Positions 1 through 64,000 of a stretch of DNA of 64,000 nucleotides are shown here, piece after piece. The translations under genes were made by a program, and so were the position numbers. The stretch lies in assembly GCA_018402685.1 (NCBI GenBank), contig JAGYIJ010000002.1, forward strand, positions 620,001 through 684,000, given 5' to 3'. Origin of the DNA: Aquiluna sp. Its GTDB lineage: Bacteria > Actinomycetota > Actinomycetes > Actinomycetales > Microbacteriaceae. Each line of letters opens with the position of its first letter. Positions within the stretch are counted from its first letter, which is position 1. The notes under the pieces are model-generated. The model made no database searches. It saw only the letters and a program-made list of their open reading frames with translations, and was not told where the DNA came from.

Positions 1-249
1 TCGATGCGCGATGACTTTGAGATCTCGATCCCGGAGTTAGACCTGGCGGTTGCAACCGCGATGGAGGCCGGAGCGATTGGCTCGAGGATGACCGGTGGTG
101 GTTTTGGTGGAGCGGCGATTGCAATCATCAACAGTGCAAAGCTCTCCCAGCTAGAAACCCAGGTCGAGGCGGCCTTTGAAGAAAGCGGCTTTGGAGCCCC
201 CAGGGTCTTTGCGGTTATCCCATCCCAGGGTGCGAGAAAAGAAGCCTAG
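1..249 (+). CDS. galK: Galactokinase, C-terminal fragment (5' end outside window)
   Basis: This is the last 82 codons of a GHMP-family galactokinase, which phosphorylates galactose at C1 in the Leloir pathway. The reading frame is open from base 1, and the first visible residues (SMRDDFEIS then PELD) match the conserved block before the last GHMP motif. The glycine-rich third GHMP motif (GSRMTGGGFGG) is at about residues 27-37 of the fragment. The true start lies upstream of the window. The gene converges on the next one and their ends overlap by 4 bases. Family assignment is firm; activity cannot be judged from a fragment. Confidence 0.9.
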   Translation, partial: SMRDDFEISIPELDLAVATAMEAGAIGSRMTGGGFGGAAIAIINSAKLSQLETQVEAAFEESGFGAPRVFAVIPSQGARKEA

Positions 250-830
250 AAAACCGGCACTACCTTCACCCCGGCATCGACCATCTCATCGATGGCTGCC
301 TCGGTGCTGTCGCTTGCGACCCCGGCGGTCAAACTGGTGATAACCCGAACGTCCAGATTGTGCTTATTGGCATCTAGCGATGATGCTCTGACGCAGTAGT
401 CGGTCGCGATGCCAACGACATCAACCTCGGTGATGCCAAGCTCTTGGGCTAGATCGTTGAAGCCCTTGCCGGATTCATCGGTGCCATCAAAGATCGAGTA
501 ACCGTTAGCGTCCTGGCCCTTTTTGATGTGGATATCAATAAGCGATGCATCCAGGTTCTCGTGATACTCAGCTCCTTTTTCCCCTGCGATGCAGTGCAGC
601 GGCCAGGTGGAAACAAAGTCTGGTTCCTCACCAGCTGGCGGAAAGTGACCGTCATTTAGTGATCCGGGTGTGTGCCAGTCACGAGATGCAATCACGAAGT
701 CGTAGCTTTGCCGATTTGCCTTGATGTGCTCGGTGATGGCTGTTGCAACCTTTGCGCCACCGCTGCAGGCCAGGGCTCCGCCCTCGCAGAAGTCAACCTG
801 AACATCGATTACTAGAAGTGCCCGCTTCAT
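246..830 (-). CDS. pncA: Nicotinamidase/pyrazinamidase
   Basis: A cytosolic isochorismatase-fold amidase that converts nicotinamide to nicotinic acid for NAD salvage. The 194-residue length is typical. The active-site set is visible: Asp9 in DVQVDF, a lysine at about 104 (IKKG) and Cys146 in ATDYCVR. The metal-ligand set is D51-W-H53 plus His79, with a further histidine near 62. The start ATG follows the stop of the upstream carboxypeptidase gene by a few bases, so the two are probably co-transcribed. No breaks are seen. A general isochorismatase-family hydrolase is possible, but the metal ligands favour PncA. Confidence 0.9.
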   Translation of the reverse strand: MKRALLVIDVQVDFCEGGALACSGGAKVATAITEHIKANRQSYDFVIASRDWHTPGSLNDGHFPPAGEEPDFVSTWPLHCIAGEKGAEYHENLDASLIDIHIKKGQDANGYSIFDGTDESGKGFNDLAQELGITEVDVVGIATDYCVRASSLDANKHNLDVRVITSLTAGVASDSTEAAIDEMVDAGVKVVPVF

Positions 831-833
831 CCA

Positions 834-2210
834 TCACCTATTCACTAGATTCTTGCCGCAATTGTAGAAGCCGAGGACCAGATCATCCATGGCCTCACGG
901 TTTGCCGCTCTGACATCACCGAGGTTATAGACGGTGAAGATCAACCTGGTGTCATCAGGAGCATCAACAAAACCCGCTAGCGAGTAGCCGGTTCTGATCC
1001 AACCGGTCTTAGCGGTCACCGAACCAACCGCATCTAACAACCTATTGCTTAGGGAACCCGGGGTGCCGCTAACCGGCATACCCTCTTCGATTAACTCGAA
1101 CTCGCCATAACCTGCGTCAATGAGCTGCAACAGCTCATTGACCTGACTTGGAGAGATTTGGTTGTAGCGGGAGAGCCCCGAACCATCCTCAACCTGCATG
1201 CCACCAAGGTCCAGCCCAGTTCCTCGCAAGGCCCTTTTGAATGCCTCGGTCAGCGAGGCAAAGCTGCCATCTAACCCGACATCAAGTGAAACAAGTCTCG
1301 CAATGGCCTCAGCCAGGGTGTTATCACTCACAATCAGCATGTAGTCGATCCAGGTTGACAGCGGGGCCGACTGCACCCTCGCCACCTCAACCGCATCCGG
1401 CGGGGCAATTCCCCTAACAACCGCAGAGCCAGATGCACTTGTGCCAAGCGCCTCTTGGAACCAGGTGCCGGCCCTCAAGACCGGGTCATTTGAACGAGGT
1501 GAGTCCTTGAAAGATGGGTCATTTCTATCCCCGTCGACCTGCAGAGCGCTGACGTAGGACATGTAGCCATTTGTGAGACCGCGCTGATCCCAGACTTCCT
1601 GGTACTCACCCGCCGCAGACCCATATGCGGTGCTGTCTAGAACAATCTGTGAGAAGGTCTGGCCTCTGAGTTCGTTGGAGATTTGACTGACAAGACTCGA
1701 GAGCTTCGGGGCATCTTCGTAAACCGAGTCCTGGTTGATGCCCGTTCGGCTAAGGGTTACATCGCCCGCACCGACCAAATACAAAATGCCGGGGTCTTGC
1801 GCATCTACATAGACCCGAGTGGTCACTCGGTAATCGGGACCTAAGGTCTCTAAGGCGGCAGCCGCGGTGAAGAGCTTCATAACAGAGGCCGCCCTGGCTG
1901 GGGTGTCGCTTCCGCGCTCAAACAAGACTTCACCACTTGATGCATCTAGCACTTCTGCCTGAAGCACCAGGATGTCTTCGCTGTCCTCGTATTCACTCAC
2001 GCTGCACTGAATTGGCTCTTCAACTACCTCCGCTTGCTCAGGCTCGGTTGGAGTCTCGGTTGGGGCGGGTTGAGCCTCGAGCGTTGGCTCGACGCTTTGC
2101 TCGGCTACTGAATTCTCGTTGGATAGTGAAAGTGGGCCAGTGAATAAGATTCCGAGCGTTGCCAAGCCGGCAAAGAGCCCCCCGGCTATGCCCAGTAATG
2201 CTTGCTTCAT
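834..2210 (-). CDS. dacB: D-alanyl-D-alanine carboxypeptidase/endopeptidase (PBP4, DacB type)
   Basis: A low-molecular-weight class C penicillin-binding protein that trims D-Ala or cuts cross-links in peptidoglycan outside the membrane. All three serine-transferase motifs are present: S109-V-M-K, SDN near residue 296 (IVSDNTLAE) and KTG near 399 (AKTGWIRTG). The N-terminus has one membrane segment (about 5-25) followed by a proline/glutamate-rich linker to about residue 66, so it is a membrane-anchored or secreted enzyme. At 458 residues it is normal for actinobacterial DacB. Its stop is four bases ahead of the pncA start. The assignment rests on motif order; the substrate preference is not visible. 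Confidence 0.9.
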   Translation of the reverse strand: MKQALLGIAGGLFAGLATLGILFTGPLSLSNENSVAEQSVEPTLEAQPAPTETPTEPEQAEVVEEPIQCSVSEYEDSEDILVLQAEVLDASSGEVLFERGSDTPARAASVMKLFTAAAALETLGPDYRVTTRVYVDAQDPGILYLVGAGDVTLSRTGINQDSVYEDAPKLSSLVSQISNELRGQTFSQIVLDSTAYGSAAGEYQEVWDQRGLTNGYMSYVSALQVDGDRNDPSFKDSPRSNDPVLRAGTWFQEALGTSASGSAVVRGIAPPDAVEVARVQSAPLSTWIDYMLIVSDNTLAEAIARLVSLDVGLDGSFASLTEAFKRALRGTGLDLGGMQVEDGSGLSRYNQISPSQVNELLQLIDAGYGEFELIEEGMPVSGTPGSLSNRLLDAVGSVTAKTGWIRTGYSLAGFVDAPDDTRLIFTVYNLGDVRAANREAMDDLVLGFYNCGKNLVNR

Positions 2211-2232
2211 AGAACCTGCCTACACTTACACC

Positions 2233-2793
2233 ATGAAGTTTAGATGGCTTGCAGCCCTCATAATCGCCCTAATGGGCTTATCGCAACCATCGTTCGCGCA
2301 TGACGAACTAGTGGACCAATCACCCAAAACCAACGAGGTCGTTGAGGCCGGCATCATTGCAATTGAGCTCACTTTTAGTAACGATCTGATCGCTCTTGGC
2401 GATGGTTCGGGCAGTGAGATTGTGATTCTGAACTCTGATGGAGATCCAGTCAACAACGGCTGCGCCGTAGTTGATGGCAACATCGCGACCGCGAAAGCAG
2501 ATATCTCTGAACCCGGGGTCTATCAGGTGGGCTGGCGAGCAGTGTCCTCAGATGGCCACCCAATTAGCGACAGCTTTTTGTTTGAGGTTCAAAACAGCAC
2601 CGGGTATGAATCAGACCCGAATTACGTCTTTACCACTTGCGCAAACCCCTACAACCCGCAAACAACTGAGATCGAGTTTGAGAACCCAGAATTCATTTAT
2701 TGGATATTGTTTGGGTCCTTAGGGCTTGTTGCCTTGGGGTTACTTTTCCTTCTTCGGCCCAAGAAAAACCTGGGCGAGAGCCAAGCCGGTTAG
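2233..2793 (+). CDS. CopC-domain copper-resistance-like membrane-anchored protein
   Basis: A CopC/PcoC-family beta-barrel domain that normally binds copper outside the cell. I start at the ATG at 2233, because it opens a clear signal peptide (MKFRWLAALIIALMG...SFAHDEL) with the mature protein beginning at the His that is a usual CopC copper ligand; the frame is open further upstream but only through the dacB promoter region. The CopC domain covers roughly residues 22-130 and includes the HPISDSF block. One membrane helix (WILFGSLGLVALGLLFLL) and a short basic tail follow. No CopD partner is seen here. The last 54 bases overlap the convergent gene. Confidence 0.85.
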   Translation: MKFRWLAALIIALMGLSQPSFAHDELVDQSPKTNEVVEAGIIAIELTFSNDLIALGDGSGSEIVILNSDGDPVNNGCAVVDGNIATAKADISEPGVYQVGWRAVSSDGHPISDSFLFEVQNSTGYESDPNYVFTTCANPYNPQTTEIEFENPEFIYWILFGSLGLVALGLLFLLRPKKNLGESQAG

Positions 2794-3105
2794 CACCAGA
2801 CCGGTAATAATCATCTCGATTACCACGCCGAACCGGTTTCCCAAGGGGGCCGACAAAATCGAGTAAGCAACATCAAGTGCGGTTGAGTTCATAAGACCGG
2901 CGACCGTGGAGACCGCAAAGATTTTTATCCACCAAGTCTTTCCCAACGGGATGCGGTCTCCCGACCAAAAAATCAGAGCGCTAAGCCCAACACCAATAAT
3001 GGCTCCGGCCAATATGGTGCCGGTGGTGGGGTGGTAGAAGTAGCTAAGCGGCAACCAAACTGCCAGCGCAGCGATAAGTGGGAGTGCTCTCTCGTTATTC
3101 AGCAT
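2740..3105 (-). CDS. Four-helix membrane protein of unknown function
   Basis: A 121-residue protein with about four predicted membrane segments: 8-25, 28-48, 60-80 and 92-115. It ends in a basic tail (GPKKEK). I recognise no family motif. It starts two bases after the stop of the TrkA-type gene, on the same strand, so it is probably the third gene of the potassium-uptake operon; a link to ion transport is only inferred from that position. Its 3' end overlaps the convergent CopC-like gene by 54 bases, which is long but possible because both reading frames look real at the protein level. Confidence 0.6.
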   Translation of the reverse strand: MLNNERALPLIAALAVWLPLSYFYHPTTGTILAGAIIGVGLSALIFWSGDRIPLGKTWWIKIFAVSTVAGLMNSTALDVAYSILSAPLGNRFGVVIEMIITGLVLTGLALAQVFLGPKKEK

Positions 3106-3107
3106 TG

Positions 3108-3815
3108 TTAGGCAATCTGGCAGAACTTGTTGAGGGGATCAACCTGTCCCGCGACCACAATCTGATCACCAGCATGCAGCACGGTCTCTGGGAACGCTGG
3201 GTTGTAATTGCCATCACCCTTGGTGACAGCAACGACGGTGACCCCGTAGCTGGAACGAATCTTGAGCTCTGCCAATGTCTTTTCGTGGAAGGACTGTGGC
3301 ACCTCAGACTTGAGCATCACGAAGTCCTTGTCAATTGGCACGTAGTCCAAAGACTCTCCAGAGACCATGTGAGCTACGCGCTTACCCATTTCATACTCTG
3401 GGAACACCACGTGGTGAGCACCGAGCTGATCCAAAATGCGCCCGTGAGACTGACTGTTGGCCTTGGCCCAAACGTTTGGCACACCCAACTGCAATAGCAG
3501 CGAGGTGGTGAGAATGCTGGCCTCTAGGTCAGCTCCAATTGCCACCACGGCGGCATCGAACTCCTCGATGCCCAATTCTTTCAACACCGCTTCATCGGTG
3601 GTGTCGGCCCTGACGGTGTGCGTGAGCTCGTGCGACATTTGCTGCACCAGACGCTCATCGGTGTCAACACCAAGCACCTCATGGCCGGTTGCCATTAGCT
3701 CCCTTGCCAGTGAGGACCCAAATCGACCCATCCCCACGACAATCACGTTGGTGTGCAGTCTGCGCTTTTTGATTCTTTCCTTAGCCAATGAGCGGCCTTT
3801 CCTTTGGTAGTTCAT
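3108..3815 (-). CDS. TrkA/KtrA-type potassium channel regulatory subunit
   Basis: A cytosolic gating subunit of a Ktr/Trk potassium uptake system. The N-terminal RCK Rossmann domain has the nucleotide motif GMGRFGSS near residue 28 and the acidic residue that binds the ribose (GVDTDE). A TrkA_C domain follows at about residues 150-235 (LAELKIRSSYGVTVV...). The start is uncertain. The ATG at 3815 has a GAGG just upstream but lies 35 bases inside the partner gene. A TTG at 3788 is preceded by AAAGGAAAGG at good spacing and would give a 226-residue protein beginning nearer the domain. The overlap with the pore gene implies translational coupling and a 1:1 complex. Confidence 0.9.
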   Translation of the reverse strand: MNYQRKGRSLAKERIKKRRLHTNVIVVGMGRFGSSLARELMATGHEVLGVDTDERLVQQMSHELTHTVRADTTDEAVLKELGIEEFDAAVVAIGADLEASILTTSLLLQLGVPNVWAKANSQSHGRILDQLGAHHVVFPEYEMGKRVAHMVSGESLDYVPIDKDFVMLKSEVPQSFHEKTLAELKIRSSYGVTVVAVTKGDGNYNPAFPETVLHAGDQIVVAGQVDPLNKFCQIA

Positions 3816-5145
3816 AGTGCCTCTTGGTCACCCTGAGGGCAAGTGCCGAGGCGACAACCACTGGTCCCAGTCTTCCAATAAACATCAAAACCGATAGCCA
3901 GACTTTCGCAAAGTCTGGCAAATCGGCAGTTATGCCCGTTGAAAGACCCACCGTTGCGGTTGCGGAGATCACCTCGAACAAAAGTTGATCGAGGCTGAAG
4001 TCAGTGGTTGCTGCCAAAAACAAAGTGGTGAACAAAATTGCCATGGTGGACAGAGCAACCAGGGTTAGCGCCTGGCGCTGAATCGAACGAGGCAACCTGC
4101 GGTTGCCAACATTCACCGCAGTCTCACCACGAATCTCGGTGTAGATGATGTAGAACAGCACCGCCATGGTGGTGACCTTGATGCCACCGCCGGTGGATGC
4201 TGACCCACCACCGATGAACATCAGGAAGTCGATACCCAACCAGGTGGCGGTGTCCATTTGAGAGATGTCAACGGAGTTCAGCCCACCAGAGCGCGGCATC
4301 ACCGCTGCAAATATGGTGTTCCAGACTTTGTCCAAGCCGCTCAGACCCCCAATGGTGTTGGGGTTGTTCCACTCCAGTGCTCCAATAAATAATGATCCGA
4401 GACCAAGCAGAACTGCCGTGGCGCCCAGTGTGAGCTTTGTGTGCAGCGAGAAACGCCGTGGCTTGCCACCGGGCTGACGATTTAGTTTCCAGATTCGCTC
4501 GTGCAGCTCAATCAAGACCGGGAAGCCCAGGCCGCCGACAACAACCGCGAACATTACTGGGGCAATGAAGAAGAAGTCTGAATTGAAACCCATCATCGAA
4601 TCTGAGTAGAGCGAAAAGCCACCGTTATTGAACGAGGAGATTGCGTGAAAGGTGCCGAACCAAATGGCATCGCCAAAGCTGTAGCCATATTCGAAGTGAA
4701 GCCTTTGAATCAGCCAAGCTGCCAGGATGGCCTCAAAACCAAAATAAACCAGCAAGATGGCTCGCAGCAGCTTTGGCATGTTGTCAGCGCCGACAATCTT
4801 GGCCTCGGTCAGAGTGTTCAACCGGTCACGCAGCGAAATGCGACCAGAGACCAAAAGGCCCAGAATGGTGGCAAAAGAGACGATTCCAAGACCACCAAGT
4901 TGAATCATGATCATGATTGCGGTCTGACCAAACCCCGACCAGTGAGTGCCGGTGTCGACAACGGTCAAACCAGTTATGCAGACAGCGGAGACGGCGGTGA
5001 AAAGGGCGGTTACCAGATCGGTTTCATTACCCGCAGCGGTTGAGATGGGTAGCATCAAAACGGTTGTGCCAAGCAGCACAGCTGTGCCGAACGCCAGCAC
5101 CACAATCTGAGTTGGGTGTAGCGAGAGCTTCTTAGTTTCGCTCAC
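3781..5145 (-). CDS. TrkH/KtrB-type potassium transporter pore subunit
   Basis: The membrane pore of a Ktr-type K+ uptake system, 454 residues with the fourfold M1-P-M2 repeat of the TrkH/TrkG/KtrB superfamily. Selectivity-loop-like segments with the usual glycines are visible: VCITGLTVVDTG near 55-66, SFNNGGFSL near 170, MPRSGGLNSVD near 283 and TVGLSTGITADLP near 395. The single gating ring subunit is encoded by the overlapping downstream gene. The length and short N-terminus fit KtrB better than E. coli TrkH. Intact. No c-di-AMP riboswitch is recognised in the 74-base gap upstream. Confidence 0.92.
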   Translation of the reverse strand: MSETKKLSLHPTQIVVLAFGTAVLLGTTVLMLPISTAAGNETDLVTALFTAVSAVCITGLTVVDTGTHWSGFGQTAIMIMIQLGGLGIVSFATILGLLVSGRISLRDRLNTLTEAKIVGADNMPKLLRAILLVYFGFEAILAAWLIQRLHFEYGYSFGDAIWFGTFHAISSFNNGGFSLYSDSMMGFNSDFFFIAPVMFAVVVGGLGFPVLIELHERIWKLNRQPGGKPRRFSLHTKLTLGATAVLLGLGSLFIGALEWNNPNTIGGLSGLDKVWNTIFAAVMPRSGGLNSVDISQMDTATWLGIDFLMFIGGGSASTGGGIKVTTMAVLFYIIYTEIRGETAVNVGNRRLPRSIQRQALTLVALSTMAILFTTLFLAATTDFSLDQLLFEVISATATVGLSTGITADLPDFAKVWLSVLMFIGRLGPVVVASALALRVTKRHYELPKERPLIG

Positions 5146-5219
5146 CGTGCAAGCCTATGCCTAACATTCAACAAACAAAAGGAACCTCAAAACCCTACAC
5201 CGCAAGTTAGTCTTGCAAA

Positions 5220-5609
5220 ATGGCAGTCAAAACCCCGATCCTGATCTTTGACGGAGACTGCGCTTTCTGCTCCTCAAGCGCGAGAGCGTTGCGGAAAATG
5301 ACCCGCAACAAAATCGCTATTGAGCCCTACCAATATCTAGATCTTGCTGGCTATGGCCTGAATGAGGACCTAACCTCCAAGGCCGTTTACTACGTCACCG
5401 AGCAGGAGAGCTTTTCGGCAGCAAAAGCGATAGCCAGGTGCCTGATTGATGCCAAGACCCCATGGTCGATTGCTGGCTTCCTTCTAAACATTCCAGTGGT
5501 GATATCGGTGGGAGAGCTGGTCTATGGCTGGGTTTCAAAGAATCGTCACAAATTGCCTGGTGGAACGCCAGAGTGCTCACTGCCAAAACCAAGACCTGAT
5601 AATAAGTAG
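5220..5609 (+). CDS. DCC-family (DUF393, YuxK-like) thiol-disulfide oxidoreductase-like protein
   Basis: A small 129-residue protein of the DCC family, named after its N-terminal Asp-x-Cys-x-x-Cys motif, seen here as DGDCAFC at residues 11-17. The rest (about 75-129) carries a short hydrophobic stretch (AGFLLNIPVVISVGELVYGWV) and the usual C-terminal LP.CS block. A thioredoxin-like redox role is assumed for the family but is not well shown experimentally. The gene stands alone between the divergent KtrB-like gene and the DgcN-like gene, which begins 30 bases downstream, so co-transcription with that pair is possible. Confidence 0.8.
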   Translation: MAVKTPILIFDGDCAFCSSSARALRKMTRNKIAIEPYQYLDLAGYGLNEDLTSKAVYYVTEQESFSAAKAIARCLIDAKTPWSIAGFLLNIPVVISVGELVYGWVSKNRHKLPGGTPECSLPKPRPDNK

Positions 5610-5638
5610 TGTTTTTAGAAACGATTTCTTAGGAAGCA

Positions 5639-6646
5639 ATGCAGCTCACCGAACTAAAGGCCCCCTACCTGATCTTCTTGGGTTCAGAGACCAACGAGAC
5701 CTATGCCAAGACCGGTGCCGGGGTTGCCCACTGGTCACCTGAGAAGTGCATGGGCCAGTTTCACTTAGCGGGTGGCACGGTTGATCTCGGTCTTGAAGAG
5801 CACAGCATCGAATCTGCCGCCAATCAAGGAGCAAAGACCCTTCTGATTGGCACCGCCATGATTGGCGGTGGCATCCCGGAGAGCTGGACCAAGGTCCTAG
5901 TTACCGCCATGGAAAACGGCATGGACATTGTTGCCGGGGTTCACTCCAGGCTCAATGACATTGAGGAGTTGGTGTTGGCTGCCAAAGCCAACGGCGTGAA
6001 ACTGATTGATGTTCGAGTGCCACCAAAGAACTTGCCGGTCGGCACTGGCAAAAAGCGAACCGGCAAAAGGCTTCTAACCGTTGGAACAGATTGCGCACTG
6101 GGTAAGAAATACACCGCGCTGGCAATCGATAAAGAACTCAGAAACCAGGGGAAAGCCTCAACCTTCAGAGCCAGCGGTCAAACCGGAATCATGATTTCAG
6201 GCAGCGGCATTCCAATCGATGCCGTGGTTGCAGACTTTGTTTCTGGTGCAGCGGAGACCCTCTCCCCCGATAACGACCCCGATCACTGGGACATCATCGA
6301 GGGCCAGGGCAGTATCTTCCACCCCGGCTACGCAGCGGTTTCAATGGGGCTGCTAATCGGCTCCCAGCCAGATGCTTTTGTGGTCTGCCACCAAGCTGGC
6401 CGCACCCACATCTCCGGCTGGCCAGAGTTTGAATTGCCAACCATCCAAGAAGTCATTGACAGGACCATAGATATCGGTAAGCAAACCAACAAGTCGATCA
6501 AGTGCGTTGGCATCAGCGTGAACACCTCAGCACTGACGACAGATCAGGCAAAAGAGTATTTGGCAGCACTCGAAGAGGAGTTCGAACTTCCCGCCACCGA
6601 CCCGATTCGCTTCGGGGTTGAAAACATCGTCAGGACACTTCAATGA
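5639..6646 (+). CDS. dgcN: DUF1611 protein, DgcN-like (putative D-glutamate N-acetyltransferase)
   Basis: A 335-residue DUF1611 protein. It has an N-terminal Rossmann-like region and a C-terminal P-loop-like part with VGTDCALGKK at residues 148-157. In marine proteobacteria and haloarchaea a DUF1611 protein (DgcN) has been reported to acetylate D-glutamate, working with an enolase-superfamily racemase (DgcA); this is from memory. The next gene is exactly such an enolase-superfamily protein and overlaps this one by four bases (ATGA), which strongly supports the pairing. Product transfer is inference; older annotations call this family an NAD-dependent epimerase/dehydratase. Confidence 0.75.
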   Translation: MQLTELKAPYLIFLGSETNETYAKTGAGVAHWSPEKCMGQFHLAGGTVDLGLEEHSIESAANQGAKTLLIGTAMIGGGIPESWTKVLVTAMENGMDIVAGVHSRLNDIEELVLAAKANGVKLIDVRVPPKNLPVGTGKKRTGKRLLTVGTDCALGKKYTALAIDKELRNQGKASTFRASGQTGIMISGSGIPIDAVVADFVSGAAETLSPDNDPDHWDIIEGQGSIFHPGYAAVSMGLLIGSQPDAFVVCHQAGRTHISGWPEFELPTIQEVIDRTIDIGKQTNKSIKCVGISVNTSALTTDQAKEYLAALEEEFELPATDPIRFGVENIVRTLQ

Positions 6647-7620
6647 AATACGAGATCACCCCGATGACGCTTCCTTTGGAGCGTCCCTTTGTTATCACCG
6701 GTCACACCTTCACAAACCTCGAGGCTGTCGTGGTCACCCTCAGAGACGGTGAAAACGTGGGCCGTGGCGAGGGAGATGGCGTCTACTACCTGGGTGAGAG
6801 CCAGCAGAGCATGATGGACCAGCTGGAATCGGTCAGAACCCGGGTGGAAACAGGAATGACAAGGGAGGAGCTGCAAGATGCTCTCCCTGCTGGCGGTGCC
6901 AGAAACGCACTTGATTGTGCGCTTTGGGACCTCGAGTGCAAATCATCTGGCCAGCGGATTTGGAAGCTTTTGGGAATCCAACCCAAGACCCTCAACACAG
7001 TTGCCACCGTTGGAATGGGAACACCAAGTGAAATGGCGGCAAGGTCTTTAGATTTCTCAAGTTATCCAAACCTAAAAATAAAGCTAGACAACCATGACCC
7101 AATCGCAAAGCTTGATGCGATCAGGAAGGCTCGGCCAGAGGCCAAGTTGGTAATCGATGTCAACCAGGGCTGGGAGTATCAAGAGCTGATTGACTACCTG
7201 CCCGATTTGGTGAGGCTAAAGGTTGCGATGATCGAACAGCCACTTAGGCGTGCAGGAGATAAAAAACTTGAGGATCTAGAAAGCCCAATTCCAATTGGTG
7301 CCGACGAATCCTGCTGCACCCTCAGCGAGTATCACGAGATCAAAAATCGCTACCAGGTCATCAACATCAAACTCGATAAGACCGGCGGCCTCACCGAGGC
7401 CCTCAAGCTGGTCAATGCGGCCAGGGCCGATGGCAAACAAATAATGGTGGGAAACATGACCGGCAGTTCACTCTCGATGGCCCCCGCCTACGTCATTGGC
7501 CAGTTCTCAAGCTTTGTAGATATCGACGGTCCGCTTTTGCTCGCTGCAGATATCGAGGACGGTTTGCAATACCTAGATGCTGGAGTGGTTGGTTTGCCCT
7601 CAGAAGAGCTTTGGGGCTAG
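6643..7620 (+). CDS. dgcA: Enolase-superfamily epimerase, DgcA-like (putative N-acetyl-D-glutamate racemase)
   Basis: A 325-residue member of the mandelate racemase/muconate lactonizing group, dipeptide-epimerase subgroup. Catalytic features are all visible: KIK at residues 145-147 (general base), metal ligands Asp172 (IDVNQGW), Glu198 (MIEQPL) and Asp221 (GADES), and the second base lysine in NIKLDKTGG (243-246). The start ATG overlaps the dgcN-like stop as ATGA, so translation is coupled. On sequence alone an L-Ala-D/L-Glu epimerase is an equal candidate; the DUF1611 partner shifts the call to racemisation of N-acetyl-glutamate. Intact. Confidence 0.75.
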   Translation: MKYEITPMTLPLERPFVITGHTFTNLEAVVVTLRDGENVGRGEGDGVYYLGESQQSMMDQLESVRTRVETGMTREELQDALPAGGARNALDCALWDLECKSSGQRIWKLLGIQPKTLNTVATVGMGTPSEMAARSLDFSSYPNLKIKLDNHDPIAKLDAIRKARPEAKLVIDVNQGWEYQELIDYLPDLVRLKVAMIEQPLRRAGDKKLEDLESPIPIGADESCCTLSEYHEIKNRYQVINIKLDKTGGLTEALKLVNAARADGKQIMVGNMTGSSLSMAPAYVIGQFSSFVDIDGPLLLAADIEDGLQYLDAGVVGLPSEELWG

Positions 7621-7624
7621 CTAA

Positions 7625-7996
7625 CTACTTGCTGACGACAATCACCCTGCCGTTGAAGCTGCGATGTTCGGTCACCTTGGTTTGATACCAGTAGCTCAAA
7701 TCTGGTCTTAGCGACTGGGCGTATTCACAAACCAGCTTGGCCCTGAGGCGAATCGCCGTGTTCATTCGAAGTGGCTGGCCCTCAAGCCTCGCTCCAGTGC
7801 AAATGAACTTAGTGTTGCCATCAAGCTCGGATAAAACTTTTCTAATCTCAGCCTTTTGCACCTCGGTTACCGCAGTGACTCTTCCGGGATAGTCGGTGAG
7901 TGATCGCACGATAACCGGTGCTGACTGCGCACTTGCTGGCGCGAGAGGAAGAACCAACAGCACGATTGTTGCTAAAGCCGCAGTCAGAAGTTTCAT
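7625..7996 (-). CDS. Small secreted OmpA-like-domain protein
   Basis: A 123-residue secreted protein with a clear signal peptide (MKLLTAALATIVLLVLPLAPASAQ, cut near residue 23-24). The mature part is one degenerate OmpA-like domain with a Cys pair: FICTG and RAKLVCEYAQ, followed by the motif P-x-LSYW. The same domain, with the same cysteines and the run RxRAKxxCE, forms the N-terminus of the secreted metalloprotease-like gene at 11059. The gene converges on the DgcA-like gene. Binding to peptidoglycan is the usual role of OmpA-like domains but is not shown for this divergent type. Confidence 0.7.
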   Translation of the reverse strand: MKLLTAALATIVLLVLPLAPASAQSAPVIVRSLTDYPGRVTAVTEVQKAEIRKVLSELDGNTKFICTGARLEGQPLRMNTAIRLRAKLVCEYAQSLRPDLSYWYQTKVTEHRSFNGRVIVVSK

Positions 7997-8159
7997 CTCT
8001 ACCTTTCGAATCCAGACACTTTGCCAGCCTGAAGTTACCTAACCTCAACAAAACTGAACCAATATCGAGTCCTGATTCGGGTGATTGTGTTGCAAGATTG
8101 CTCTATTTGGGGACCAAAAGCGAGCATTACAGGGCCTGATGTGCAAGATAATTTAGGCG

Positions 8160-9078
8160 ATGGCCTCAATAGCAAACCTCCTGGCAATAGTTGCCGCGTT
8201 GATCGCAGGCATCTTGGTGGCGGTTCAATCCAGGCTCAATGGTGAACTAGGACTTGCCCTTGAAGATGGCGTTGGGGCGGCTCTGTATTCCTTCACCTCT
8301 GGCTGGCTACTCATTGCACTGGTTGTCCTGCTATCGAAGCCCGGCAGAGCTGGCGTGAAGCGAGTTATCGAACTACTGAAAACCAAGCAAATGCCGGTTT
8401 GGATGACCCTGGGTGGTGTGTTCGGTGGGTTCTTGGTTATGACCCAGGGTCTAGCTGCCGGCACGTTGGGTATTGCCCTTTTCACCGTTGCGGTGGTGGC
8501 AGGTCAGGGAATATCAGGAATCGTTATTGACTCCCGAGGCTGGTTTGGAGTCCAAAAGCGAAGGCTCAACTTTGCAAGGCTCTTAGGTGCACTAATAGTG
8601 ATTGTTGGTGTTGGGATGGTTGCGGAGAGCCCAAGCTTGGACACCGTGCTGCTACTCTCACTGCCGTTTCTGGCGGGATTGGGACTCGGTTTCCAGCAGG
8701 CAGCAAATGGCAAGGTCGGTATCAACGCAGAGTCTGCTTTGGCCGCAACGTTTGTGAACTTCGCGATGGGTTCAGGAATGTTGTTTATCGCCAAGCTGAT
8801 TTCCCTTCCCTTTGTAGGGATCCCGACCGCAATGCCAAGTGGCTGGTGGCTCTATGTTGGTGGTTTCACCGGAGTTTTGTTTATTGCGATTCAGGTGATT
8901 GTGGTCTCGAGAATTGGCGTCTTGGGGCTCGGGGTAATGCTTGGCACCGGCCAGATTCTAGGTTCACTGCTGATTGATGTCTTTCTTGCCGCTCCCAGGC
9001 CAGGTGATCACTTTGATTCACGTGGTGGGAGTGTTTGTGACCCTGGCGGGAGCTCTGCTGGTGAACCTGAGGCGCTAG
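8160..9078 (+). CDS. DMT-superfamily permease (DUF606/YdcZ-like), frame broken near its 3' end
   Basis: A membrane transporter of the drug/metabolite superfamily with two repeats of the DUF606 unit (about ten membrane segments). The N-terminus is typical (LIAGILVAVQSRLNGELG). The frame runs cleanly to about 8990. A one-base shift at the CCC of 8994-8996 then restores the expected last helix (QVITLIHVVGVFV...LLVNLRR) ending at TAG 9078. Without that correction the frame would run to 9299 through low-complexity sequence antisense to the next gene. One extra C, probably a sequence error, explains this. Substrate unknown. Starts at ATG 8160 after a 163-base gap that holds no other gene. Confidence 0.75.
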
Positions 9079-10677
9079 GACAAGATTTCAATTGCAGCCA
9101 TCGCAGCATTGTGTCCACCAATACCGCTAACCGCGCCACCTCGCCTGGCACTAGCCCCACAAACCAGAACATTGGCGTCATCAGTCGCAACTCCCCAACG
9201 CTGGGCTGGGGTTTCCAAAGGCTCATCATCCTCAACAAATGGCCAGCTAAGCGGTTCGTGGAAGATGTTTCCTCCAGGAAGTCGCAGTGCCTCCTCTAGG
9301 TCCCGGGTGGTCTTGGTTTCAACGCAAGGGTTGCCGTTTCCATCAAGCATCAGTAGGTCTTCGATTGGTTCTGCCAACACCGAATTCAGTGAGCTGAGCA
9401 CGGCACTCTCGAGCTTGTCCCGCATCGCACCGTGCTCAGCCTCTGTCAGGTCTTCAACCAGCGAGTGGGGAGCGTGGAGCGCAAAGACGGTCAAGGTTTG
9501 TGCTCCTGACTCTTGGAGCTCAGCACCAAGGATGCTTGGGTCGGTTAGTGAGTGACAGTAGATCTCGCATGGGCATTGGGTTTGGGATCTCTCCCCTACT
9601 CGCTAGCTCATAAGCACTCTGCAACTGCTCAAAGCTCTCGTTGATATGAAAAGTCCCACCAAACGCAGCCTCTGGGGTGACCGAGGAGTCTTTGAGCTTT
9701 GGCAATCGCTTCAGGAGAAGGTTCACCTTCACTTGAGCACCAAATGGATAAGCCTCAGAAGTACTTGGCTGAGAACCAACTGTCTCGGTCTTGCCGCCCA
9801 TGAGCTTGGTTAGTTCTTGCCTGGAGGAGTTTGCAAGCACCAGATCAGCCTTGAGTTCATGCTCTTGACCAGCTGATCGATATCTGACAATTGCACCCTG
9901 TGAGCTGGTGCTAATTTCTAGAACCTCGGCATCGGAGACCAACTTGGCTCCGTAGCTGATTGCGGCTCGCTCTAACTCTCCAGAGACAGCACCCATGCCA
10001 CCGATTGGCACATTCCAGTCCCCGGTTCCCCCACCAATCACGTGATACAAAAAACACCTATTGGCATTGAGAGTCTCATCTTGGTTTGGAGAGAAGGTCC
10101 CAATCAATGCATCGGTATAGACAACTCCGCGGACCCAGTCATCACTGAAGTCACTTGCAATTGCATTGCCAACAGGCCTTTCGATGAACCTCTCCCAGAT
10201 CGCAGCATCAGTGCTGTTGGCCCTCCACTCGCTTCTTGTTCGAAGTGGAGAGAGGACACTTGGCCAAAGCTCCTTGGCCAGCTGCTGAGTCTGAGAGTAG
10301 AAGTTCCTCCAGGCGACAAAGTCATCAACAGCACCAAGCGCTTCAAAAGACTCCCTGGTTGCCTCAGCATCGTGATTGTCAACCAGTAGTCCCTTGGTGC
10401 TGCCTGGAATCGGGGTGTAGGAGGAGTAGCGCCTTTTCGCTAGCGAAATGTTCAAGCCAAGATCTTCGATGACCTGCTGTGGGAGCAGGCTCACCAGGTA
10501 TGAATAGCGAGAGAGTCTGGCATCAATGCCCTCAAAGGCTTGAGCCGATACTGCAGCTCCCCCAAAGTTGGAAAGTCTCTCCAAGACCGTCACTTCGACT
10601 CCGGCTTTGGCAAGATAGGCGGCGGCAGTAAGGCCGTTATGACCACCGCCAACTATGACGACCGATTTTTTCGTCAA
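9075..10677 (-). CDS. FAD-dependent phytoene-dehydrogenase-like oxidoreductase, frame broken once
   Basis: A flavoprotein of the amine-oxidase/phytoene desaturase group, about 535 residues. The N-terminus has the dinucleotide motif VVIVGGGHNGLTAAAYLAKAG and the ERL..FGGAA block; the C-terminus has the second FAD motif (VLVCGASARRGGAVSGIGGHNAA). These two parts lie in different frames, 9520-10677 and 9075-9494. They join through CEIYCHSLTDPSILGAE if one base is removed near 9567-9572. I treat it as one gene. The substrate is unknown; members of this subgroup are often annotated NAD(P)/FAD-dependent oxidoreductase and there are no carotenoid genes nearby. Its stop overlaps the corrected DMT permease stop by four bases. 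Confidence 0.8.
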
Positions 10678-10903
10678 ATGGCCCTCCCAGAGCTGTTTTT
10701 AAATTTCCTGCAGCTAACAACGATGGTGACCATTGCAAGCTAGAGAATTACTCAAATCTAGCCCTCATCTCTATTTGGGTGCTGCCCCCTCGCTCTTTTA
10801 TTGAGAGCTGTTCAAAGACACGGATTGGCACTATTCTTCGGAAACTGCAATCTCCGAGCTCTAACTGAGAGCAGATCTGTCAGGCACGAAATTTGAGGAA
10901 CAA
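10678..10903. other. Intergenic region before the small ORF and metalloprotease gene
   Basis: Apart from the small ORF at 10904 I see no gene between the FAD oxidoreductase start and the metalloprotease at 11059. This part presumably carries two back-to-back promoters. No tRNA, strong hairpin or clear repeat was recognised. Confidence 0.4.
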
Positions 10904-11032
10904 ATGGCTCGGATACTCGCTTTAGCCCTCCCAGCGCTACTGCTTCTAGCTGAGTTTTTACAAGCACTGAACTCTCCTGATTCAACCAAAGGTACTAGAC
11001 CTGAGCTTTCCTTAGTCAACCTGAATTGCTAG
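10904..11032 (+). CDS. Possible 42-residue hydrophobic peptide
   Basis: A short ORF starting MARILALALPALLLLAEFL, a single hydrophobic helix or signal-like segment, followed by a polar tail ending in Cys. The evidence for translation is a good ribosome site (GAGGAACAA directly ahead of the ATG) and its place 26 bases upstream of the secreted metalloprotease start. It might be a leader peptide or a small membrane protein in the same transcript. There is no family match I can name. It could also be chance; short ORFs with a ribosome site do arise by accident. Confidence 0.35.
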   Translation: MARILALALPALLLLAEFLQALNSPDSTKGTRPELSLVNLNC

Positions 11033-11058
11033 TGTCAAATGTCATTGGGGGGTATTCA

Positions 11059-12822
11059 ATGAAGAAGTTTCTAGCGATTTTTGGCTCAGCTTTGCTGGTA
11101 ATTACATTTGCAACGCCGGTCAGTGCATCACCTGGAAAATGGACCGTAAATCAGCGCACTCTCGCCACATTTGCAGGCAACTCAACACTGCTCACGAATC
11201 TACAAAAGCAACAAATTCGTGCAACCGTCGAGGCAAACCCCAATGCGGACAAGTTCATTTGCACGGGAATAAGGTTCCACTCTCAACCAATGAGCATGAA
11301 CATCATGGTTCGGAAGCGCGCCAAGGCTGCCTGCGAGTTTGCTAAAGAACTAAATCCAGAACTTTCCACGTGGTTTCAAAATAAGCCGACCAAAGCAAGA
11401 AGCTTTGCCGGAAAAGTTCTCTTGACGGTCAAGACTCCTGACATGCGTGAGCAAGCAAATCAAGTCACCTTGGACTCAGAGATGTGCAAGATCCAAGAGA
11501 ACAGCCGAGCACGCAAGTTAGGCGATCCCAATCCTGACTTTGCTGGAGAGCGAGAGATTCTTGGGCGCTACAGAGGTAACGCGACAGCATTCCCTTTCGC
11601 CCCTACCATTTTGCCAACCAAGGGTGAGATCAAGGTCGCCTTCATTTACGTGGACTGGGAAGACCTCCCCGGCACATCCGAAGACTACGAGTATTACAAG
11701 CAGCAGATACAGATGTTTGAAGACTTCTATTGGATGGCTTCTGAAAACAAGCTAAGAATGAACGTCCAACTCTCCCCTGATTGGTTCCGTATTGAGGGTT
11801 CTTACAAAGAATTCACCATGACTCAAGGACAAGAGGCGCAGAGTGGATATGCTCCCAAAAAGCAGTTTTTCTATGACGGAGCGGTTGCGGCTTCAGATCC
11901 CGAAACAGACTACTCAGATGTCGATATAGTTTTCTTCGCTATTCCTAGAGCGAAGTCGGTATTTTTTCACGGAGGTCCACATGAGTTCAATTGGATCCAT
12001 AACGGGCACCTAGATACCCAAGAGGGCAAAATCTATGACATTGCTGCAGCTGGGGATTGGTTCCTCAAAAACGACTCGTTTGAGCCTCCTTGGGTTTACT
12101 ACGTTCACGAAACCGGACACATGATTGGCGTTCCGCACCAGGCTGATGAAGACCCAGAAGCAAGAATGGACAGTCGTCTTTGGGTTCGAAACCCCTTGAA
12201 TGGCTATGACATCATGTCAAACCAGGGTGGCTCCTCAAGAACGATGACCTCTTGGCTTCGCTGGCTAGCCGGTTGGCTCGATGATGATCAAGTTGCTTGC
12301 ATCACAAAAGAGGCCGTGACTGAGAACTATTTTGAGCTATTCCCGATAAACCAAATTGGAGCAGATACGGAGTCCCTCGTAATCAGGCTCAGCGACACCA
12401 AGGCGGTGGTGGTTGAGTCGAGAAGATTTGACGAATACTTCGATCGAAAAACTAGAAATTCCAAAGACGGTCTCATCGTCTACACGGTAGATGCCACGAA
12501 GGGTAGCGCTCAGGCCAATCAGGTGCTGGTCAGCCCAAGAGACATAACTGAGTTAATTTCAGAACCCGGTTGGAGGGATGGCTACGAACTTGATGCGTTC
12601 TTTTTCCAGGGTGACTCGGTAGTGATTGATGGGATTCAAATTGAGGCCTACTCAATTGGCAAAGAATCCGACGTTGTTCGAGTCACCCGCTCGCTCAGCG
12701 CTGGGGTTGATGGTGAGGAAGAACCGGAATCGCATCTGGTTTTTGAGAACCAAGGCAGAGAACCCGATGGGGAAACATTTTGCGGTTGCTGCGGATGTGT
12801 TCCAGACCCAGCTATTCACTAG
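11059..12822 (+). CDS. Secreted M6-like zinc metalloprotease with N-terminal OmpA-like domain
   Basis: A 587-residue secreted protein. Start at ATG 11059 after a GGGGGG ribosome site; it opens a signal peptide (MKKFLAIFGSALLVITFATPVSA). Residues about 30-125 are the same Cys-paired OmpA-like domain as the small secreted protein at 7625. The catalytic part carries a zinc motif HETGH at 350-354 followed by MIGVPHQ, and a later block NGYDIMSNQGG with a WL.WLAGWL segment, which together fit gluzincin M6 (immune inhibitor A-like) peptidases. The tail is odd: it ends in a Cys cluster (FCGCCGCVPDP) and has no cell-wall anchor. The protease call rests on motifs only. It overlaps the convergent oxidoreductase stop by 11 bases. 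Confidence 0.75.
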   Translation: MKKFLAIFGSALLVITFATPVSASPGKWTVNQRTLATFAGNSTLLTNLQKQQIRATVEANPNADKFICTGIRFHSQPMSMNIMVRKRAKAACEFAKELNPELSTWFQNKPTKARSFAGKVLLTVKTPDMREQANQVTLDSEMCKIQENSRARKLGDPNPDFAGEREILGRYRGNATAFPFAPTILPTKGEIKVAFIYVDWEDLPGTSEDYEYYKQQIQMFEDFYWMASENKLRMNVQLSPDWFRIEGSYKEFTMTQGQEAQSGYAPKKQFFYDGAVAASDPETDYSDVDIVFFAIPRAKSVFFHGGPHEFNWIHNGHLDTQEGKIYDIAAAGDWFLKNDSFEPPWVYYVHETGHMIGVPHQADEDPEARMDSRLWVRNPLNGYDIMSNQGGSSRTMTSWLRWLAGWLDDDQVACITKEAVTENYFELFPINQIGADTESLVIRLSDTKAVVVESRRFDEYFDRKTRNSKDGLIVYTVDATKGSAQANQVLVSPRDITELISEPGWRDGYELDAFFFQGDSVVIDGIQIEAYSIGKESDVVRVTRSLSAGVDGEEEPESHLVFENQGREPDGETFCGCCGCVPDPAIH

Positions 12823-13770
12823 TCGCGAGAGAAACTACAGGCCTCCCATGGCTCTCACCACGTTGGTAGCTCGCAATGAGTTCGATCACATTCGATAGCC
12901 CCTTGGTCACAACAGCCAAGCTTGATAGATCTTGAATTTGATCTGCGACGCTTGACCTGGTCTCTGGGGTGTCTTGACTAAAGATCATCTTTTGCTTGCC
13001 CCTGGAGAGCCTGGTCTCCAAAGTGCTGGCCAGGTAACCACCAAAGAACTTTGATCCGCCGCGATCAGAGCCAATTAGAACCACCAGGCCAATCTCACTA
13101 AGGAGTGGGGTTAGGGCGCTCAGGGGGTTGGCTCCCCAAGCACGAAGATCGCATCAAATACCTTGTGCTCAAGCTTTGCAACTCCGTCATGACCGATGAC
13201 CTTGCTTGCTCCTGCCAACCTCACCCACTCACTCTTGCCTGGGCTTGCTGTGGCGGTGACAGCGATTCCGCGCTGATTCAACAATTGCGTCAAAAAACCA
13301 CCCACGGCTCCCGATGCGCCAATCACCAGTGCACGCTCTGCACCTGGCGGAAGCAGTTTTAGAGCGTCGTTTGCGGTGATGCCACTAACCGGGATGGTGG
13401 CCGCCTTCTCCATGCTCAAGCCCTCTGGCACCTTGGTGATCCAAGAGCTCTTGGTTATGGCGAATTCGGCAAAGGTGCCGCGGCCAACCCCAAAGACCTT
13501 GTCTCCCACTGAAAAGCCCTGAGTATCCCCAACGTCAACCACAGTCCCACTAAAGCTCTGCCCGACACCGATGTGCTTTGGCTTTGAAAGACCCAGCATC
13601 AAACGAACGAGAGTTGGGTCTCCCTGCATCAGGTGGTCCATTGAGGCATCAATGGCCGCGTATTCAACCTTGACCAACATCTGGTCTTTTGAGAGCTTGG
13701 GCATTGGCACCCTCTCAAGACTTAGTTTTCGCCAATCTCCATATTCGCGACGAACAACTGCCTGCATCAT
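12812..13770 (-). CDS. Zinc-free MDR-family alcohol dehydrogenase/quinone oxidoreductase, frame broken once
   Basis: A medium-chain dehydrogenase/reductase resembling NADPH:quinone reductases. The N-terminal GroES-like part (VVRREYGDWRKLSLERVPMP, GQSFSGTVVDVG) and nucleotide motif (VIGASGAVGGF) are in one frame. The C-terminal part (VLIGSDRGGSKFFGG...) is in another. They join through EPTPLSALTPLLSEIG if the five-G run at 13123-13127 is given one more base, a homopolymer error by appearance. The start is the ATG at 13770, which overlaps the HTH gene stop (ATGA). No catalytic-zinc ligands are seen. Substrate unknown. Confidence 0.75.
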
Positions 13771-13976
13771 TTCTCCAGCCAAAACAACTCCCTAATTTCA
13801 CAGTCAAAGACTTCTGCGATCTTGATCGCCAGTTCAAGTGATGGCGAATACTTCCCTGACTCAATAGCAATGATTGATTGCCTCGAGACACCCACTAGAT
13901 CTGCGAGGGCTTGCTGAGTCATGCCCTCGCCCTGCTGCCTAACTTCCCTGAGACGGTTCTTGAGTTTTTGAGTCAC
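13767..13976 (-). CDS. Small Cro/C1-type HTH regulator
   Basis: A 69-residue single-domain repressor of the YozG type: helix-turn-helix at about residues 20-45 (TQQALADLVGVSRQSIIAIESGKYSPSLELA) and a short tail (CEIRELFWLEK). It starts with GTG, overlapping the stop of the membrane-protein gene (GTGA), so the two are translated together. Such pairs usually control themselves and their membrane partner; the GTAAAG/CTTTAC repeats just upstream of the first gene (14422-14459) are the likely binding sites. The oxidoreductase downstream may belong to the same transcript. Confidence 0.85.
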   Translation of the reverse strand: MTQKLKNRLREVRQQGEGMTQQALADLVGVSRQSIIAIESGKYSPSLELAIKIAEVFDCEIRELFWLEK

Positions 13977-14401
13977 TCAGTTACCCCAAACCGATACATG
14001 ATCAGCTTTGCCGCTGATCCAATAGCGCTTGCAAGAGAGAAGAAGATTAGAAGTGAGGTGGCGATATAGAAGTGATCAAACCTAAATGCAGCAAGACCGA
14101 GTGCCACAACTCCCCCGATGACATAAAAACCCTGGGTGTAGAACTCACCAAGTCTGTGAATCTTCGTGTCACGCTCATCGGTGAGTTTTAGTTTCGAGCT
14201 CCTGCCAAACGCTGCAGATAGCAGTGTGGATGCAATCACACTGACACCGACCCCGGCACCGATAGCCCAGGCCAATGGTGCAACCAGGTCGTATTCCGAC
14301 ATTGGCTTTGAGAACTCAGAAGAAAGTAGCGTGAAGTAAACCACGATGCTCACGGGTGCTGATAGGACCTGTGCCCAGAAAGATATTTGATGCCTGTTCA
14401 T
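13973..14401 (-). CDS. Four-helix membrane protein paired with an HTH regulator
   Basis: A 142-residue protein with about four membrane segments (10-30, 44-68, 90-108, 115-135) and a cytosolic loop (KLKLTDERDTKIHRLGEF). The DERD block between helices 2 and 3 is typical of small membrane proteins encoded beside YozG-like HTH genes. The function of these pairs is not known to me. Its start at 14401 is preceded by GCGGAGG, a strong ribosome site, and its promoter region carries the putative operator. Intact. Confidence 0.7.
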   Translation of the reverse strand: MNRHQISFWAQVLSAPVSIVVYFTLLSSEFSKPMSEYDLVAPLAWAIGAGVGVSVIASTLLSAAFGRSSKLKLTDERDTKIHRLGEFYTQGFYVIGGVVALGLAAFRFDHFYIATSLLIFFSLASAIGSAAKLIMYRFGVTE

Positions 14402-14421
14402 TTGAACCTCCGCAGGAAAAT

Positions 14422-14459
14422 GTAAAGCACACTTTACTAAATGTCAAGCTTGCTTTACA
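14422..14459 (-). promoter_or_regulatory. Putative operator of the HTH/membrane-protein operon
   Basis: An inverted repeat GTAAAG-CACA-CTTTAC (14422-14437) followed 14 bases on by another half-site, GCTTTACA (14452-14459). It sits about 20 bases upstream of the first gene of the operon. Small Cro/C1-like regulators bind such short palindromes; autoregulation is inferred. Confidence 0.55.
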
Positions 14460-14535
14460 AATTCGTGACAGCCAGAGCGAGATTCCAGAAATTTGAGGCT
14501 TGAAAAGCCGTTGGACATAGAACCAACCAAAAGAG

Positions 14536-14557
14536 TCGAACTCCTCACCTGCTCATT
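14536..14557 (-). repeat. Degenerate copy of the tRNA-Thr 3' segment (possible old attachment site)
   Basis: These 22 bases match 20 of 22 positions of the T-loop to anticodon-stem part of tRNA-Thr(CGU), which is also duplicated at 16518 and complete at 24465, in the same orientation. Matching fades on both sides. It may be a decayed attachment site left by an earlier insertion and would bound the surface-protein gene at 14696. Chance similarity is possible at this length. Confidence 0.4.
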
Positions 14558-14663
14558 GAGAACCACTTAGCATTCCGAGACTGGTTGCGAAAATTCTGAC
14601 TGCTCGCATTGCGTCAATTCAAGATAGCCAAAAATCAAGTTGGGGCCAGTTGCCGACTGGTAT

Positions 14664-14683
14664 CTTTCTATAAATCTAGAAAG
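14664..14683. promoter_or_regulatory. Palindrome upstream of the surface-protein gene
   Basis: Seven-base arms CTTTCTA and TAGAAAG separated by TAAATC, ending 12 bases before the start of the gene at 14696. It could be an operator overlapping the promoter or initiation region. No regulator can be assigned. Confidence 0.3.
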
Positions 14684-14695
14684 TAGACAAAACCC

Positions 14696-16504
14696 ATGTC
14701 GTTTAGCCTTGTCAGGGCAAAAATCGCAAGCGCAGCAACCATGGCTCTAACCTTCTCCATGCTGGGTGTTCTCCCTGCCCAAGCCTCTGTTTTTAACTGC
14801 GATGGGGGCGGAACCTACACGGTTTCTTCAGGAGTGGCGACGACGAACAGCTCATGTGCAGGTGATGTTGAATTTGACGCCTCGGTGACTTCGATCGCAA
14901 ATCAAGCCTTCCAGAACAACTCATCGCTATCTTCCGTCGTCTTTCCTTCATCTGTGACTTCCATTGGGAACGATGCTTTCAAGAACACCAAGATCAACTC
15001 GATTACATTTAGCGAGGGGCTCGCATCTATCGGGAGCTACGCATTTGCTGATATTGCGCCCTCCGCTGGCACCAGATTGAACGCCGTTTTTCCAAACACA
15101 CTGACCTCCATGGGTGATCAGGCATTTGCCCAGTCTCGGCTTGGGCACTTCGTCTTTGGTTCAGGCCTGACGACTATTCCAAGCCATAGTTTTTACAACA
15201 ACTTCGGCTTCGGCGCTCTATCTGTGACATTGACCAGCAGTGTTACTTCAATCGCAACAGCGGCATTTGTAGGTCTGCGTCAGGAGTATCTCTACCTGCC
15301 GGACTCGATTACAGCGATAGCTGAGAGAGCGTTTGAAGGCAGCGCCCTGAAAATAGTGAGACTCCCGGAGAATCTCTCTTCCTTGCACAGCACAGCATTT
15401 AGGTCATCTGGGTCTATTCAAAAGGTGGTCTACTGCGGCAATCTATCTGGAGTCTCGAGCACCGAGGGTATCTCTGGAAAGCCGGTGGTCTGCGGAAAGG
15501 TTGCGGAGTTTAAGTCGAACATTCCTGGTGAATTCAACGAGACCTACCTGCAGGTTGCAAGTTCCTCTGAAGCTCTTGAGACCCCCAATTTCAACCGATC
15601 CGGATTTGAAATCACGGCTTGGAACCTGCAAGCGAATGGGCTCGGTACCTCTTATCCCGCTGGAAGCACTTTCCCATTTACTTCTGACACCATTCTTTAT
15701 GCAAGTTGGAGTGTCGTGGTTTATACGGTGTCTTTTGACTCGTCGGGAGGATCTACACAAACGGCCCTCGGCTTCCCGCTGGGCAGCTCCCCATTGACCC
15801 TGCCCACATCGAGTCGCTCGGGTTATGACTTTTTGGGTTGGTTTAGTGCCTCGCAGCCATCCTTATTGCTCTCAGGAAGCTACACGCCGGGGTCAAATCA
15901 GACCCTGACCGCAAGCTGGTCTGAAATCGTTCAGGTTGCAGCTGCACCCCCGGCGGATACCCCAACATTAAATATCGTCCTGCCCGAAATTAAAAGCTTC
16001 TCGAGTCAGACTGTGTCGCCCGGGGACAAGGTGGTTGTCTCAGGTCGGAGGCTTGACATGGTTCAGTCAGCGTCAGTGGGGGGTTTGAATGCCGAAATTT
16101 CGCTAAAAAGCGAGGGTGGTTTCACTTTGCAGACACCAGCCTCCCTTCCTGGTGGAAGTTACGATCTTGTTCTTGAAACCGCGTCTGGTCGAATTACCTT
16201 CATGTCCGCCCTGAGGATAAATCCCCCGATGGGACTTGCCTCTTTCACGATCAAATTGGATTCAGACTCTCTGAGCGAAGAGCAGTTATTGGAAGTGTCG
16301 ATGATTTCAGCAATGCTTGCTGGTGATTTCAAGAAAATCAACTGTTTAGTAAATGGCGCAGATGAGGGCGTGGCTACTCTAATTTCGGCTCAAGTTTGCA
16401 GCCTCATGTTGTCTGACTCACACTCCTCAGCAATGGCCAAGCAGACAGTAAAGTCCAACTTCAAGGGAAATGGGTACTGGGTTCGCGTCTTCATCGCGGG
16501 CTGA
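14696..16504 (+). CDS. Secreted surface protein with BspA-type leucine-rich repeats
   Basis: A 602-residue exported protein. A signal peptide (about 1-30, ending LPAQAS) is followed by LRR_5/BspA-like repeats at about 55-255, with the recurring pattern xxxSIxxxAFxxxxxLxxVxFPxxVTSI. A Listeria/Bacteroides-type repeat follows near 345-410 (YTVSFDSSGG...GYDFLGW), and an IPT/TIG-like beta domain near 425-510. This architecture is known from adhesive or environment-binding surface proteins. There is no LPxTG anchor or C-terminal membrane helix, so attachment is unexplained. It lies between the degenerate tRNA-Thr fragment and the clear one at 16518, suggesting acquisition. Ligand unknown. Confidence 0.75.
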   Translation: MSFSLVRAKIASAATMALTFSMLGVLPAQASVFNCDGGGTYTVSSGVATTNSSCAGDVEFDASVTSIANQAFQNNSSLSSVVFPSSVTSIGNDAFKNTKINSITFSEGLASIGSYAFADIAPSAGTRLNAVFPNTLTSMGDQAFAQSRLGHFVFGSGLTTIPSHSFYNNFGFGALSVTLTSSVTSIATAAFVGLRQEYLYLPDSITAIAERAFEGSALKIVRLPENLSSLHSTAFRSSGSIQKVVYCGNLSGVSSTEGISGKPVVCGKVAEFKSNIPGEFNETYLQVASSSEALETPNFNRSGFEITAWNLQANGLGTSYPAGSTFPFTSDTILYASWSVVVYTVSFDSSGGSTQTALGFPLGSSPLTLPTSSRSGYDFLGWFSASQPSLLLSGSYTPGSNQTLTASWSEIVQVAAAPPADTPTLNIVLPEIKSFSSQTVSPGDKVVVSGRRLDMVQSASVGGLNAEISLKSEGGFTLQTPASLPGGSYDLVLETASGRITFMSALRINPPMGLASFTIKLDSDSLSEEQLLEVSMISAMLAGDFKKINCLVNGADEGVATLISAQVCSLMLSDSHSSAMAKQTVKSNFKGNGYWVRVFIAG

Positions 16505-16517
16505 GGGTTATCACGGT

Positions 16518-16569
16518 AGAGCCACCCAGGAGAATCGAACTCCTGACCTGCTCTTTACGAGGGAGCTGC
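16518..16569 (-). repeat. Attachment-site-like direct repeat: 3' part of tRNA-Thr
   Basis: These 52 bases are identical to 24463-24514, which span the 3' end through the anticodon stem of the complete tRNA-Thr gene. The remaining 5' half of a tRNA is absent here. This is the expected distal scar of site-specific integration into the 3' end of a tRNA gene. Confidence 0.85.
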
Positions 16570-16672
16570 GTCCCTTTATTCAAAAGCATATATCAAATAG
16601 AGGCGTCCACCAGCTCAAGTAATAATTGGCTCCTTAGCTTGATTTATTGCTTGAGCCAAGTGGCATTCATTT

Positions 16673-18898
16673 TTATGCTGCTCTAAAGATGGTTTTCATT
16701 TCAGTCCAGGCTGAGGCTCTGACAAAAACTGGGACGGAAGCCGCTGTCGTTGTTTCGGCCTCAATGAAAGCCCCTCCTCGGTGAGAATTACCCGAGTAAG
16801 CCTCCACCCAATCAGACCCCGAAGGAAGCCAAACGGTGCGTTTTGCCAAACCTTCGTTAACAATGGGAGCAACCAGAAGGCTGTCACCAAGTTGCCACTG
16901 GAATGAGGCTCGAGGATCCCAAATCTCTTTGTCGAGTGTGTCGAAATATAGAGGGCGCATCAATGGCTTTCCTGTATTTATTGCTTTTGCCATCTGGCCT
17001 GTGAGATAAGGACGAAGGCGATCGCGGATTTTAATTATGTTTCTGAACTCGTCAATGACGCCGGGATCCGAGTTCCGTTCTGCAATATTCCAAGGAGTTC
17101 GGTCCCTGGAAGGCAGCCTATGGTGATTGAACTCGGAGTGGTACTGCATGATAGGAACAAAACAGGCGGTCGCTGCAGACCTCAAGTACAGTTCTGAACT
17201 TGGGACGTCTCCTGAAAAGCCAGCGAAATCCCACCCCCAATAGAAAATTCCTGAAGCGCTGGCGGTAAGCCCAGCGTTGAGTGACCACCTAAATGCTTCC
17301 CAGGTTGAGTTTTCGTCTCCAGCCCAAAAAGCACCGTGAGCTTGGCTCCCGACGTTGCCTGCCCGACTGAAGGTAACAGGAGCCTTGCCCTCTGATGTAA
17401 GCAAATTTCCATAGGCCTCTGCATAGTGAACAGGGAACTTCCAATTCATTTCATCACCGCGTTTACCGTTCTTGTATAACAGCCCCCTTCCCCAGGCATG
17501 CTCACCGCCATCTGTCTTGAACCCGTCTATGCCCAAGTCCCTGACGAGATACCGTCTCTTGTCGGTCCACCATTGTGCAGATTCAGGGTCACTGAGATCA
17601 GGCATCAGCCCAAGGGGGAACCACCATCCCCTATTTCTGTATGGCTTCTCTACTCCAGCCGAATTCTCCTCAATAATGAGATGACCTCCCTCTATTGCCT
17701 CCGATACGTCTTCAGCAAGGGGCCCCTTTGGGTGAGGTCGCATCTTTAGCAGGGGAATTTGCCAGAGATGAACTTTCACGCCTCTTGAATGTAGGTCGTC
17801 GACCATCTCTTTTGGATTCGGCCATGCTCCATCCTTTGGGAATGAAAAATCTGTGAGCTTTGTCTCACCGCTACTCACTTTGGAAGTTCTTTCCGCATCT
17901 CGCCAAGTCGTAAAAGTCGACTCGTCACTCCATGCTTCGATCACTAGGTTTGAAAATGAGATGTCGTACTCCCTATGAAGGTCAGCCTGGCGGAGAACTT
18001 CAGCCTGAGTATTCCATTCGTTAGCACTCGCCCAGAGCCCAAAGACCCACTCAGGAAGCTCTTGTGGCCTTCCGCACTTGTTCAAAAAGGCATCAAGAAC
18101 TTCACTGGGTGACCCATCAAAAAAATGAATCTCGGGTGAAAATGGCTCTCCAATTAGGCCGTCAACATCGACTGTTACTTTCAGTAAATTTGTTTCTTGT
18201 TTTCCAATGTCAAATTCCACCTTTCGGTAGGAGTCAATCCAAAAACCCCAACCCCCTCCTCCAACAACATGTGCGAAGGGCATAGGCATGTAAGTTCTTG
18301 CCTCTTTGCCTTGATTCTTATATTGCTCGAACAAGATAGTGTCCACCTTTGAGCTGCGAAACTCTTGTGCTTCAAACCTTTCTCCAAAACCGCTGACGCG
18401 TTCATCCGCACTCAGCTCAAATTGAAACTTGATTGCCCGAACATGTTCGCCATTGGTTAGCATTCGGACGCCCCCGTTGAGTCGCGACGTACCAGAGGTG
18501 GAAATCTGCAAATCAGAATCTTTCCACTGATACACAGAGGTCACAAACCATCTCGTATTGCCCGAGTTTGAGACGAATCTATACCTAAGTTTTTGACCAA
18601 ATGTCAACCCGTTCAGCTGGACAGTCCAACCACCCGACTGTCGCGCCAGGCGAGCTTGAGCGGATGCTAAATGGCCGCCATCCAATACTTGTCCCCGCGA
18701 TTTTCGCTGAGTCTTTTGAAGAGCTAGCGGAGTTTGCGGGATCCCGTCTAGCTCATAAATCAGATCGACGCGCTCAACATCTGATGTTGACCTGACTCCA
18801 AGATCCAATGGCTCGCCCGCAATTGGATCGATAGGACTTCGCTGGTCCGTGTCTACTGAATAAGGGTGGCCGCTTCCATGAGGTCTGTGCTTGATCAT
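16673..18898 (-). CDS. Glycoside hydrolase family 31 alpha-glucosidase
   Basis: A 741-residue cytosolic retaining alpha-glucosidase (no signal peptide). The catalytic nucleophile is Asp463 in GFKTDGGEHAWG and the acid/base is Asp528 in FWAGDENSTWE. The N-terminal beta-sandwich carries GFGERFE near 190. I start at ATG 18898 rather than at the upstream ATG (18988) because 18898 overlaps the GH15 stop as ATGA, the usual coupling, and the added 30 residues look non-conserved. It is the last gene of the islet operon and would release glucose from the non-reducing end of imported oligosaccharides. Xylosidase-type GH31 members exist; the GH15 partner favours alpha-glucosides. Confidence 0.88.
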   Translation of the reverse strand: MIKHRPHGSGHPYSVDTDQRSPIDPIAGEPLDLGVRSTSDVERVDLIYELDGIPQTPLALQKTQRKSRGQVLDGGHLASAQARLARQSGGWTVQLNGLTFGQKLRYRFVSNSGNTRWFVTSVYQWKDSDLQISTSGTSRLNGGVRMLTNGEHVRAIKFQFELSADERVSGFGERFEAQEFRSSKVDTILFEQYKNQGKEARTYMPMPFAHVVGGGGWGFWIDSYRKVEFDIGKQETNLLKVTVDVDGLIGEPFSPEIHFFDGSPSEVLDAFLNKCGRPQELPEWVFGLWASANEWNTQAEVLRQADLHREYDISFSNLVIEAWSDESTFTTWRDAERTSKVSSGETKLTDFSFPKDGAWPNPKEMVDDLHSRGVKVHLWQIPLLKMRPHPKGPLAEDVSEAIEGGHLIIEENSAGVEKPYRNRGWWFPLGLMPDLSDPESAQWWTDKRRYLVRDLGIDGFKTDGGEHAWGRGLLYKNGKRGDEMNWKFPVHYAEAYGNLLTSEGKAPVTFSRAGNVGSQAHGAFWAGDENSTWEAFRWSLNAGLTASASGIFYWGWDFAGFSGDVPSSELYLRSAATACFVPIMQYHSEFNHHRLPSRDRTPWNIAERNSDPGVIDEFRNIIKIRDRLRPYLTGQMAKAINTGKPLMRPLYFDTLDKEIWDPRASFQWQLGDSLLVAPIVNEGLAKRTVWLPSGSDWVEAYSGNSHRGGAFIEAETTTAASVPVFVRASAWTEMKTIFRAA

Positions 18899-20022
18899 TT
18901 TGTTCTCTCTAATTCGGATTTGAGTTTTAGGAACATTGCATGCGTCCATAGGAGTGGTCGAGCCGATGGGCCCCAGCGGTTCAACCAATATTCTTCGAAT
19001 CTCGGCTTTATGAGATGGCTGTTCACCTGCTCAGGAAGATGGCTGTCCCGGTCTGCCAAAGAACTAACCCAAATAAGGGTCTCTTCAGCAAATTTCCGAT
19101 TCCCTATTCGAAGTTCGGCCAACGCCAGGTAGCAGGAAAGCAATGGCCATAGTCCTCCCCCAAAGAAACTATCTGAGTCATAGCGATGAACCCCATAACC
19201 TTGAAGTAAATCTTTCCGAATTCGTTTGATTGTGCCCAAGTAAATGGGATCACTTTTGTCGATGACCCCTAATGGTGCGAGGAGCGAGAGAGCGGAAGCA
19301 TCAACCTGCGGGGAGCCTTCCCACTTAGGCAAATGACCAATGGAACCAATCCTTCTGAGCTTAGATTCGATTTCTGCAATCGCTATATCGGCTTGATGGG
19401 TTAAGTTTTCGTCTAGGAGATTGAGGTTTATGGCACTCCTCATCCCAGACGCTACCGAGCCGAGAGTTGCCACGTGAACCTTGTCGCTATTTTCTTCCCA
19501 CCAGTCATAGCAGGGTGAGCTCCAACTTGCCAGCAAGTATTTGATGCTCAGTGATACGGCGTGAGAAAATGGGGCCGCATTCATGCCAGACCTTAATGAG
19601 TGCTGCTCAAGTGCCCAAATCCAAGAGCCGTATCCATCAATTTGATGATCAGGCCAGGGCTCATCTGGATCTTCAACCTGATCAAATGCGTAACGAGTGG
19701 GTAGGGCATTAGCTGGATCGAATGCCTCACCTGAAAAGTGCAGATCGTAATGTTGCTGGATAATTTGACCGGAAGGTTCGATCGTATTTGCACACCAAGC
19801 AAAGAACTTTTCACTTGAGTCGAAGGCTCCCGCTGATGACATGCCATCTGCAATGAATGCGCCATCACGAAACCACGAGAAACCTTCGTACGCCGAAAAG
19901 GTTGGTGATGCCGGGTAGGCACCCGAGCGATCTTGAAGCCCGCGAATTAAGCTGGTGGAACTAGCTGATAGTTCTTCAATGGACTTCAACTTTTCGCTTG
20001 AAATATTGGAACCTAACTTCAT
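18895..20022 (-). CDS. Short GH15-type glucohydrolase
   Basis: A 375-residue (alpha/alpha)6-barrel hydrolase lacking a signal peptide and the N-terminal beta domain of long glucoamylases. The general acid lies in YDWWEENSDKVH (Glu176/177) and the general base is Glu331 in SHLPEQV. Size and layout resemble the GH15 isomaltose glucohydrolase described from Kribbella, which inverts alpha-1,6-linked isomaltose to beta-glucose in the cytosol; that comparison is from memory. Other GH15 activities cannot be ruled out. It follows the sugar-binding lipoprotein gene by 63 bases and overlaps GH31, so the trio imports and splits the same sugars. Confidence 0.8.
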   Translation of the reverse strand: MKLGSNISSEKLKSIEELSASSTSLIRGLQDRSGAYPASPTFSAYEGFSWFRDGAFIADGMSSAGAFDSSEKFFAWCANTIEPSGQIIQQHYDLHFSGEAFDPANALPTRYAFDQVEDPDEPWPDHQIDGYGSWIWALEQHSLRSGMNAAPFSHAVSLSIKYLLASWSSPCYDWWEENSDKVHVATLGSVASGMRSAINLNLLDENLTHQADIAIAEIESKLRRIGSIGHLPKWEGSPQVDASALSLLAPLGVIDKSDPIYLGTIKRIRKDLLQGYGVHRYDSDSFFGGGLWPLLSCYLALAELRIGNRKFAEETLIWVSSLADRDSHLPEQVNSHLIKPRFEEYWLNRWGPSARPLLWTHAMFLKLKSELERTK

Positions 20023-20085
20023 TTGTACCTCTGGGTATGGTTGACAGACCCCCAGACAGCTGGGGATCTGTCAACATGAACTTAC

Positions 20086-21363
20086 TTATCCGCCAATGAT
20101 GGCGTTGATTTCAGCTTCAGCCGTAGCAAGTGCTTCTTCGACAGTCTTGCGCCCTGCTTGAGCTTCGACAAGTTCGCGCCCCACGATGTCCTGCATCTCC
20201 GACTGACCAACAGCAACTGCTGGAGGCATGACTACCTCGTTCATGGCGTCAAAAACTGCCTTGCGGTTCGCTGGGGTACCCATTGTTAGGTAAGTAGCCA
20301 ACTTGGCCTCATCCGAAATTGGTGGAAGTTCCCAGCCTGCAGCGAGACGAAGATCAACCATGATGTCAGAGGAAGTTAGGTACTCGGCCCACTTGGCTGC
20401 GGCTACCTTGTTTGCAGAGTTTGAGTTAACTCCAACGGCGTTTGAGAAGGCTGAGTGAGCATTGGTCTTGTTTCCAGGCTCGACAGCAATATCCCAATTG
20501 AAAGGTGCATCAGCAAATGCGCCGAACATCCAAATGCCAGTGTGGAGCATCCCCAACTTTCCATCTTTGAAAAGATTTGAGTCGAAATCAGGCGTTCCCT
20601 GGCCCTGTTCAATAGTCGGCATTGTCGTGCCCGATTTTTCAACTAGCCACTTTGCGGCCTCAATGCCCTCTGGAGAGTTAAAGGCTACCGACTTGCGGTC
20701 ATCGCTTAGGAACTGCCCCCCAGCCTGAGCAAGAACTTTGTAGTACTCCCAGAACTGAACTGGCTGATGGTGTCCCCAAATGTCAGCTGACTGGTTTGTG
20801 ATCTTCAAGCCCGCAGCTTTTTGATCCTCCCAAGTCCAACTTTCGGTTGGGTAATCCACTCCCGCTGCATCAAATAGGTCTTTGTTGTAAAACAGAACGA
20901 CCGTAGAGAATGCAGAAGGTATTGCGTATGAAACCCCGTCCGTTGAGTAAGCCGAGAGGAGCCCCTGCTTGTATACACTTGGGTTGGAAACTGCAATAGG
21001 TGCAAGGACTCCATTAGCTTGAAGCTCTTGGTAGTTTGAGTACTCCATATCGAACACATCCGACAAAGTTCCTGCGGCAATGTCAGTCTGCAATGCTGTG
21101 CCGTAGTCGCCATATGGAAGTGTTGTCACTTCAACAGTGATATTGGGGTTTTCCGCTTGGAAAGCCTGGACGATCTTGTCCAGGTTTTCCTCGTTTCCGC
21201 CGTTTGATATGAAGTTCGTGTAGGTAATTGTCACGGCCTCATCAACTTCAGCATCTGGAGAGATAGCGTCTATTGTTTCAGGTGTTTCGGAGGCAGTCGC
21301 ACAGCCAGTTAGCATAAGAATTACACCAAGGGCTCCGGCAGCCGCCTTTCTTTTGTTTCTCAT
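20086..21363 (-). CDS. ABC importer sugar-binding lipoprotein (MalE/UgpB type)
   Basis: A 425-residue extracellular binding protein of the carbohydrate uptake-1 family. A lipoprotein signal ends in MLTGC (Cys21), so the mature protein is tethered to the membrane by lipid. The body has the usual cluster-1 features (YGTALQTDIAAGTLSDVFD, LFYNKDLFDAAGVDYP, AAKWAEYLTS). The ribosome site AGGAAAGGAAACGG is strong. It follows the second permease by 22 bases. No ATPase gene is in the operon, so a shared MsiK-type ATPase elsewhere probably drives transport, as is common in actinobacteria. The likely substrate is an alpha-gluco-oligosaccharide, from the enzymes downstream. Confidence 0.9.
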   Translation of the reverse strand: MRNKRKAAAGALGVILMLTGCATASETPETIDAISPDAEVDEAVTITYTNFISNGGNEENLDKIVQAFQAENPNITVEVTTLPYGDYGTALQTDIAAGTLSDVFDMEYSNYQELQANGVLAPIAVSNPSVYKQGLLSAYSTDGVSYAIPSAFSTVVLFYNKDLFDAAGVDYPTESWTWEDQKAAGLKITNQSADIWGHHQPVQFWEYYKVLAQAGGQFLSDDRKSVAFNSPEGIEAAKWLVEKSGTTMPTIEQGQGTPDFDSNLFKDGKLGMLHTGIWMFGAFADAPFNWDIAVEPGNKTNAHSAFSNAVGVNSNSANKVAAAKWAEYLTSSDIMVDLRLAAGWELPPISDEAKLATYLTMGTPANRKAVFDAMNEVVMPPAVAVGQSEMQDIVGRELVEAQAGRKTVEEALATAEAEINAIIGG

Positions 21364-21385
21364 TCCGTTTCCTTTCCTGCGGACA

Positions 21386-22198
21386 TCACTTAATGCCCGA
21401 GCTTGCTATGCCCTGCACAACGTAGCGCTGAGCAAAAATGAAAATAATTAGCATTGGAATGATGCTGATTACAGAACCAGCCATAAGGACATCCCATGCA
21501 GTCGTGTACTGCCCCTGAAGGTTTGCTAAGGCGACTGGCAATGTTTGAAGCTCTGGCTTCCTGAGGACCACAAGTGGCCACAAGAAACTATTCCAACTAG
21601 CCATGAAGGAAAAAACTGCAAATGTCGCCAGAGCTGGTCCCATATTGGGGATGAGAATTAGCGTAAATATTCTGAGATGGCCGGCGCCGTCAATCCGTGC
21701 CGCTTCATCCAGCTGTCGCGGAATTTGGTTAAGGGATTGTCGCAGTAGAAAAATTCCAAAGGCGCTTGTCATCGTTGGCAAGATTGCAGCCCAATACGTA
21801 TTTAGCAGACCAAAGTACTTCAGCTCGATAAATAAAGGAACAATGAGAACTTGGAAAGGGATCATTAACGTCGCCAGATATGCAAGAAAAATGATGTTTT
21901 TAAATCTGAATTCCAATCGGCTGAAGGCATAGGCGGCTAAAGATCCAGTCAGAATCTGAATCAAGGTAGTCACCCCTGCGATGAAAAGACTGTTGAAAGC
22001 GCTTCGCCCAAAATCAAATTTTTGAAACAATTCCTCGTAAGCAGAAATCCCAGGATTCGCTGGCCAAAGCAATGGAGCTTTTGCAACACTCGCGCCAGGT
22101 GTTATTGAAGTTAGGAAGGTCCAGTAGAAAGGAAACAGCATAGCAATCGCGGCGATTGCTAAGAATAAAAACAAAATCCACCGCTTGCTAATCTGCAT
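21386..22198 (-). CDS. ABC sugar importer permease (MalG type)
   Basis: A 270-residue inner-membrane permease with six helices of the carbohydrate uptake-1 family. The EAA loop that docks the ATPase is visible as EAARIDGAGHLRIFTLILIPNMGP near 165-188. The N-terminus (FYWTFLTSITP) and C-terminus (QRYVVQGIASSGIK) are normal for MalG-like proteins. Its start overlaps the end of the first permease by 11 bases. Intact. Confidence 0.92.
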   Translation of the reverse strand: MQISKRWILFLFLAIAAIAMLFPFYWTFLTSITPGASVAKAPLLWPANPGISAYEELFQKFDFGRSAFNSLFIAGVTTLIQILTGSLAAYAFSRLEFRFKNIIFLAYLATLMIPFQVLIVPLFIELKYFGLLNTYWAAILPTMTSAFGIFLLRQSLNQIPRQLDEAARIDGAGHLRIFTLILIPNMGPALATFAVFSFMASWNSFLWPLVVLRKPELQTLPVALANLQGQYTTAWDVLMAGSVISIIPMLIIFIFAQRYVVQGIASSGIK

Positions 22199-23086
22199 AG
22201 TGCACCCATCTCTTCTGGCCGTAATTCTGAACGGCCGTCACCACCAAAATGACCCCAAATAACACCCAACTCAGAGCTGCTGCTTCGCCTGCACGTCCAT
22301 ACCTGAAAGTTAGGTCGTAAATCTGCTGCATCACAACTCTCGTTGAGTCTCCTGGGCCCCCACCTGTCATCGCGAATACCTGGTCGAAAACCTGAATTCC
22401 ATTAATCATTGAAATCACGAAAACAAAAAACAGGCTCGGGCTTAGCAATGGCAAAACTACTGAGAATAAGCGCCTAAACCAGCCAGCACCATCGAGCAGA
22501 GCTGCTTCAATTAGCTCTTCGTCGATGTTTTGCAAACCTGCAAGAAGAATGATTGTCACAAAACCAATGTCCTTCCAGGCGGAAGCAATAATGATCGCGG
22601 GCATTGCCCAGTTTGGATCCGTCCACCAACCTGGTCCAGAGATTCCAATTGCTTCTAGGAAGCTGTTTACGACTCCATTGCTTGGGTTCAGCAACCATCT
22701 CCAAACGATGCTCACCGCTATCCAGCTAGTAACCACTGGCAAGAAGAACGACGCCCTGAAGAAAGTTCTACCCGGAACTTTTGAGTTAAGGGCTAGGGAA
22801 AAAGCAGCCCGAAGAAGAAAACAAGCGGAAGATACCCAAGAACGTAGGCAAATGAGTTGGAAAACACGAGAAATGTTTTTGGGGAAGTCAGCAACTCCTG
22901 ATAATTGGACAGTCCAATAAAATTGAATTTCCCGATCAAATTCCAATCACTTGCGCTCACAAGAAGTGCCCCCACCATTGGAATAAAAACAAAAATAATC
23001 ATCGGAAGCGCACTGGGTAAAAGGAAGAAAAGAGCGATGGTCAGGTCAGAAATTTTTTTACGTTTTTTGATTTCCACAAGGTTCAT
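22188..23086 (-). CDS. ABC sugar importer permease (MalF type), frame broken once
   Basis: The partner membrane subunit, about 299 residues. The N-terminal part (22793-23086; MNLVEIKKRKK then the first helices) and the rest (22188 onward, with FFLPVVTSWIAVSIVW and the EAA loop EAALLDGAGWFRRLFSVVLP) lie in different frames. They join through GLLFSLALNSKVPG if the five-A run at 22799-22803 gets one more base. This is a homopolymer break and most likely an error rather than decay, as the other operon genes are intact. The start ATG overlaps the ROK regulator stop (ATGA), so the regulator is part of the operon. Confidence 0.82.
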
Positions 23087-24303
23087 TTGGAAACTCCCGC
23101 TGCAACAAAGCGTCTTCTGATCTTGCTCGCCTGAACTCCGATGTCAGAATTCGTTGAGCGTGACGCCGAGAGCACTAAAGAAGCTGCGCCCTGAGCCCAG
23201 CTAGCATCGTTCCAATGTTCCACAACAACAGGAATGCCGAGAGCACCCGGCAAAGACTTGGAACGAAGAGTGGTCAGGAATTCGCTCGACCATAAATCCC
23301 ACTGACTTACGCCTTCTCCAAGAACCAAAATGGCCTCTGGGTCAAAGATATTCACCAAATTGGAGACTGCAGTTCCCAAATGTCTAGCTGCAGTTTGAAA
23401 TATTTCTTGCGCGGCCGCATTGCCGGCTCGGCCAATGTTGGCCAAATTTCCTACGTTCTCTTCACCGGAAATCAGCCCCTTGTCATTACCAGCGGCTTCA
23501 AGCGAGGTTTGACCAATCACAGCCTCTAGACAGCCTTTTTTTCCGCAATTACAAATTGGGCCCTCTGGGTCAATCTCTATGTGACCAAGTTCTCCAGCTG
23601 CTCCCCTGGAGCCCCTGTAGAGATCACCTTCAATAACGATGGAGAGTCCGATACCCGTTCCTATAGTGACAACTAGGAAATTCTGAAAGTTGCGACCGGT
23701 CCCGTAGAGCTGCTCTGCCACTGCCACAGCATTGACGTTATTCTCAACAACTACTGGCAGGGATAAGGTCCGGGCTAGGGTTGCGCCGAGTGGGATGCCT
23801 TGCCAACCGAGTGTCACTGAATCAACACTTCCCGTGTTTGAGTCTCGAACAGCCCCAGGGACAGCCACTCCAATGCCGAGAATCACTGAGGACTTTGAAT
23901 CAGAGATAAAAGAAGCCGTTTTCTCGGCCAGATCTTCAAGAATCGAACTGGCTGAAGAATTGAAATCGACGGTTGAAGACATCAGAATTGCACCATCGGT
24001 GGCCATCGCTACAAAAGTGAGATGATCGGCGACGACCTTTATGCCGATAGTGGTTCCCGCTTCCGAAGATAAGCCCAAAAGGGTTGCTGGACGCCCACCA
24101 CTCGATGAGAGAGTCCTCGTTTCACGAATCAAGCCATCAGATACCAGGTCCCTGGTCAGCTGAGTAATCAAGGCGGGTGACAAGTTCAAGAGGCGAGCAA
24201 GATCAGTCCTGCTAGCTGCGCCAGCAATTCCGAGCTGGGCCAAAATCGCAGACCGGTTTAGGTCTGACTTGCTTAAGCGTCCCTGATCCATAACTTTTTT
24301 CAT
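23083..24303 (-). CDS. ROK-family transcriptional regulator
   Basis: A 406-residue sugar-responsive regulator (XylR/NagC type). A winged helix near residues 18-65 (AILAQLGIAGAASRTDLARLL...LITQLTRDLVSDGLI) precedes the ROK sugar-kinase-like fold with the zinc signature CNCGKKGCLE near 255 and ELGHIEIDPEGP. It heads the islet operon and overlaps the first permease gene, so it is very probably its repressor or activator, released by the imported sugar or glucose. An AT-rich stretch at 24304-24330 upstream may hold its operator. It is a regulator, not a kinase, because of the HTH domain. Confidence 0.9.
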   Translation of the reverse strand: MKKVMDQGRLSKSDLNRSAILAQLGIAGAASRTDLARLLNLSPALITQLTRDLVSDGLIRETRTLSSSGGRPATLLGLSSEAGTTIGIKVVADHLTFVAMATDGAILMSSTVDFNSSASSILEDLAEKTASFISDSKSSVILGIGVAVPGAVRDSNTGSVDSVTLGWQGIPLGATLARTLSLPVVVENNVNAVAVAEQLYGTGRNFQNFLVVTIGTGIGLSIVIEGDLYRGSRGAAGELGHIEIDPEGPICNCGKKGCLEAVIGQTSLEAAGNDKGLISGEENVGNLANIGRAGNAAAQEIFQTAARHLGTAVSNLVNIFDPEAILVLGEGVSQWDLWSSEFLTTLRSKSLPGALGIPVVVEHWNDASWAQGAASLVLSASRSTNSDIGVQASKIRRRFVAAGVSK

Positions 24304-24392
24304 TTCTAAATTAAGTTAAGTAAAAAGATAGTGGCACTTTCCTACAGGCGGGACGGAAGTGAGGACTTGTTACCAAATAGAGATACTGGTGG

Positions 24393-24419
24393 GTGTCTCT
24401 TAAATACCAACAGAGACAC
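24393..24419. repeat. Hairpin between the islet operon and tRNA-Thr
   Basis: Perfect 8-base arms (GTGTCTCT and AGAGACAC) around an 11-base loop, about 90 bases upstream of the ROK gene and about 46 bases past the 3' end of tRNA-Thr. It has no good T-run on the minus strand. It could be an operator or a weak terminator for tRNA readthrough. Confidence 0.3.
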
Positions 24420-24462
24420 TCAGTTGTTTTGGGGTTTTGCTTAGGAACAAAAATTCAATTCG

Positions 24463-24514
24463 AGAGCCACCCAGGAGAATCGAACTCCTGACCTGCTCTT
24501 TACGAGGGAGCTGC
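24463..24514 (-). repeat. Attachment-site-like direct repeat inside tRNA-Thr
   Basis: The right-hand copy of the 52-base repeat, identical to 16518-16569. It covers the tRNA 3' half plus two bases beyond the end. Identity stops one base into the anticodon-stem/D-arm side, so the crossover lay within this block. Confidence 0.85.
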
Positions 24515-24537
24515 TCTACCGACTGAGCTAGGGTGGC
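24465..24537 (-). tRNA. tRNA-Thr (anticodon CGU)
   Basis: A complete 73-base cloverleaf on the minus strand. Acceptor stem GCCACCC/GGGTGGC, D-arm GCTC...GAGC, anticodon loop CTCGTAA (anticodon CGU, threonine ACG), T-arm AGGAG-TTCGATT-CTCCT, discriminator U, no encoded CCA. The base of the anticodon loop has a C31-A39 mismatch. The 3' 50 bases are part of the 52-base repeat that also occurs at 16518, marking it as an integration site. Confidence 0.93.
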
Positions 24538-24572
24538 GCGTTGCCTTTGGCAACCCCTAGATATTAGCCCTA

Positions 24573-24728
24573 CTAACTATCGATGTCTCGCTGGGGGTTG
24601 TCGACATCATGCTTTGGGTCGTAGGCATGCCCTTTGCTTGGATTAGCTGATCGAACCACAAAAAAGCTGAGCAGGGTTGCCACAACAGCACCGATCAACA
24701 GCAACACAATTAGAACTTCAAGCAACAT
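24573..24728 (-). CDS. Small single-helix membrane protein
   Basis: A 51-residue protein: one membrane helix (MLLEVLIVLLLIGAVVATLLSFFVV) and a polar, acidic tail. I use the ATG at 24728 because it is preceded by GAAGGAGCTATAGC, a strong ribosome site; the frame is open upstream but only across the terminator of the malate synthase gene. It lies between aceB and tRNA-Thr, outside the islet. No family recognised. Confidence 0.55.
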   Translation of the reverse strand: MLLEVLIVLLLIGAVVATLLSFFVVRSANPSKGHAYDPKHDVDNPQRDIDS

Positions 24729-24784
24729 CGCTATAGCTCCTTCATAAATCTCATGGTTCCAAGAACACCACTTGGCCCCAAGAT

Positions 24785-24827
24785 AGTCCCAAAAACGAAA
24801 ACAGGGGTGCCCATTTGGGCACCCCTG
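24785..24827 (-). terminator. Rho-independent terminator of the aceA-aceB operon
   Basis: An 11-base perfect stem (CAGGGGTGCCC / GGGCACCCCTG, 24802-24827) with loop AAAT on the minus strand begins about 12 bases after the aceB stop. On the minus strand it is followed by TGTTTTCGTTTTT. This is a textbook intrinsic terminator. Confidence 0.9.
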
Positions 24828-24839
24828 CATCTTGGTTTG

Positions 24840-26459
24840 TTAGGCCAGAACTGGCTCCGGTCTTTCGAACAGATACTGCGCATAGGCAGGAATCGTCAAA
24901 AATGTTGGGAACTCTTCCTCGAGGCAGACCTCCTCGAAGACCTTGATTGCATCATCGATGCGATCGCCTTCGAACCTGTCTAGGCCGGCTACGACCTCCT
25001 CGAGCTGACTTCTGACCCAGTTGGCAGTGATGAGGTTGCCCTCCTTGGTCTTTGAGCCCTGGTAGATCCACTGCCAGATCTGAGATCTTGAGATCTCAGC
25101 GGTGGCAGCATCTTCCATCAGGTTGTCAAGCGCTGCTGCACCAATACCCCTGAGCCAGGAGTCGATGTAGCGAACGGCGACCGAGATGTTAGAGCGAACA
25201 CCCTGTGTGCTGATCTCTCCACCCGCAGAGGCAATGTCAATCAGATCGTTTGCGGTGACGCTAACCTCTGGACGCTGACGGTCAAGCTGGTTTGGCTTGC
25301 CCTGAAGCACAGCGTCAAACTCTGCTCTTGCAGTTGCGATCAGATCGGGGTGCGCAACCCAGGTGCCATCAAAGCCGTCTCCGGCCTCGCGGTTCTTGTC
25401 GGCCGCAACCTTCTGCAGTGCACGCTCAGTAACCTCTGGGTCCCTGCGGTTTGGAATGAAGGCGCTCATTCCACCAATCGCGTGAGCACCTCTGCGGTGA
25501 CAGGTCTTGACCAACAGCTCGGTGTAGGCACGCATGAATGGCAGTGTCATCAGAATCTGATCACGGTCTGGCATCACAAAGCCCTTACCGCGGCCGCGGT
25601 AGTTCTTGATGATCGAGAACACGTAGTCCCAGCGACCAGCGTTTAGGCCAGCGCAGTGATCTCTCAGTTCAAAGAGAATCTCGTCCATCTCAAACGCTGC
25701 GGTGATGGTCTCAATCAAAACGGTTGCGCGAATGACACCGTGTGGCAGGTTTAGGTAGTCCTCGGTGAAGGTGAAGATCTCGTTCCACAACCTTGCCTCG
25801 AGGTGGTTCTCGATCTTGGCGATGTAGAAATAGGGTCCCTTGCCCGCATCGATCAACGCCTGGGCGTTGTGGAAAGCGTATAGACCGAAGTCCACCAAAG
25901 ATCCCGACATTGGGTGCTGGGAGCCACCCTCGTGAACGTGAAGAATGTTCTTCTCAACCAGGTGCCAACCTCTTGGTCGCATCACGATGGTTGGGGTCTC
26001 AGTTGCGGTGACCTCATACTTCTTGCCCTCGGGTGAGGTGAAGCTCAGCTGTCCTCGGATTGCATCAAATAGGGACAGCTGCCCACCAATTACGTTCTGC
26101 CAGGTTGGACTGGTTGCATCCTCCTGGTCTGCAAGCCAGACATTGGCACCCGAGTTCAGAGCGTTGATGGTCATCTTTGGGTCAGTGGGTCCGGTGATCT
26201 CGACCCTGCGGTCTTCGAGGCCTGGGCCAAAGCCCGCCACCGACCAGGTGCCGTCTTCTCTAATGTGCTTGGTGTCACTCAGAAACTTGAGATCGCGTCC
26301 GTTATCAAGGGCACGCCTTCTGTCCATGCGATCGACCAGCCGGTTGTGGCGATCAGCACCGAAGCGGTGCTGAAGCTCCTCTAGGAATGTGAGGGCGGCC
26401 GGGGTGAGGATCTCGTCAAAACGATCGTTCATTGGGCCAAGTACTTTAATGCTGTCCAT
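24840..26459 (-). CDS. aceB: Malate synthase A
   Basis: The second enzyme of the glyoxylate shunt, condensing glyoxylate with acetyl-CoA to malate in the cytosol. At 539 residues it is the short (A) form. Signature features are IVMRPRGWHLVEKN near 160 (active-site Arg region) and GDGFDGTWVAHPDL near 365, with ATVLIETITAAFEMDEI near 245. The start at 26459 has AGGGAGG upstream. It lies 29 bases downstream of aceA on the same strand, and ends at a strong terminator, so the two form an acetate-induced operon. Confidence 0.96.
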   Translation of the reverse strand: MDSIKVLGPMNDRFDEILTPAALTFLEELQHRFGADRHNRLVDRMDRRRALDNGRDLKFLSDTKHIREDGTWSVAGFGPGLEDRRVEITGPTDPKMTINALNSGANVWLADQEDATSPTWQNVIGGQLSLFDAIRGQLSFTSPEGKKYEVTATETPTIVMRPRGWHLVEKNILHVHEGGSQHPMSGSLVDFGLYAFHNAQALIDAGKGPYFYIAKIENHLEARLWNEIFTFTEDYLNLPHGVIRATVLIETITAAFEMDEILFELRDHCAGLNAGRWDYVFSIIKNYRGRGKGFVMPDRDQILMTLPFMRAYTELLVKTCHRRGAHAIGGMSAFIPNRRDPEVTERALQKVAADKNREAGDGFDGTWVAHPDLIATARAEFDAVLQGKPNQLDRQRPEVSVTANDLIDIASAGGEISTQGVRSNISVAVRYIDSWLRGIGAAALDNLMEDAATAEISRSQIWQWIYQGSKTKEGNLITANWVRSQLEEVVAGLDRFEGDRIDDAIKVFEEVCLEEEFPTFLTIPAYAQYLFERPEPVLA

Positions 26460-26488
26460 GTCTAACCTCCCTGTTAGTGCCTTACGGC

Positions 26489-27787
26489 CTAGTGGAACTG
26501 CTCTTCTTCGGTCGAACCAACCAGCGCCAAGGTGGAGCTGTTTGGGTTCAGTGCGGTTGAAATGGCGTCGAAGTAACTGGTGCCAACCTCGCGCTGGTGG
26601 CGGGTGGCGGTGTAGCCGCGGCTCTCAGCGGCAAACTCTGCCTCTTGGAGCTCGACGTAGGCACTCATCTGACGGTCCTTGTAGTCAAGAGCGAGTTCGA
26701 ACATGCCGTAGTTCAGTGAGTGGAATCCTGCCAGGGTGATGAACTGGAAGGCATAGCCCATTGCGCTCAGTTCACGCTGGAACTTAGCGATCTGGTCATC
26801 GTCCAGGTGACGCTTCCAGTTGAACGATGGTGAGCAGTTATAGGCCAGCTTCTGGTCTGGGAACTCGCTCTTGATGCTCTCTGCAAAGCGCTTTGCTAGC
26901 TCGAGGTCTGGCTCTGCGGACTCAACCCACAAGAGGTCAGCGTATGGGGCGTAGGCGTGGCCGCGAGCCAGCACTGGCTCGATGCCGTTTTGCACCTGGT
27001 AGAAGCCCTCTGCGGTGCGCTCACCGGTCACGAACCTGGCATCGCGCTCGTCGTGGTCGGAGGTGAGCAAGGTTGCAGCCAGGGCATCGGTCCTTGCGAT
27101 AACGATGGTTGGGGTTCCCGAGACATCTGCTGCCATACGAGCTGCGTTTAGGGTGCGAACGTGCTGGCTGGTTGGAATTAGCACCTTGCCACCCATGTGT
27201 CCACACTTCTTCTCGCTGGCCAGCTGGTCTTCCCAGTGCACTCCAGCGGCACCGGCATCGATCATCTGGAGCATCAGCTCGTAGGCGTTTAGTGGACCAC
27301 CAAAGCCGGCCTCGGCATCGGCAACAATCGGAGCCATCCAGTCGCGCTGGTCGCCCCCATCAGTTGATTCAATCTGGCCTGCTCGCATCAGCGCGTTGTT
27401 GATCCTGCGAACCACGGCAGGAACAGAGTTGGCTGGGTAGAGGCTTTGGTCTGGATAGGTCTGGCCCGAGAGGTTGGCATCTGCCGCAACCTGCCAGCCA
27501 GAAAGGTAGATGGCCTTCAGTCCGGCGCGAATCTGTTGCACCGCCTGGTTACCAGTTAGTGCACCAAGTGCTGAGATCCACTCTTGTGGGTCGTCATTCT
27601 CCAGGATCATCTCCCAGAGCTTTTCTGCACCTCGCTTTGCCAAGGTCTTTTCTTCGCGGACTGGTCCGCGCAGTTTGATTACATCTTCAGCGGTGTAGTC
27701 ACGCTTCACATTTGCCCAGCGAGGGTCGCTTACCCATTCAAACTGCAGCTCGGCGGCGGTTTGATTCTGGTCTCCAGGTCGAATCAT
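26489..27787 (-). CDS. aceA: Isocitrate lyase
   Basis: The first enzyme of the glyoxylate shunt, splitting isocitrate to glyoxylate and succinate. The 432-residue protein carries the family signature KKCGHMGGK (catalytic Cys) near 190 and the substrate-binding NCSPSFNW near 315. It heads the aceA-aceB operon and is divergent from the RamB-like regulator, with 141 bases between them that must hold both promoters. Intact. Confidence 0.96.
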
Positions 27788-27928
27788 TTTGTTGCTCCTA
27801 ATCTTGATGTGGCTTCTTTGCCTTAGGGCAAGACTTCACTAAAAACAACCTCAGTTAGTTATCAAATCGTTTAGAAAAAACCCTCTTTTTCTCTTGAGAG
27901 AAATAACTGAAGCTGGCAATCTTGAGAT
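27788..27928. promoter_or_regulatory. Divergent aceA / ramB-like promoter region
   Basis: The only gap between the glyoxylate operon and its probable regulator. It is AT-rich in the middle and has a spaced inverted repeat, TCAGTTA at 27851-27857 and TAACTGA at 27904-27910. I do not find a good copy of the corynebacterial RamB box. Regulation from here is inferred from position. Confidence 0.45.
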
Positions 27929-29365
27929 ATGGAACTGCATGACATGGACAATCTCCTGATCGGAAAGCGCATCAGAGCGCTAAGAAACGAGCAGGGAGTC
28001 AAACTCGAGAGACTCGCTCAACACATGGGAAGAGCCAATTCCCACCTAAGCGCAATCGAGAACGGCAAGCGAGATGCCAAGATTTCGGACCTCAAGGCCA
28101 TCGCTGAGTTTTTTGGGATCACCATCCAGGCTCTGGTTGAAAACAAGGAGCCAACCGGCAGAGATGCGCTTGAGATTGAGATGGCAAAAATTCAACGCGG
28201 ACCACTTTTTGAATCCCTAGGCATCAAACCGATTCCAGTTCGCAAGTCGACCTCTGATGAGGTGCTGAGCACCATGATCACCCTGCACAACGAACTCGAG
28301 CGCATGCACTCGGACCGCGCCTCCACCCCAGAAGAGGCCAGAAGAGCCAATGCAGAGCTGCGCGAAACCATGCGAGCCAGAAACAACTACTTTCCTGAAA
28401 TCGAAAAGGTTGCCAAGCAGCTCTTAGGGGCAGTGAACCACAGTGCCGGACCGCTAAGTCAGCGGCTCACAGCAGATCTTGCACAGCACCTGGGCTTCAC
28501 CCTGCACTATGTCGGCGACCTTCCCCATGCCACCAGGAGCGTTACCGACCTCAGAAACATGCGGATCTACCTATCTAGATCCACTACACCGGGCTCTGAC
28601 CCCAGGGCAGCGCTATTGCAGGCATTGGCATCATTTGCCCTTGGCCACCGAGAGGTCAAGACCTACGCCGAGTTTCTAGAGCAGCGAATTGAAATCAACT
28701 ACCTTGCTGGAGCACTCATGCTTCCCGAGGCCTCGGCGGTCAAGTTCCTCAAAAACGCCAAAGAGGAGCGGGAGCTGGCGGTCGAAGACCTGAGAGATGC
28801 CTTCGCAGTCAACTACGAGACCGCAGCTCACCGCTTCACCAACCTTTCCACCGAACACCTTGGTATTCCGGTGCACTTTTTGAAGGCGCACTCATCGGGA
28901 TCGGTTGCCAAGGCCTACGAAAACGATGGTGTGCTGTTTCCCAAAGATGCCCTTGGCACCATTGAGGGTCAGACGGTGTGTGCGAAGTGGAGTGCCAGGC
29001 AAGTGTTCCTGGAACAGGACCGACTGGCTCCGTATCACCAGTACACCGACAAGCCAAATGGCACGTACTGGTGCACCTCAAGAATCGAACGCGGTAGCCA
29101 AGGTGATTTCTCAATCAGCCTTGGCACACCGTTTGAAACTGTTCGATTCTTTAGGGGTAGAGAGACCAAAAGACGCGGTCAGTCCACCTGCCCGGATGAC
29201 AGCTGCTGCAGAATTCCGCCGCAAAACATTGCGGCCAAGTGGGCAGGCAAGGCGTTTCCAAGCGCCATTGTGAACTCTTCACTGCTCGCAGCCCTGCCCA
29301 AGGGCCCAGTGCCGGGAGTGGATCAGATTGAGGTGTTGCAGTTCCTGGAGGCCAGGAGTGACTAG
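27929..29365 (+). CDS. ramB: RamB-like XRE/DUF2083 regulator of acetate metabolism
   Basis: A 478-residue regulator of the short-chain fatty acyl (ScfR/RamB) family. An N-terminal Cro/C1-type HTH (about 10-65: GKRIRALRNEQGVKLERLAQHMG) is followed by an ImmA/IrrE-like domain that lacks a full HExxH, and a C-terminal DUF2083-type region with several cysteines (CAKWSARQVF..., TCPDDSCC) that may bind metal. In Corynebacterium RamB represses aceA and aceB; its position divergent from aceA fits that role here. An in-frame ATG at 27944 is an alternative start directly before the HTH. Ends by overlapping the convergent MpaB-like gene by four bases. Confidence 0.85.
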   Translation: MELHDMDNLLIGKRIRALRNEQGVKLERLAQHMGRANSHLSAIENGKRDAKISDLKAIAEFFGITIQALVENKEPTGRDALEIEMAKIQRGPLFESLGIKPIPVRKSTSDEVLSTMITLHNELERMHSDRASTPEEARRANAELRETMRARNNYFPEIEKVAKQLLGAVNHSAGPLSQRLTADLAQHLGFTLHYVGDLPHATRSVTDLRNMRIYLSRSTTPGSDPRAALLQALASFALGHREVKTYAEFLEQRIEINYLAGALMLPEASAVKFLKNAKEERELAVEDLRDAFAVNYETAAHRFTNLSTEHLGIPVHFLKAHSSGSVAKAYENDGVLFPKDALGTIEGQTVCAKWSARQVFLEQDRLAPYHQYTDKPNGTYWCTSRIERGSQGDFSISLGTPFETVRFFRGRETKRRGQSTCPDDSCCRIPPQNIAAKWAGKAFPSAIVNSSLLAALPKGPVPGVDQIEVLQFLEARSD

Positions 29366-30267
29366 GAACTGATTGTCCCGGCTCGCTTGAGCCTTGCAAT
29401 TGCCGCATCCTCAATCGGGGACTCTGGTCCAATTGCAAAGCGCATCACTCGCAAGAGTGTTGTGGTGACGGGCCTGGTGAACCAAAGCGGCCAGCCCTTC
29501 AAGCCAATTAGCTCTCTATAGTTCTCGGGCATTGAGGCGAGCGCCGAGTGAAATAGCAGTCGATAAACAGGCTTGGCGAGTAGTGGTAGCGGTGCTTTCT
29601 TGATCCAGTGAATGACGTCTTTGGTCTCTTGAGTGACAGTCAATTGCGGATAGAAGTCCTCGAGGGTCGCCTCGAGTTCACTCTCGCTCATTGGTGCCTT
29701 GTCTAGGCCCAGTGGACCGACTGATTTTGACCAGAGCCGAACGTACTCATCGGCCCCTCCGGGAATCGGTGCCTTTGAGTAGTTCTGGTGGGAGCGCAGG
29801 AATGAGTCCATGAATGCGACGTGCACCCAAAGCAAAAGGTCCTTGTCGGCTGCTTTATAAGGTTTGGTTTCGCCTTGAGAGGTCTGGTATTCGCCGGTGA
29901 CCCTGGTGTGCATGCGATTCACCCTGGAGGCTTCGTTTTGAATCGCGGTGTGAGAACCAAAGGTAGTGACCGTGAGCCAGCGAATGGTGCCGCTGAGTCT
30001 TCCCAAGGGGTCGGCCTCATAGCGGGAGTGCTGAGCGACACCAGTGAGCGAGCCCGGGTGCAAAGCCTGCATCAAAAGAGCTCTGACGCCACCAACGAGA
30101 GTGGAGAAATCTCTGTGCACAATCCAAGGAGCATCCCCGGGAACGAAGAATCCTGGCTCATCGCCTTCGGCAACCACCGGCAACCATGGAGGGATGCCGT
30201 CCTTTGCTCCAGAGAGCAGTGTTCTAAATCTGCGCGAGAGATTCTCTTGCAGTGCATTATTTTTCAA
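29362..30267 (-). CDS. MpaB-like oxygenase (DUF2236)
   Basis: A DUF2236 haem-type oxygenase of the MpaB/rubber oxygenase group. It has the conserved VHRDFSTLVGG...LLMQALHPG block, then VNRMHTRVTG, and later LLWVHVAFMDSFLRS with histidines likely to bind haem. The frame is open to 30414, but that would run across the start of the divergent gene at 30311. A TTG at 30267 (MKNNALQENLSRRFR) fits better; its ribosome site is weak, so the start is uncertain. The substrate is unknown. Stop overlaps ramB by four bases. Confidence 0.78.
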   Translation of the reverse strand: MKNNALQENLSRRFRTLLSGAKDGIPPWLPVVAEGDEPGFFVPGDAPWIVHRDFSTLVGGVRALLMQALHPGSLTGVAQHSRYEADPLGRLSGTIRWLTVTTFGSHTAIQNEASRVNRMHTRVTGEYQTSQGETKPYKAADKDLLLWVHVAFMDSFLRSHQNYSKAPIPGGADEYVRLWSKSVGPLGLDKAPMSESELEATLEDFYPQLTVTQETKDVIHWIKKAPLPLLAKPVYRLLFHSALASMPENYRELIGLKGWPLWFTRPVTTTLLRVMRFAIGPESPIEDAAIARLKRAGTISS

Positions 30268-30310
30268 TTGGTTGCCTAACCTTGTAGCAGAAAAACCTTT
30301 AGGGAGAACC

Positions 30311-30679
30311 ATGAGTGAAGCTGAACTAATCCGCGAGTTCCAAAAAAACCGTCTGCACATCATTTTGGCGCAGTTGGCACCAACCGGATTGCTAGCGTTC
30401 GCAGCCCTCACCACCCCAGATATTGCTCAGGGACCGATGTTTGTGGTTCATGCCTTCGCACTTATCCTCTTGGCATCTGGAATCCTTGGGGCGCTCGCTG
30501 AGTACTCAGCGGCCAGCCAGGCGCAAGCCGTAATAGACGATCTCAAGACCCTCCCTGGTCAGTCGGCTCTTCGCAACAGGGTGATTTCATTTAGGCCATG
30601 GCTAGAGGTTGTGAAGTTTGTCACTCCCGCAATCTTTGTTGCGATCTTTGTCTTTATCTTGTTGGGGCTTTACGCCTAA
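30311..30679 (+). CDS. Small membrane protein of unknown function
   Basis: A 122-residue protein with about three membrane helices (18-38, 44-66 and 97-119) and a cytosolic linker. The start at 30311 is supported by AGGGAG seven bases ahead. It is divergent from the MpaB-like gene and converges on the hydrolase gene. I recognise no family. Confidence 0.6.
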   Translation: MSEAELIREFQKNRLHIILAQLAPTGLLAFAALTTPDIAQGPMFVVHAFALILLASGILGALAEYSAASQAQAVIDDLKTLPGQSALRNRVISFRPWLEVVKFVTPAIFVAIFVFILLGLYA

Positions 30680-30691
30680 AAACCAAGGCCC

Positions 30692-32160
30692 CTAGGAGCG
30701 GCACACCGGGTTAGCCGCAATCTCATTGCCAGCCAGGTAGTCATCGACGATTTGGTTCACGCAGTCATTGGAACCATAGGCGGTGTGGCCTTCACCTTCG
30801 AAGGTGAGTAAACGTGCTCCATCTAATAACTCGCTAAGGCTTACGGCTTGAGCGTAGGGGGTTGCCGGGTCTCCGGTGGTTCCAACCACCAGTGGACCGT
30901 TTGCCAAGGGGACCCTGAAATCTAGCTGCTCCATGCCAATGCCGCTTGGCCACCCCTCACAGGATGAATCCTCAGCGGCGAAGTAGCGACCGAGAATTTC
31001 TGAAGCCTCTTTGATCTCCACACTCCGGTCGGGAAGCTCAGGCCAAATAGCTTGATCGCTGCAACCAATTGCGTAGTTGGCCTCGGTGATGTTTGACAAA
31101 TAGCCACCATCGGGATCCCTGTCGTTATAGAAATCTGCCAGTAGCAAGAAGGTGGAGCCGTTTCCTTCAAAGGCCTCCTCAAAGGCCTGAGACAAAAACT
31201 GCCAGGACTGCTCTGAATACAGAGTCACGATGATTCCCGCAATCGCGGACTGCAGAGCCAGGCCGCGATCATCGAAGGTGGGAAGTGGGCTTGACTCCCT
31301 GGCGATCAGAAAGTTTGCAATTTTGGTTTTGGAGGTTTCGACATCATCGGTAAACGGGCAGAAGGAATCCATCAGGCAGTCCTCCAAATAGGCATCAAGG
31401 GCTTTGTCAAACCCCGCTATCTGGCCCACCAGCTTGGTGCTGGGATCAAGGGTTGGATCCACCGCACCATCTAGCACCATCAGCCCAACCCGATCTGGAA
31501 ACAGCGCGGCGTAGTTCGCGCCAAGCGAGCTGCCATAGCTAAAGCCCAAGTAGTTCAATTGCTCTTGACCCAGAACCTCGCGAATCAAATCCATATCGCG
31601 AGCGGTTTGCTGAGTGTTGAAATAAGCGGAAGAAAAGCCCTCTTGCTGGCAGCTCTGCGCGAAACTCTTGATAGAGCTGCTCTGAGTAGTCCAGGTATTC
31701 GGCTGTTCCGAATTCAAATGGGACATGCTCATAGAGCATGCGATCTTTGGCCTCGTCACCCTCGCAGCTAACCGGTGCTGTTCTGCCCACTCCCCTGGGG
31801 TCAAACCCAATCAATTGGAATGTTGAGCGCAGGTAGCTGGTGCCAATGGTGTCGTAGCCATCAACCAGGTAGTCAACACCCGAAGACCCAGGACCACCCG
31901 GGTTCACAAGCATCGGCAGCTGGTCTTCGGTGCCGGCTTTTCTAACTAGCGCAATCGAGATGACATCTTCTGATTCGCTGGTCCAATCCAAGGGGGCTGC
32001 AATCTGAGCGCACTCAAAACTGCCCTCACAGCTGGTCCAGGTGATCTGCTGCTCCGCGAAATCAACCCCTTGCGAGATCTGCTCTTCGGGGCTCGGGCTG
32101 GTTTCAGCGCAGCCTGCAAGCAAGCAGCACCGAGACCGCGAGTAAGCCTCTAAGCCGCAA
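30692..32160 (-). CDS. Tripeptidyl-aminopeptidase-type alpha/beta-hydrolase lipoprotein, frame broken twice
   Basis: A secreted serine hydrolase of the TAP/SlpD group common in actinobacteria, about 485 residues when repaired. The oxyanion block NPGGPGSSG and GFDPRGVG lie in one frame (to 31539). The nucleophile elbow GFSYGSSLG, the aspartate region GTTGDPATPY and the C-terminal histidine (GEGHTAYG) lie in another (30692 on). They join through YQEFAQSCQQEGF if one base is removed from the AAA at 31662-31664. A second break near 32117-32127 separates a signal sequence read from TTG 32160 (AAGGA ribosome site) from a lipobox (LLAGC). The start overlaps the holB stop region. Confidence 0.78.
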
Positions 32161-33303
32161 GATCGTTCCTTGCGATAAACCTGGTGCAAAGTGCCTCCAG
32201 CACCAAAAGATCTCTGACGTTTGCCGCTAGTCGCTGCCTGGCTTGAGTAATCGCATCGAGAATCTCAATCGTTTGCGAAACCAGACCGGCGTTGGCTCTT
32301 GCGACAAGTTCTGTTTCAAACTCGGGGTTGATCAGCTCCGAGCCGGTGCCAAGCTGCAAGGACATCACGTCTCTATAAAAGGACTCGGCATCGGTGAAGA
32401 TTCTGTCGATGCCATCACGAAGCGCTCTGGTGCCGCGCCTTTTTGGTTCTCCTCCAGTGCTTTGAACTCTGCTCGAAGATTAGGTGGCAGCTTGTCATCT
32501 TTTGAAAGGCCATAAGCCTTCATTAGGTTTTCACGCTCGGATCCATCGCGCTCTTCGGAGAGCGCTTGGGCGTCACGCTTGGCGACTGACAATAAGTGTT
32601 CGGCAGCGATCATGGCCTTGGAGAGGTTAGTGATAGAGGAGAGCTCTCTGAGAGTTTCGGTTCTGCGGGCTCTTGCCTCTTGGCTGGTGGCGAGTCGTCT
32701 CGCCATCCCAACGTGGTTTTGTGCCTGTCTTGCACTGTTTATTGCGAGTTCGTGATCGACACCGTCCCGCTGAACCAAAAGTTGCGCGACCTCTTCTGCG
32801 GAGGGCAGTCGCAAAACAACATTTCTGGTTCTCGAGCGAATGGTTGGCAAAAGATCGGCAACGCTCGGTGCGCAGAGCATCCAGATTGTGTCCCGCTCAG
32901 GCTCCTCAAGTGCCTTCAACAACACGTTGCTGGTGCGCTCAGTCATGCGATCGGCGTCTTCGATGATCGCGATCCGATAGTTACCCATTGAGGAGGAGCT
33001 GGCGGATCTGGAGACCAGAGTGCGAACCTCATCGATACTGATTTGAACTCGCTCGGTGGCCAGCAGGTTGATATCTGGGTGAGCATTTGCCATTGCAAGT
33101 GAGCACTGCTGGCAGTCACCGCAACCGGCCTTTTCACACTGCAGCGCTGCCGCAAAGGCTCTTGCCATCAGCGATCTACCACTACCTGCAGGACCGGTGA
33201 ATAACCAAGCGTGGTGCACGCCGGCTTCCTTGTTGGATAAAGCCTTGGTTAGAAGTTCAATTGCCTCTGGCTGGCCCAGCAGTTCGTCCCAAACCTCGGC
33301 CAT
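32150..33303 (-). CDS. holB: DNA polymerase III subunit delta', frame broken once
   Basis: A clamp-loader subunit, about 384 residues. The AAA+ part has TGPAGSGRS (Lys replaced by Arg in the P-loop, normal for the non-hydrolysing delta'), a zinc-binding Cys set (CEKAGCGDCQQC), and SRTRNVVL. The C-terminal domain follows in another frame (32150-32368); they join through KRRGTRALRDGIDRIFTDAESFYRDV if the five-T run at 32440-32444 gets one more base. The gene is essential, so a sequence error is likely. It overlaps tmk by one base (TAATG). Members of the same fold (dnaX) lie elsewhere in the window. Confidence 0.88.
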
Positions 33304-33908
33304 TAGGACTCCAAGAGTTTGACGCGCTCTAGGACCTTTTGGTGGATCTCATCGATGGGTGCTGCAGCGTCAACCACCAAGAACCTTGGCTCATTGGCCC
33401 TGCGAAGGTATTCGTCTCTGGCTCTTTCGAAAAAGTCGACCTGTTCTTTTTCGAGGCGGTCTGGTTCGACACCGGTCTTGTTGCGACGCTGGATTGCAAC
33501 ATCTGCTGGCAAATCGAGCAAAATCGTCAAATCTGGAATCAGTCCTCCGACTGCCCAGAGCGAGATGTCTCTGACCTCATCAACCTCGAGCTCTCGTGCT
33601 GCTCCTTGATAGGCAACCGAGGAGTCGAAGTAGCGATCGGAGAGCACGACCTTGCCAGCCTCGAGGGCTGGCAATATCTTGGTGGCAACGTGGTGAGCGC
33701 GATCCGCGGCATAGAGCAAAGCCTCTGAACGAGGAGCGACTTCTCCCTTGCGATGCAGCAAGAGGTGACGAATTTCTTGCCCAAGATCGGTCCCACCGGG
33801 CTCCATGGTTCTCATCACTTCATGGCCGCGCTTGGTGAGGTAGGTCTCGAGCAGATCGAGCTGTGTGGACTTACCCACACCATCAATACCCTCAAAGGTA
33901 ATAAACAC
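33303..33908 (-). CDS. tmk: Thymidylate kinase
   Basis: Phosphorylates dTMP to dTDP in the cytosol. The P-loop is FEGIDGVGKST at the very N-terminus, the DRYFDSSVAYQG block (DRY/H motif) near 93 and the LID region with QRRNKTG near 145. I start at GTG 33908, which puts the P-loop about eight residues in as usual and gives 201 residues; the frame is open upstream only across the 3' end of topA. The gene sits in the conserved topA-tmk-holB order seen in actinobacteria. Confidence 0.93.
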   Translation of the reverse strand: MFITFEGIDGVGKSTQLDLLETYLTKRGHEVMRTMEPGGTDLGQEIRHLLLHRKGEVAPRSEALLYAADRAHHVATKILPALEAGKVVLSDRYFDSSVAYQGAARELEVDEVRDISLWAVGGLIPDLTILLDLPADVAIQRRNKTGVEPDRLEKEQVDFFERARDEYLRRANEPRFLVVDAAAPIDEIHQKVLERVKLLES

Positions 33909-33909
33909 G

Positions 33910-36479
33910 TCAGCGCTTTTTTCTAGCCGGCTTCTTCTGGGTCTTCGGTGCCTCGCCGGGTTCAACCCCTAGCTTCTCACGCCGAATTGCCAACAGCTCG
34001 TAGGCCCGATCGTTTGCAATCTCTTCAATTGGCTCATCCTTGGGGATGGTCGCATTGATTACGCCATCGGTTACGTAGTTGCCGAACTGACCGGTCTTGG
34101 CAACAACCGGCATGCCCGAAGCTGGGTCATCCCCGAATTCTTTGAGCGGGGTGGCGGCAGTTCTGCGGCCGCCATATTTTGGCTGCTTGTAGATCTCGAT
34201 GGCCTCGTCCAAGCTGAGCTCGAAGATTTGCTCCTCGCTGCCAAGTGATCGGGAGTCAGTACCACGCTTTAGATATGGACCAAACTTGCCGTTTTGGGCG
34301 GTGATCTCAGTTCCAGTCTCGGGGTCAACTCCGATTGTTCTCGGCAGTGATAGCAGCTTGAGCGCTTCCTCATAACTGACGGTGTCGACGCTCATGGTCT
34401 TAAAGAGCGAGGCGGTCTTGGGCTTTGGATTGCCCTCGTCGACCAGGGTGATGTAAGGACCATAGCGGCCGTCCTTGACGATGATGTCCAGTCCTGTTTC
34501 AGGCTCTTGCCCCAGCACCCGATCACTGGCTGGTGGAGCATCGATCAGCTCCTGAGCCTTTTCAGGGTCAGCTCGTCTGGGGTGAGGGCTTCGGGAATGT
34601 TGACGATTCTGCGCTCATCGTTTTCCATGACCTCGAGATAGGGACCGAACTTGCCGGTCCGAAGGGCGATACCCTCGGCTAGCTCGAAGGTGTTGATTGC
34701 CCTTGGGTCAGACTCTCCGAGCGAGTTAACAACAGCCTGTAGACCCTCATCACCGAAGTAAAAGTTCTTTAGCCAACCGGAGCGATCCAGCTCACCAAGT
34801 GCGATCCGGTCCAGATCGTTTTCCATCTTGGCGGTGAATTCGTAGTCGACCAGGTTGCCAAAGTTTTGCTCCAGGAATCTGGTGACCGTGAAGGATATCC
34901 ACTCGGGAACCAATGCGTTACCGCGCTTGACTACATAGCCCTTTGAGATGATGGTCGAGATAATCGCCGCATAGGTCGAGGGTCTTCCAATCCCCTGCTC
35001 TTCAAGGGCCTTCACCAAAGACGCCTCGGTGTATCTTGCAGGCGGCTGAGTGCTGTGGTTTTTTGGCAGCACCTCTTTGGCAGTGAGCTTTTGACCAACA
35101 TCTAGTTTTGGCAGCTTCGCCTCTGGCTCTTTGGTGTCTGAGGTTTCGTCATAGGCGGCCAAAAAACCCTTGAACAAAACGGTTGTGCCGCTGGCCGAGA
35201 ACTCGAGTTCTTCGCCCTGATGAGTGATCGAAAACTTTGCGGTGGTGGTCGAGAGCTTGGCATCGGCCATTTGAGAGGCAACGGTTCTGCGCCAGATGAG
35301 TTCATATAGAGCGAGCGAGCGTCCGTGAAGCAAACTAGCCAGCTCGCTCGGGTGCTTGAAGCTCTCGCCCGAGGGCCGAATTGCCTCGTGAGCCTCCTGG
35401 GCGTTTTTGGATTTAGCCCCGTAGAGCCTTGGAGAATCGTGAACCGAATCCGCGCCAAATAGCTCTTTGGCAGCGGAGATCGAGGCGGAGATGGCCTGCT
35501 GCGAAAGATTCGGGGAATCGGTTCGCATGTAGGTGATGTAGCCCTCTTGGTAGAGCTGCTGCGCGGTATCCATCGCCTGCTTGGCACTCATCCCCAGTTT
35601 GCGAGAAGCCTCCTGCTGCAAAGTTGAGGTAGTGAAGGGCGCGTAGGGCTTTCTAGTGGTGGGCTTTGCCTCCACCGACATAACCTCAAGACTCGCTCCA
35701 ACCAGGGAGGCGGCTAACGCCTCGGCCTCGGCCGGGGCCAAAACCCTGACCTTCTGGACCAGATTTCCGCTTTCATCAAAGCTCTTTGACCCCGCAAGTT
35801 TCTCTCCGGCAATGCTGGAGAGCTTCGCCTCAAACTCAACGGAGTCCTCTTGCAACTGCGCGGTGATTGAGGAGTAGCTGGCCTCTGTGAAGGCCATGCG
35901 CTCGCGCTCGCGCTCCACGATCATGCGCATTGCCGGTGATTGCACGCGACCTGCGGAAAGACCGCGATTGATCTTGCGCCATAGCACCGGGGAGATCTCA
36001 TAACCAACCAAGCGGTCAACCACTCGCCTGGTCTCCTGAGCTTCAACCAGGTTGTCGTTGATGCTGCGAGTGTTTGAGACTGCCTCTTGAATGGCGTCTT
36101 TGGTGATCTCGTTGAACACCATGCGGTGGACGGGGACCTTGGGTTTTAGGACCTCGAGTAGGTGCCAGGCAATTGCCTCACCCTCGCGGTCCTCATCAGT
36201 TGCGAGATAGAGCTCCTCGGCGCCCTTGAGGGCAGATTTCAGCTCCGAAACAGTTTTAGATTTGCCGGCAGAGATTGTGTAGAAGGGCTCAAAGTCATTG
36301 TCAACATCAATAGAGAACTTGCCCAAAGGTCCCTTTTTCTTGTCCGCGGGCAGCTCTTTGGGTTCGGCTAAATCACGGATGTGACCAACGGATGCCAAAA
36401 CCTCGAAATCGCTTCCGAGGTATTTAGAAATTGTCTTTGCCTTTGCGGGCGACTCAACAATTACCAGCTTCTTAGCCAA
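33910..36479 (-). CDS. topA: DNA topoisomerase I, frame broken once
   Basis: Type IA topoisomerase that relaxes negative supercoils, about 856 residues. The Toprim domain starts at once (KKLVIVESPAKAKTI) with the acidic triad in DEDREGEAI. The catalytic Tyr region is TYMRTDSPNLS near 300. The C-terminal repeats without zinc fingers (TGKFGPYLE, DGRYGPYITL, GKFGPYLKRG, TGQFGNYVTD) are the actinobacterial type. The break is at the TTTT of 34559-34562; adding one base joins ELTLEKAQELIDAPPASDRV. As topA is essential this is almost surely a sequence error. The basic tail (KKPARKKR) ends two bases before tmk. Confidence 0.93.
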
Positions 36480-36497
36480 ATCTTCTCCTACTAATTA

Positions 36498-36893
36498 CTA
36501 CTGAATGGCCGATGCCTCAGCCCACCGTGAAACCTCGAATATTCCAAAGTTTTGAGTGGTTTCCAGAATCACACCGAGACCGACAATACGACATGATTTC
36601 AAAATTGCACCATCCACCTTGGCAATCTGCTCAGCATTTTCACATGGAAAACCGGCCACCGCCCCAAGCAAAGTATCAGCTGCACTAAGGGCAGCCGCAT
36701 CGGCCACTAACTGCGCTTTCACCTGAAACTGAGCCAGAGATATCGCCGTGCCGAGTGCGGTTAGCAGAACGCTCAGGGTCGCAATTGCAACCAGAGCTAT
36801 CGCGACAGAGAAGCCGTGATCTAGCCGCCATAGGGAATCATGCAGCGAGTTGCCTCGAGATTCAAAAGGCCTTCTTTGACTAGCGTCACGCAT
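36498..36893 (-). CDS. TadE/TadG-like pseudopilin-type membrane protein
   Basis: A protein with one N-terminal hydrophobic helix (DHGFSVAIALVAIATLSVLLTALG) directly after a GF-type processing-like site, then a small Cys-containing domain (AADTLLGAVAGFPCENA...CRIVG). It resembles the TadE-like proteins next to actinobacterial Tad genes (Rv3654c type). The first 24 residues overlap the upstream TadE-like gene in another frame, so the true start is probably near 36825 and may use a rare codon or be hidden by a further frame error. It would belong to the pilus export machinery in the membrane. Confidence 0.6.
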   Translation of the reverse strand: MRDASQRRPFESRGNSLHDSLWRLDHGFSVAIALVAIATLSVLLTALGTAISLAQFQVKAQLVADAAALSAADTLLGAVAGFPCENAEQIAKVDGAILKSCRIVGLGVILETTQNFGIFEVSRWAEASAIQ

Positions 36894-37075
36894 AAAAACC
36901 TCCCGTCTTGGTTATGGGAAACCATTACCTCTTCTCTCAGCTCTGGTTCAAACCCGATGGCCATCGCCCTTGCTGCCTCAAAGGCTTGCACCTCCAAGGA
37001 AATTCGCTCCAGGCCCAATTGAAAAAGCCCCAGGGCAGCTGCCAGTAGCACTAGTAGTGCTGGTAACAGCAGCAT
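36821..37075 (-). CDS. TadE-like minor pilin
   Basis: An 84-residue pseudopilin-like protein with an N-terminal helix (MLLLPALLVLLAAALGLFQLG) and a Glu typical of pilin self-assembly upstream. In the genome frame the residues before the ATG read KGAVTAEF after a stop. If one G of the GGG at 37094-37096 is removed, the frame would begin with GTG overlapping the DUF4244 stop (TAGTG) and read MKGAVTAEFMLLLP, the normal TadE start. So the gene is likely to begin near 37103 with a one-base error. Part of the Tad cluster. Confidence 0.6.
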   Translation of the reverse strand: MLLLPALLVLLAAALGLFQLGLERISLEVQAFEAARAMAIGFEPELREEVMVSHNQDGRFLCVTLVKEGLLNLEATRCMIPYGG

Positions 37076-37102
37076 GAACTCTGCTGTTACCGCACCCTTT
37101 CA

Positions 37103-37264
37103 CTAGTCCAGACCAAGTGCCCGAGCAATCATTTGAAATAGCAGCACCCGAACCTCGTCGCTTCTAAGCACCAGCACCAATAGCCCCGCAAAGGCGACCG
37201 CTGCCAAAGTGGCAATTGCATATTCGGCGGTGATAACACCGTCATCTTTTCTCATCAGTTTCAT
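37103..37264 (-). CDS. DUF4244 small pilin-like protein
   Basis: A 53-residue protein, MKLMRKDDGVITAEYAIATL followed by a hydrophobic helix. The DGVITAEYA motif and helix are the DUF4244 signature, a Flp-pilin-like subunit found between TadC and TadE in actinobacterial clusters. The ribosome site AAAGGA lies ten bases upstream of ATG 37264. It is short but well supported by context and motif, and is the likely major pilin of this cluster. Confidence 0.8.
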   Translation of the reverse strand: MKLMRKDDGVITAEYAIATLAAVAFAGLLVLVLRSDEVRVLLFQMIARALGLD

Positions 37265-37280
37265 TTCTTGTTTCCTTTCG

Positions 37281-37998
37281 TTATTGGGTAATGCCGATGA
37301 TCATCGGCACGATTGTTAGAAGTAAGAACGCAGGCAGCGTGGTCGCCGTGAGGGGAATTAGAAGCGAAACCGAGAGCTTTTTGGCCTGAGTCAGCTGCTC
37401 CGAAATAGCGCGCTCGTTACTCGCAGAGATCTCACTGGAAATAAGGGTTTGTAGAGCTGCACCGGTGCGCTGACTCATGGCTATTAGCTCTTGAGCTCTC
37501 GGGGTTAGCGAGGGAATCAGTTTGCTAATTTGCGAAAGGCCCATGCCAGAACTGATGCATATCTGCAAGGCCAAAAGAGAGTGGACTTGGGTTCTCGGAG
37601 CTGAGCTCAATCTCGCAATCATCGATGCGCTGATCTTGGCTCCCGCATACAAAAACCCCAGCGCTAGTAGCGAAGCCAACAACCCGAGCGGGGTCATCAG
37701 CCCCTGCAGAGTTTCAAGCCCTGCGAGCTGAGAGAAGATGACGGTGCCGGCGGGCAACCAGAGCAACAGGCGCCTGGTTGCCTCGGGAATTGCTTGTGCC
37801 TGTTTCAGCTCTGCTTCGGCCCGCTCGCTATGCACCAGCTGCTGCTCTAAAACCTGCAGGCGTTGGCACAAGCGGAGCGCCAATCTTGATAGCCAGCAAA
37901 ATCAACTCGTCCTGAATCGATTCGACACCTAACTCGTCTAGGGCGATTCTGAGTGGCACACCAGAAGAAACCAGGGCGGCAAGAGCTTGTGGCCTCAT
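37281..37998 (-). CDS. Reduced TadB/TadC-type pilus membrane protein (T2SF), frame broken once
   Basis: An inner-membrane platform protein of the Tad/type II secretion F family. It is unusual: about 238 residues cover a TadB-like C-terminal half (AQAIPEATRRLLLWLPAG..., TPLGL) followed by a TadC-like C-terminal half (LSVSLLIPLTATTLPAFLLLTIVP), as if the two normal subunits had been merged and shortened. The N-terminal 45 residues (MRPQALAALVSSGVPLRIAL...) are in another frame; removing one base near 37863-37866 joins IGAPLVPRLQVLEQQL. Start ATG 37998 overlaps the tadA stop (ATGA). Confidence 0.65.
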
Positions 37999-38908
37999 GA
38001 GTAATCAACTTCGCGAATTGCCAAAACACCGTGATTGAGAGTTAGGTTCACCCACTGCCTCTAAATATCTCCTGCCGTCTTTTCGAGCAAGCTGCAGCAC
38101 AAAATCGATGCCACTACTAAAGAGCTCTTTGGTGAGTGACTCGCTCATGCCGGAGAGCATCCCAAGGATCAATACCCGCTGGGCAACCGTTTGAAGGCTC
38201 GAGGCATGCAGGGTGGCCATGGTGCCAAGGTGGCCATTGTTTATGGCCTGCAATAAAACCTAGAACTCCCGATGCCTGATCTCCCCAACCACTATTCGAT
38301 CTGGTCGCATGCGAAGGGCATGCACAACCAGCTCATCGAGCCCAATTGCACCAACCCCCTCCTGATTGGAGATTCGTTCGGTTAGGCAGATTGCGGGTGC
38401 TAACAGCATTAGCTCTGGTGTTTGTTCAATCGCAATCACCCGCTCACTAAGGCCAGCGAGCATTGCCCTAAGCAAGGTCGTCTTGCCACTAGATGTCGCA
38501 CCTGAGATCAGAATCGATTTTTTGTTTGCTACCTGTTCAAAAAGCCAGGCTGCCTGCGTGATGAGTAAGCATCTGCGCCTGAACCAGATGCTCCAAGGTA
38601 ATCGCTTGGGGCTGATGCTTTCTGATGCTCACCAGGGGAATCGGGCTTACTCCTTGAGCCAAGACCGCATGGAATCTTGCTCCATAGAGCGAGAAATCCG
38701 CAATCGGTTTGGCGATGTCTAACCTCACCCCTGCGCTGAGCGCGAGCTCGCTCAGCGCCTCGGAGAGTTTTTGGGAACTTAGAAAGGGGTTTTCGATCTC
38801 AACTAGGCCATCGCCAAAATCCGCCTGCGCCATCAGCGCACCACTGATGACCAGGTCGTTTAGACCGGGAAGCTCCAACAGCCTTTGGATTTCAATTACT
38901 TCTTTCAT
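37995..38908 (-). pseudogene. TadA/CpaF-type pilus assembly ATPase with two frame breaks and an in-frame stop
   Basis: A secretion ATPase, about 304 residues if repaired, shorter than usual CpaF proteins. Segments in order: N-terminal part (38537-38908, EVIEIQRLLELPGLNDLVI), a Walker A block (GATSSGKTTLL) in a second frame, Asp/Glu boxes (VVGEIRHREF), then TAG at 38260-38262 in frame, then the Walker B/His part (NNGHLGTMATLHASS), then a frame change at the CCC of 38051-38053 that restores an end overlapping the next gene. Breaks: near 38562-38570 and at 38051-38053. Errors may explain the indels, but the stop codon makes real decay possible. Pilus function is therefore doubtful. Confidence 0.7.
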
Positions 38909-38975
38909 GCAGCACACTCTGCAGAAAGTTCAGGAAACAGGTTTGAGCAAAATCAAAACCTGTGGAAAAAGAAGG

Positions 38976-39004
38976 GGCGGCAGGTTTGGGGGAAACCTGC
39001 CGCC
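38976..39004. repeat. Strong hairpin in the acsA leader
   Basis: Perfect 12-base arms (GGCGGCAGGTTT / AAACCTGCCGCC) around a GGGGG loop. It lies between the divergent tadA and acsA starts, about 190 bases upstream of the acsA ATG. The plus strand has no T-run after it, while the minus strand does (CTTCTTTTTCC), so it could stop antisense transcripts or act as an RNA element in the leader. Confidence 0.5.
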
Positions 39005-39191
39005 AGGTGGTGCCTGCATGGGGGGACGCATGGCACCACATCTGACCGAAGTCAGGCCCTTATATTATTTGCGATTGCGAGAATTTGTCCCCTTATTGGG
39101 GAAACTTTCAGAAAAATCAGAGATTTTCTTTTTGGGACACAGCCGAAAATATCTTCTGGCAGTATTGGGTAATCAACACTGGAGGACAAAG

Positions 39192-41165
39192 ATGTCTGTT
39201 GAGCATGAGATAGAAAATCTGCTTCACGAACAAAGGCGCTTCGCGCCATCAAAGGATTTTGTGGCGAGTGCCGTCGCAAAACCCGAGCTATATGAAAAGG
39301 CCAAAGCCGACCGGCTGGAATTCTGGGCCGATCAGGCCAGAAAGCTGCACTGGCATAAGCCGTTCACCCAAACCCTGGACTGGTCCGACGCACCCTTTGC
39401 AAAGTGGTTCCACGACGGCGAATTAAATGTCAGCTACAACTGCATCGACCGCCACGTCGAGGCCGGTTGGGGCAAGCGCGTTGCGCTGTTTTTCGAAGGT
39501 GAGCCGGGAGACCGAAAGGTCTACACCTACCTAGACCTACTCAAAGAGGTCAAGAAGGCCGCCAATGTTTTGATCAAGCTCGGAATCGAGCCTGGTGACC
39601 GAGTCGCGATCTACATGCCAATGATCCCCGAGGCCATCATTGCCATGCAGGCGGTGGCAAGGGTGGGAGCAGTTCACTCTGTAGTCTTCGGTGGCTTTAG
39701 CGCCGACTCACTCGCCTCAAGAATTCAAGATGCCGGCGCAAAGCTGGTTATCACCGCCGATGGCGGCTACCGCAAAGGCAAGGCCTCTGCGCTCAAGCCT
39801 GCGGTTGACGAAGCGCTAGCGAACGGCAACTGCCCAAGCGTTGAAAATGTGCTTGTCGTCAAGCGCTGTGGCAACGAGGTTGACTGGGACAAAAACCGTG
39901 ACCTCTGGTGGGAAGAGGAGATGGCGGTTGCTGATGCCGAGCACGTGGCTCAGGGCTTCAACGCCGAGCACCCGCTGTTTATCCTCTACACCTCAGGCAC
40001 CACCGGCAAACCAAAAGGCATTTTGCACACCACCGGTGGCTACCTGACCCAAGCTAGCTACACCCACAAAAACGTCTTTGACCTCCACGAGGGTCAGGAC
40101 GTCTACTGGTGCACGGCTGATATTGGTTGGATCACAGGTCACTCCTATGTTGCCTACGGACCACTTGCAAATGGTGCCACCCAGGTGATCTATGAGGGCA
40201 CCCCCGACTCTCCAGACTGGGGTCGCTGGTGGGACATTGTCCAGAAGTACAGCGTGACCATTTTGTACACCGCCCCAACCGCGATTCGCAGCTTCATGAA
40301 GCTTGGTCGCACAGTGGTCAGCCACTATGACCTGAGCTCCATTCGAGTCCTGGGCTCAGTTGGTGAACCGATCAACCCCGAGGCCTGGATGTGGTACCGC
40401 GAGGTCATCGGTTCAAATAACGCCCCCATTGTTGACACCTGGTGGCAAACCGAGACCGGCGCAATCATGATCTCACCACTACCCGGCATCACCCAGGCCA
40501 AGCCCGGCAGCGCCCAAGTTCCACTACCCGGTATCGAAATCAAGATTCTTGATGACGATGGCCACCCCGTTGACAAAGGTCACGGCGGATTGTTGGCCAT
40601 CACCGAGCCTTGGCCATCGATGCTGCGCGGCATCTGGGGAGACCCCGAGCGCTTCAAAGAGACCTACTGGTCCAAGTTCGAGGGCATCTACTTCGCTGGC
40701 GATGGCGCCAAGTTCGATGAGGATGGCGATATCTGGCTGCTGGGCCGCGTGGACGACGTCATGAACGTCTCCGGCCACCGGCTTTCAACCGCAGAGATCG
40801 AATCCGCTCTTGTTTCTCACGCCTACGTTGCCGAGGCAGCGGTGGTGGGAGCCAAGGATGAGACCACCGGTCAAGCGGTGGTTGCCTTCGTGATCCTCAA
40901 GCGCAGCGCGCTTGATGGTCTGGGCTCCGAGGCTGACACCTCAAAGATTCTGCGCGAGCACGTCGCCAAGGAAATCGGTCCGATCGCAAAGCCAAGAACG
41001 ATCTTTGTGGTGGCAGAGCTTCCCAAGACGCGCTCCGGCAAGATCATGCGCAGGCTCCTCAGGGACGTTGCGGAAGACCGCCCAATCGGAGATGTCACCA
41101 CCCTGGCCGACACCTCGGTGATGGACACCATCTCGGGCCGCATGAGCCAAGGGGCGAGCGACTAG
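39192..41165 (+). CDS. acsA: Acetate-CoA ligase
   Basis: ATP-dependent acetyl-CoA synthetase, 657 residues, the standard length. The AMP-binding motif YTSGTTGKPKGI lies near 265 and the C-terminal catalytic lysine region is PKTRSGKIMRR near 618, the lysine that is regulated by acetylation. The start at 39192 is chosen because GGAGG lies six bases upstream and the family N-terminus begins here; the frame is open further up only through the tad region. With aceA, aceB and ramB this makes a complete acetate route. A GNAT acetyltransferase follows five bases downstream. Confidence 0.96.
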   Translation: MSVEHEIENLLHEQRRFAPSKDFVASAVAKPELYEKAKADRLEFWADQARKLHWHKPFTQTLDWSDAPFAKWFHDGELNVSYNCIDRHVEAGWGKRVALFFEGEPGDRKVYTYLDLLKEVKKAANVLIKLGIEPGDRVAIYMPMIPEAIIAMQAVARVGAVHSVVFGGFSADSLASRIQDAGAKLVITADGGYRKGKASALKPAVDEALANGNCPSVENVLVVKRCGNEVDWDKNRDLWWEEEMAVADAEHVAQGFNAEHPLFILYTSGTTGKPKGILHTTGGYLTQASYTHKNVFDLHEGQDVYWCTADIGWITGHSYVAYGPLANGATQVIYEGTPDSPDWGRWWDIVQKYSVTILYTAPTAIRSFMKLGRTVVSHYDLSSIRVLGSVGEPINPEAWMWYREVIGSNNAPIVDTWWQTETGAIMISPLPGITQAKPGSAQVPLPGIEIKILDDDGHPVDKGHGGLLAITEPWPSMLRGIWGDPERFKETYWSKFEGIYFAGDGAKFDEDGDIWLLGRVDDVMNVSGHRLSTAEIESALVSHAYVAEAAVVGAKDETTGQAVVAFVILKRSALDGLGSEADTSKILREHVAKEIGPIAKPRTIFVVAELPKTRSGKIMRRLLRDVAEDRPIGDVTTLADTSVMDTISGRMSQGASD

Positions 41166-41169
41166 TCAA

Positions 41170-41619
41170 TTGCAGATTCGGACAGCGGAGCCGAGCGACC
41201 TTACTGAGCTAGTAGCGCTAATGCGCAGCTTCAGCGAGGAGGTCGCTAATCCGCTTTCCGTCACGCATATAGAAGGTGCGCTGGCGCCGCTAATCGCAAA
41301 TGCCGCTATTGGTGATGTCTGGTTGGTTGAGCAGGAGAAAATCCTTGGCTACCTGGTTATTACCTGGGGTTGGGGAATCGAATCTGGTGGCAAAGAGGCC
41401 CTAATTGACGAGATCTACATCACTCCCGAGTCAAGATCTCAGGGCCTAGCAACCGTACTAATAGAGGCGTCACTAGCTAAAGCAAGAGCCCTTGGGACCA
41501 AAGCGGTGTTCCTAGAAACAGAAGCCAACAACCCAGATTCCAGGCTGCTCTATGAGCGGCTTGGATTCAAGGTTGAATCCTCGGTTTGGATGCGCTCGCT
41601 ACTGGAAGCTGACGACTAG
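41170..41619 (+). CDS. GNAT-family N-acetyltransferase
   Basis: A 149-residue GNAT fold protein. The acetyl-CoA binding motif is seen as ITPESRSQGLATVLIEASL (Q/R-x-x-G-x-A type) near 95-113 and the C-terminal LYERLGFKVES block is standard. The start is TTG 41170, immediately after acsA, so both are probably one transcript. An acetylase of Acs itself is an attractive idea from this position, but most GNATs next to metabolic genes act on other substrates. Its end overlaps the convergent RidA gene by 21 bases. Confidence 0.85.
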   Translation: MQIRTAEPSDLTELVALMRSFSEEVANPLSVTHIEGALAPLIANAAIGDVWLVEQEKILGYLVITWGWGIESGGKEALIDEIYITPESRSQGLATVLIEASLAKARALGTKAVFLETEANNPDSRLLYERLGFKVESSVWMRSLLEADD

Positions 41620-42057
41620 TTCAACCTCGACTGGAGAATCCAGCGGTAAAACCGGCACTCCAACAGCACTTCTGGCATGAACGCCTATCTCACCAAAAAT
41701 CTCCATCAGTAATTCACTCGCTCCGTTGATGACCGCCGGCTGCTTTGTGAAATCGGGGGTTGATGCCACAAATCCGACCACTTTAACAACGTCGGTAATG
41801 CGGTTCAGGTCGCCTAAGACTCCCTTGATGGCGGCCAGAGCATTCAGCGCGCAGCGCTGAGCTAGCTCATAGCCACGCTCAGCCTCGAGGTCTTTGCCGA
41901 GCTTGCCAGTCTCTAGTAGCTGGCCATCGACGATTGGCAGCTGCCCGGAGGTGAAGACCAGGTTGCCGGAGATCTTGGCGGGGACATAGCTGCCGGCGGG
42001 CTTTGGAGCTTGGGGTAGCTCAAAGCCAAGTTCTTGAATTCGCGCTTCGATTGACAA
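41599..42057 (-). CDS. RidA/YjgF-family enamine/imine deaminase
   Basis: A 152-residue protein of the RidA family, longer form. It has LVFTSGQLPIVDGQLL near 35, AALNALAAIKGVLGDLNRI near 90 and the C-terminal HARSAVGVPVLPLDSPVEVELV with the conserved Arg that binds carboxylates. It would remove reactive enamines from PLP enzymes in the cytosol. It starts with TTG 42057 directly after the DUF4177-like stop; both are probably co-transcribed. Confidence 0.88.
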   Translation of the reverse strand: MSIEARIQELGFELPQAPKPAGSYVPAKISGNLVFTSGQLPIVDGQLLETGKLGKDLEAERGYELAQRCALNALAAIKGVLGDLNRITDVVKVVGFVASTPDFTKQPAVINGASELLMEIFGEIGVHARSAVGVPVLPLDSPVEVELVVSFQ

Positions 42058-42210
42058 CTACTCAGCCTCGCGCTTGAAAAAGGCGATTAGACCGCCCTGT
42101 GGGCCCTGAGTGACCTGAACCAATTCCCAACCCTGGGCTCCCCAAACGTTCAGGATCTTGGTCTCGTTGTGCAGTAGCAAAGGGGTGGTGACATACTCCC
42201 ACTTGGTCAT
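42058..42210 (-). CDS. DUF4177-like small protein
   Basis: A 50-residue protein (MTKWEYVTTPLLLHNETKIL then WGAQGWELVQVTQGPQGGLI). The WEYxxxxL...LNxxGxxGWELVxV pattern is typical of DUF4177 and its actinobacterial relatives that sit beside RidA genes. The ribosome site CGGAGCTGAGAA is good. Its function is unknown; it is co-directional with and abuts RidA. Confidence 0.75.
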   Translation of the reverse strand: MTKWEYVTTPLLLHNETKILNVWGAQGWELVQVTQGPQGGLIAFFKREAE

Positions 42211-42252
42211 TTCTCAGCTCCGTTTCAGCTATCGACAGGTAACCTAGAGTCT

Positions 42253-44802
42253 ATGTCTGGCCGCTCTGTTTTATCAGCGCTTGGGAACCTATTCAAATTC
42301 GGAATCCTCAGTGCTATCGCGGGCCTATTGTCTGTGGCGCTCTTGGCACCCGCCGTGGCTGTTGCCGGCGTGGTTACCACCACCGGCATCAGCATGTTTG
42401 AGGGTTTGCCGAACTACATCAGACCCATTAATGCCTCCCAGTCATCCTCTATTTATGCACTCAGGGATGGTGAGCCTGAGCAAATTGCGACTTTCTATCA
42501 CGAGAACCGAGTCGAGGTTCCTTTTGAGGAGATCTCCGAAAACCTAGTGAATGCGGTGGTCGCCACCGAGGACCCACGCTTTTATGAGCACGGTGGTGTG
42601 GATGTCATCTCGCTGATTCGTGCCACCTTGACTAACCTCGCCACCTTTGGTGAGGGTCCAGGTGCCTCGACAATCACCATGCAGTATGTGCGCCAGTCCC
42701 TGGTGGAGGTTGCGAACCTATCTGGTGACCGCGAGGCGATTGCAGAGGCGACCGAGGTCACAGTTGATCGCAAGCTGAGAGAAATCAGACTGGCCATCGC
42801 TCTCGAGCGCGAGGTCTCCAAAAAGGACATCCTTGCCGGTTATTTGAACCTGGTGTTTTTGGGCAACCAAATCAACGGCGTTGAAACCGCCTCACAGTAT
42901 TACTTTGGTGTGCCGGCTTCGAGACTCAACGTTCCTCAGGCTGCGTACTTGGCGGGAATGCTGAAATCCCCGAACGACTACAAGCCAGATGATTCAGACA
43001 ACCTCAATCGTGGAATGAGTCGACGCAACTACGTGATTCAAAACATGGCCAATGAGGGCTACATCACTCAGGCCCAGGCTGACGCCTATAAGAAATCTCC
43101 AATTCAAACGAAAATTACCAAGACCCGTCAGGGTTGCGAGGAGAACCAAACCACCGCATTCTTCTGCGACTTCACTGTTTGGACCATCCGCAACTCCCCG
43201 AGTTTGGAGTCACGTCTGAGGACCGCGAGTTGCTTTTGAAGCGCGGCGGGCTTGAGATTTTCACCACCCTGGATTTGGATGTCCAGCAAGCCGCATGGGA
43301 CTCGGTGATGGAGCGCTTACCTGCCTGAGAACGAGTGGGGCTTTGGAACCAGCGCGATCTCCGTTGAGGTTGGCACCGGTCGGATTGTTGCGATGGCGCA
43401 AAACCGCTACTTTGACCAGGCAGATGCTCCAGATATTGGCAGAACCAGCGTGAACTACTCAACCGATCGAGACTTTGGTGGGTCCTCAGGATTCCAACCC
43501 GGCTCGACCTACAAGATTTTTACCCTGGCCGAATGGCTCAAAAATGGCTACACCCTTGGCGATCACGTTGACGGTCGCATTTTCACCGGTGAGGATGTCG
43601 ATCTTGATGGCGAACCTGATGAGGTCAAGATCTGGGATGTCGCTGAGGAATTCACGGCAAGCTGCGGTGGAGTGGTGGGTCTCTGGGAGGTCAATAACTC
43701 CGGTGATAAGACCATTGATGACATCTCGGTTCAGCAAGCGGTCATTACCTCGCAGAACACCGCCTTTGCGGCCATGGCATCGAAGCTGGACCTGTGTGCA
43801 ATTCGAGACACCGCGGTTGCGTTCGGAGTTCATCGAGCAGATGGCGAGGAGCTTCAGTACTTCCCAGCATCGATTCTTGGCACCAATGAGGTAGCTCCTC
43901 TGACAATGGCCTCCGCCTATGCGGCAATTTCAAACAATGGCGTCTACTGCTCACCGATTGCAATTGACCGCGTCTTTGAGCGCATCACCGGTCAGGAGCT
44001 AGTGGTTCCAGAGAGCCTTTGCTCACAATCGGTCAACCCCGAGATAGCGGCAGCCATGACGCACTCACTAAAAGAGGTGATGCGAAGTGGCACCGGTGTT
44101 GCAGCCAACACCAACGATGGCACCCAGCTTGCGGGAAAGACCGGAACCACAGATGATCGCATTCACACCTGGATGGCGGGCTACTCAACAGAGGTTGCCA
44201 CCGCGGTCTGGGTTGGCAACGTAGTTGGCCTCACTCCACAAACCGGCAAGCGCGTGAACGACACTGCGGTGTCGAATATTCGCCATGCGGTTTGGAAAGA
44301 TGTCATGAGCGTGGCAAACACCAAGTATGAAAACGGTGAGTTCCCGATCGCCAATCAAAGGTATGTTCAACCGACAATTCTGAGAGTTCCTAACATTCAA
44401 GGTCTCGACCTTGACACCGCAGAGGTCCAACTTTTGGCTAACGAACTAAATGTTCAAATCGTCGAAGAAGAAGTTAGTTCAACTGAGCCAATTGGCTCAG
44501 TTGCCTACACCTTCCCAGAATTTGGTAGCGAAGTTCCAAGAGGATCAATCATCCAGGTGTTTGTCTCTGGTGGTGGACAGCAGTTTGTCCCAGAGGTGAC
44601 GGGCTTTAGCCTGGCCGATGGCTTCTCGGCTCTTGAGGCAATGGGGCTAATTCCTTCCTTCCCACAGCCGAGCCAGACTCAGTATCTAAACAAGTGTGAT
44701 CCGCTGCTTGGTGATGACGCCGTCCACTCCACCCTCCCGGCTGCAGGCGAGCCAGTGGTTGATGCCAGTGCAATCATCGTGATACCAAACCGATGTTCCT
44801 AG
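42253..44802 (+). CDS. Class A penicillin-binding protein with PASTA domains, frame broken twice
   Basis: A bifunctional peptidoglycan synthase, about 850 residues. N-terminal helix (18-42), glycosyltransferase domain with ATEDPRFYEHGGVD and GASTITMQYVRQ, transpeptidase domain with STYK (FQPGSTYK), SQN and KTGTTDD, and two C-terminal PASTA-type segments (RVPNIQGLDLDTAEVQL, VPEVTGFSLADGFSAL). Three frames cover it. A missing C at the CCCC of 43196-43199 joins NSPEFGVTSEDRELLLKRGG; an extra T at 43316-43318 joins ERYLPENEWGFG. Both breaks look like errors. It overlaps the phosphoesterase gene by ten bases. Start ATG 42253. Confidence 0.9.
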
Positions 44803-45617
44803 CCACAAACTCAGGTCCCTTTGAACTCATTGATCTCAGGGTTGAACTTGCGCCCCTAACCGGTCTCAGGGTGCTGCACATTTCAGATCTGCACTTCGCC
44901 CCATCGCAGTCTCGCAAAAGAGACTTCATCGCAAAGCTCGCGGATCTCAGCCCCGATTTAGTAATCAATACCGGCGACAACCTAGGGCACAAAGACGCCA
45001 TATCCCCAACCCTGAATGCCCTTGCACCGCTCTTAGATTTCCCAGGGGTTTTTGTGAACGGTTCGAACGACTACCGGGCCCCTAAACCAAAGAACCCGTT
45101 TTCTTATTTTGTGTCTCCCTCCAAAGTCTCAGCGCCGCAAAATCTAGACACCGAGCGCTTCATGAATGAACTTGAGGGTAGCGGCTGGCTAAACCTCAAT
45201 AACCGCTCTGGGAAGCTAACCCTGAAAAACAAGCAGCTGGGGTTCTTGGGCTTAGATGATCCGCACGAGAACCTAGACGATCTGATGTCTTTGGAAAAAC
45301 AAAGACAGGCAGTCGGCGAGGTTGATTTCCTGTTTGGAATTGCCCACGCCCCCTACCGCAGAGTAATTGATGCCTTTGCCACTTCTTCGGTGGGCATGAT
45401 GTTTGCCGGGCACACTCACGGTGGTCAGATTTGCCTACCCGGCAAAAGAGCGCTTGTCACAAATTGCGACCTCGATCGCAAATACGCAAGTGGTCTGTCG
45501 GCATGGGGTGAAGAGCATTCGATGCTGCTGCACGTCTCCCAGGGAATGGGCCAATCGATTTATGCGCCGATCAGGAAGTTCTGCCCTCCGGCAGCAACCC
45601 TGATCGAGTTCGTCTAG
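44793..45617 (+). CDS. Calcineurin-like metallophosphoesterase
   Basis: A 274-residue phosphoesterase. The metal-binding motifs are in order: SDLHF near 32, TGDN near 66, GSND near 90 (variant of GNHD) and GHTHGGQ near 206. The family is often called YkuE-like and is found next to class A PBP genes in actinobacteria. It overlaps the PBP stop, so it is part of that operon. The natural substrate is unknown. No signal peptide is evident. Confidence 0.87.
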
Positions 45618-46678
45618 GCGAGCTCCTCGGCAATTAGCTCCGCAATTTCGTAGGTGTTGAGTGCAGCGCCCTTCTTGAGGTTGTCCCCCACCACAAACAG
45701 GTCGATGGTGTTCTCGAAATCTTCTGCCTGCCGAATCCTGCCAACAAAGGTTGGGTCCTGGCCCGCAACCTGCTCGGGGGTTGGATAGACGTTGTTAGCT
45801 GGGTCATCTAAAACAATGATGGTCGGCTGCTCTTCTAGTTCACGCCTAACCTGAATGTCCGTGATCTTTTCTTTGAAGGTGGCGTGAACGGCGAGCGAGT
45901 GCGAAACCTGCACTGGGACGCGAACGCAAGTTGCCGAGACCTTCAAATCACTAATGCCCAGAATCTTGCGAGATTCATTTCTAACCTTGAGCTCCTCGGA
46001 GGTGTGACCACCGTCTTTGAAGCTGCCGGCCGCAGGAATCACGTTGAGTGCGATTGGGTGGGCCCAGGGGCTTGAATCCATTGCGCCAGCTGCCTCCAGG
46101 TGCTCACGAACACCGCTGGTTGTGAGCCCTGCCTCGGGGTTCTCAGCAAGCAACTTGGTTTCTTTAGAAAGCTGGTCGATACCAACCGCGCCAGCACCAG
46201 AAACTGCCTGATAGCTAGAAACCACCAACTCGGTTAGCGTCCACTTGCGGTGCAGAGCACCTAGCGCCGCCATCATTGTCAGGGTCGTGCAGTTCGGGTT
46301 GGCGATAATTCCCAACGGCCTCGAGCGAGCCATCTCAGGGTTCACCTCTGGCACCACCAGAGGGACACTCGGGTTCATGCGGAAGGCCGCAGAGTTATCG
46401 ATCGCGACCACGCCCTTGCTGGCAGCAATTGGCGCCCAGACCTCGGAGACCTCATCTGGGACATCAAACATTGCAATGTCGATGCCCTCAAAGGCCTCTT
46501 CTGAAAGTGCTACGACTTTGTGCGGCTTGCCGTGAACCATGATCTCTTTGCCGGCACTGCGTGCCGAGGCAATCAGGCGAATCTCGCCCCAAATGTTCTC
46601 GCGAGCGTTGATGATGTCGATCATCACGGTGCCAACCGCTCCGGTTGCACCTACCAGGGCGAGATTTAGACCAGTCAT
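45614..46678 (-). CDS. asd: Aspartate-semialdehyde dehydrogenase
   Basis: Reduces aspartyl phosphate to the semialdehyde for lysine, threonine and methionine, and for cell-wall diaminopimelate. A 354-residue protein with nucleotide motif [11 protein letters not shown], catalytic Cys in [10 protein letters not shown] near 130 and the QAVSGAG block, and the substrate His in RVPVQVSHS near 255. It follows lysC by seven bases on the same strand, the usual actinobacterial order. Intact. Confidence 0.95.
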
Positions 46679-46685
46679 CTACTGA

Positions 46686-47957
46686 TTACCTTCCGGTTCC
46701 TGTGTAAACAATGGCTGTGTCAGCGGCATCAAGCTCAAATGCGGTGTGGACAATGCGGGTGGCTTCCTTGAGCTGATCTGCTCGGGTCACTACCGAGATG
46801 CGGATCTCGGAGGTGGAGATCATCTCAATGTTGATACCGGCCTTTGCAAGTGCTCCAAACAGCTTGGCCGACACACCAGAGGAGGTCTTCATGCCGGCAC
46901 CAACAATCGAGAGCTTCCCAATTTCATCGTCGTGGCTAATTGACTGAAAACCGACATCGGCCTGCTTGGCCTTGAGGGCCTCTACGACCTTGTGGCGATC
47001 GGAGTGCGGCAGGGTAAAGGAGATATCTGAGAGGTGGTTCTCGTCTGTGGAGACGTTTTGAACAATCATGTCGATGTTCGCACCAGACTCAGACACCACC
47101 GAGAAGACCTCGGCAGCCTTGCCTGGCCTGTCAGGTAGACCTATAACGGTGATCTTGGCCTGGGTGTCATCGGTTGCCACGCCAGAAACGATTGGCTCTT
47201 CCATGTTGTCTCCTTCAATAGCCGTGTAAATAAGGGTGCCTGCATCCGCGCTGAAAGTCGAGCGAACCCGAATCGGCACCTGATGCCGTCTAGCAAATTC
47301 AACCGCGCGGATATAGAGAATCTTTGCGCCAGAGCTCGACAGCTCAAGCATGGAGTCAATGTCAATCTGAGCAAGCTTGTGGGCCCTTGGGACAATCCTT
47401 GGGTCAGCCGTATAGATTCCATCAACGTCTGAGTAGATCTCGCAAACATCTGCCTTCAAAGAGGCAGCCAGGGCGACAGCGGTAGTGTCCGAGCCACCCC
47501 TACCCAAAGTGGTGGTGTCGCCGTTTTCAAAACTAAAGCCCTGGAACCCGGCAACGATTGCAACCTCACCTGCCTCAAGACTCTTTCTAATGCGCTCGGG
47601 TTCAAGCTTCCAGATCCTGGCAGAGCCGTGAGCGGAGTCAGTTGAGATACCAGCCTGATAGCCGGTGAAGGACTTTGCCTTGCCACCCTGTTCGATGATT
47701 GCCATTGCCAATAGCGACATTGAGATGCGCTCGCCGGCAGTCAGCAAGACATCCATCTCGCGACCGTGCGGTTTAGAGGAGACCGATTCTGCCAAATCAA
47801 TTAGCTCATCGGTGGTGTCACCCATTGCCGAAACCACGACACAAACCTGGTTGCCATCAATCTGGGCCCGAATAATCCGCTCAGCAACGTGCTTGATCTT
47901 CTCTGCATCTGCAACCGAAGACCCACCGAACTTCTGCACGATAAGTGCCAAGGCCAT
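46686..47957 (-). CDS. lysC: Aspartate kinase
   Basis: Starts the aspartate pathway by phosphorylating aspartate. A 423-residue protein: kinase domain from VQKFGGSSVADAEKI, with GRGGSDTTAVALAA near 150, then two ACT domains that bind lysine/threonine (ITVIGLPDRPGKAAEVFSVV near 270; LSIVGAGMKTSSGVSAKLFG near 350). An internal second start making the beta subunit is known in relatives; I cannot confirm it here. Operon with asd. Confidence 0.95.
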   Translation of the reverse strand: MALALIVQKFGGSSVADAEKIKHVAERIIRAQIDGNQVCVVVSAMGDTTDELIDLAESVSSKPHGREMDVLLTAGERISMSLLAMAIIEQGGKAKSFTGYQAGISTDSAHGSARIWKLEPERIRKSLEAGEVAIVAGFQGFSFENGDTTTLGRGGSDTTAVALAASLKADVCEIYSDVDGIYTADPRIVPRAHKLAQIDIDSMLELSSSGAKILYIRAVEFARRHQVPIRVRSTFSADAGTLIYTAIEGDNMEEPIVSGVATDDTQAKITVIGLPDRPGKAAEVFSVVSESGANIDMIVQNVSTDENHLSDISFTLPHSDRHKVVEALKAKQADVGFQSISHDDEIGKLSIVGAGMKTSSGVSAKLFGALAKAGINIEMISTSEIRISVVTRADQLKEATRIVHTAFELDAADTAIVYTGTGR

Positions 47958-48004
47958 TCTCCTAATTGGGGGGATTGGATGCCGCCACCGGCATTCAAGA
48001 AATT

Positions 48005-48601
48005 CTAGTTGACTCGGCGCCTGCCCTCAAAAGCCCTGCCCAAAGTCATGTCATCGGCATATTCGAGATCGCCACCCACCGGCAGCCCGGAGGCGAGCTT
48101 GGAAACGGTGATTTCCATTGAACCTAGAAGCCTTGCAAGGTAGGTGGCAGTTGCCTCACCTTCCAGGTTCGGGTTGGTGGCAATGATGACCTCTTTGATC
48201 TCCGGATCCGCAAGCCGCTTCATGAGATCTTTGATTCTGAGCTGGTCGGGACCGATGCCCGCAATTGGGGAAATCGCTCCGCCTAAAACGTGATACAAAC
48301 CTCGAAACTCGTGAGTTCTCTCAATCGCATTGATGTCCTTCGAGTCCTCAACCACACACAGCGAAGCCTGCTCGCGCTTGGGGTCCGAGCAAATTCCACA
48401 CTTCTCAGCCTCTGAAACATTGCCGCAGACCTCGCAGAACCTGACCTTGGCCTTGGCCTCTTGAATCACATTGGCAAGACTCATTGCCACATCGGAATCG
48501 GATTCAATCAGGTGAAACGCAATGCGTTGAGCGCTCTTTGGGCCAACCCCGGGCAATCTGCCCAGTTCATCAATCAGGTCCTGAACTATGCCGTCATACA
48601 T
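48005..48601 (-). CDS. recR: Recombination mediator RecR
   Basis: Part of the RecFOR pathway that loads RecA at gaps. A 198-residue protein with a helix-hairpin-helix ([17 protein letters not shown]) at 13-29, the C4 zinc finger (FCEVCGNV...CGIC) near 55-72 and the Toprim domain beginning [10 protein letters not shown] near 80. Its start overlaps the stop of dnaX by one base, the classic dnaX-recR arrangement. Confidence 0.96.
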
Positions 48602-50352
48602 CAGTCATCACCCTTGATCGGTTCTGCGCCGAGCACCTCGCGCAGCATGAACTCACCTGCGCGCTCGGGCTCTGATGGTTGCGCAGCAGCACTCTCTGCT
48701 GGCTTCTCATTGACTGGCTCCTCGAGCTCTTCCTCAGAAGTGAACTCCTCGGGCTCGGTTGGCTCCACCACCGGAGCGGTGATCTTCACCTCTGGAGCCT
48801 CGGCAATCTTGGCGCGGTATTTCACCGTCACGCCAAACATCTCGCGAATGACAGTCCTGAGGACTTCAGAGGCACCGTTTGAATTCTTGAAGGCATCGAC
48901 ATCTTTTTGGCTCTGGAACAACAAAGTCAGCACTTCATCTTGGTAATCCAACACCTTGGTCGTGAAGGCAACCGCCCAGGCAGAGCGCGACTTCTTGGAA
49001 AGCACATCCAAAATGTTTTGCCAATTGGCCTTAAACGCGTTGGTGCTCGGCTCTACCATTGACTTTTGAGGCGCCACATCAATCACCTCGGTTGGCTGGG
49101 AAGGTGGCTCTGGTTCTGCCTCCTTTTTAGGCGCAGCCTGCGTCTTTGGAGTTGCCCTGGTGGCCGGAGCAGCAACTGGGGCAGCCTCTGGTTTTGAAGG
49201 CGCTTTAATCTCGGCGGCTGGCTCAGCTCTCGCGGCCACCACATTCACCTGGGTTGCAGGAGCGAGCACTCTGGCGCAAAGAAGTTCTAGCTGCAGCCTC
49301 GGGTTTGAGGCTGCACTGGTTTCGGATAGGGCTTTCGAGGTTGCCTCTGCGGTCTGAGTTAGCTGAGCTAATCCAAAGCGGCTGGCTTGAATCGACAGCA
49401 GGTCAAACTGCTCTGGTCCCATGCCCCGCAAGATTGCCTTGGCATCACCACCCAAACTCGCAATCAGCATCAGGTCGCGCACGCGCTCTAGGAGATCCTC
49501 CAAGAACCTCCTGGCGTCCTGACCGGACTGAATGACCTTGTCCACTGCCTGAAAAGCCTTGGCGGCATCGAGTTCAGCAAAGGATTCAATAACCTCGCTC
49601 ATGAGTTCGTCATGGGTGAAGCCCAAGAGGTTTGTCGCTCTGACGTAGTCGATTTCTTTGCCATCGGTTCCTGCAATGAGCTGATCCAAAAGCGAAAGTG
49701 CGTCTCGCACCGAACCGCCAGATGCCCTGACAACCATCGGCATCACACCCTCTTGAGCGCTATAGCCCTCTGATTCCAAGACTTGCGTCAGGTAATCAAG
49801 CAGTTCACCTGGAGGAACCAGTCGGAACGGGTAGTGATGGGTTCTCGAGCGAATGGTTCCGATTACCTTTTCGGGTTCGGTGGTTGCGAAGATGAACTTC
49901 ACGTGAGCTGGTGGCTCTTCGACAATCTTTAGAAGGGCATTGAAGCCCTGCGGGGTGACCATGTGGGCCTCATCGAGAATGAAGATCTTGTAGCGGTCAC
50001 GAGCTGGAGCAAATATTGCGCGTTCCCTGAGATCTCGAGCATCATCAACACCGTTATGACTGGCGGCATCGATCTCAACAACATCCAAAGAGCCAGAGCC
50101 ACCGCGAGCAAGCTCGATGCAGCTTGGGCACTTGCCACAAGGAGTATCGGTTGGACCCTCGGCGCAGTTCAAGCACCGAGCCAGGATTCTGGCGCTGGTG
50201 GTCTTGCCACAACCCCTGGGGCCTGAGAACAGATAAGCGTGGTTCACGCGGTCAGCCTTTAGTGCTGAAATCAGTGGATCAGTGACCTGGGTTTGACCAA
50301 TCAGCTCGGCAAAGGATTCCGGGCGATATCTGCGGTAAAGGGCTGTGGTCAC
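48601..50352 (-). CDS. dnaX: DNA polymerase III subunits gamma/tau
   Basis: The clamp-loader ATPase, 583 residues. Walker [10 protein letters not shown] near 47, zinc Cys set (CLNC...CGKCPSC), Walker B LDEAHM near 127, sensor-1 region [16 protein letters not shown]. Domain III lies near 245-360, followed by an Ala/Pro/Glu-rich linker and a tau-like C-terminal domain ([21 protein letters not shown]). Unlike holB and topA it is not broken. A convincing ribosomal frameshift signal for a separate gamma form was not found. Confidence 0.95.
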
Positions 50353-50414
50353 CCAGCTAGCTTAACGAGAAATTCAGACAGCTGATTATCCAGGCTCAGC
50401 TGGATGTTAAAAAA

Positions 50415-50505
50415 GGGACCCCTCGCGCACCCGTCAGAGCTCAGTTACCCTTGCTATCTCTCGATCCTGGGGGGTTTAGCCAAGGTGACGCCACGCGAGG
50501 AGTCG
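50415..50505 (-). ncRNA. ffs: Signal recognition particle RNA (4.5S type)
   Basis: A minus-strand RNA next to dnaX, its usual place. The conserved domain IV core is visible: CAGG, then ATC-GAGA-GAT as the apical stem with a GNRA tetraloop, then AGCAA and GGGTAAC on the return strand. Outer strands pair (CTCGCGTGGCGTCA with TGACGGGTGCGCGAG). It ends at a run of six T residues (50409-50414 on the plus strand as A). Ends are approximate. Confidence 0.88.
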
Positions 50506-50581
50506 ACTCAAGTCTATTGGCATGCGAAGCGTTCGGTTGGGGCAATGACACCCACTGGAGCGAAACAATCGAAAAGTCTCA

Positions 50582-50612
50582 AATGATAAATTGATAAATT
50601 CAATTTATCATT
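50582..50612. repeat. AT-rich perfect hairpin between the SRP RNA and mmsA
   Basis: Twelve-base perfect arms (AATGATAAATTG / CAATTTATCATT) around a 7-base loop, just beyond the 3' end of mmsA and upstream of the SRP RNA. It may be the mmsA terminator or a binding site near the ffs promoter. It is far more AT-rich than the surroundings. Confidence 0.45.
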
Positions 50613-50631
50613 ACAGCACTGAGTCCAATTA

Positions 50632-52121
50632 TTAGTTCTGCGGGAAACCTAGATTCAAGCCACCATGTGATGGGTCTAGCCAGCGAGAGGTGACAACTTT
50701 GGTGCGGGTGAAGAACCTAAAGCCCTCTTCACCATGAGCCCTGGAGTCACCGAACAGTGAGTGCTTCCAGCCACCAAATGAGAAATACGCCACCGGCACC
50801 GGAATTGGAACGTTGATGCCAACCATGCCAACCTCGACCTCGTTCTGGAACTTTACTGAGCAGCACCACCATCGTTGGTAAAGATCGCAGTTCCATTGCC
50901 AAAGGCACCGGAGTTGATCAGATCCAGACCCTCTTGGTAGGTGTTGACACGAACCACGGAAAGCACTGGTCCAAAGATCTCCTCTTTGTAGGCAGCGGAT
51001 GTCAATGGAACCTTGTCCAACAGGGTTGGGCCCAGCCAGTAACCACCGGCATCGCCATCTGGGTTCACGTCGCGACCATCAACAACCACTGAGGCGCCGT
51101 CTTGCTTCGCGATATCGATGTAGGAGGCAACCTTGTCGCGGTGCTGAAGAGTTACCAGTGGCCCCATGTCGCAGGAGCGCCTGCCATCGCCGACCTTGAT
51201 CTGCTTAATTCGCTCCGCAATCTTGGAAATCAACTCATCTGCCACCGGCTCAACAGCAACCACAACCGAGATCGCCATGCAGCGCTCTCCGGCAGAGCCG
51301 AAGCCTGCGTTGATGGCGCTATCGGCGACCAAATCTAGATCGGCATCGGGTAGAACCAGCATGTGGTTCTTAGCTCCTCCTAGTGCCTGAACCCGCTTGC
51401 CATGGACAGAAGAAGTCTCGTAGATGTAGCGAGCGATAGGTGTGGAGCCAACAAAGCTAATGGCCTGCACGTCCGGGTGAGTCAACAGCCCGTCAACGGC
51501 CTCCTTATCACCCTGCAGGACATTGAAGACACCATCGGGAAGCCCAGCTTCCTTCCAAAGCTCTGCCATCCAGATGGCAGCGCTGGGGTCCTTTTCGCTG
51601 GGCTTTAGGACAACGGTGTTGCCCGCAGCAATTGCCACTGGGAAGAACCACATCGGCACCATTGCCGGGAAGTTAAAGGGGCTGATGATTCCAACGACAC
51701 CCAAAGGCTGGTTCAGCGAGTAAACGTCAACATTGGTGGATGCGTTTTCCGAGAATGAGCCAGTCAAAAGGTGCGGCAGACCACAGGCAAACTCAACAAC
51801 CTCTTGGCCTCTTGTGATCTCACCAAGGGCATCGGAGAGCACCTTGCCATGCTCTGAGGTGATGATCTCGGCTAGCTCAGGCTTCTTGGCATTTAGAAGC
51901 TCGCGGAAGTTAAACAGCACCTGCTGGCGCTTGGTGACAGAGGTGTCTCGCCAGGAAGGAAAGGCGGCCTTTGCAGCTGCAATGGTCTGATTGATTTCGT
52001 CTTGGTTGGCAAAGCCAACCGACTTAGTTTGCTGGCCCAGGGCTGGATCAAAGACTTGACCCTCTCTGATTGATTTTGATTGAACTGCCGAGCCATTTAT
52101 CCAGTGAGGAACTAGCTGCAT
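50632..52121 (-). CDS. mmsA: CoA-acylating methylmalonate-semialdehyde dehydrogenase, frame broken once
   Basis: An aldehyde dehydrogenase that makes propionyl-CoA from methylmalonate semialdehyde (valine, or acetyl-CoA from malonate semialdehyde in inositol breakdown), about 500 residues. Catalytic Cys is in [12 protein letters not shown] near 280; the family block [23 protein letters not shown] sits in a second frame. The two frames join near 50852-50860 (AAQ then [14 protein letters not shown]). The start is ATG 52121 ([11 protein letters not shown]), with AAAGGGTGATAGC upstream; an earlier start at 52142 is less likely. It stands alone next to tRNA-Ser; no other mms or iol genes are here. 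Confidence 0.85.
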
Positions 52122-52203
52122 TGCTATCACCCTTTCCACCAAGAACTCTACCCAAGGAATCTGGGGTTAGTTTCGATAGCCAATTGCTACTAGACTCTCC
52201 CTC

Positions 52204-52291
52204 GGAGAATTCGCCTAGTGGCCTATGGCGCACGCTTGGAAAGCGTGTTGGGTGCAAGCCCTCAGGGGTTCGAATCCCCTATTCTCCGCCA
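52204..52291 (+). tRNA. tRNA-Ser (anticodon GGA)
   Basis: A class II tRNA with a long variable arm. Acceptor GGAGAAT / ATTCTCC, anticodon loop CTTGGAAAG (anticodon GGA, serine UCC), T-arm with TTCGAAT, discriminator G and encoded CCA (52289-52291). A 3' fragment like its end recurs at 53978, suggesting that it too served as an integration site. Confidence 0.93.
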
Positions 52292-52293
52292 GC

Positions 52294-52345
52294 AACTCCC
52301 TTGATTTAGAGCGTTGAACAGTCTATTGAGAGGGAGTTTTTGTTT
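52294..52345 (+). terminator. Probable terminator after tRNA-Ser
   Basis: Eight-base arms (AACTCCCT / AGGGAGTT) close a large, partly paired loop and are followed by TTTGTTT. It starts just after the CCA of tRNA-Ser. The long loop lowers certainty. Confidence 0.45.
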
Positions 52346-52378
52346 GCTCAGGTCCGCAAGACTCGTCTGGGTGAGATT

Positions 52379-52398
52379 TTTATACCATGTGGTATAAA
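52379..52398 (+). promoter_or_regulatory. Operator-like palindrome of the FAS1-TetR operon
   Basis: Perfect 9-base half-sites TTTATACCA and TGGTATAAA around a TG centre, ending six bases before the start codon at 52405. Size and symmetry are typical of a TetR-family operator, and a TetR gene is the second gene of the operon. Autoregulation is inferred. Confidence 0.65.
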
Positions 52399-52404
52399 TA
52401 AGAG

Positions 52405-53227
52405 ATGAAGATCAAGACAAGCCAGACCACAAGGTTTCCAAATCGCTCGAAGTACTCCCTCGCACTTGTTGGAACGCTTGTTTATGACAATGACTTCTCC
52501 CGCTATGGGAGCCGCCGTGCTCCAAGCTGACGGAGAATCAGGCAGTTGGGGAAGCTATGAATACGTCTGCCCTTCAGACTCCTCGACCATAACCCCAATC
52601 AGTGTTCTTGCGGAAACAGGCAACCATGATGTGTTCTTAGGACTGTTCGAGGAGTATGACCCCGAAGGGTTTGCAATCTTGTCTGATCCGATTCTTGCGG
52701 ACAAAACAGTTTGGGCTCCGATAGATACCGCATTTGAGTCGATAGCCGGGGATTTGGAAAATCTAGAAGCTGATCAAATCAAGGAAGTGCTTGGTTACCA
52801 CATTAGCCCGCCGAGATCTGAGCCCTCAGGCGCCTACCCGGTATTAACACCCAAATTCCTAGCTGATGGCGGAGAACTAAAACACAGAACTAGAACCGGA
52901 GTCCTCACCGGATCCGATCAGCGGACCCTTACTTCAACCCAGGCAGAGATTCTGGTGATTGAGGGTATTGAGATTCTCCCGACCTCGTGGTGCGTTGCTG
53001 CCGGTTCGGTGTTCTCGATAAATGAGGTGATTCTCGATGTGGAGCCACCAGGGTTTATTGAAAAGACCTATAACCAAACGATCCGCATTCTCTTCTATGA
53101 CGACATCCGCTTCTTAATCTATTCACTGGGTGGGTCGATAGTCATCGGGATAGGAGTATCACTAGTTTTGGGACGAACTAAAGAAGAGAAAATCACAGAG
53201 CTAGAAGTGAACCCCAATGGAAACTGA
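52405..53227 (+). CDS. Membrane-anchored FAS1 (fasciclin)-domain protein, frame broken once
   Basis: A secreted or surface protein, about 273 residues. The ATG at 52405 opens a signal peptide (MKIKTSQTTRFPNRSKYSL) that runs into LALVGTLFMTMTSPAMGA if one T is removed near 52477-52478; the remaining frame starts at 52466. A FAS1 domain lies at about residues 60-215 (TVWAPIDTAFESIAGDLENL, EVLGYHISP), ending in SWCVAAGSVFSINEVIL. One C-terminal membrane helix (LIYSLGGSIVIGIGVSLVLG) and a basic tail follow. FAS1 domains mediate adhesion; the ligand is unknown. It overlaps the TetR gene by 11 bases and lies inside the tRNA-Ser islet. Confidence 0.72.
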
Positions 53228-53834
53228 TTTAGAAACCAAGCAAAAGGCTCGTGGCAGAACCAGAACCTTCGATAACGACAAGACCCTGGATGTCGCCATT
53301 CAGAGCTATTGGTCAAAAGGTCCAACTCAGGTCTCGGTCAACGAGATCTGCTCACTAGCGGGCGTCTCCAAGCCATCTCTCTATCGTGAGTTCAAGAATG
53401 AAGACGGGTTGATGGCGGCATCACTCGAGAGGTATACGGATCAAGTGCTCTCTCACGTTCTTGGTTTGCTAAGACAAGACAGAGACTTCCAACAGGTCCT
53501 CGACTCACTAGTCGACTATGCGCTGCGACAACCTACTGAGTCGGCACCAGCCGGTTGCCTCTTTGCCAAAATGAGGCTCGACAAGGCAATTTTGGGACCG
53601 AGAACTAATCAGGTTATTGAGACCTTGCGTGAAAGTGCCATCAGTGCATTTGCAAAGTGGTTAGCCAAAGCAAAAGACCAAGAAGGGGTAGTTATGCCCG
53701 CCTCAATTGCCGTTTCCGCTGCCTATCTGGACGATCAGCTGACTCACTTGGCAAATCGAATGAGTAATGGAGAAAATGTTGATGCATTACGAGGGCAGGC
53801 AAAGATCGCTTTCAGCGTCTTTAAATCTGGCTAA
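53217..53834 (+). CDS. TetR/AcrR-family regulator
   Basis: A 205-residue one-component repressor. The HTH is at about 22-65 (TLDVAIQSYWSKGPTQVSVNEICSLAGVSKPSLYREFKNEDG). The C-terminal half resembles the YxaF-type subgroup (ALRQPTESAPAGCLFAKMRLD). It overlaps the FAS1 gene and is expected to bind the palindrome at 52379-52398. The ligand is unknown. It is in the islet bounded by tRNA-Ser and the 53978 fragment. Confidence 0.88.
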   Translation: METDLETKQKARGRTRTFDNDKTLDVAIQSYWSKGPTQVSVNEICSLAGVSKPSLYREFKNEDGLMAASLERYTDQVLSHVLGLLRQDRDFQQVLDSLVDYALRQPTESAPAGCLFAKMRLDKAILGPRTNQVIETLRESAISAFAKWLAKAKDQEGVVMPASIAVSAAYLDDQLTHLANRMSNGENVDALRGQAKIAFSVFKSG

Positions 53835-53889
53835 GCCAGGACAAGTGAGTGCTCCTTCTCTCCTTAGAACACGTTCCAAGTTCTCCTAA

Positions 53890-53915
53890 ATGGCGTAGAA
53901 AGATGGCGTAGAAAG
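53890..53915. repeat. Tandem 13-base duplication
   Basis: ATGGCGTAGAAAG occurs twice in a row. It lies in the 258-base gap after the TetR gene, close to the tRNA-Ser fragment. It may be slippage or a recombination trace. Nothing else in the gap (53835-54092) looks coding. Confidence 0.6.
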
Positions 53916-53963
53916 TCATTTTGAACTTGCTAACCCCAGTATTTATGCGGGCAAGAGGGCATT

Positions 53964-53989
53964 GGGTCGTTTCACCCATTCTCCGCCAG
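53964..53989 (+). repeat. tRNA-Ser 3'-end fragment (possible attachment site)
   Basis: The last 12 bases (ATTCTCCGCCAG, 53978-53989) are identical to the end of tRNA-Ser, including the CCA, and the preceding 14 bases match at over half of positions and can still form a short T-stem. It has the same orientation as the tRNA. It may be the distal scar of an integration that brought in the FAS1-TetR operon. Confidence 0.5.
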
Positions 53990-54092
53990 TAAATCCTTGG
54001 CTCTAAGGGCCTACGACTCCAAATCGCGGGAGTTGTTGCCCAGCTCTCCGGCTAATCAGAACGAAAGTTAAACACTGCCGATTGGTTGCCTT

Positions 54093-54494
54093 TTACTCAG
54101 AGGCTAAATCTTCCTTTGGCGAGATACCGTAGCGGTTCTCACCCTGATCCGAATCTGAAACCGTAAAGACCAAAATCACTATTGTTCCCAAAATTGGGAC
54201 AAAGCCAATCAGTGCCCACCAACCACTTCGGTTGGTGTCATGCAGGCGCCTAACTAGAGCGGCAAGTGCCGGAACGATGGTTGCAAGTATCCAGATCAAA
54301 CCGACAATGCCGCCACCACCATTAGCAATGAAGCGATCAACATCGCCATCCATTAGGGCAAGATCAATGGCCGCTGCTGCCAGGTTGGTGACCACGAGAA
54401 AGAGCTGGATGTACCAGTACTCAGACCTGCGAGCTCGCCCCTTGAAGTTTCTATAGTTTGCCCAAAACGCCTTTAGCGCTGTTCCAAAACTCAT
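54093..54494 (-). CDS. DUF805 membrane protein
   Basis: A 133-residue inner-membrane protein of the DUF805 (YhaH-like) family. It has the standard N-terminus (FWANYRNFKGRARRSEYW), then four helices with the late motif RRLHDTNRSGWWALIGFVPILGTIVI near 85-112. The function of the family is unknown; it often lies near stress or mobile genes. It is a single gene divergent from the VapBC-like pair. Confidence 0.9.
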   Translation of the reverse strand: MSFGTALKAFWANYRNFKGRARRSEYWYIQLFLVVTNLAAAAIDLALMDGDVDRFIANGGGGIVGLIWILATIVPALAALVRRLHDTNRSGWWALIGFVPILGTIVILVFTVSDSDQGENRYGISPKEDLASE

Positions 54495-54558
54495 CTGGCA
54501 CTCCTCTTCGCTGTTTCATGAACCCTAACTTGCGAACGCAATTGCATGCACAGTTGTA

Positions 54559-54589
54559 AGTGTTGCACTTTAGCTCTTAGTGCTACACT
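54559..54589 (+). promoter_or_regulatory. Paired operator sites upstream of the VapBC-like genes
   Basis: Two AGTG-NNN-CACT palindromes (54559-54569 and 54579-54589) are exactly 20 bases apart, about two helical turns, and end seven bases before the antitoxin start. This spacing is typical for antitoxin or toxin-antitoxin complexes binding cooperatively to shut their own promoter. Inferred from position and symmetry. Confidence 0.6.
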
Positions 54590-54595
54590 TTTCCC

Positions 54596-54865
54596 ATGCC
54601 AACCACTAGACCTCGCCACATGATCACCGAGACTGATGAGCTCGGTGAGGCATTAGAGAAAGCTGCCAAGATCTGGCCCGAACTTGCCGGACAGCGAACT
54701 CAACTCTTGCGCCGGATCTTGGAAGTCGGTTCCGAGCAAATCGAACAAAGGGCTAACGAGGCAAAGAGCGAAAGACTCAAGCAAATCGAAAACCTTGCGG
54801 GAGCCCTCAGTGGCGTATGGCCAGCAAGCTGGCGTGAAGAGTTGGCGGCAGATTGGCCGAGATAG
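54596..54865 (+). CDS. Putative antitoxin of a VapC-type pair
   Basis: An 89-residue acidic-to-basic protein. The N-terminus (MPTTRPRHMITETDELGEALEKAA) could form a short DNA-binding beta-ribbon and helix, as in RHH antitoxins, and the rest is helical and would wrap the toxin. I cannot match it to a named antitoxin family. It overlaps the PIN toxin gene by 13 bases, which is the main evidence, together with the operator pair upstream. Confidence 0.7.
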   Translation: MPTTRPRHMITETDELGEALEKAAKIWPELAGQRTQLLRRILEVGSEQIEQRANEAKSERLKQIENLAGALSGVWPASWREELAADWPR

Positions 54866-55251
54866 TTGTTCTTGATGCAAGTGCCCTGATCGCACTTCTC
54901 TCTAGTGACGATTCGCATCACGAGTGGGCGGTAAGAATGTTTCTTGACACCACTGCCTGGCAGTTTCAAATGAGTGTTCTCAACCAGGCCGAAGCTATGG
55001 TTCACCCCACTCGAGCTGGCAAGCAAGAGCAGTTTCTTGAGGCCATCAAAAATCTTCGAATCGAGATTGCTCCGGTTGAAGCATCAGATGGGGTTGAGAT
55101 TGCCAAGATTCGTGCGGAGACCAACTTGAGAATGCCAGATGCACTGGTGCTGCATCAGGTCATCAAGGTTGATGGAGCCATTGCCACAACCGACAAGGAG
55201 CTGGCACAAGAAGCACGTGCCAGGTCCGTTCGGGTTTTTCAGCCGAACTAG
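54853..55251 (+). CDS. PIN-domain toxin (VapC-like)
   Basis: A 132-residue PIN-domain ribonuclease. Acidic active-site residues are in place: the first Asp in VVLDASALIALL near 8, Glu in LNQAEAMVHP near 46, Asp in RMPDALVLH near 97 and Asp in IATTDKELA near 116. It would cleave an RNA, often tRNA or rRNA. Start at TTG 54853, inside the antitoxin 3' end. It ends six bases before pntB, which runs the other way. Confidence 0.88.
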   Translation: MAEIVVLDASALIALLSSDDSHHEWAVRMFLDTTAWQFQMSVLNQAEAMVHPTRAGKQEQFLEAIKNLRIEIAPVEASDGVEIAKIRAETNLRMPDALVLHQVIKVDGAIATTDKELAQEARARSVRVFQPN

Positions 55252-55257
55252 CCGTGA

Positions 55258-56655
55258 CTAGAGGGCGTTTAGAATCTCGCCGACCTTGTCCTTGGCATCA
55301 CCAAAGAGCATCTTGGTGTTTGGCTTATAGAACAGTGGGTTGGAAACACCTGCGTAGCCAGAAGCCATAGAGCGCTTGAACACGATCACGTTCTCCGCTT
55401 CCCAGACCTTTAGCACCGGCATGCCAGCAATCGGGCTGCCGGGGTTCTCGGTGGCAGCAGGGTTCACGGTGTCATTGGCTCCAATGACCAGGACAACTGC
55501 GGTTGATGCCAGGTCGTCATTGATTTCGTCCATTTCTAGAACGATGTCGTAGGGAACCTTGGCTTCAGCCAGAAGCACGTTCATGTGGCCTGGGAGGCGA
55601 CCAGCAACCGGGTGAATACCAAAGCGCACGTTCACACCCTTCTCGCGAAGCTTCTTTGCAAGCTCTGCAACTGGGTATTGAGCCTGGGCAACGGCCATGC
55701 CGTAGCCGGGGGTGATGACAACGCTCTTGGCACCATTCAGTAGCTGTGCGACAGCGGCGGCATCAATCTCGGTGTGCTCGCCGGTCTCTTCTTCTTCGCC
55801 AGAGGGTGCTTCGATACCGTAGCCGCCAAAGATCACGGAGATAAAGGAGCGGTTCATCGCACGGCACATGATGTAGGAGAGGTAGGCACCCGAAGAACCA
55901 ACCAGTGCACCAACCACGATCAGCAGGTCGTTGCTGAGCAAGAATCCAACTGCCGCAGCCGCCCAACCCGAGTAGCTGTTGAGCATCGAGACCACCACCG
56001 GCATGTCTCCGCCACCAATGGAGGCCACGAGGTGCCAACCGAGCGCCAGCGCCAGAACCGTAACGGCAATCAGCAGACCGAGTTGAGGGGTGATGACGTA
56101 GGCGACCGTGAGTGCGAAGAATCCAACAAGAGCGCCGAGGTTCAAAAGGTTTCTGCCTGGCAAGATCAGTGGCTTAGAGGACATCTTGGCCGAGAGCTTG
56201 AGGTAGGCAACAATCGAACCGGTGAAGGTGATGCCACCGATAAATACCCCTGCGAACACTTCCGCGTTGAAGACACCGGCCAGCTCCGCCGAGAGTTCCT
56301 TAGGGTTCAGGGCGCCGTTCCAGCCAACCAAAACTGCGGTCAGGCCCACGAAGCTGTGGAAGAGCGCGATCAGTTCGGGGATGCCCGTCATCGGCACCTT
56401 CTTGGCACGCCACAGACCAATGCCGGCACCCGCGATGAGAGCCAGTACCAACAGCACAGCTCCGCGTGCGGTTTCATCGGTCCATTCGCCTGACAGAGTG
56501 AGCCAAATGGTCGCCGACAGTGCAATGGCCATGCCGGCCATGCCGTAGCGGATGCCGGCTTTGCCGGTCTCGTGCTTGCTGAGGCCTGCAAGGCTCATGA
56601 TGAATAGAAGGGCAGCTGCGACATAGGCAGCGTTTGCAACGGCTACTGCAGTCAT
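55258..56655 (-). CDS. pntB: NAD(P)+ transhydrogenase subunit beta
   Basis: The proton-translocating transhydrogenase beta subunit, 465 residues. About nine membrane helices (1-270) are followed by the soluble NADP-binding domain III with [17 protein letters not shown] near 315 and [21 protein letters not shown] near 345. It transfers hydride from NADH to NADP+ using the proton gradient. It overlaps the alpha gene stop by one base (TAATG). Intact. Confidence 0.95.
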
Positions 56656-58188
56656 TACTGGTCTCCCTTCGTGAACATCTTGAGCATTCGGCGGGTGACC
56701 GCAAAGCCACCAAAGACGTTGATGCTGGCTATCAGCACGCCAATCGCAGCCAGAATCTGAACCGCCAGCAACGTGTCGGTGATCTGCAAAATAGCCGCCA
56801 CCACGATGATGCCCGAGATGGCATTGGTGATGCTCATCAGTGGGGTGTGGAGAGCGTGGTGGACCTTACCGATCACGTAGAAGCCGATCACTATTGAAAG
56901 CATCAGCACCAAGAAGTGCTGAGGCAGTGGTGGTGGCGCAAAGGAAATCAAACCGACAAATGCCGCCATGCCCGCGGCAATCAAAGCGCCTCTGGTGTTG
57001 CCGGACATCTTCTTTTTCTCTGGCATCGGCTCTGGCTCTGCCTTGGCCAGCCGGAGCGGCCGAGACCTGAACCGGTGGTGGTGGCCAGGTAATTTCGCCA
57101 GATTTGACCACGGTCACCGCGCGCTGAACCACGTCCTTGAAATCAAGGGTGAGCTTGCCGTTCTTCTTTGGTGTCAAGAGCTTCAACAGGTTCACCAGGT
57201 TGGTTCCATAGAGCTGAGAGGACTGAGCCGGCAACCGGGAAGGCAGGTCGGTGTAGCCAAGAATGGTGACGCCGTTCTTAGTCACAATCTTCTTGCCAGC
57301 AACAGAGCCTGCAACATTGCCGCCCTGGGCTGCAGCCATGTCCACGATTACGCTGCCGGGCTTCATCAAAGAAACATCCTTGGCAGTAATGAGCTTTGGA
57401 GCTGGCCTTCCTGGGATCAAGGCGGTGGTGATGATGATGTCAACATCCATGGCCTGCTCGGTGTAGATGTCAGCTGCCCTTTGGTTGTAGGCCTTGCTGG
57501 TCTCTTTGGCGTAGCCATCGCTGGACTGCATGGTTTCTTCAACCTCGACAGGCAGATACTCGCCACCAATTGACTTGACCTGGTCGGCAACCTCTGGTCT
57601 TGGGTCAGTAGCTCGAACAATCGCTCCCAGGCTTGAGGCGGAACCGATGGCGGCAAGACCTGCAACACCAGCTCCTGCGACCAAAACCTTGGCGGGTGCA
57701 ACCTTGCCCGCAGCGGTGACCTGACCGGTGAAGAAGCGGCCAAACTCGTGTGCTGCTTCAACAACCGCGCGGTAACCGGCGATGTTTGCCATTGAGCTCA
57801 AAACATCCATGGACTGAGCGCGAGAGATTCTTGGAACCGCATCCATAGCCAGGGCTGTCACGCCCTGCTTGGAAAGGGCTGTTAGCAATTCAGGGTTTAG
57901 CGCAGGGCTCAAAACGCCCACAATAATTGCACCCTTTTTGAGTCTCTTGATCTCAGTGGGGGTGGGTGCATTCACCTTTAGAACAATGTCGGACTTCCAG
58001 GTAGTGGTGGCCGCCGCGATCTTGGCGCCGGCATCAACGTATGCGGCATCTGGGAAGGATGCCTTCGCACCCGCACCCTTTTCAACAACGACCTGGTAAC
58101 CAAGTGAAACAATGACCTTCACGGTCTCGGGGGTGGCGGCAACTCGAGACTCAGCCTGTTGCTCAGCAACAACTCCAATAATCGACAC
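56655..58188 (-). CDS. pntA: NAD(P)+ transhydrogenase subunit alpha, frame broken once
   Basis: The full-length alpha subunit, about 510 residues: NAD-binding domain I ([18 protein letters not shown]; nucleotide motif [15 protein letters not shown] near 170; the RQD-like loop is in [16 protein letters not shown]) plus the C-terminal membrane part ([40 protein letters not shown]). The two are in different frames here and join through [17 protein letters not shown] if one base is removed from the GG at 57047-57048. A natural split into two genes, as in many actinobacteria, is possible, but the linker read-through favours one broken gene. Confidence 0.88.
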
Positions 58189-58311
58189 AAAGCTCCTTAC
58201 GCAATGTCATCTCTCAACTTGATTCCTTAGCTGAGGATTCCCTGAAAACAGTATCGCCAGAGCGACCATTTGTGCTGACTAGGCGGAGATTCATCAGTCG
58301 TGCAACACAAA

Positions 58312-58329
58312 GTAAGGATTTTTCCTTAC
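58312..58329 (+). promoter_or_regulatory. Operator-like palindrome of the prlF-yhaV pair
   Basis: Perfect 7-base arms GTAAGGA and TCCTTAC around TTTT, ending nine bases before the antitoxin start at 58339. AbrB-like antitoxins of this family repress their own promoters; this is the likely site. Confidence 0.6.
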
Positions 58330-58338
58330 AATATAGTC

Positions 58339-58644
58339 ATGGCAAAGATTGAAAACTCCGCAAAGCTCACCTCGAAAAGCCAGACCACAGTCCCGCTGGC
58401 AGTTCGCAAGGCGCTATCGGTGGGTCCAGAGGATCGCATTGTGTTCACCATCCTCGATGGCGGCAAGGTTGAGGTGCGAAAGGCTGAACAGTCCGACACC
58501 GATCCGGTTATCCGCAAGTACCTCGCCTTCCTAGAGGCTGACATGCTCAAGCACCCGCAGAAGCTGAATCCGATTGAAGCTGATCCTGGAATGAGGAAAC
58601 TGCTGTCAGGTGTTGAAACCGAAGACTTCGACCTGAGTAAATGA
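58339..58644 (+). CDS. prlF: PrlF-like antitoxin (AbrB-fold)
   Basis: A 101-residue antitoxin. The swapped-hairpin AbrB/SpoVT domain is at the N-terminus (AKLTSKSQTTVPLAVRKALSVGPEDRIVFTILDGGKVEVRKAE). The C-terminal part (about 60-101) would bind the toxin. The ATG at 58339 is preferred because the family begins MAKIxxx here; the open frame upstream contains the operator. The YhaV-like toxin gene follows one base after the stop. Confidence 0.87.
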   Translation: MAKIENSAKLTSKSQTTVPLAVRKALSVGPEDRIVFTILDGGKVEVRKAEQSDTDPVIRKYLAFLEADMLKHPQKLNPIEADPGMRKLLSGVETEDFDLSK

Positions 58645-58645
58645 A

Positions 58646-59101
58646 TTGAGCTTCCAGCGTTACAACGGTTGGCTGCTCCTGGCCCACCCGCACTTCGAAG
58701 ACCAGTGGGCCAAACTCTCCAACGAGGTGAGAAAGCTCGCGGCTAAAGACCCCGCCAATTACCGCTCACACCAAAAGACAAAGCGGCTAGCGACTTTGGA
58801 AAAGCTGATGTTCGAGGTGATTCCCCAGGACCCGGCAAATCGCCTTTGGCGGCAGGGCACAAGTTTGGGTGAGGAGAATCGAGCTTGGAAGAGGGCAAAG
58901 TTCGCCCAGCAATATCGACTGTTCTTTCGCTACGACTCTGCAGCAAAAATCATCATCTACGGCTGGATCAATGATGAAAGCACTCTTCGCGCCAGGCAAA
59001 GCAAAACCGATTCCTACCGGATATTTAGGAAGATGCTTGAGCAAGGGAATCCACCAAGTAACTGGGATGAACTTTTGGACGCCAGTAACTTCTTGGACTA
59101 G
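58646..59101 (+). CDS. yhaV: YhaV-like RNase toxin
   Basis: A 151-residue RelE-superfamily toxin of the YhaV type. It matches the family from WLLLAHPHFEDQWAKL at the start through the RLWRQGTSLGEENRAWKRAKFAQQYRLFFRYD block near 75-106 to IIYGWINDESTLRARQSKTDSYRIFRKML, with basic and Arg residues of the active site present. It acts as a ribosome-associated or free endoribonuclease and is neutralised by PrlF. Starts at TTG 58646. Overlaps the next, convergent gene by four bases. Confidence 0.88.
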   Translation: MSFQRYNGWLLLAHPHFEDQWAKLSNEVRKLAAKDPANYRSHQKTKRLATLEKLMFEVIPQDPANRLWRQGTSLGEENRAWKRAKFAQQYRLFFRYDSAAKIIIYGWINDESTLRARQSKTDSYRIFRKMLEQGNPPSNWDELLDASNFLD

Positions 59102-59541
59102 GCAAGCCTCAAGGTGAGGACGTACTGACCACCACCGGGGTTCAGTGAAGTCTCGAACTTCAAATTGGGTTCTAGCCTGGAGAGCCGATCCAATAGCCAA
59201 CTAGAAGCCTGCTCGCCATCGTTCAAATCGGGGCAGCGAGCAATGATCTCTCGACCACCCTTTTTTCTCAGTCGCTCGACTGTCTCAAAGATTGGTGATG
59301 GGTCGACAACAAAGATGTCCTTTGACCATGGCACCGCCGGCGAGATTTTGCCCTTCATGGTGTTGCACTGCCTGTGAGCTAGGCGCTCAACGTAATCGGC
59401 ACCCTTTTTGACCCTGATTGCCCCATAGCTATCAACGCTTGGTCCAAGATCATGATTTACGGATAGGTCTTGATCTACCTCTCGGTCACACAACCAGCAA
59501 ATCCAGTTGTCCTTTTGTCCGACTTCGTTGAGATCGCTCAC
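59098..59541 (-). CDS. HNH-like zinc-binding protein of unknown function
   Basis: A 147-residue protein with a Cys-Cys...His...His-x-x-Cys arrangement: ICWLCDREVD near 15-22, VNHDLGPSVD near 29 and LAHRQCNTMKG near 55-62. This is the pattern of HNH nuclease or recombination-type zinc folds (WICxxC ... HxxPxS ... AHxxCN). The C-terminal half (80-147) has no known domain. A nuclease function is possible but not shown; the Asn of the HNH motif is present in CNTMKG. Confidence 0.55.
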   Translation of the reverse strand: MSDLNEVGQKDNWICWLCDREVDQDLSVNHDLGPSVDSYGAIRVKKGADYVERLAHRQCNTMKGKISPAVPWSKDIFVVDPSPIFETVERLRKKGGREIIARCPDLNDGEQASSWLLDRLSRLEPNLKFETSLNPGGGQYVLTLRLA

Positions 59542-59550
59542 TTGCGAAGA

Positions 59551-59820
59551 CTACTGGTCTTTGTTTTTGTTGCGGTTGAAGAACTTCTTGAGTCTGGCGA
59601 CGATTCGCTCGAGGCCCTGCATGCCCTGCTGGTTCAGCTCTCTGGCCCACTTAATCTCAAGGGCCAAAATCGAGGTGCCAAGGAATATGAACAGTAGTCC
59701 TGGCCCTGGGGTCACCAGCATCACTAGCCCCATGATTAGAAGAACAAAGCCAATGACCATGACTAGGGCCCAGCGAATCGGGTGAGGGAGTTTGCCCAGG
59801 AAGGCCTTTAGCTTTTCCAT
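59551..59820 (-). CDS. PGPGW-type small transmembrane protein
   Basis: An 89-residue protein of the TIGR02611/PGPGW family. Two helices flank the signature TPGPGLLFIFLGTSILALE near 36-54. The C-terminus is very basic (KKFFNRNKNKDQ). The family is found throughout actinobacteria with unknown function. It follows the LON-domain gene by about 75 bases. Confidence 0.85.
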   Translation of the reverse strand: MEKLKAFLGKLPHPIRWALVMVIGFVLLIMGLVMLVTPGPGLLFIFLGTSILALEIKWARELNQQGMQGLERIVARLKKFFNRNKNKDQ

Positions 59821-59894
59821 TACTACCTCAAATCCCTTGTCGCTGCGTCATCCCTTGCCATAATCATAGAAGCGTCTGGGAGTCAGCTGAAAGG

Positions 59895-60536
59895 CTAGCT
59901 CTCACCATCGAAGTCTTGCTCCATGGTGCTCATCATTTGCTCGAGCGACTTGTTGCCCTCATTGACTATCTCGTTGGTCTTCGCGATTAGCTCTTCTGCG
60001 GATTGCGAAGCGAGTAGATCGATTTGATCCAGCTGGCCAACCGGCAGCACTCCTGCCAGCTGCCAGCAGGCGTCCATTGGGTCATCACTGAACTCGACGT
60101 CTGCCCCAAACTGCAAATCACCAAACTCGCTCGCGAACGCGAGCAGTCTTCTCACCTTGGTTTCCAAGTGAACCCTGGCCGGCATCAGGTTGTCATCCCA
60201 AATCAAATTCGGCAGGAAATCAATGTCCGCAATCGGATAGGGGTCATCGGGTAGCCAGGCGTTCACCCGGAATCGTTTTGAGCCAACCGATTGCAAACCA
60301 TAGAACTCTTCGGTGGTGCCGATTTCTATAACGCTGGCGATCGTGCCGATGTCCATGCGCTTTTCTCCCCCACCAACCTCTTGACCGCGCTCAATCAAGA
60401 CCACGCCAAACTCAGGAGTCTCTTCACCAAGCAAATCGCCCAAGAGCTTTAGGTAGCGCTCTTCAAAGATGCGCAGGTTCAACGGCATCGCAGGCATCAA
60501 TACAGACCCAAGCGGGAACATCGGCATCACGGCCAT
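59895..60536 (-). CDS. LON-substrate-binding-domain protein
   Basis: A 213-residue protein with only the N-terminal LON domain, without ATPase or protease. Typical features are MPMFPLGSVLMPAMPLNLRIFEERYLKLL at the start, GVVLIERGQEVGG near 48 and GSKRFRVNAWLPDDPYPIADI near 85. These stand-alone proteins are widespread in actinobacteria; their role is unclear. The ATG at 60536 is used because the family begins here and it lies five bases after the DUF427 stop; the frame is open to 60584. Confidence 0.85.
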   Translation of the reverse strand: MAVMPMFPLGSVLMPAMPLNLRIFEERYLKLLGDLLGEETPEFGVVLIERGQEVGGGEKRMDIGTIASVIEIGTTEEFYGLQSVGSKRFRVNAWLPDDPYPIADIDFLPNLIWDDNLMPARVHLETKVRRLLAFASEFGDLQFGADVEFSDDPMDACWQLAGVLPVGQLDQIDLLASQSAEELIAKTNEIVNEGNKSLEQMMSTMEQDFDGES

Positions 60537-60540
60537 TTGC

Positions 60541-61017
60541 TCACCAACCCCAGGTTCCTGGAGCGCCCTTGAAAGGGCCAACAATATTGCTGGTTATCCA
60601 GCTGCCATAGAAATCGCCCTCTTGGGCCTGAACAACCTCATCGCCAACCATGCACTTATCAACCTTGCTGGCATAGAGTGCGACCTTGCCCTCAAGGGAC
60701 TCAAAGCCCTTGGTTGGGTTTTCATAGGTCCAGGCCGCTCTTGGGATTCGTTCTCCATTGACCACCAGGTCAAAATAGTTTGCCGCACCCTTGAACTCGC
60801 AATAGCTCTGACCGGAAACCGGAACCAGCACTCCCTCAGCGAAGTCCTTGATTGGTAGGTAATAGCTTGGCGGGTGTGAGGTCTCTAGCACTCGAACAGC
60901 CTGGTTGGTGGACACGAGCTGCTGCCCCAAGTGAGTAACAGAGATGTGTTCAGAAACTGGCTCAACTTTTGGAGGCCTGGGGTAGTCCCAGACCGACTCC
61001 ATTTCCCTCTGTCCCAT
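60541..61017 (-). CDS. DUF427-domain protein
   Basis: A 158-residue protein with one DUF427 domain: WDYPRPPKVEP at the N-terminus, SHPPSYYLPIKDF near 47, SYCEFKGAANYFDL near 71, and WTYENPTKGFESLEGKVALYASKVDK near 95. These beta-rich proteins are cytosolic, with nucleotidyltransferase-like annotation in some databases. An in-frame ATG at 61002 is an alternative start. It is probably co-transcribed with the LON-domain gene. Confidence 0.87.
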   Translation of the reverse strand: MGQREMESVWDYPRPPKVEPVSEHISVTHLGQQLVSTNQAVRVLETSHPPSYYLPIKDFAEGVLVPVSGQSYCEFKGAANYFDLVVNGERIPRAAWTYENPTKGFESLEGKVALYASKVDKCMVGDEVVQAQEGDFYGSWITSNIVGPFKGAPGTWGW

Positions 61018-61052
61018 TACCTCAACCCTAAGTCAATGATCGGAGTCGGGAT

Positions 61053-62126
61053 TTAGTTTTTGCCAACCAACTCTCTGAGAAGTCCAACCAAACCAGCAAC
61101 ATCTTCTTCCTCGGTGTCCCAAGCACACATCAACCTGACCTGACCGGTTGCTTGGTTCCAGATGTAGAAGCGGTACTCGGCCTGCAGTGCCTCGGTAATC
61201 TCCGCGGGGAATATCGGGAAAACAGCATTGGCCTCAGCGGTATTTGGAATTGAGATACCGGGGTGAGACTGAGCGATCTCCATAACCTCGGAATAAAGCT
61301 TTTGAGCCATAGCGTTGGCCTTTTTAGCATTGGCGAGAGCCAATGCTGCGTCGTTCTCGAACAGTGCATTTAGCTGAGCGGAGAAGAATCGCATCTTGGA
61401 GGCTAGCTGCATCGAGGTCTTGCGCAGAAACGGCATTGCCTCGGCAAGTTCTTTGCCTCTTGGGGTGCTGGCATTGGTGACAATCACGGCCTCAGCCGCC
61501 ATCGCACCAATCTTGGTGCCACCAAGTGAAACTAGGTCAACTCCAACATCGGTGGTGAACTCCTTGAAGCTCTTGCCAAGAGCTGCTGCGGCATTTGATA
61601 AACGAGCACCATCTAGATGCAGCAGCATGCCATTGGCATGAGCTAGATCTGCGAGCGCCGCTATCTCCTCGGGCTGATAGACCGTGCCCATCTCGGTGGT
61701 CTGGGTGATGCTGATAACGGTTGCTTGCGCTCGGTGGACAAAGCCAACATCAAAGATCTGGCTCTGGGCTGCCTCGACGCTGAGCTTGCCGTCCTCGGTT
61801 GGCACGGTCCAGAGCTTGAGCCCGGCCATCTTCTCTGGTGCACCACCCTCATCAACGTGGATGTGGGCACTCTCAACGCAGATAACCGCTTCCCAGCGCT
61901 TGGTGGCGGCCTGCAGGGCCACAACGTTTGCACCGGTGCCATTGAAGACAGGGAAGCCAACGGCATCTTTGCCAAACAGTTCTTTGACAACCTCGTTGAA
62001 GCGCTCGGTCTCACTGTCCTCGCCATAGGCGACCTCGTGACCCGGGTTCACCTCAGCCATGCGAGCTAGGACTTCAGGGTGAACACCTGCGTAGTTATCA
62101 CTTGCGAAACCGCGCTTGTTTTTCAA
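61053..62126 (-). CDS. ltaE: Low-specificity L-threonine aldolase
   Basis: A fold-type I PLP enzyme, 357 residues, splitting threonine to glycine and acetaldehyde. The PLP-binding lysine is in SLGGTKIGAM near 206, the Asp that contacts the pyridine in LHLDGARLSNAAAAL near 172, and the N-terminal SDNYAGVHPEVLARM is typical. It overlaps the Lrp regulator's stop by four bases, so both are in one operon and the regulator may respond to its amino acid. Confidence 0.9.
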   Translation of the reverse strand: MKNKRGFASDNYAGVHPEVLARMAEVNPGHEVAYGEDSETERFNEVVKELFGKDAVGFPVFNGTGANVVALQAATKRWEAVICVESAHIHVDEGGAPEKMAGLKLWTVPTEDGKLSVEAAQSQIFDVGFVHRAQATVISITQTTEMGTVYQPEEIAALADLAHANGMLLHLDGARLSNAAAALGKSFKEFTTDVGVDLVSLGGTKIGAMAAEAVIVTNASTPRGKELAEAMPFLRKTSMQLASKMRFFSAQLNALFENDAALALANAKKANAMAQKLYSEVMEIAQSHPGISIPNTAEANAVFPIFPAEITEALQAEYRFYIWNQATGQVRLMCAWDTEEEDVAGLVGLLRELVGKN

Positions 62127-62584
62127 TCTATTGCCTTTGGTTCTGGGAAAACCGGTGGTCGGTTTTCAAATGGTGTAGAGAGAATCACCGTGGTCTTGGT
62201 CGAAACATTCGCCAGCGAGCGAATCCTGCCCAATAGCGCCTCGAGATCCTCGGGGTCAGAAAGCGCAACCTTGACTATGTAGGACTCGTTGCCGGCAACC
62301 GACCAGCAGCTCTCTATCTCTTCGATGGGGCTAATCATCTGCACGATGTCATCGGGCCTTGCCGGGTCAATGGGAGTTAGAGACACCAGAGCGTGTAAAC
62401 CAAGTCCCAACGCTCTGTGATTGATAACTGCCCGATAGCCCTGAATCAAACCCTTGGCCTCGAACTTCTTGACCTTTTGGTGCAGGGTCGAACTTGGTAT
62501 CCCAATCTCACCAGCTATCTCGTTTAGAGACCTGCTGGAGTCTTTAGCCAGCTCGGTGAGTATCTGGCGGTCGATGGTTTCCAT
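62123..62584 (-). CDS. Lrp/AsnC-family regulator
   Basis: A 153-residue feast/famine regulator. HTH at about 5-50 (IDRQILTELAKDSSRSLNEIAGEIGIPSSTLHQKVKKFEAKGLI), then the RAM domain (about 68-145; ESCWSVAGNESYIVKVALSDPEDLEALLGRI). It heads the operon with threonine aldolase and follows the DUF6421 gene by 17 bases. The ligand is probably an amino acid, not identifiable here. Confidence 0.92.
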   Translation of the reverse strand: METIDRQILTELAKDSSRSLNEIAGEIGIPSSTLHQKVKKFEAKGLIQGYRAVINHRALGLGLHALVSLTPIDPARPDDIVQMISPIEEIESCWSVAGNESYIVKVALSDPEDLEALLGRIRSLANVSTKTTVILSTPFENRPPVFPEPKAID

Positions 62585-62601
62585 AGCTAGAAGGTTAGCT
62601 G

Positions 62602-63955
62602 CTAGGCAGCTATCCCCTTGGTCGAGGCCACCACATCCGCTAGCTTTCGATTCAGAGTTTCGTAGAAGACATTGAGCGGGAACTCATCGTCCAGCACCAG
62701 GTTCACAACCGCCTTGAGCTCGCCTGCGGTTGGCAGCTGATCTGCTCCCTTGGCCCAGGTGGATCCTGGGTGTGGAGGAACGAGAGATTTGACGAACTCA
62801 TAGGCCGCGATCCACTGGGCCAAGCGGGAGCGGTTGATGCCATCGTGATAAAGCGCCTCGACCTGCTCGCAAAGTTCGATCACCGCCGGGGTCACCTTTT
62901 CCCAATCAAAGGTCAATCGATTGTCGGTCCACTGCAGAGCTGCTGTTTTGTGAAGGTGAGCAAACATGATCTGCCCACCTAAGCCGTCATAGTTGCGAAC
63001 CCGATTACCGGTAATCGGGAAGCGGAACAGCCGGTCAAACAAAATCGCGTAGCGAATGTATTTGGCGAGTGGGTCACCCTCCTCATCCAAAACTACTGTC
63101 TCGCGGAAGGTCGACAAATCACAGCGCAGCTCCTCTAGTGCATACATCCAAAAGGGCATGCGCTGCTTGATCATGAAGGGATCAAATGGCAGGTCTCCTC
63201 TGGAGTGAGTGCGATCGTGAATCAGATCCCAGAGCACGTAGGTTTCTTGAGCAAGTCGCTGATCTAAGACCAGTCGCTCGGCATCGGCGGGAAGCGCAAG
63301 ATACAAAAGCTCGCGAGCAGAATCAGTAACCTTTCTGAACCTCGCTGCCTCACGGTCGCAGAAGATGCCGCCCCAGAAATAGGTTGCCACTTCCCTAACG
63401 GCCACCGTCTCCGGGAACAACACCGCTGAGTTGGTGTCGTAGCCAGCAGTGAAAGCCACGAATTCGATTGGGATAAACGCTGGGTTTTGATACTTCTGCT
63501 CTTTTTGAGCTAGCCAGTCGGGCCAGAAAGTATTGATGACCACCGCCTCCAGATTGCGGTTTGGGTTGCCGTTCTGGGTATACATCGAGAAACACCACCA
63601 GGTGCTCAACACCGTCTTTTCGAATCTGGTCTGGCCTAAATTCCTGCAACGAGTCATAGAAGTCCGGGACTTTGTAGCCGCCATCACGCCATGATGCGAT
63701 GTCTTTGTTCAGAGCGTGAATGTAGTTTTCTTGGTGTGGGAACTTCTTGCTCAGTGCGTTTACCGAAGTTAGAACATCGTCAATCAACTTGTTGACCAGG
63801 TTCAGATCAGCCTCGGGCTCAATCGAGCCATCTTTGAGCTGCATCGGGCGCAACTGCTCCACCGCGTTGACCAAACGCTGCCAGTCAAGGTTTGAACTCA
63901 CCCAGCTCTCGGGCTTTTTGCTTCCGGATAGTTTTGCTGCCTTGGCGTTTGACAA
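62602..63955 (-). CDS. DUF6421-family protein, frame broken once; N-terminus may lie beyond window
   Basis: An actinobacterial conserved protein of unknown function. The C-terminal part (62602-63687) has FVAFTAGYDTNSAVLFPETVAVRE, WDLIHDRTHSRGDLPFDPFMIKQRMPFWMYALEELRCDL and NYDGLGGQIMFAHL; the HDRTH and EELRC blocks look like a possible metal site. The N-terminal part (to 63955) is in another frame. They join through HLVVFSMYTQNGNPNRN if one A of the AAA at 63590-63592 is removed. The frame stays open past the TTG at 63955 to the window edge (DGDNIQLWLNIVGF), so the true start may be outside. The family assignment is from memory. Confidence 0.7.
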
Positions 63956-64000
63956 AAAGCCGACGATGTTCAGCCAGAGTTGAATGTTGTCGCCATCAGA

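Follow-up and report, generated by a model that had tools for sequence, protein, structure and literature searches.

In the window (the whole 64,000-nucleotide stretch of Aquiluna sp. DNA that was analysed), an islet adjoining tRNA-Thr(CGT) is very probably an accreted CIME-like cargo unit, inserted by an Aquiluna tRNA-Thr tyrosine integrase (Table 1). The recombinase would be a tyrosine integrase from the family that today adjoins tRNA-Thr(CGT) in G006, G007 and L107 (CALGUV010000050.1); it would join the host tRNA-Thr to a circle on which the 3' part of the tRNA is also present. Integration of this kind would keep the tRNA whole, with the second copy ending up on the opposite side of the unit. 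The window unit would have entered by site-specific integration, and some vehicle presumably carried it between cells.

Table 1. Features of the tRNA-Thr locus, in positions of the window.
Feature	Position	Strand	Basis
tRNA-Thr(CGT), intact, integration site	24464..24537	(-)	ARAGORN + Rfam
52-base att-like repeat, tRNA-side copy	24463..24514	(-)	
Cargo unit without integrase, 7.9 kb	16570..24462	(-)	
ROK-family regulator	23083..24303	(-)	Pfam PF00480
ABC permease A, open part; gene seemingly starts further right, frame seemingly broken	22188..22946	(-)	Pfam PF00528
ABC permease B	21386..22198	(-)	Pfam PF00528
Extracellular solute-binding protein	20086..21363	(-)	Pfam PF01547/PF13416
GH15-like protein	18895..20022	(-)	Pfam PF00723
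GH31 glycosidase, AIMA-like N-terminal domain, start codon uncertain	16673..18988	(-)	Pfam PF01055, PF21568, PF21365
Paired arm-like repeat TCAAGC-N6-TCAAGC, 85 bp before distal core	16637..16654	(-)	
52-base att-like repeat, distal copy, 52/52 identical	16518..16569	(-)	
LRR (BspA-type) surface-like protein, probably carried by older second unit	14696..16504	(+)	Pfam PF13306, PF09479
Probable decayed att copy, 21/23 bases of tRNA positions 40-62	14532..14554	(-)	

The two copies of the repeat consist of tRNA-Thr(CGT) positions 24-74 plus one base and agree at 52/52 bases (self-blastn E 3.9e-25), as the first-pass annotation had claimed in describing an exact duplication of the tRNA-Thr 3' part about 8 kb away. 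When the whole own genome was searched with a 101-base left-copy query, only these two places were matched at E <= 0.001; a looser search gave one further match elsewhere, at 72% identity and E 0.009. Ungapped scanning of 40 loci gave the distal copy a score of 51, against a best score of 15 outside tRNA genes and listed tRNA-Thr copies. A chance repeat was ruled out for the 52-base copy by this score and by the self-blastn E value. The full identity would fit a recent insertion; among the relatives, none was found with the operon in this place that could serve to date it. Alternatively, foreign DNA could have been joined at the conserved tRNA sequence during assembly. Such a chimera would fit the 4% contamination listed for the genome and several broken reading frames in the window, but it is highly improbable, as the contig surrounding the window measures 748 kb, in an assembly of 3 contigs, and the same architecture is found in independent genomes.

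The space between the repeat copies is filled by a single six-gene glucoside-type operon. Pfam assigned the six islet proteins to ROK, two BPD_transp_1, SBP, GH15 and GH31 only, in agreement with the earlier description of a purely catabolic operon. A prophage remnant or phage satellite was rejected, as Pfam shows no phage structural, packaging or regulatory genes among these proteins. In permease A one frame appears broken by eye, and stops were met in assumed whole-gene coordinates. A GC comparison with the flanks, proposed in the first-pass annotation, gave a lower value for the islet (0.487) than for the right flank (0.542; range 0.527-0.551 in 7.9-kb windows) or the left flank (0.523). 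GC3 was also shifted: it was 0.47-0.50 in 5 genes of the islet, as against 0.59-0.67 in 4 genes on the right flank and 0.52-0.55 in 2 on the left. None of the operon genes was found in the other 21 Aquiluna genomes, except for a distant GH31 in G002 (29% identity), and operons of this kind are ordinary in larger Microbacteriaceae. Judged by composition and distribution, the operon is evidently foreign to its Aquiluna host. An operon in place without the duplicated tRNA segment, which had been named as contrary evidence, was not met in the genus genomes searched, none other of which has the operon. In eight family relatives, no tRNA was detected next to the GH31 operon across all eight 20-kb stretches.

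In the case of the genus as a whole, 9/22 Aquiluna genomes contain additional tRNA-Thr(CGT) copies or 3' parts, where matches below 32 bits and the same genome under two records (L106 = L068, L110 = L074) were left out of the count. At loci that also hold the tRNA-Thr, each of the 9 distinct copies is downstream of it and oriented like it, and in relatives with the same backbone the tRNA has no such copy and is unoccupied. The unit boundaries seen are tRNA-Thr fragments, with repeats of 25-52 bases. A tyrosine integrase stands beside tRNA-Thr(CGT) in three units (one inferred over two contigs), in each case as the gene directly after the tRNA. Another 10 bounded units, plus 1 probable, are without an integrase, and several small ones carry only one or two genes, namely for an M60-type peptidase, an FAD oxidoreductase or a surface protein. 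The tyrosine-recombinase geometry proposed earlier is therefore borne out by integrase-bearing units at the same tRNA-Thr in 3 relatives and integrase-less ones in others. Across these genomes, tRNA-Thr(CGT) evidently acts as a shared landing site in the genus.

The islet itself holds no integrase: tblastn with three tRNA-Thr-site integrases gave no match in it, with the sole match in the window at 44248-44355 (E 0.52), and Pfam on the six proteins was likewise negative, consistent with the first-pass annotation. The whole genome, where it had proposed to look for an orphan integrase, has two Phage_integrase matches, in frames of 299 and 295 aa; both lie away from the tRNA-Thr site and are, by size, presumably XerC/D. 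Because the unit has no integrase within and the assembly has only these two XerC/D-sized recombinases, it would now be inert on its own. Renewed movement would be possible if an integrase-bearing unit were to land beside the islet (accretion, in cis) or supply its integrase in trans, and we infer that the unit is movable in one of these ways.

The relatives thus support the earlier idea of a minimal cargo unit, which may be one whose recombinase was lost or one moved in trans. There is nearly an even chance that the unit arose in the classical CIME manner, by deletion of an integrase gene of its own next to the tRNA, and was never moved in trans. The integrase of the three integrase-bearing units begins at a distance of 230-525 bp from the tRNA, precisely where the window has the ROK gene and no paired repeat. 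Moreover, an integrase-less unit in G021 and the integrase-bearing unit of L107 have 506 bp in common at 97.6% identity. Against a loss by decay, tblastn detected no integrase remnant in the islet, and an integrase-less unit in G014 has kept paired repeats at both ends; loss along with the tRNA-side end is therefore not a general rule.

A somewhat smaller chance is given to a unit that lacked an integrase from the start and was moved with the help of one encoded by a neighbouring or co-resident unit. The excess of integrase-less over integrase-bearing units argues for such mobilization, as do distal ends that are alike on units with and without integrase. The ends of the window unit match this shared type only partly. 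Paired 12-bp arm-like repeats precede 8/17 distal copies, the window included, against a background of 15 in 791,376 bases; since these unit ends had been inspected before the motif was drawn up, its counts do not test it independently. The paired repeats would correspond to integrase arm sites. No such repeat was found at the tRNA-side end of the window unit, and the hairpin seen at 7/17 distal copies has no counterpart of that kind at its distal end, so the unit may no longer be mobilizable. With regard to the crossover, the first base of 12/17 listed copies falls within tRNA positions 24-33, and between positions 31 and 39 one L107 copy is a mosaic, which suggests an exchange in the anticodon loop. 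A simple crossover of this type does not account for an M60 unit whose preceding tRNA 3' halves differ between L107 and G021.

Between L107 and G021, thus between two species, this integrase-less M60 unit shows 99.0% identity across 3,925 bp, as compared to only 67.5% for the neighbouring host gene. Because of this difference, at least one integrase-less unit has crossed species. In one of the two species the array also includes an integrase unit, again in line with mobilization in trans, though travel of a whole composite or homologous recombination could spread such units too. Streamlined bacteria often swap islands via recombination between flanking genes, and the genes adjoining the tRNA-Thr site vary widely among genus members. 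The islet could accordingly stem from homologous recombination, e.g. transformation, with a donor already carrying the unit, and the site-specific step would then belong only to the distant past. We consider this improbable: the operon is in none of the other 21 genus genomes, and the M60 identity begins within the att copy or tRNA, the gene before it being diverged.

Insertion of a cargo unit by a tRNA-Thr integrase has several parallels. Streptococcal CIMEs are described as lacking integrase and transfer genes while still carrying att sites, as standing in tandem at one site and as spanning 1.2-13 kb with cargo that includes carbohydrate enzymes, next to gene-free microCIMEs of 130-220 bp (PMC7563491). 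The Aquiluna units resemble them in having kept att sites without integrase or transfer genes. In the case of the window unit, att sites of a site-specific system lie on both sides (52/52, the same site being used by integrase units), and Pfam and tblastn gave no integrase, relaxase or transfer genes. As described there, the streptococcal CIMEs derive from and adjoin ICEs/IMEs (PMC7563491), whereas no integrase unit adjoins the window unit, and Pfam found no conjugation or relaxase families among the proteins searched in the three integrase-bearing Aquiluna partners.

Dehalococcoides ssrA islands are reported in tandem behind a single RNA gene, with copies of that gene's end as boundaries, and 15 of them are without an integration module and suggested by their authors as possible CIMEs (PMC3146451). 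A catabolic operon as cargo is common to both systems; the Dehalococcoides islands use a serine recombinase, a 20-bp repeat and tmRNA, whereas Aquiluna has a tyrosine integrase, 25-52-base repeats and tRNA-Thr. The additive flexible genomic island fGI-2 of 'Ca. Methylopumilus' shares with the Aquiluna units a streamlined freshwater host, but one of a different phylum, and lies at tRNA-Lys(CTT); the passages of PMC10872708 consulted describe neither an integrase partner nor a cross-species unit for it, both of which are present in Aquiluna. Tycheposons are cargo islands at tRNA genes of streamlined plankton with a tyrosine recombinase (PMC10872708, PMC11389934), a likeness in tRNA cargo, but carry their own recombinase; the window unit, which by Pfam and tblastn has none, was rejected as a tycheposon. 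CALINs, integrase-less cassette arrays relying on an integrase encoded elsewhere, resemble the integrase-less units but have attC sites instead of tRNA-derived att copies (PMC11389934).

A phage or plasmid vehicle was not found in IMG/VR or in phage and plasmid records. One tRNA-Thr att pattern gave 0 matches in IMG/VR, where integrase relatives reached at most 33% identity among 80 listed of 151 loci. Integrase relatives had 24-29% identity in 8 listed phage records and 8 listed plasmid records, and all 886 phage and 172 plasmid records stayed below 60%. No description of the Aquiluna tRNA-Thr site was seen in the listed titles and abstract openings on CIMEs, Aquiluna, tycheposons, integrase-less tRNA-Thr islands and Microbacteriaceae islands.

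Water bacteria with small genomes have little room for mobile elements, yet their diets differ. A docking site with small integrase-less units would be a concrete route for adding a whole uptake-and-digestion operon to a 1.4-1.5-Mb genome. More speculatively, and in our view rather unlikely, there could be a genus-wide tRNA-anchored cassette system in which integrase-less units are moved between species in trans by the integrases of rarer units, integron-like without integron parts. If true, a gene pool common to the genus would dock at tRNA-Thr(CGT). The site, the partner integrases and the end motifs are known in enough detail to test mobilization in trans against mobilization in cis directly by recombination.

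To the left of the islet, no full-length match to the LRR protein was detected in the other 21 Aquiluna genomes, and the window's tRNA-Ser has no second copy above 12-base chance matches. Because of the weak att remnant (Table 1), the LRR surface gene probably sits in an older second unit, at about 14555-16517. Arrays of 3 units occupy tRNA-Thr in G021 and L107, and in the window just this one probable decayed unit stands beside the islet.

The first-pass annotation had described the 3' part of tRNA-Thr(CGT) as perfectly duplicated, and this could be verified: two stretches of 52 bases, spanning tRNA positions 24-74 plus one base, are identical. In the organism's own 1.48-Mb genome the repeat is present at these two places only (E <= 0.001), a looser search adding one match elsewhere, 72% identical. 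The islet between the copies consists of six genes, all on one strand, encoding a ROK regulator, two ABC permeases, a solute-binding protein, and GH15-like and GH31 proteins. Its GC content, for which a comparison had been proposed, is 0.487, versus 0.542 in the right and 0.523 in the left flank. The frame of the first permease is, as seen by eye, apparently broken. Because two further window genes are likewise split, one for an FAD oxidoreductase and one whose relative in genome G001 is a single 321-aa frame, assembly indels are judged as likely as pseudogenes in all three cases.

Features of the window around tRNA-Thr(CGT)
Feature	Position	Strand
tRNA-Thr(CGT)	24464-24537	minus
52-base repeat, copy at the tRNA	24463-24514	
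52-base repeat, distal copy	16518-16569	
Islet	16570-24462	minus
First islet permease, gene region	22188-23087	
Match to tRNA positions 40-62	14532-14554	
Gene with homologue in G001	13973-14401	
Split gene, single frame in G001	12812-13782	
Split FAD oxidoreductase gene	9081-10593	
Three genes between tRNA-Thr and the next feature	24840-29365	
Gene beside the tRNA in relatives	29362-30414	

The claim that no integrase lies between the repeats held, as tblastn with three integrases from tRNA-Thr sites found no match within the islet. Regarding an orphan integrase elsewhere, the whole genome does contain two Phage_integrase matches, in frames of 299 and 295 aa, which from their size we take to be XerC/D; neither is near the tRNA-Thr site. 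Since the assembly is 93% complete, an integrase could possibly sit in an assembly gap.

In the 22 genus genomes, tRNA-Thr was matched in 20, with no match in G013 and G019. An extra 3'-part copy or a second full copy was found in nine (the window's own G000, G004, G006, G007, G008, G009, G014, G015 and G021). The copies of G004 and G009 and the far copy of G007 are on contigs lacking the tRNA, so that their distance to it is unseen, and G008 has two full copies, each on a separate contig. In the stretches fetched near tRNA-Thr (only 6.6 kb for G016), no further copy was found in G001, G002, G003, G010, G011, G012, G016, G017, G018 and G020; in G005 the tRNA sits at a contig end. Among 113 loci scanned, 47 of them with tRNA-Thr(CGT), all 9 distinct partial copies accompanied by the tRNA lie downstream in the same orientation. 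An isolated 39-base copy (92%) at L078:9190-9228 (G014:C2), on a contig other than that of the tRNA and preceded by a decayed repeat-like stretch, may mark an old unit that was inserted at, or moved to, another place. A degenerate tRNA-Thr-like stretch, uncalled by ARAGORN, was also seen at L075:9899-9949 (G021:C72), about 1.1 kb from tRNA-Ser(GGA).

A comparison with related genomes for an empty site had been proposed. In G011 and G016 a conserved backbone gene follows directly 3' of tRNA-Thr; for the species of the window itself no exact empty site was found. Flanking genes are common to these two and, at 85-95% DNA identity, to G014, with a 0.54-kb unit without a gene by ORF scan, G015, with a 1.9-kb unit holding a single amine-oxidase-like gene, and record L107 (CALGUV010000050.1), with three units. 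In G001, another surface gene comes after tRNA-Thr, and then the homologue of window gene 13973-14401; the islet and the LRR surface gene of the window are both missing. In the case of the 14 relatives with a complete homologue of gene 29362-30414 beside the tRNA, this gene ends 13-747 bp from it, compared with 4.8 kb in the window, where three genes intervene, presumably for malate synthase, isocitrate lyase and their regulator. Five records with Verrucomicrobia-type titles (L111, L112, L115, L118, L134) hold homologues of the gene before tRNA-Thr, 64-67% identical; these titles or bins may be mistaken.

Integrase genes adjoin tRNA-Thr in G006, G007 and L107; the L107 integrase shares 57% identity with the one in G007 and 37% with the one in G006. 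The 12.3-kb G006 unit (L060) ends at a second complete tRNA-Thr(CGT) and also carries an HTH_17 protein, restriction-like genes and a Rep_1-like protein (below the Pfam cut-off), and the G007 unit, inferred across two contigs, holds GmrSD-type genes. Ten bounded units lack an integrase (one each in the window, G014, G015, G009 and G004, three in G021, two in L107), a count that omits G008 and a probable second unit of the window. The far boundary is a 25-base copy in the third G021 unit and in that of G004; the last unit of L107 is composite, with a far end similar to the one seen in G015.

The most interesting part of the finding is an integrase-less unit present in two species. The tRNA-adjoining unit of G021, with genes for an M60-type peptidase and a 284-aa protein, is 99.0% identical over 3,925 bp to the last L107 unit, the alignment beginning within the tRNA or att copy; the host gene directly before the tRNA shows 67.5% DNA and 68.6% protein identity. 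The same three tblastn queries found no integrase in either copy. As the L107 integrase unit adjoins its tRNA, the M60 unit could possibly have travelled within a composite. A further 506 bp, common at 97.6% to an integrase-less G021 unit and the L107 integrase unit, fits decay of integrase units.

In 8 of 17 copies examined, paired repeats (YYAAGY-N5-7-YYAAGY) precede the distal core at a distance of 85-125 bp, 85 bp in the window, against a chance expectation of about 0.06 (15 occurrences in 791,376 background bases); one copy, L063, has just 7 bases before the core. Of 36 flanks scanned on the far side of the tRNA, 3 carry them, at 71, 71 and 73 bp: those of integrase-bearing G007 and L107 and of integrase-less G014; the window's flank has none. 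Before the core, 7 of 17 copies show a GAAAACA-type hairpin, which the window's distal copy lacks. Both patterns were written after inspecting the ends, hence the counts are descriptive only. We infer that the paired repeats are integrase arm sites. Copies start at tRNA positions 24-33 in 12 of 17 cases (of the others, two are full tRNAs, two start at 50 and one at 39), and L107 has a copy that is mosaic between positions 31 and 39, which suggests crossover in the anticodon loop. Against this counts the M60 unit: the tRNA 3' half in front of it differs between L107 and G021, which would call for gene conversion, or for a crossover closer to the 3' end.

At E 1e-60, GH31 is matched in 44 of 398 family genomes, one of them the window's own; within the genus it is confined to this genome, save for a 29%-identical relative in G002. 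Eight relatives with some of the best matches were fetched: six have all six genes in identical order, one shows no match to the binding protein and one is truncated at a contig end; no tRNA was found in any of these stretches. As cargo, the islet carries an operon that is ordinary for Microbacteriaceae, its likely role, predicted by family, being alpha-glucoside import and hydrolysis. The window's unit behaves like the cis-mobilizable elements (CIMEs) and accretion of PMC7563491 and resembles those Dehalococcoides ssrA islands that lack an integration module (PMC3146451), as excerpts of both describe them; an excerpt of PMC10872708 has tRNA-end repeats marking an additive island in 'Ca. Methylopumilus'. 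The unit is described as working like a CIME and is not filed as one, since derivation from an ICE or IME is here only a possibility.

The probable second, older unit comprises the LRR gene, which none of the other 21 genus genomes matches over its full length, and an adjacent tRNA-like match of 21/23 bases. The score of this match, 17, exceeds those of 12 simple shuffles (maximum 11) and of the opposite strand (10), and by a modest margin the background, where pooled queries over 40 loci (678,509 bases) reached 15 outside tRNA genes and listed copies. A score-19 match in L118 falls in a tRNA-Cys. Finally, other integrases of the genus begin just after tRNA-Lys(CTT) in L265 (G001:C3) and L262 (G009:C1), so this tRNA may be a second docking site.
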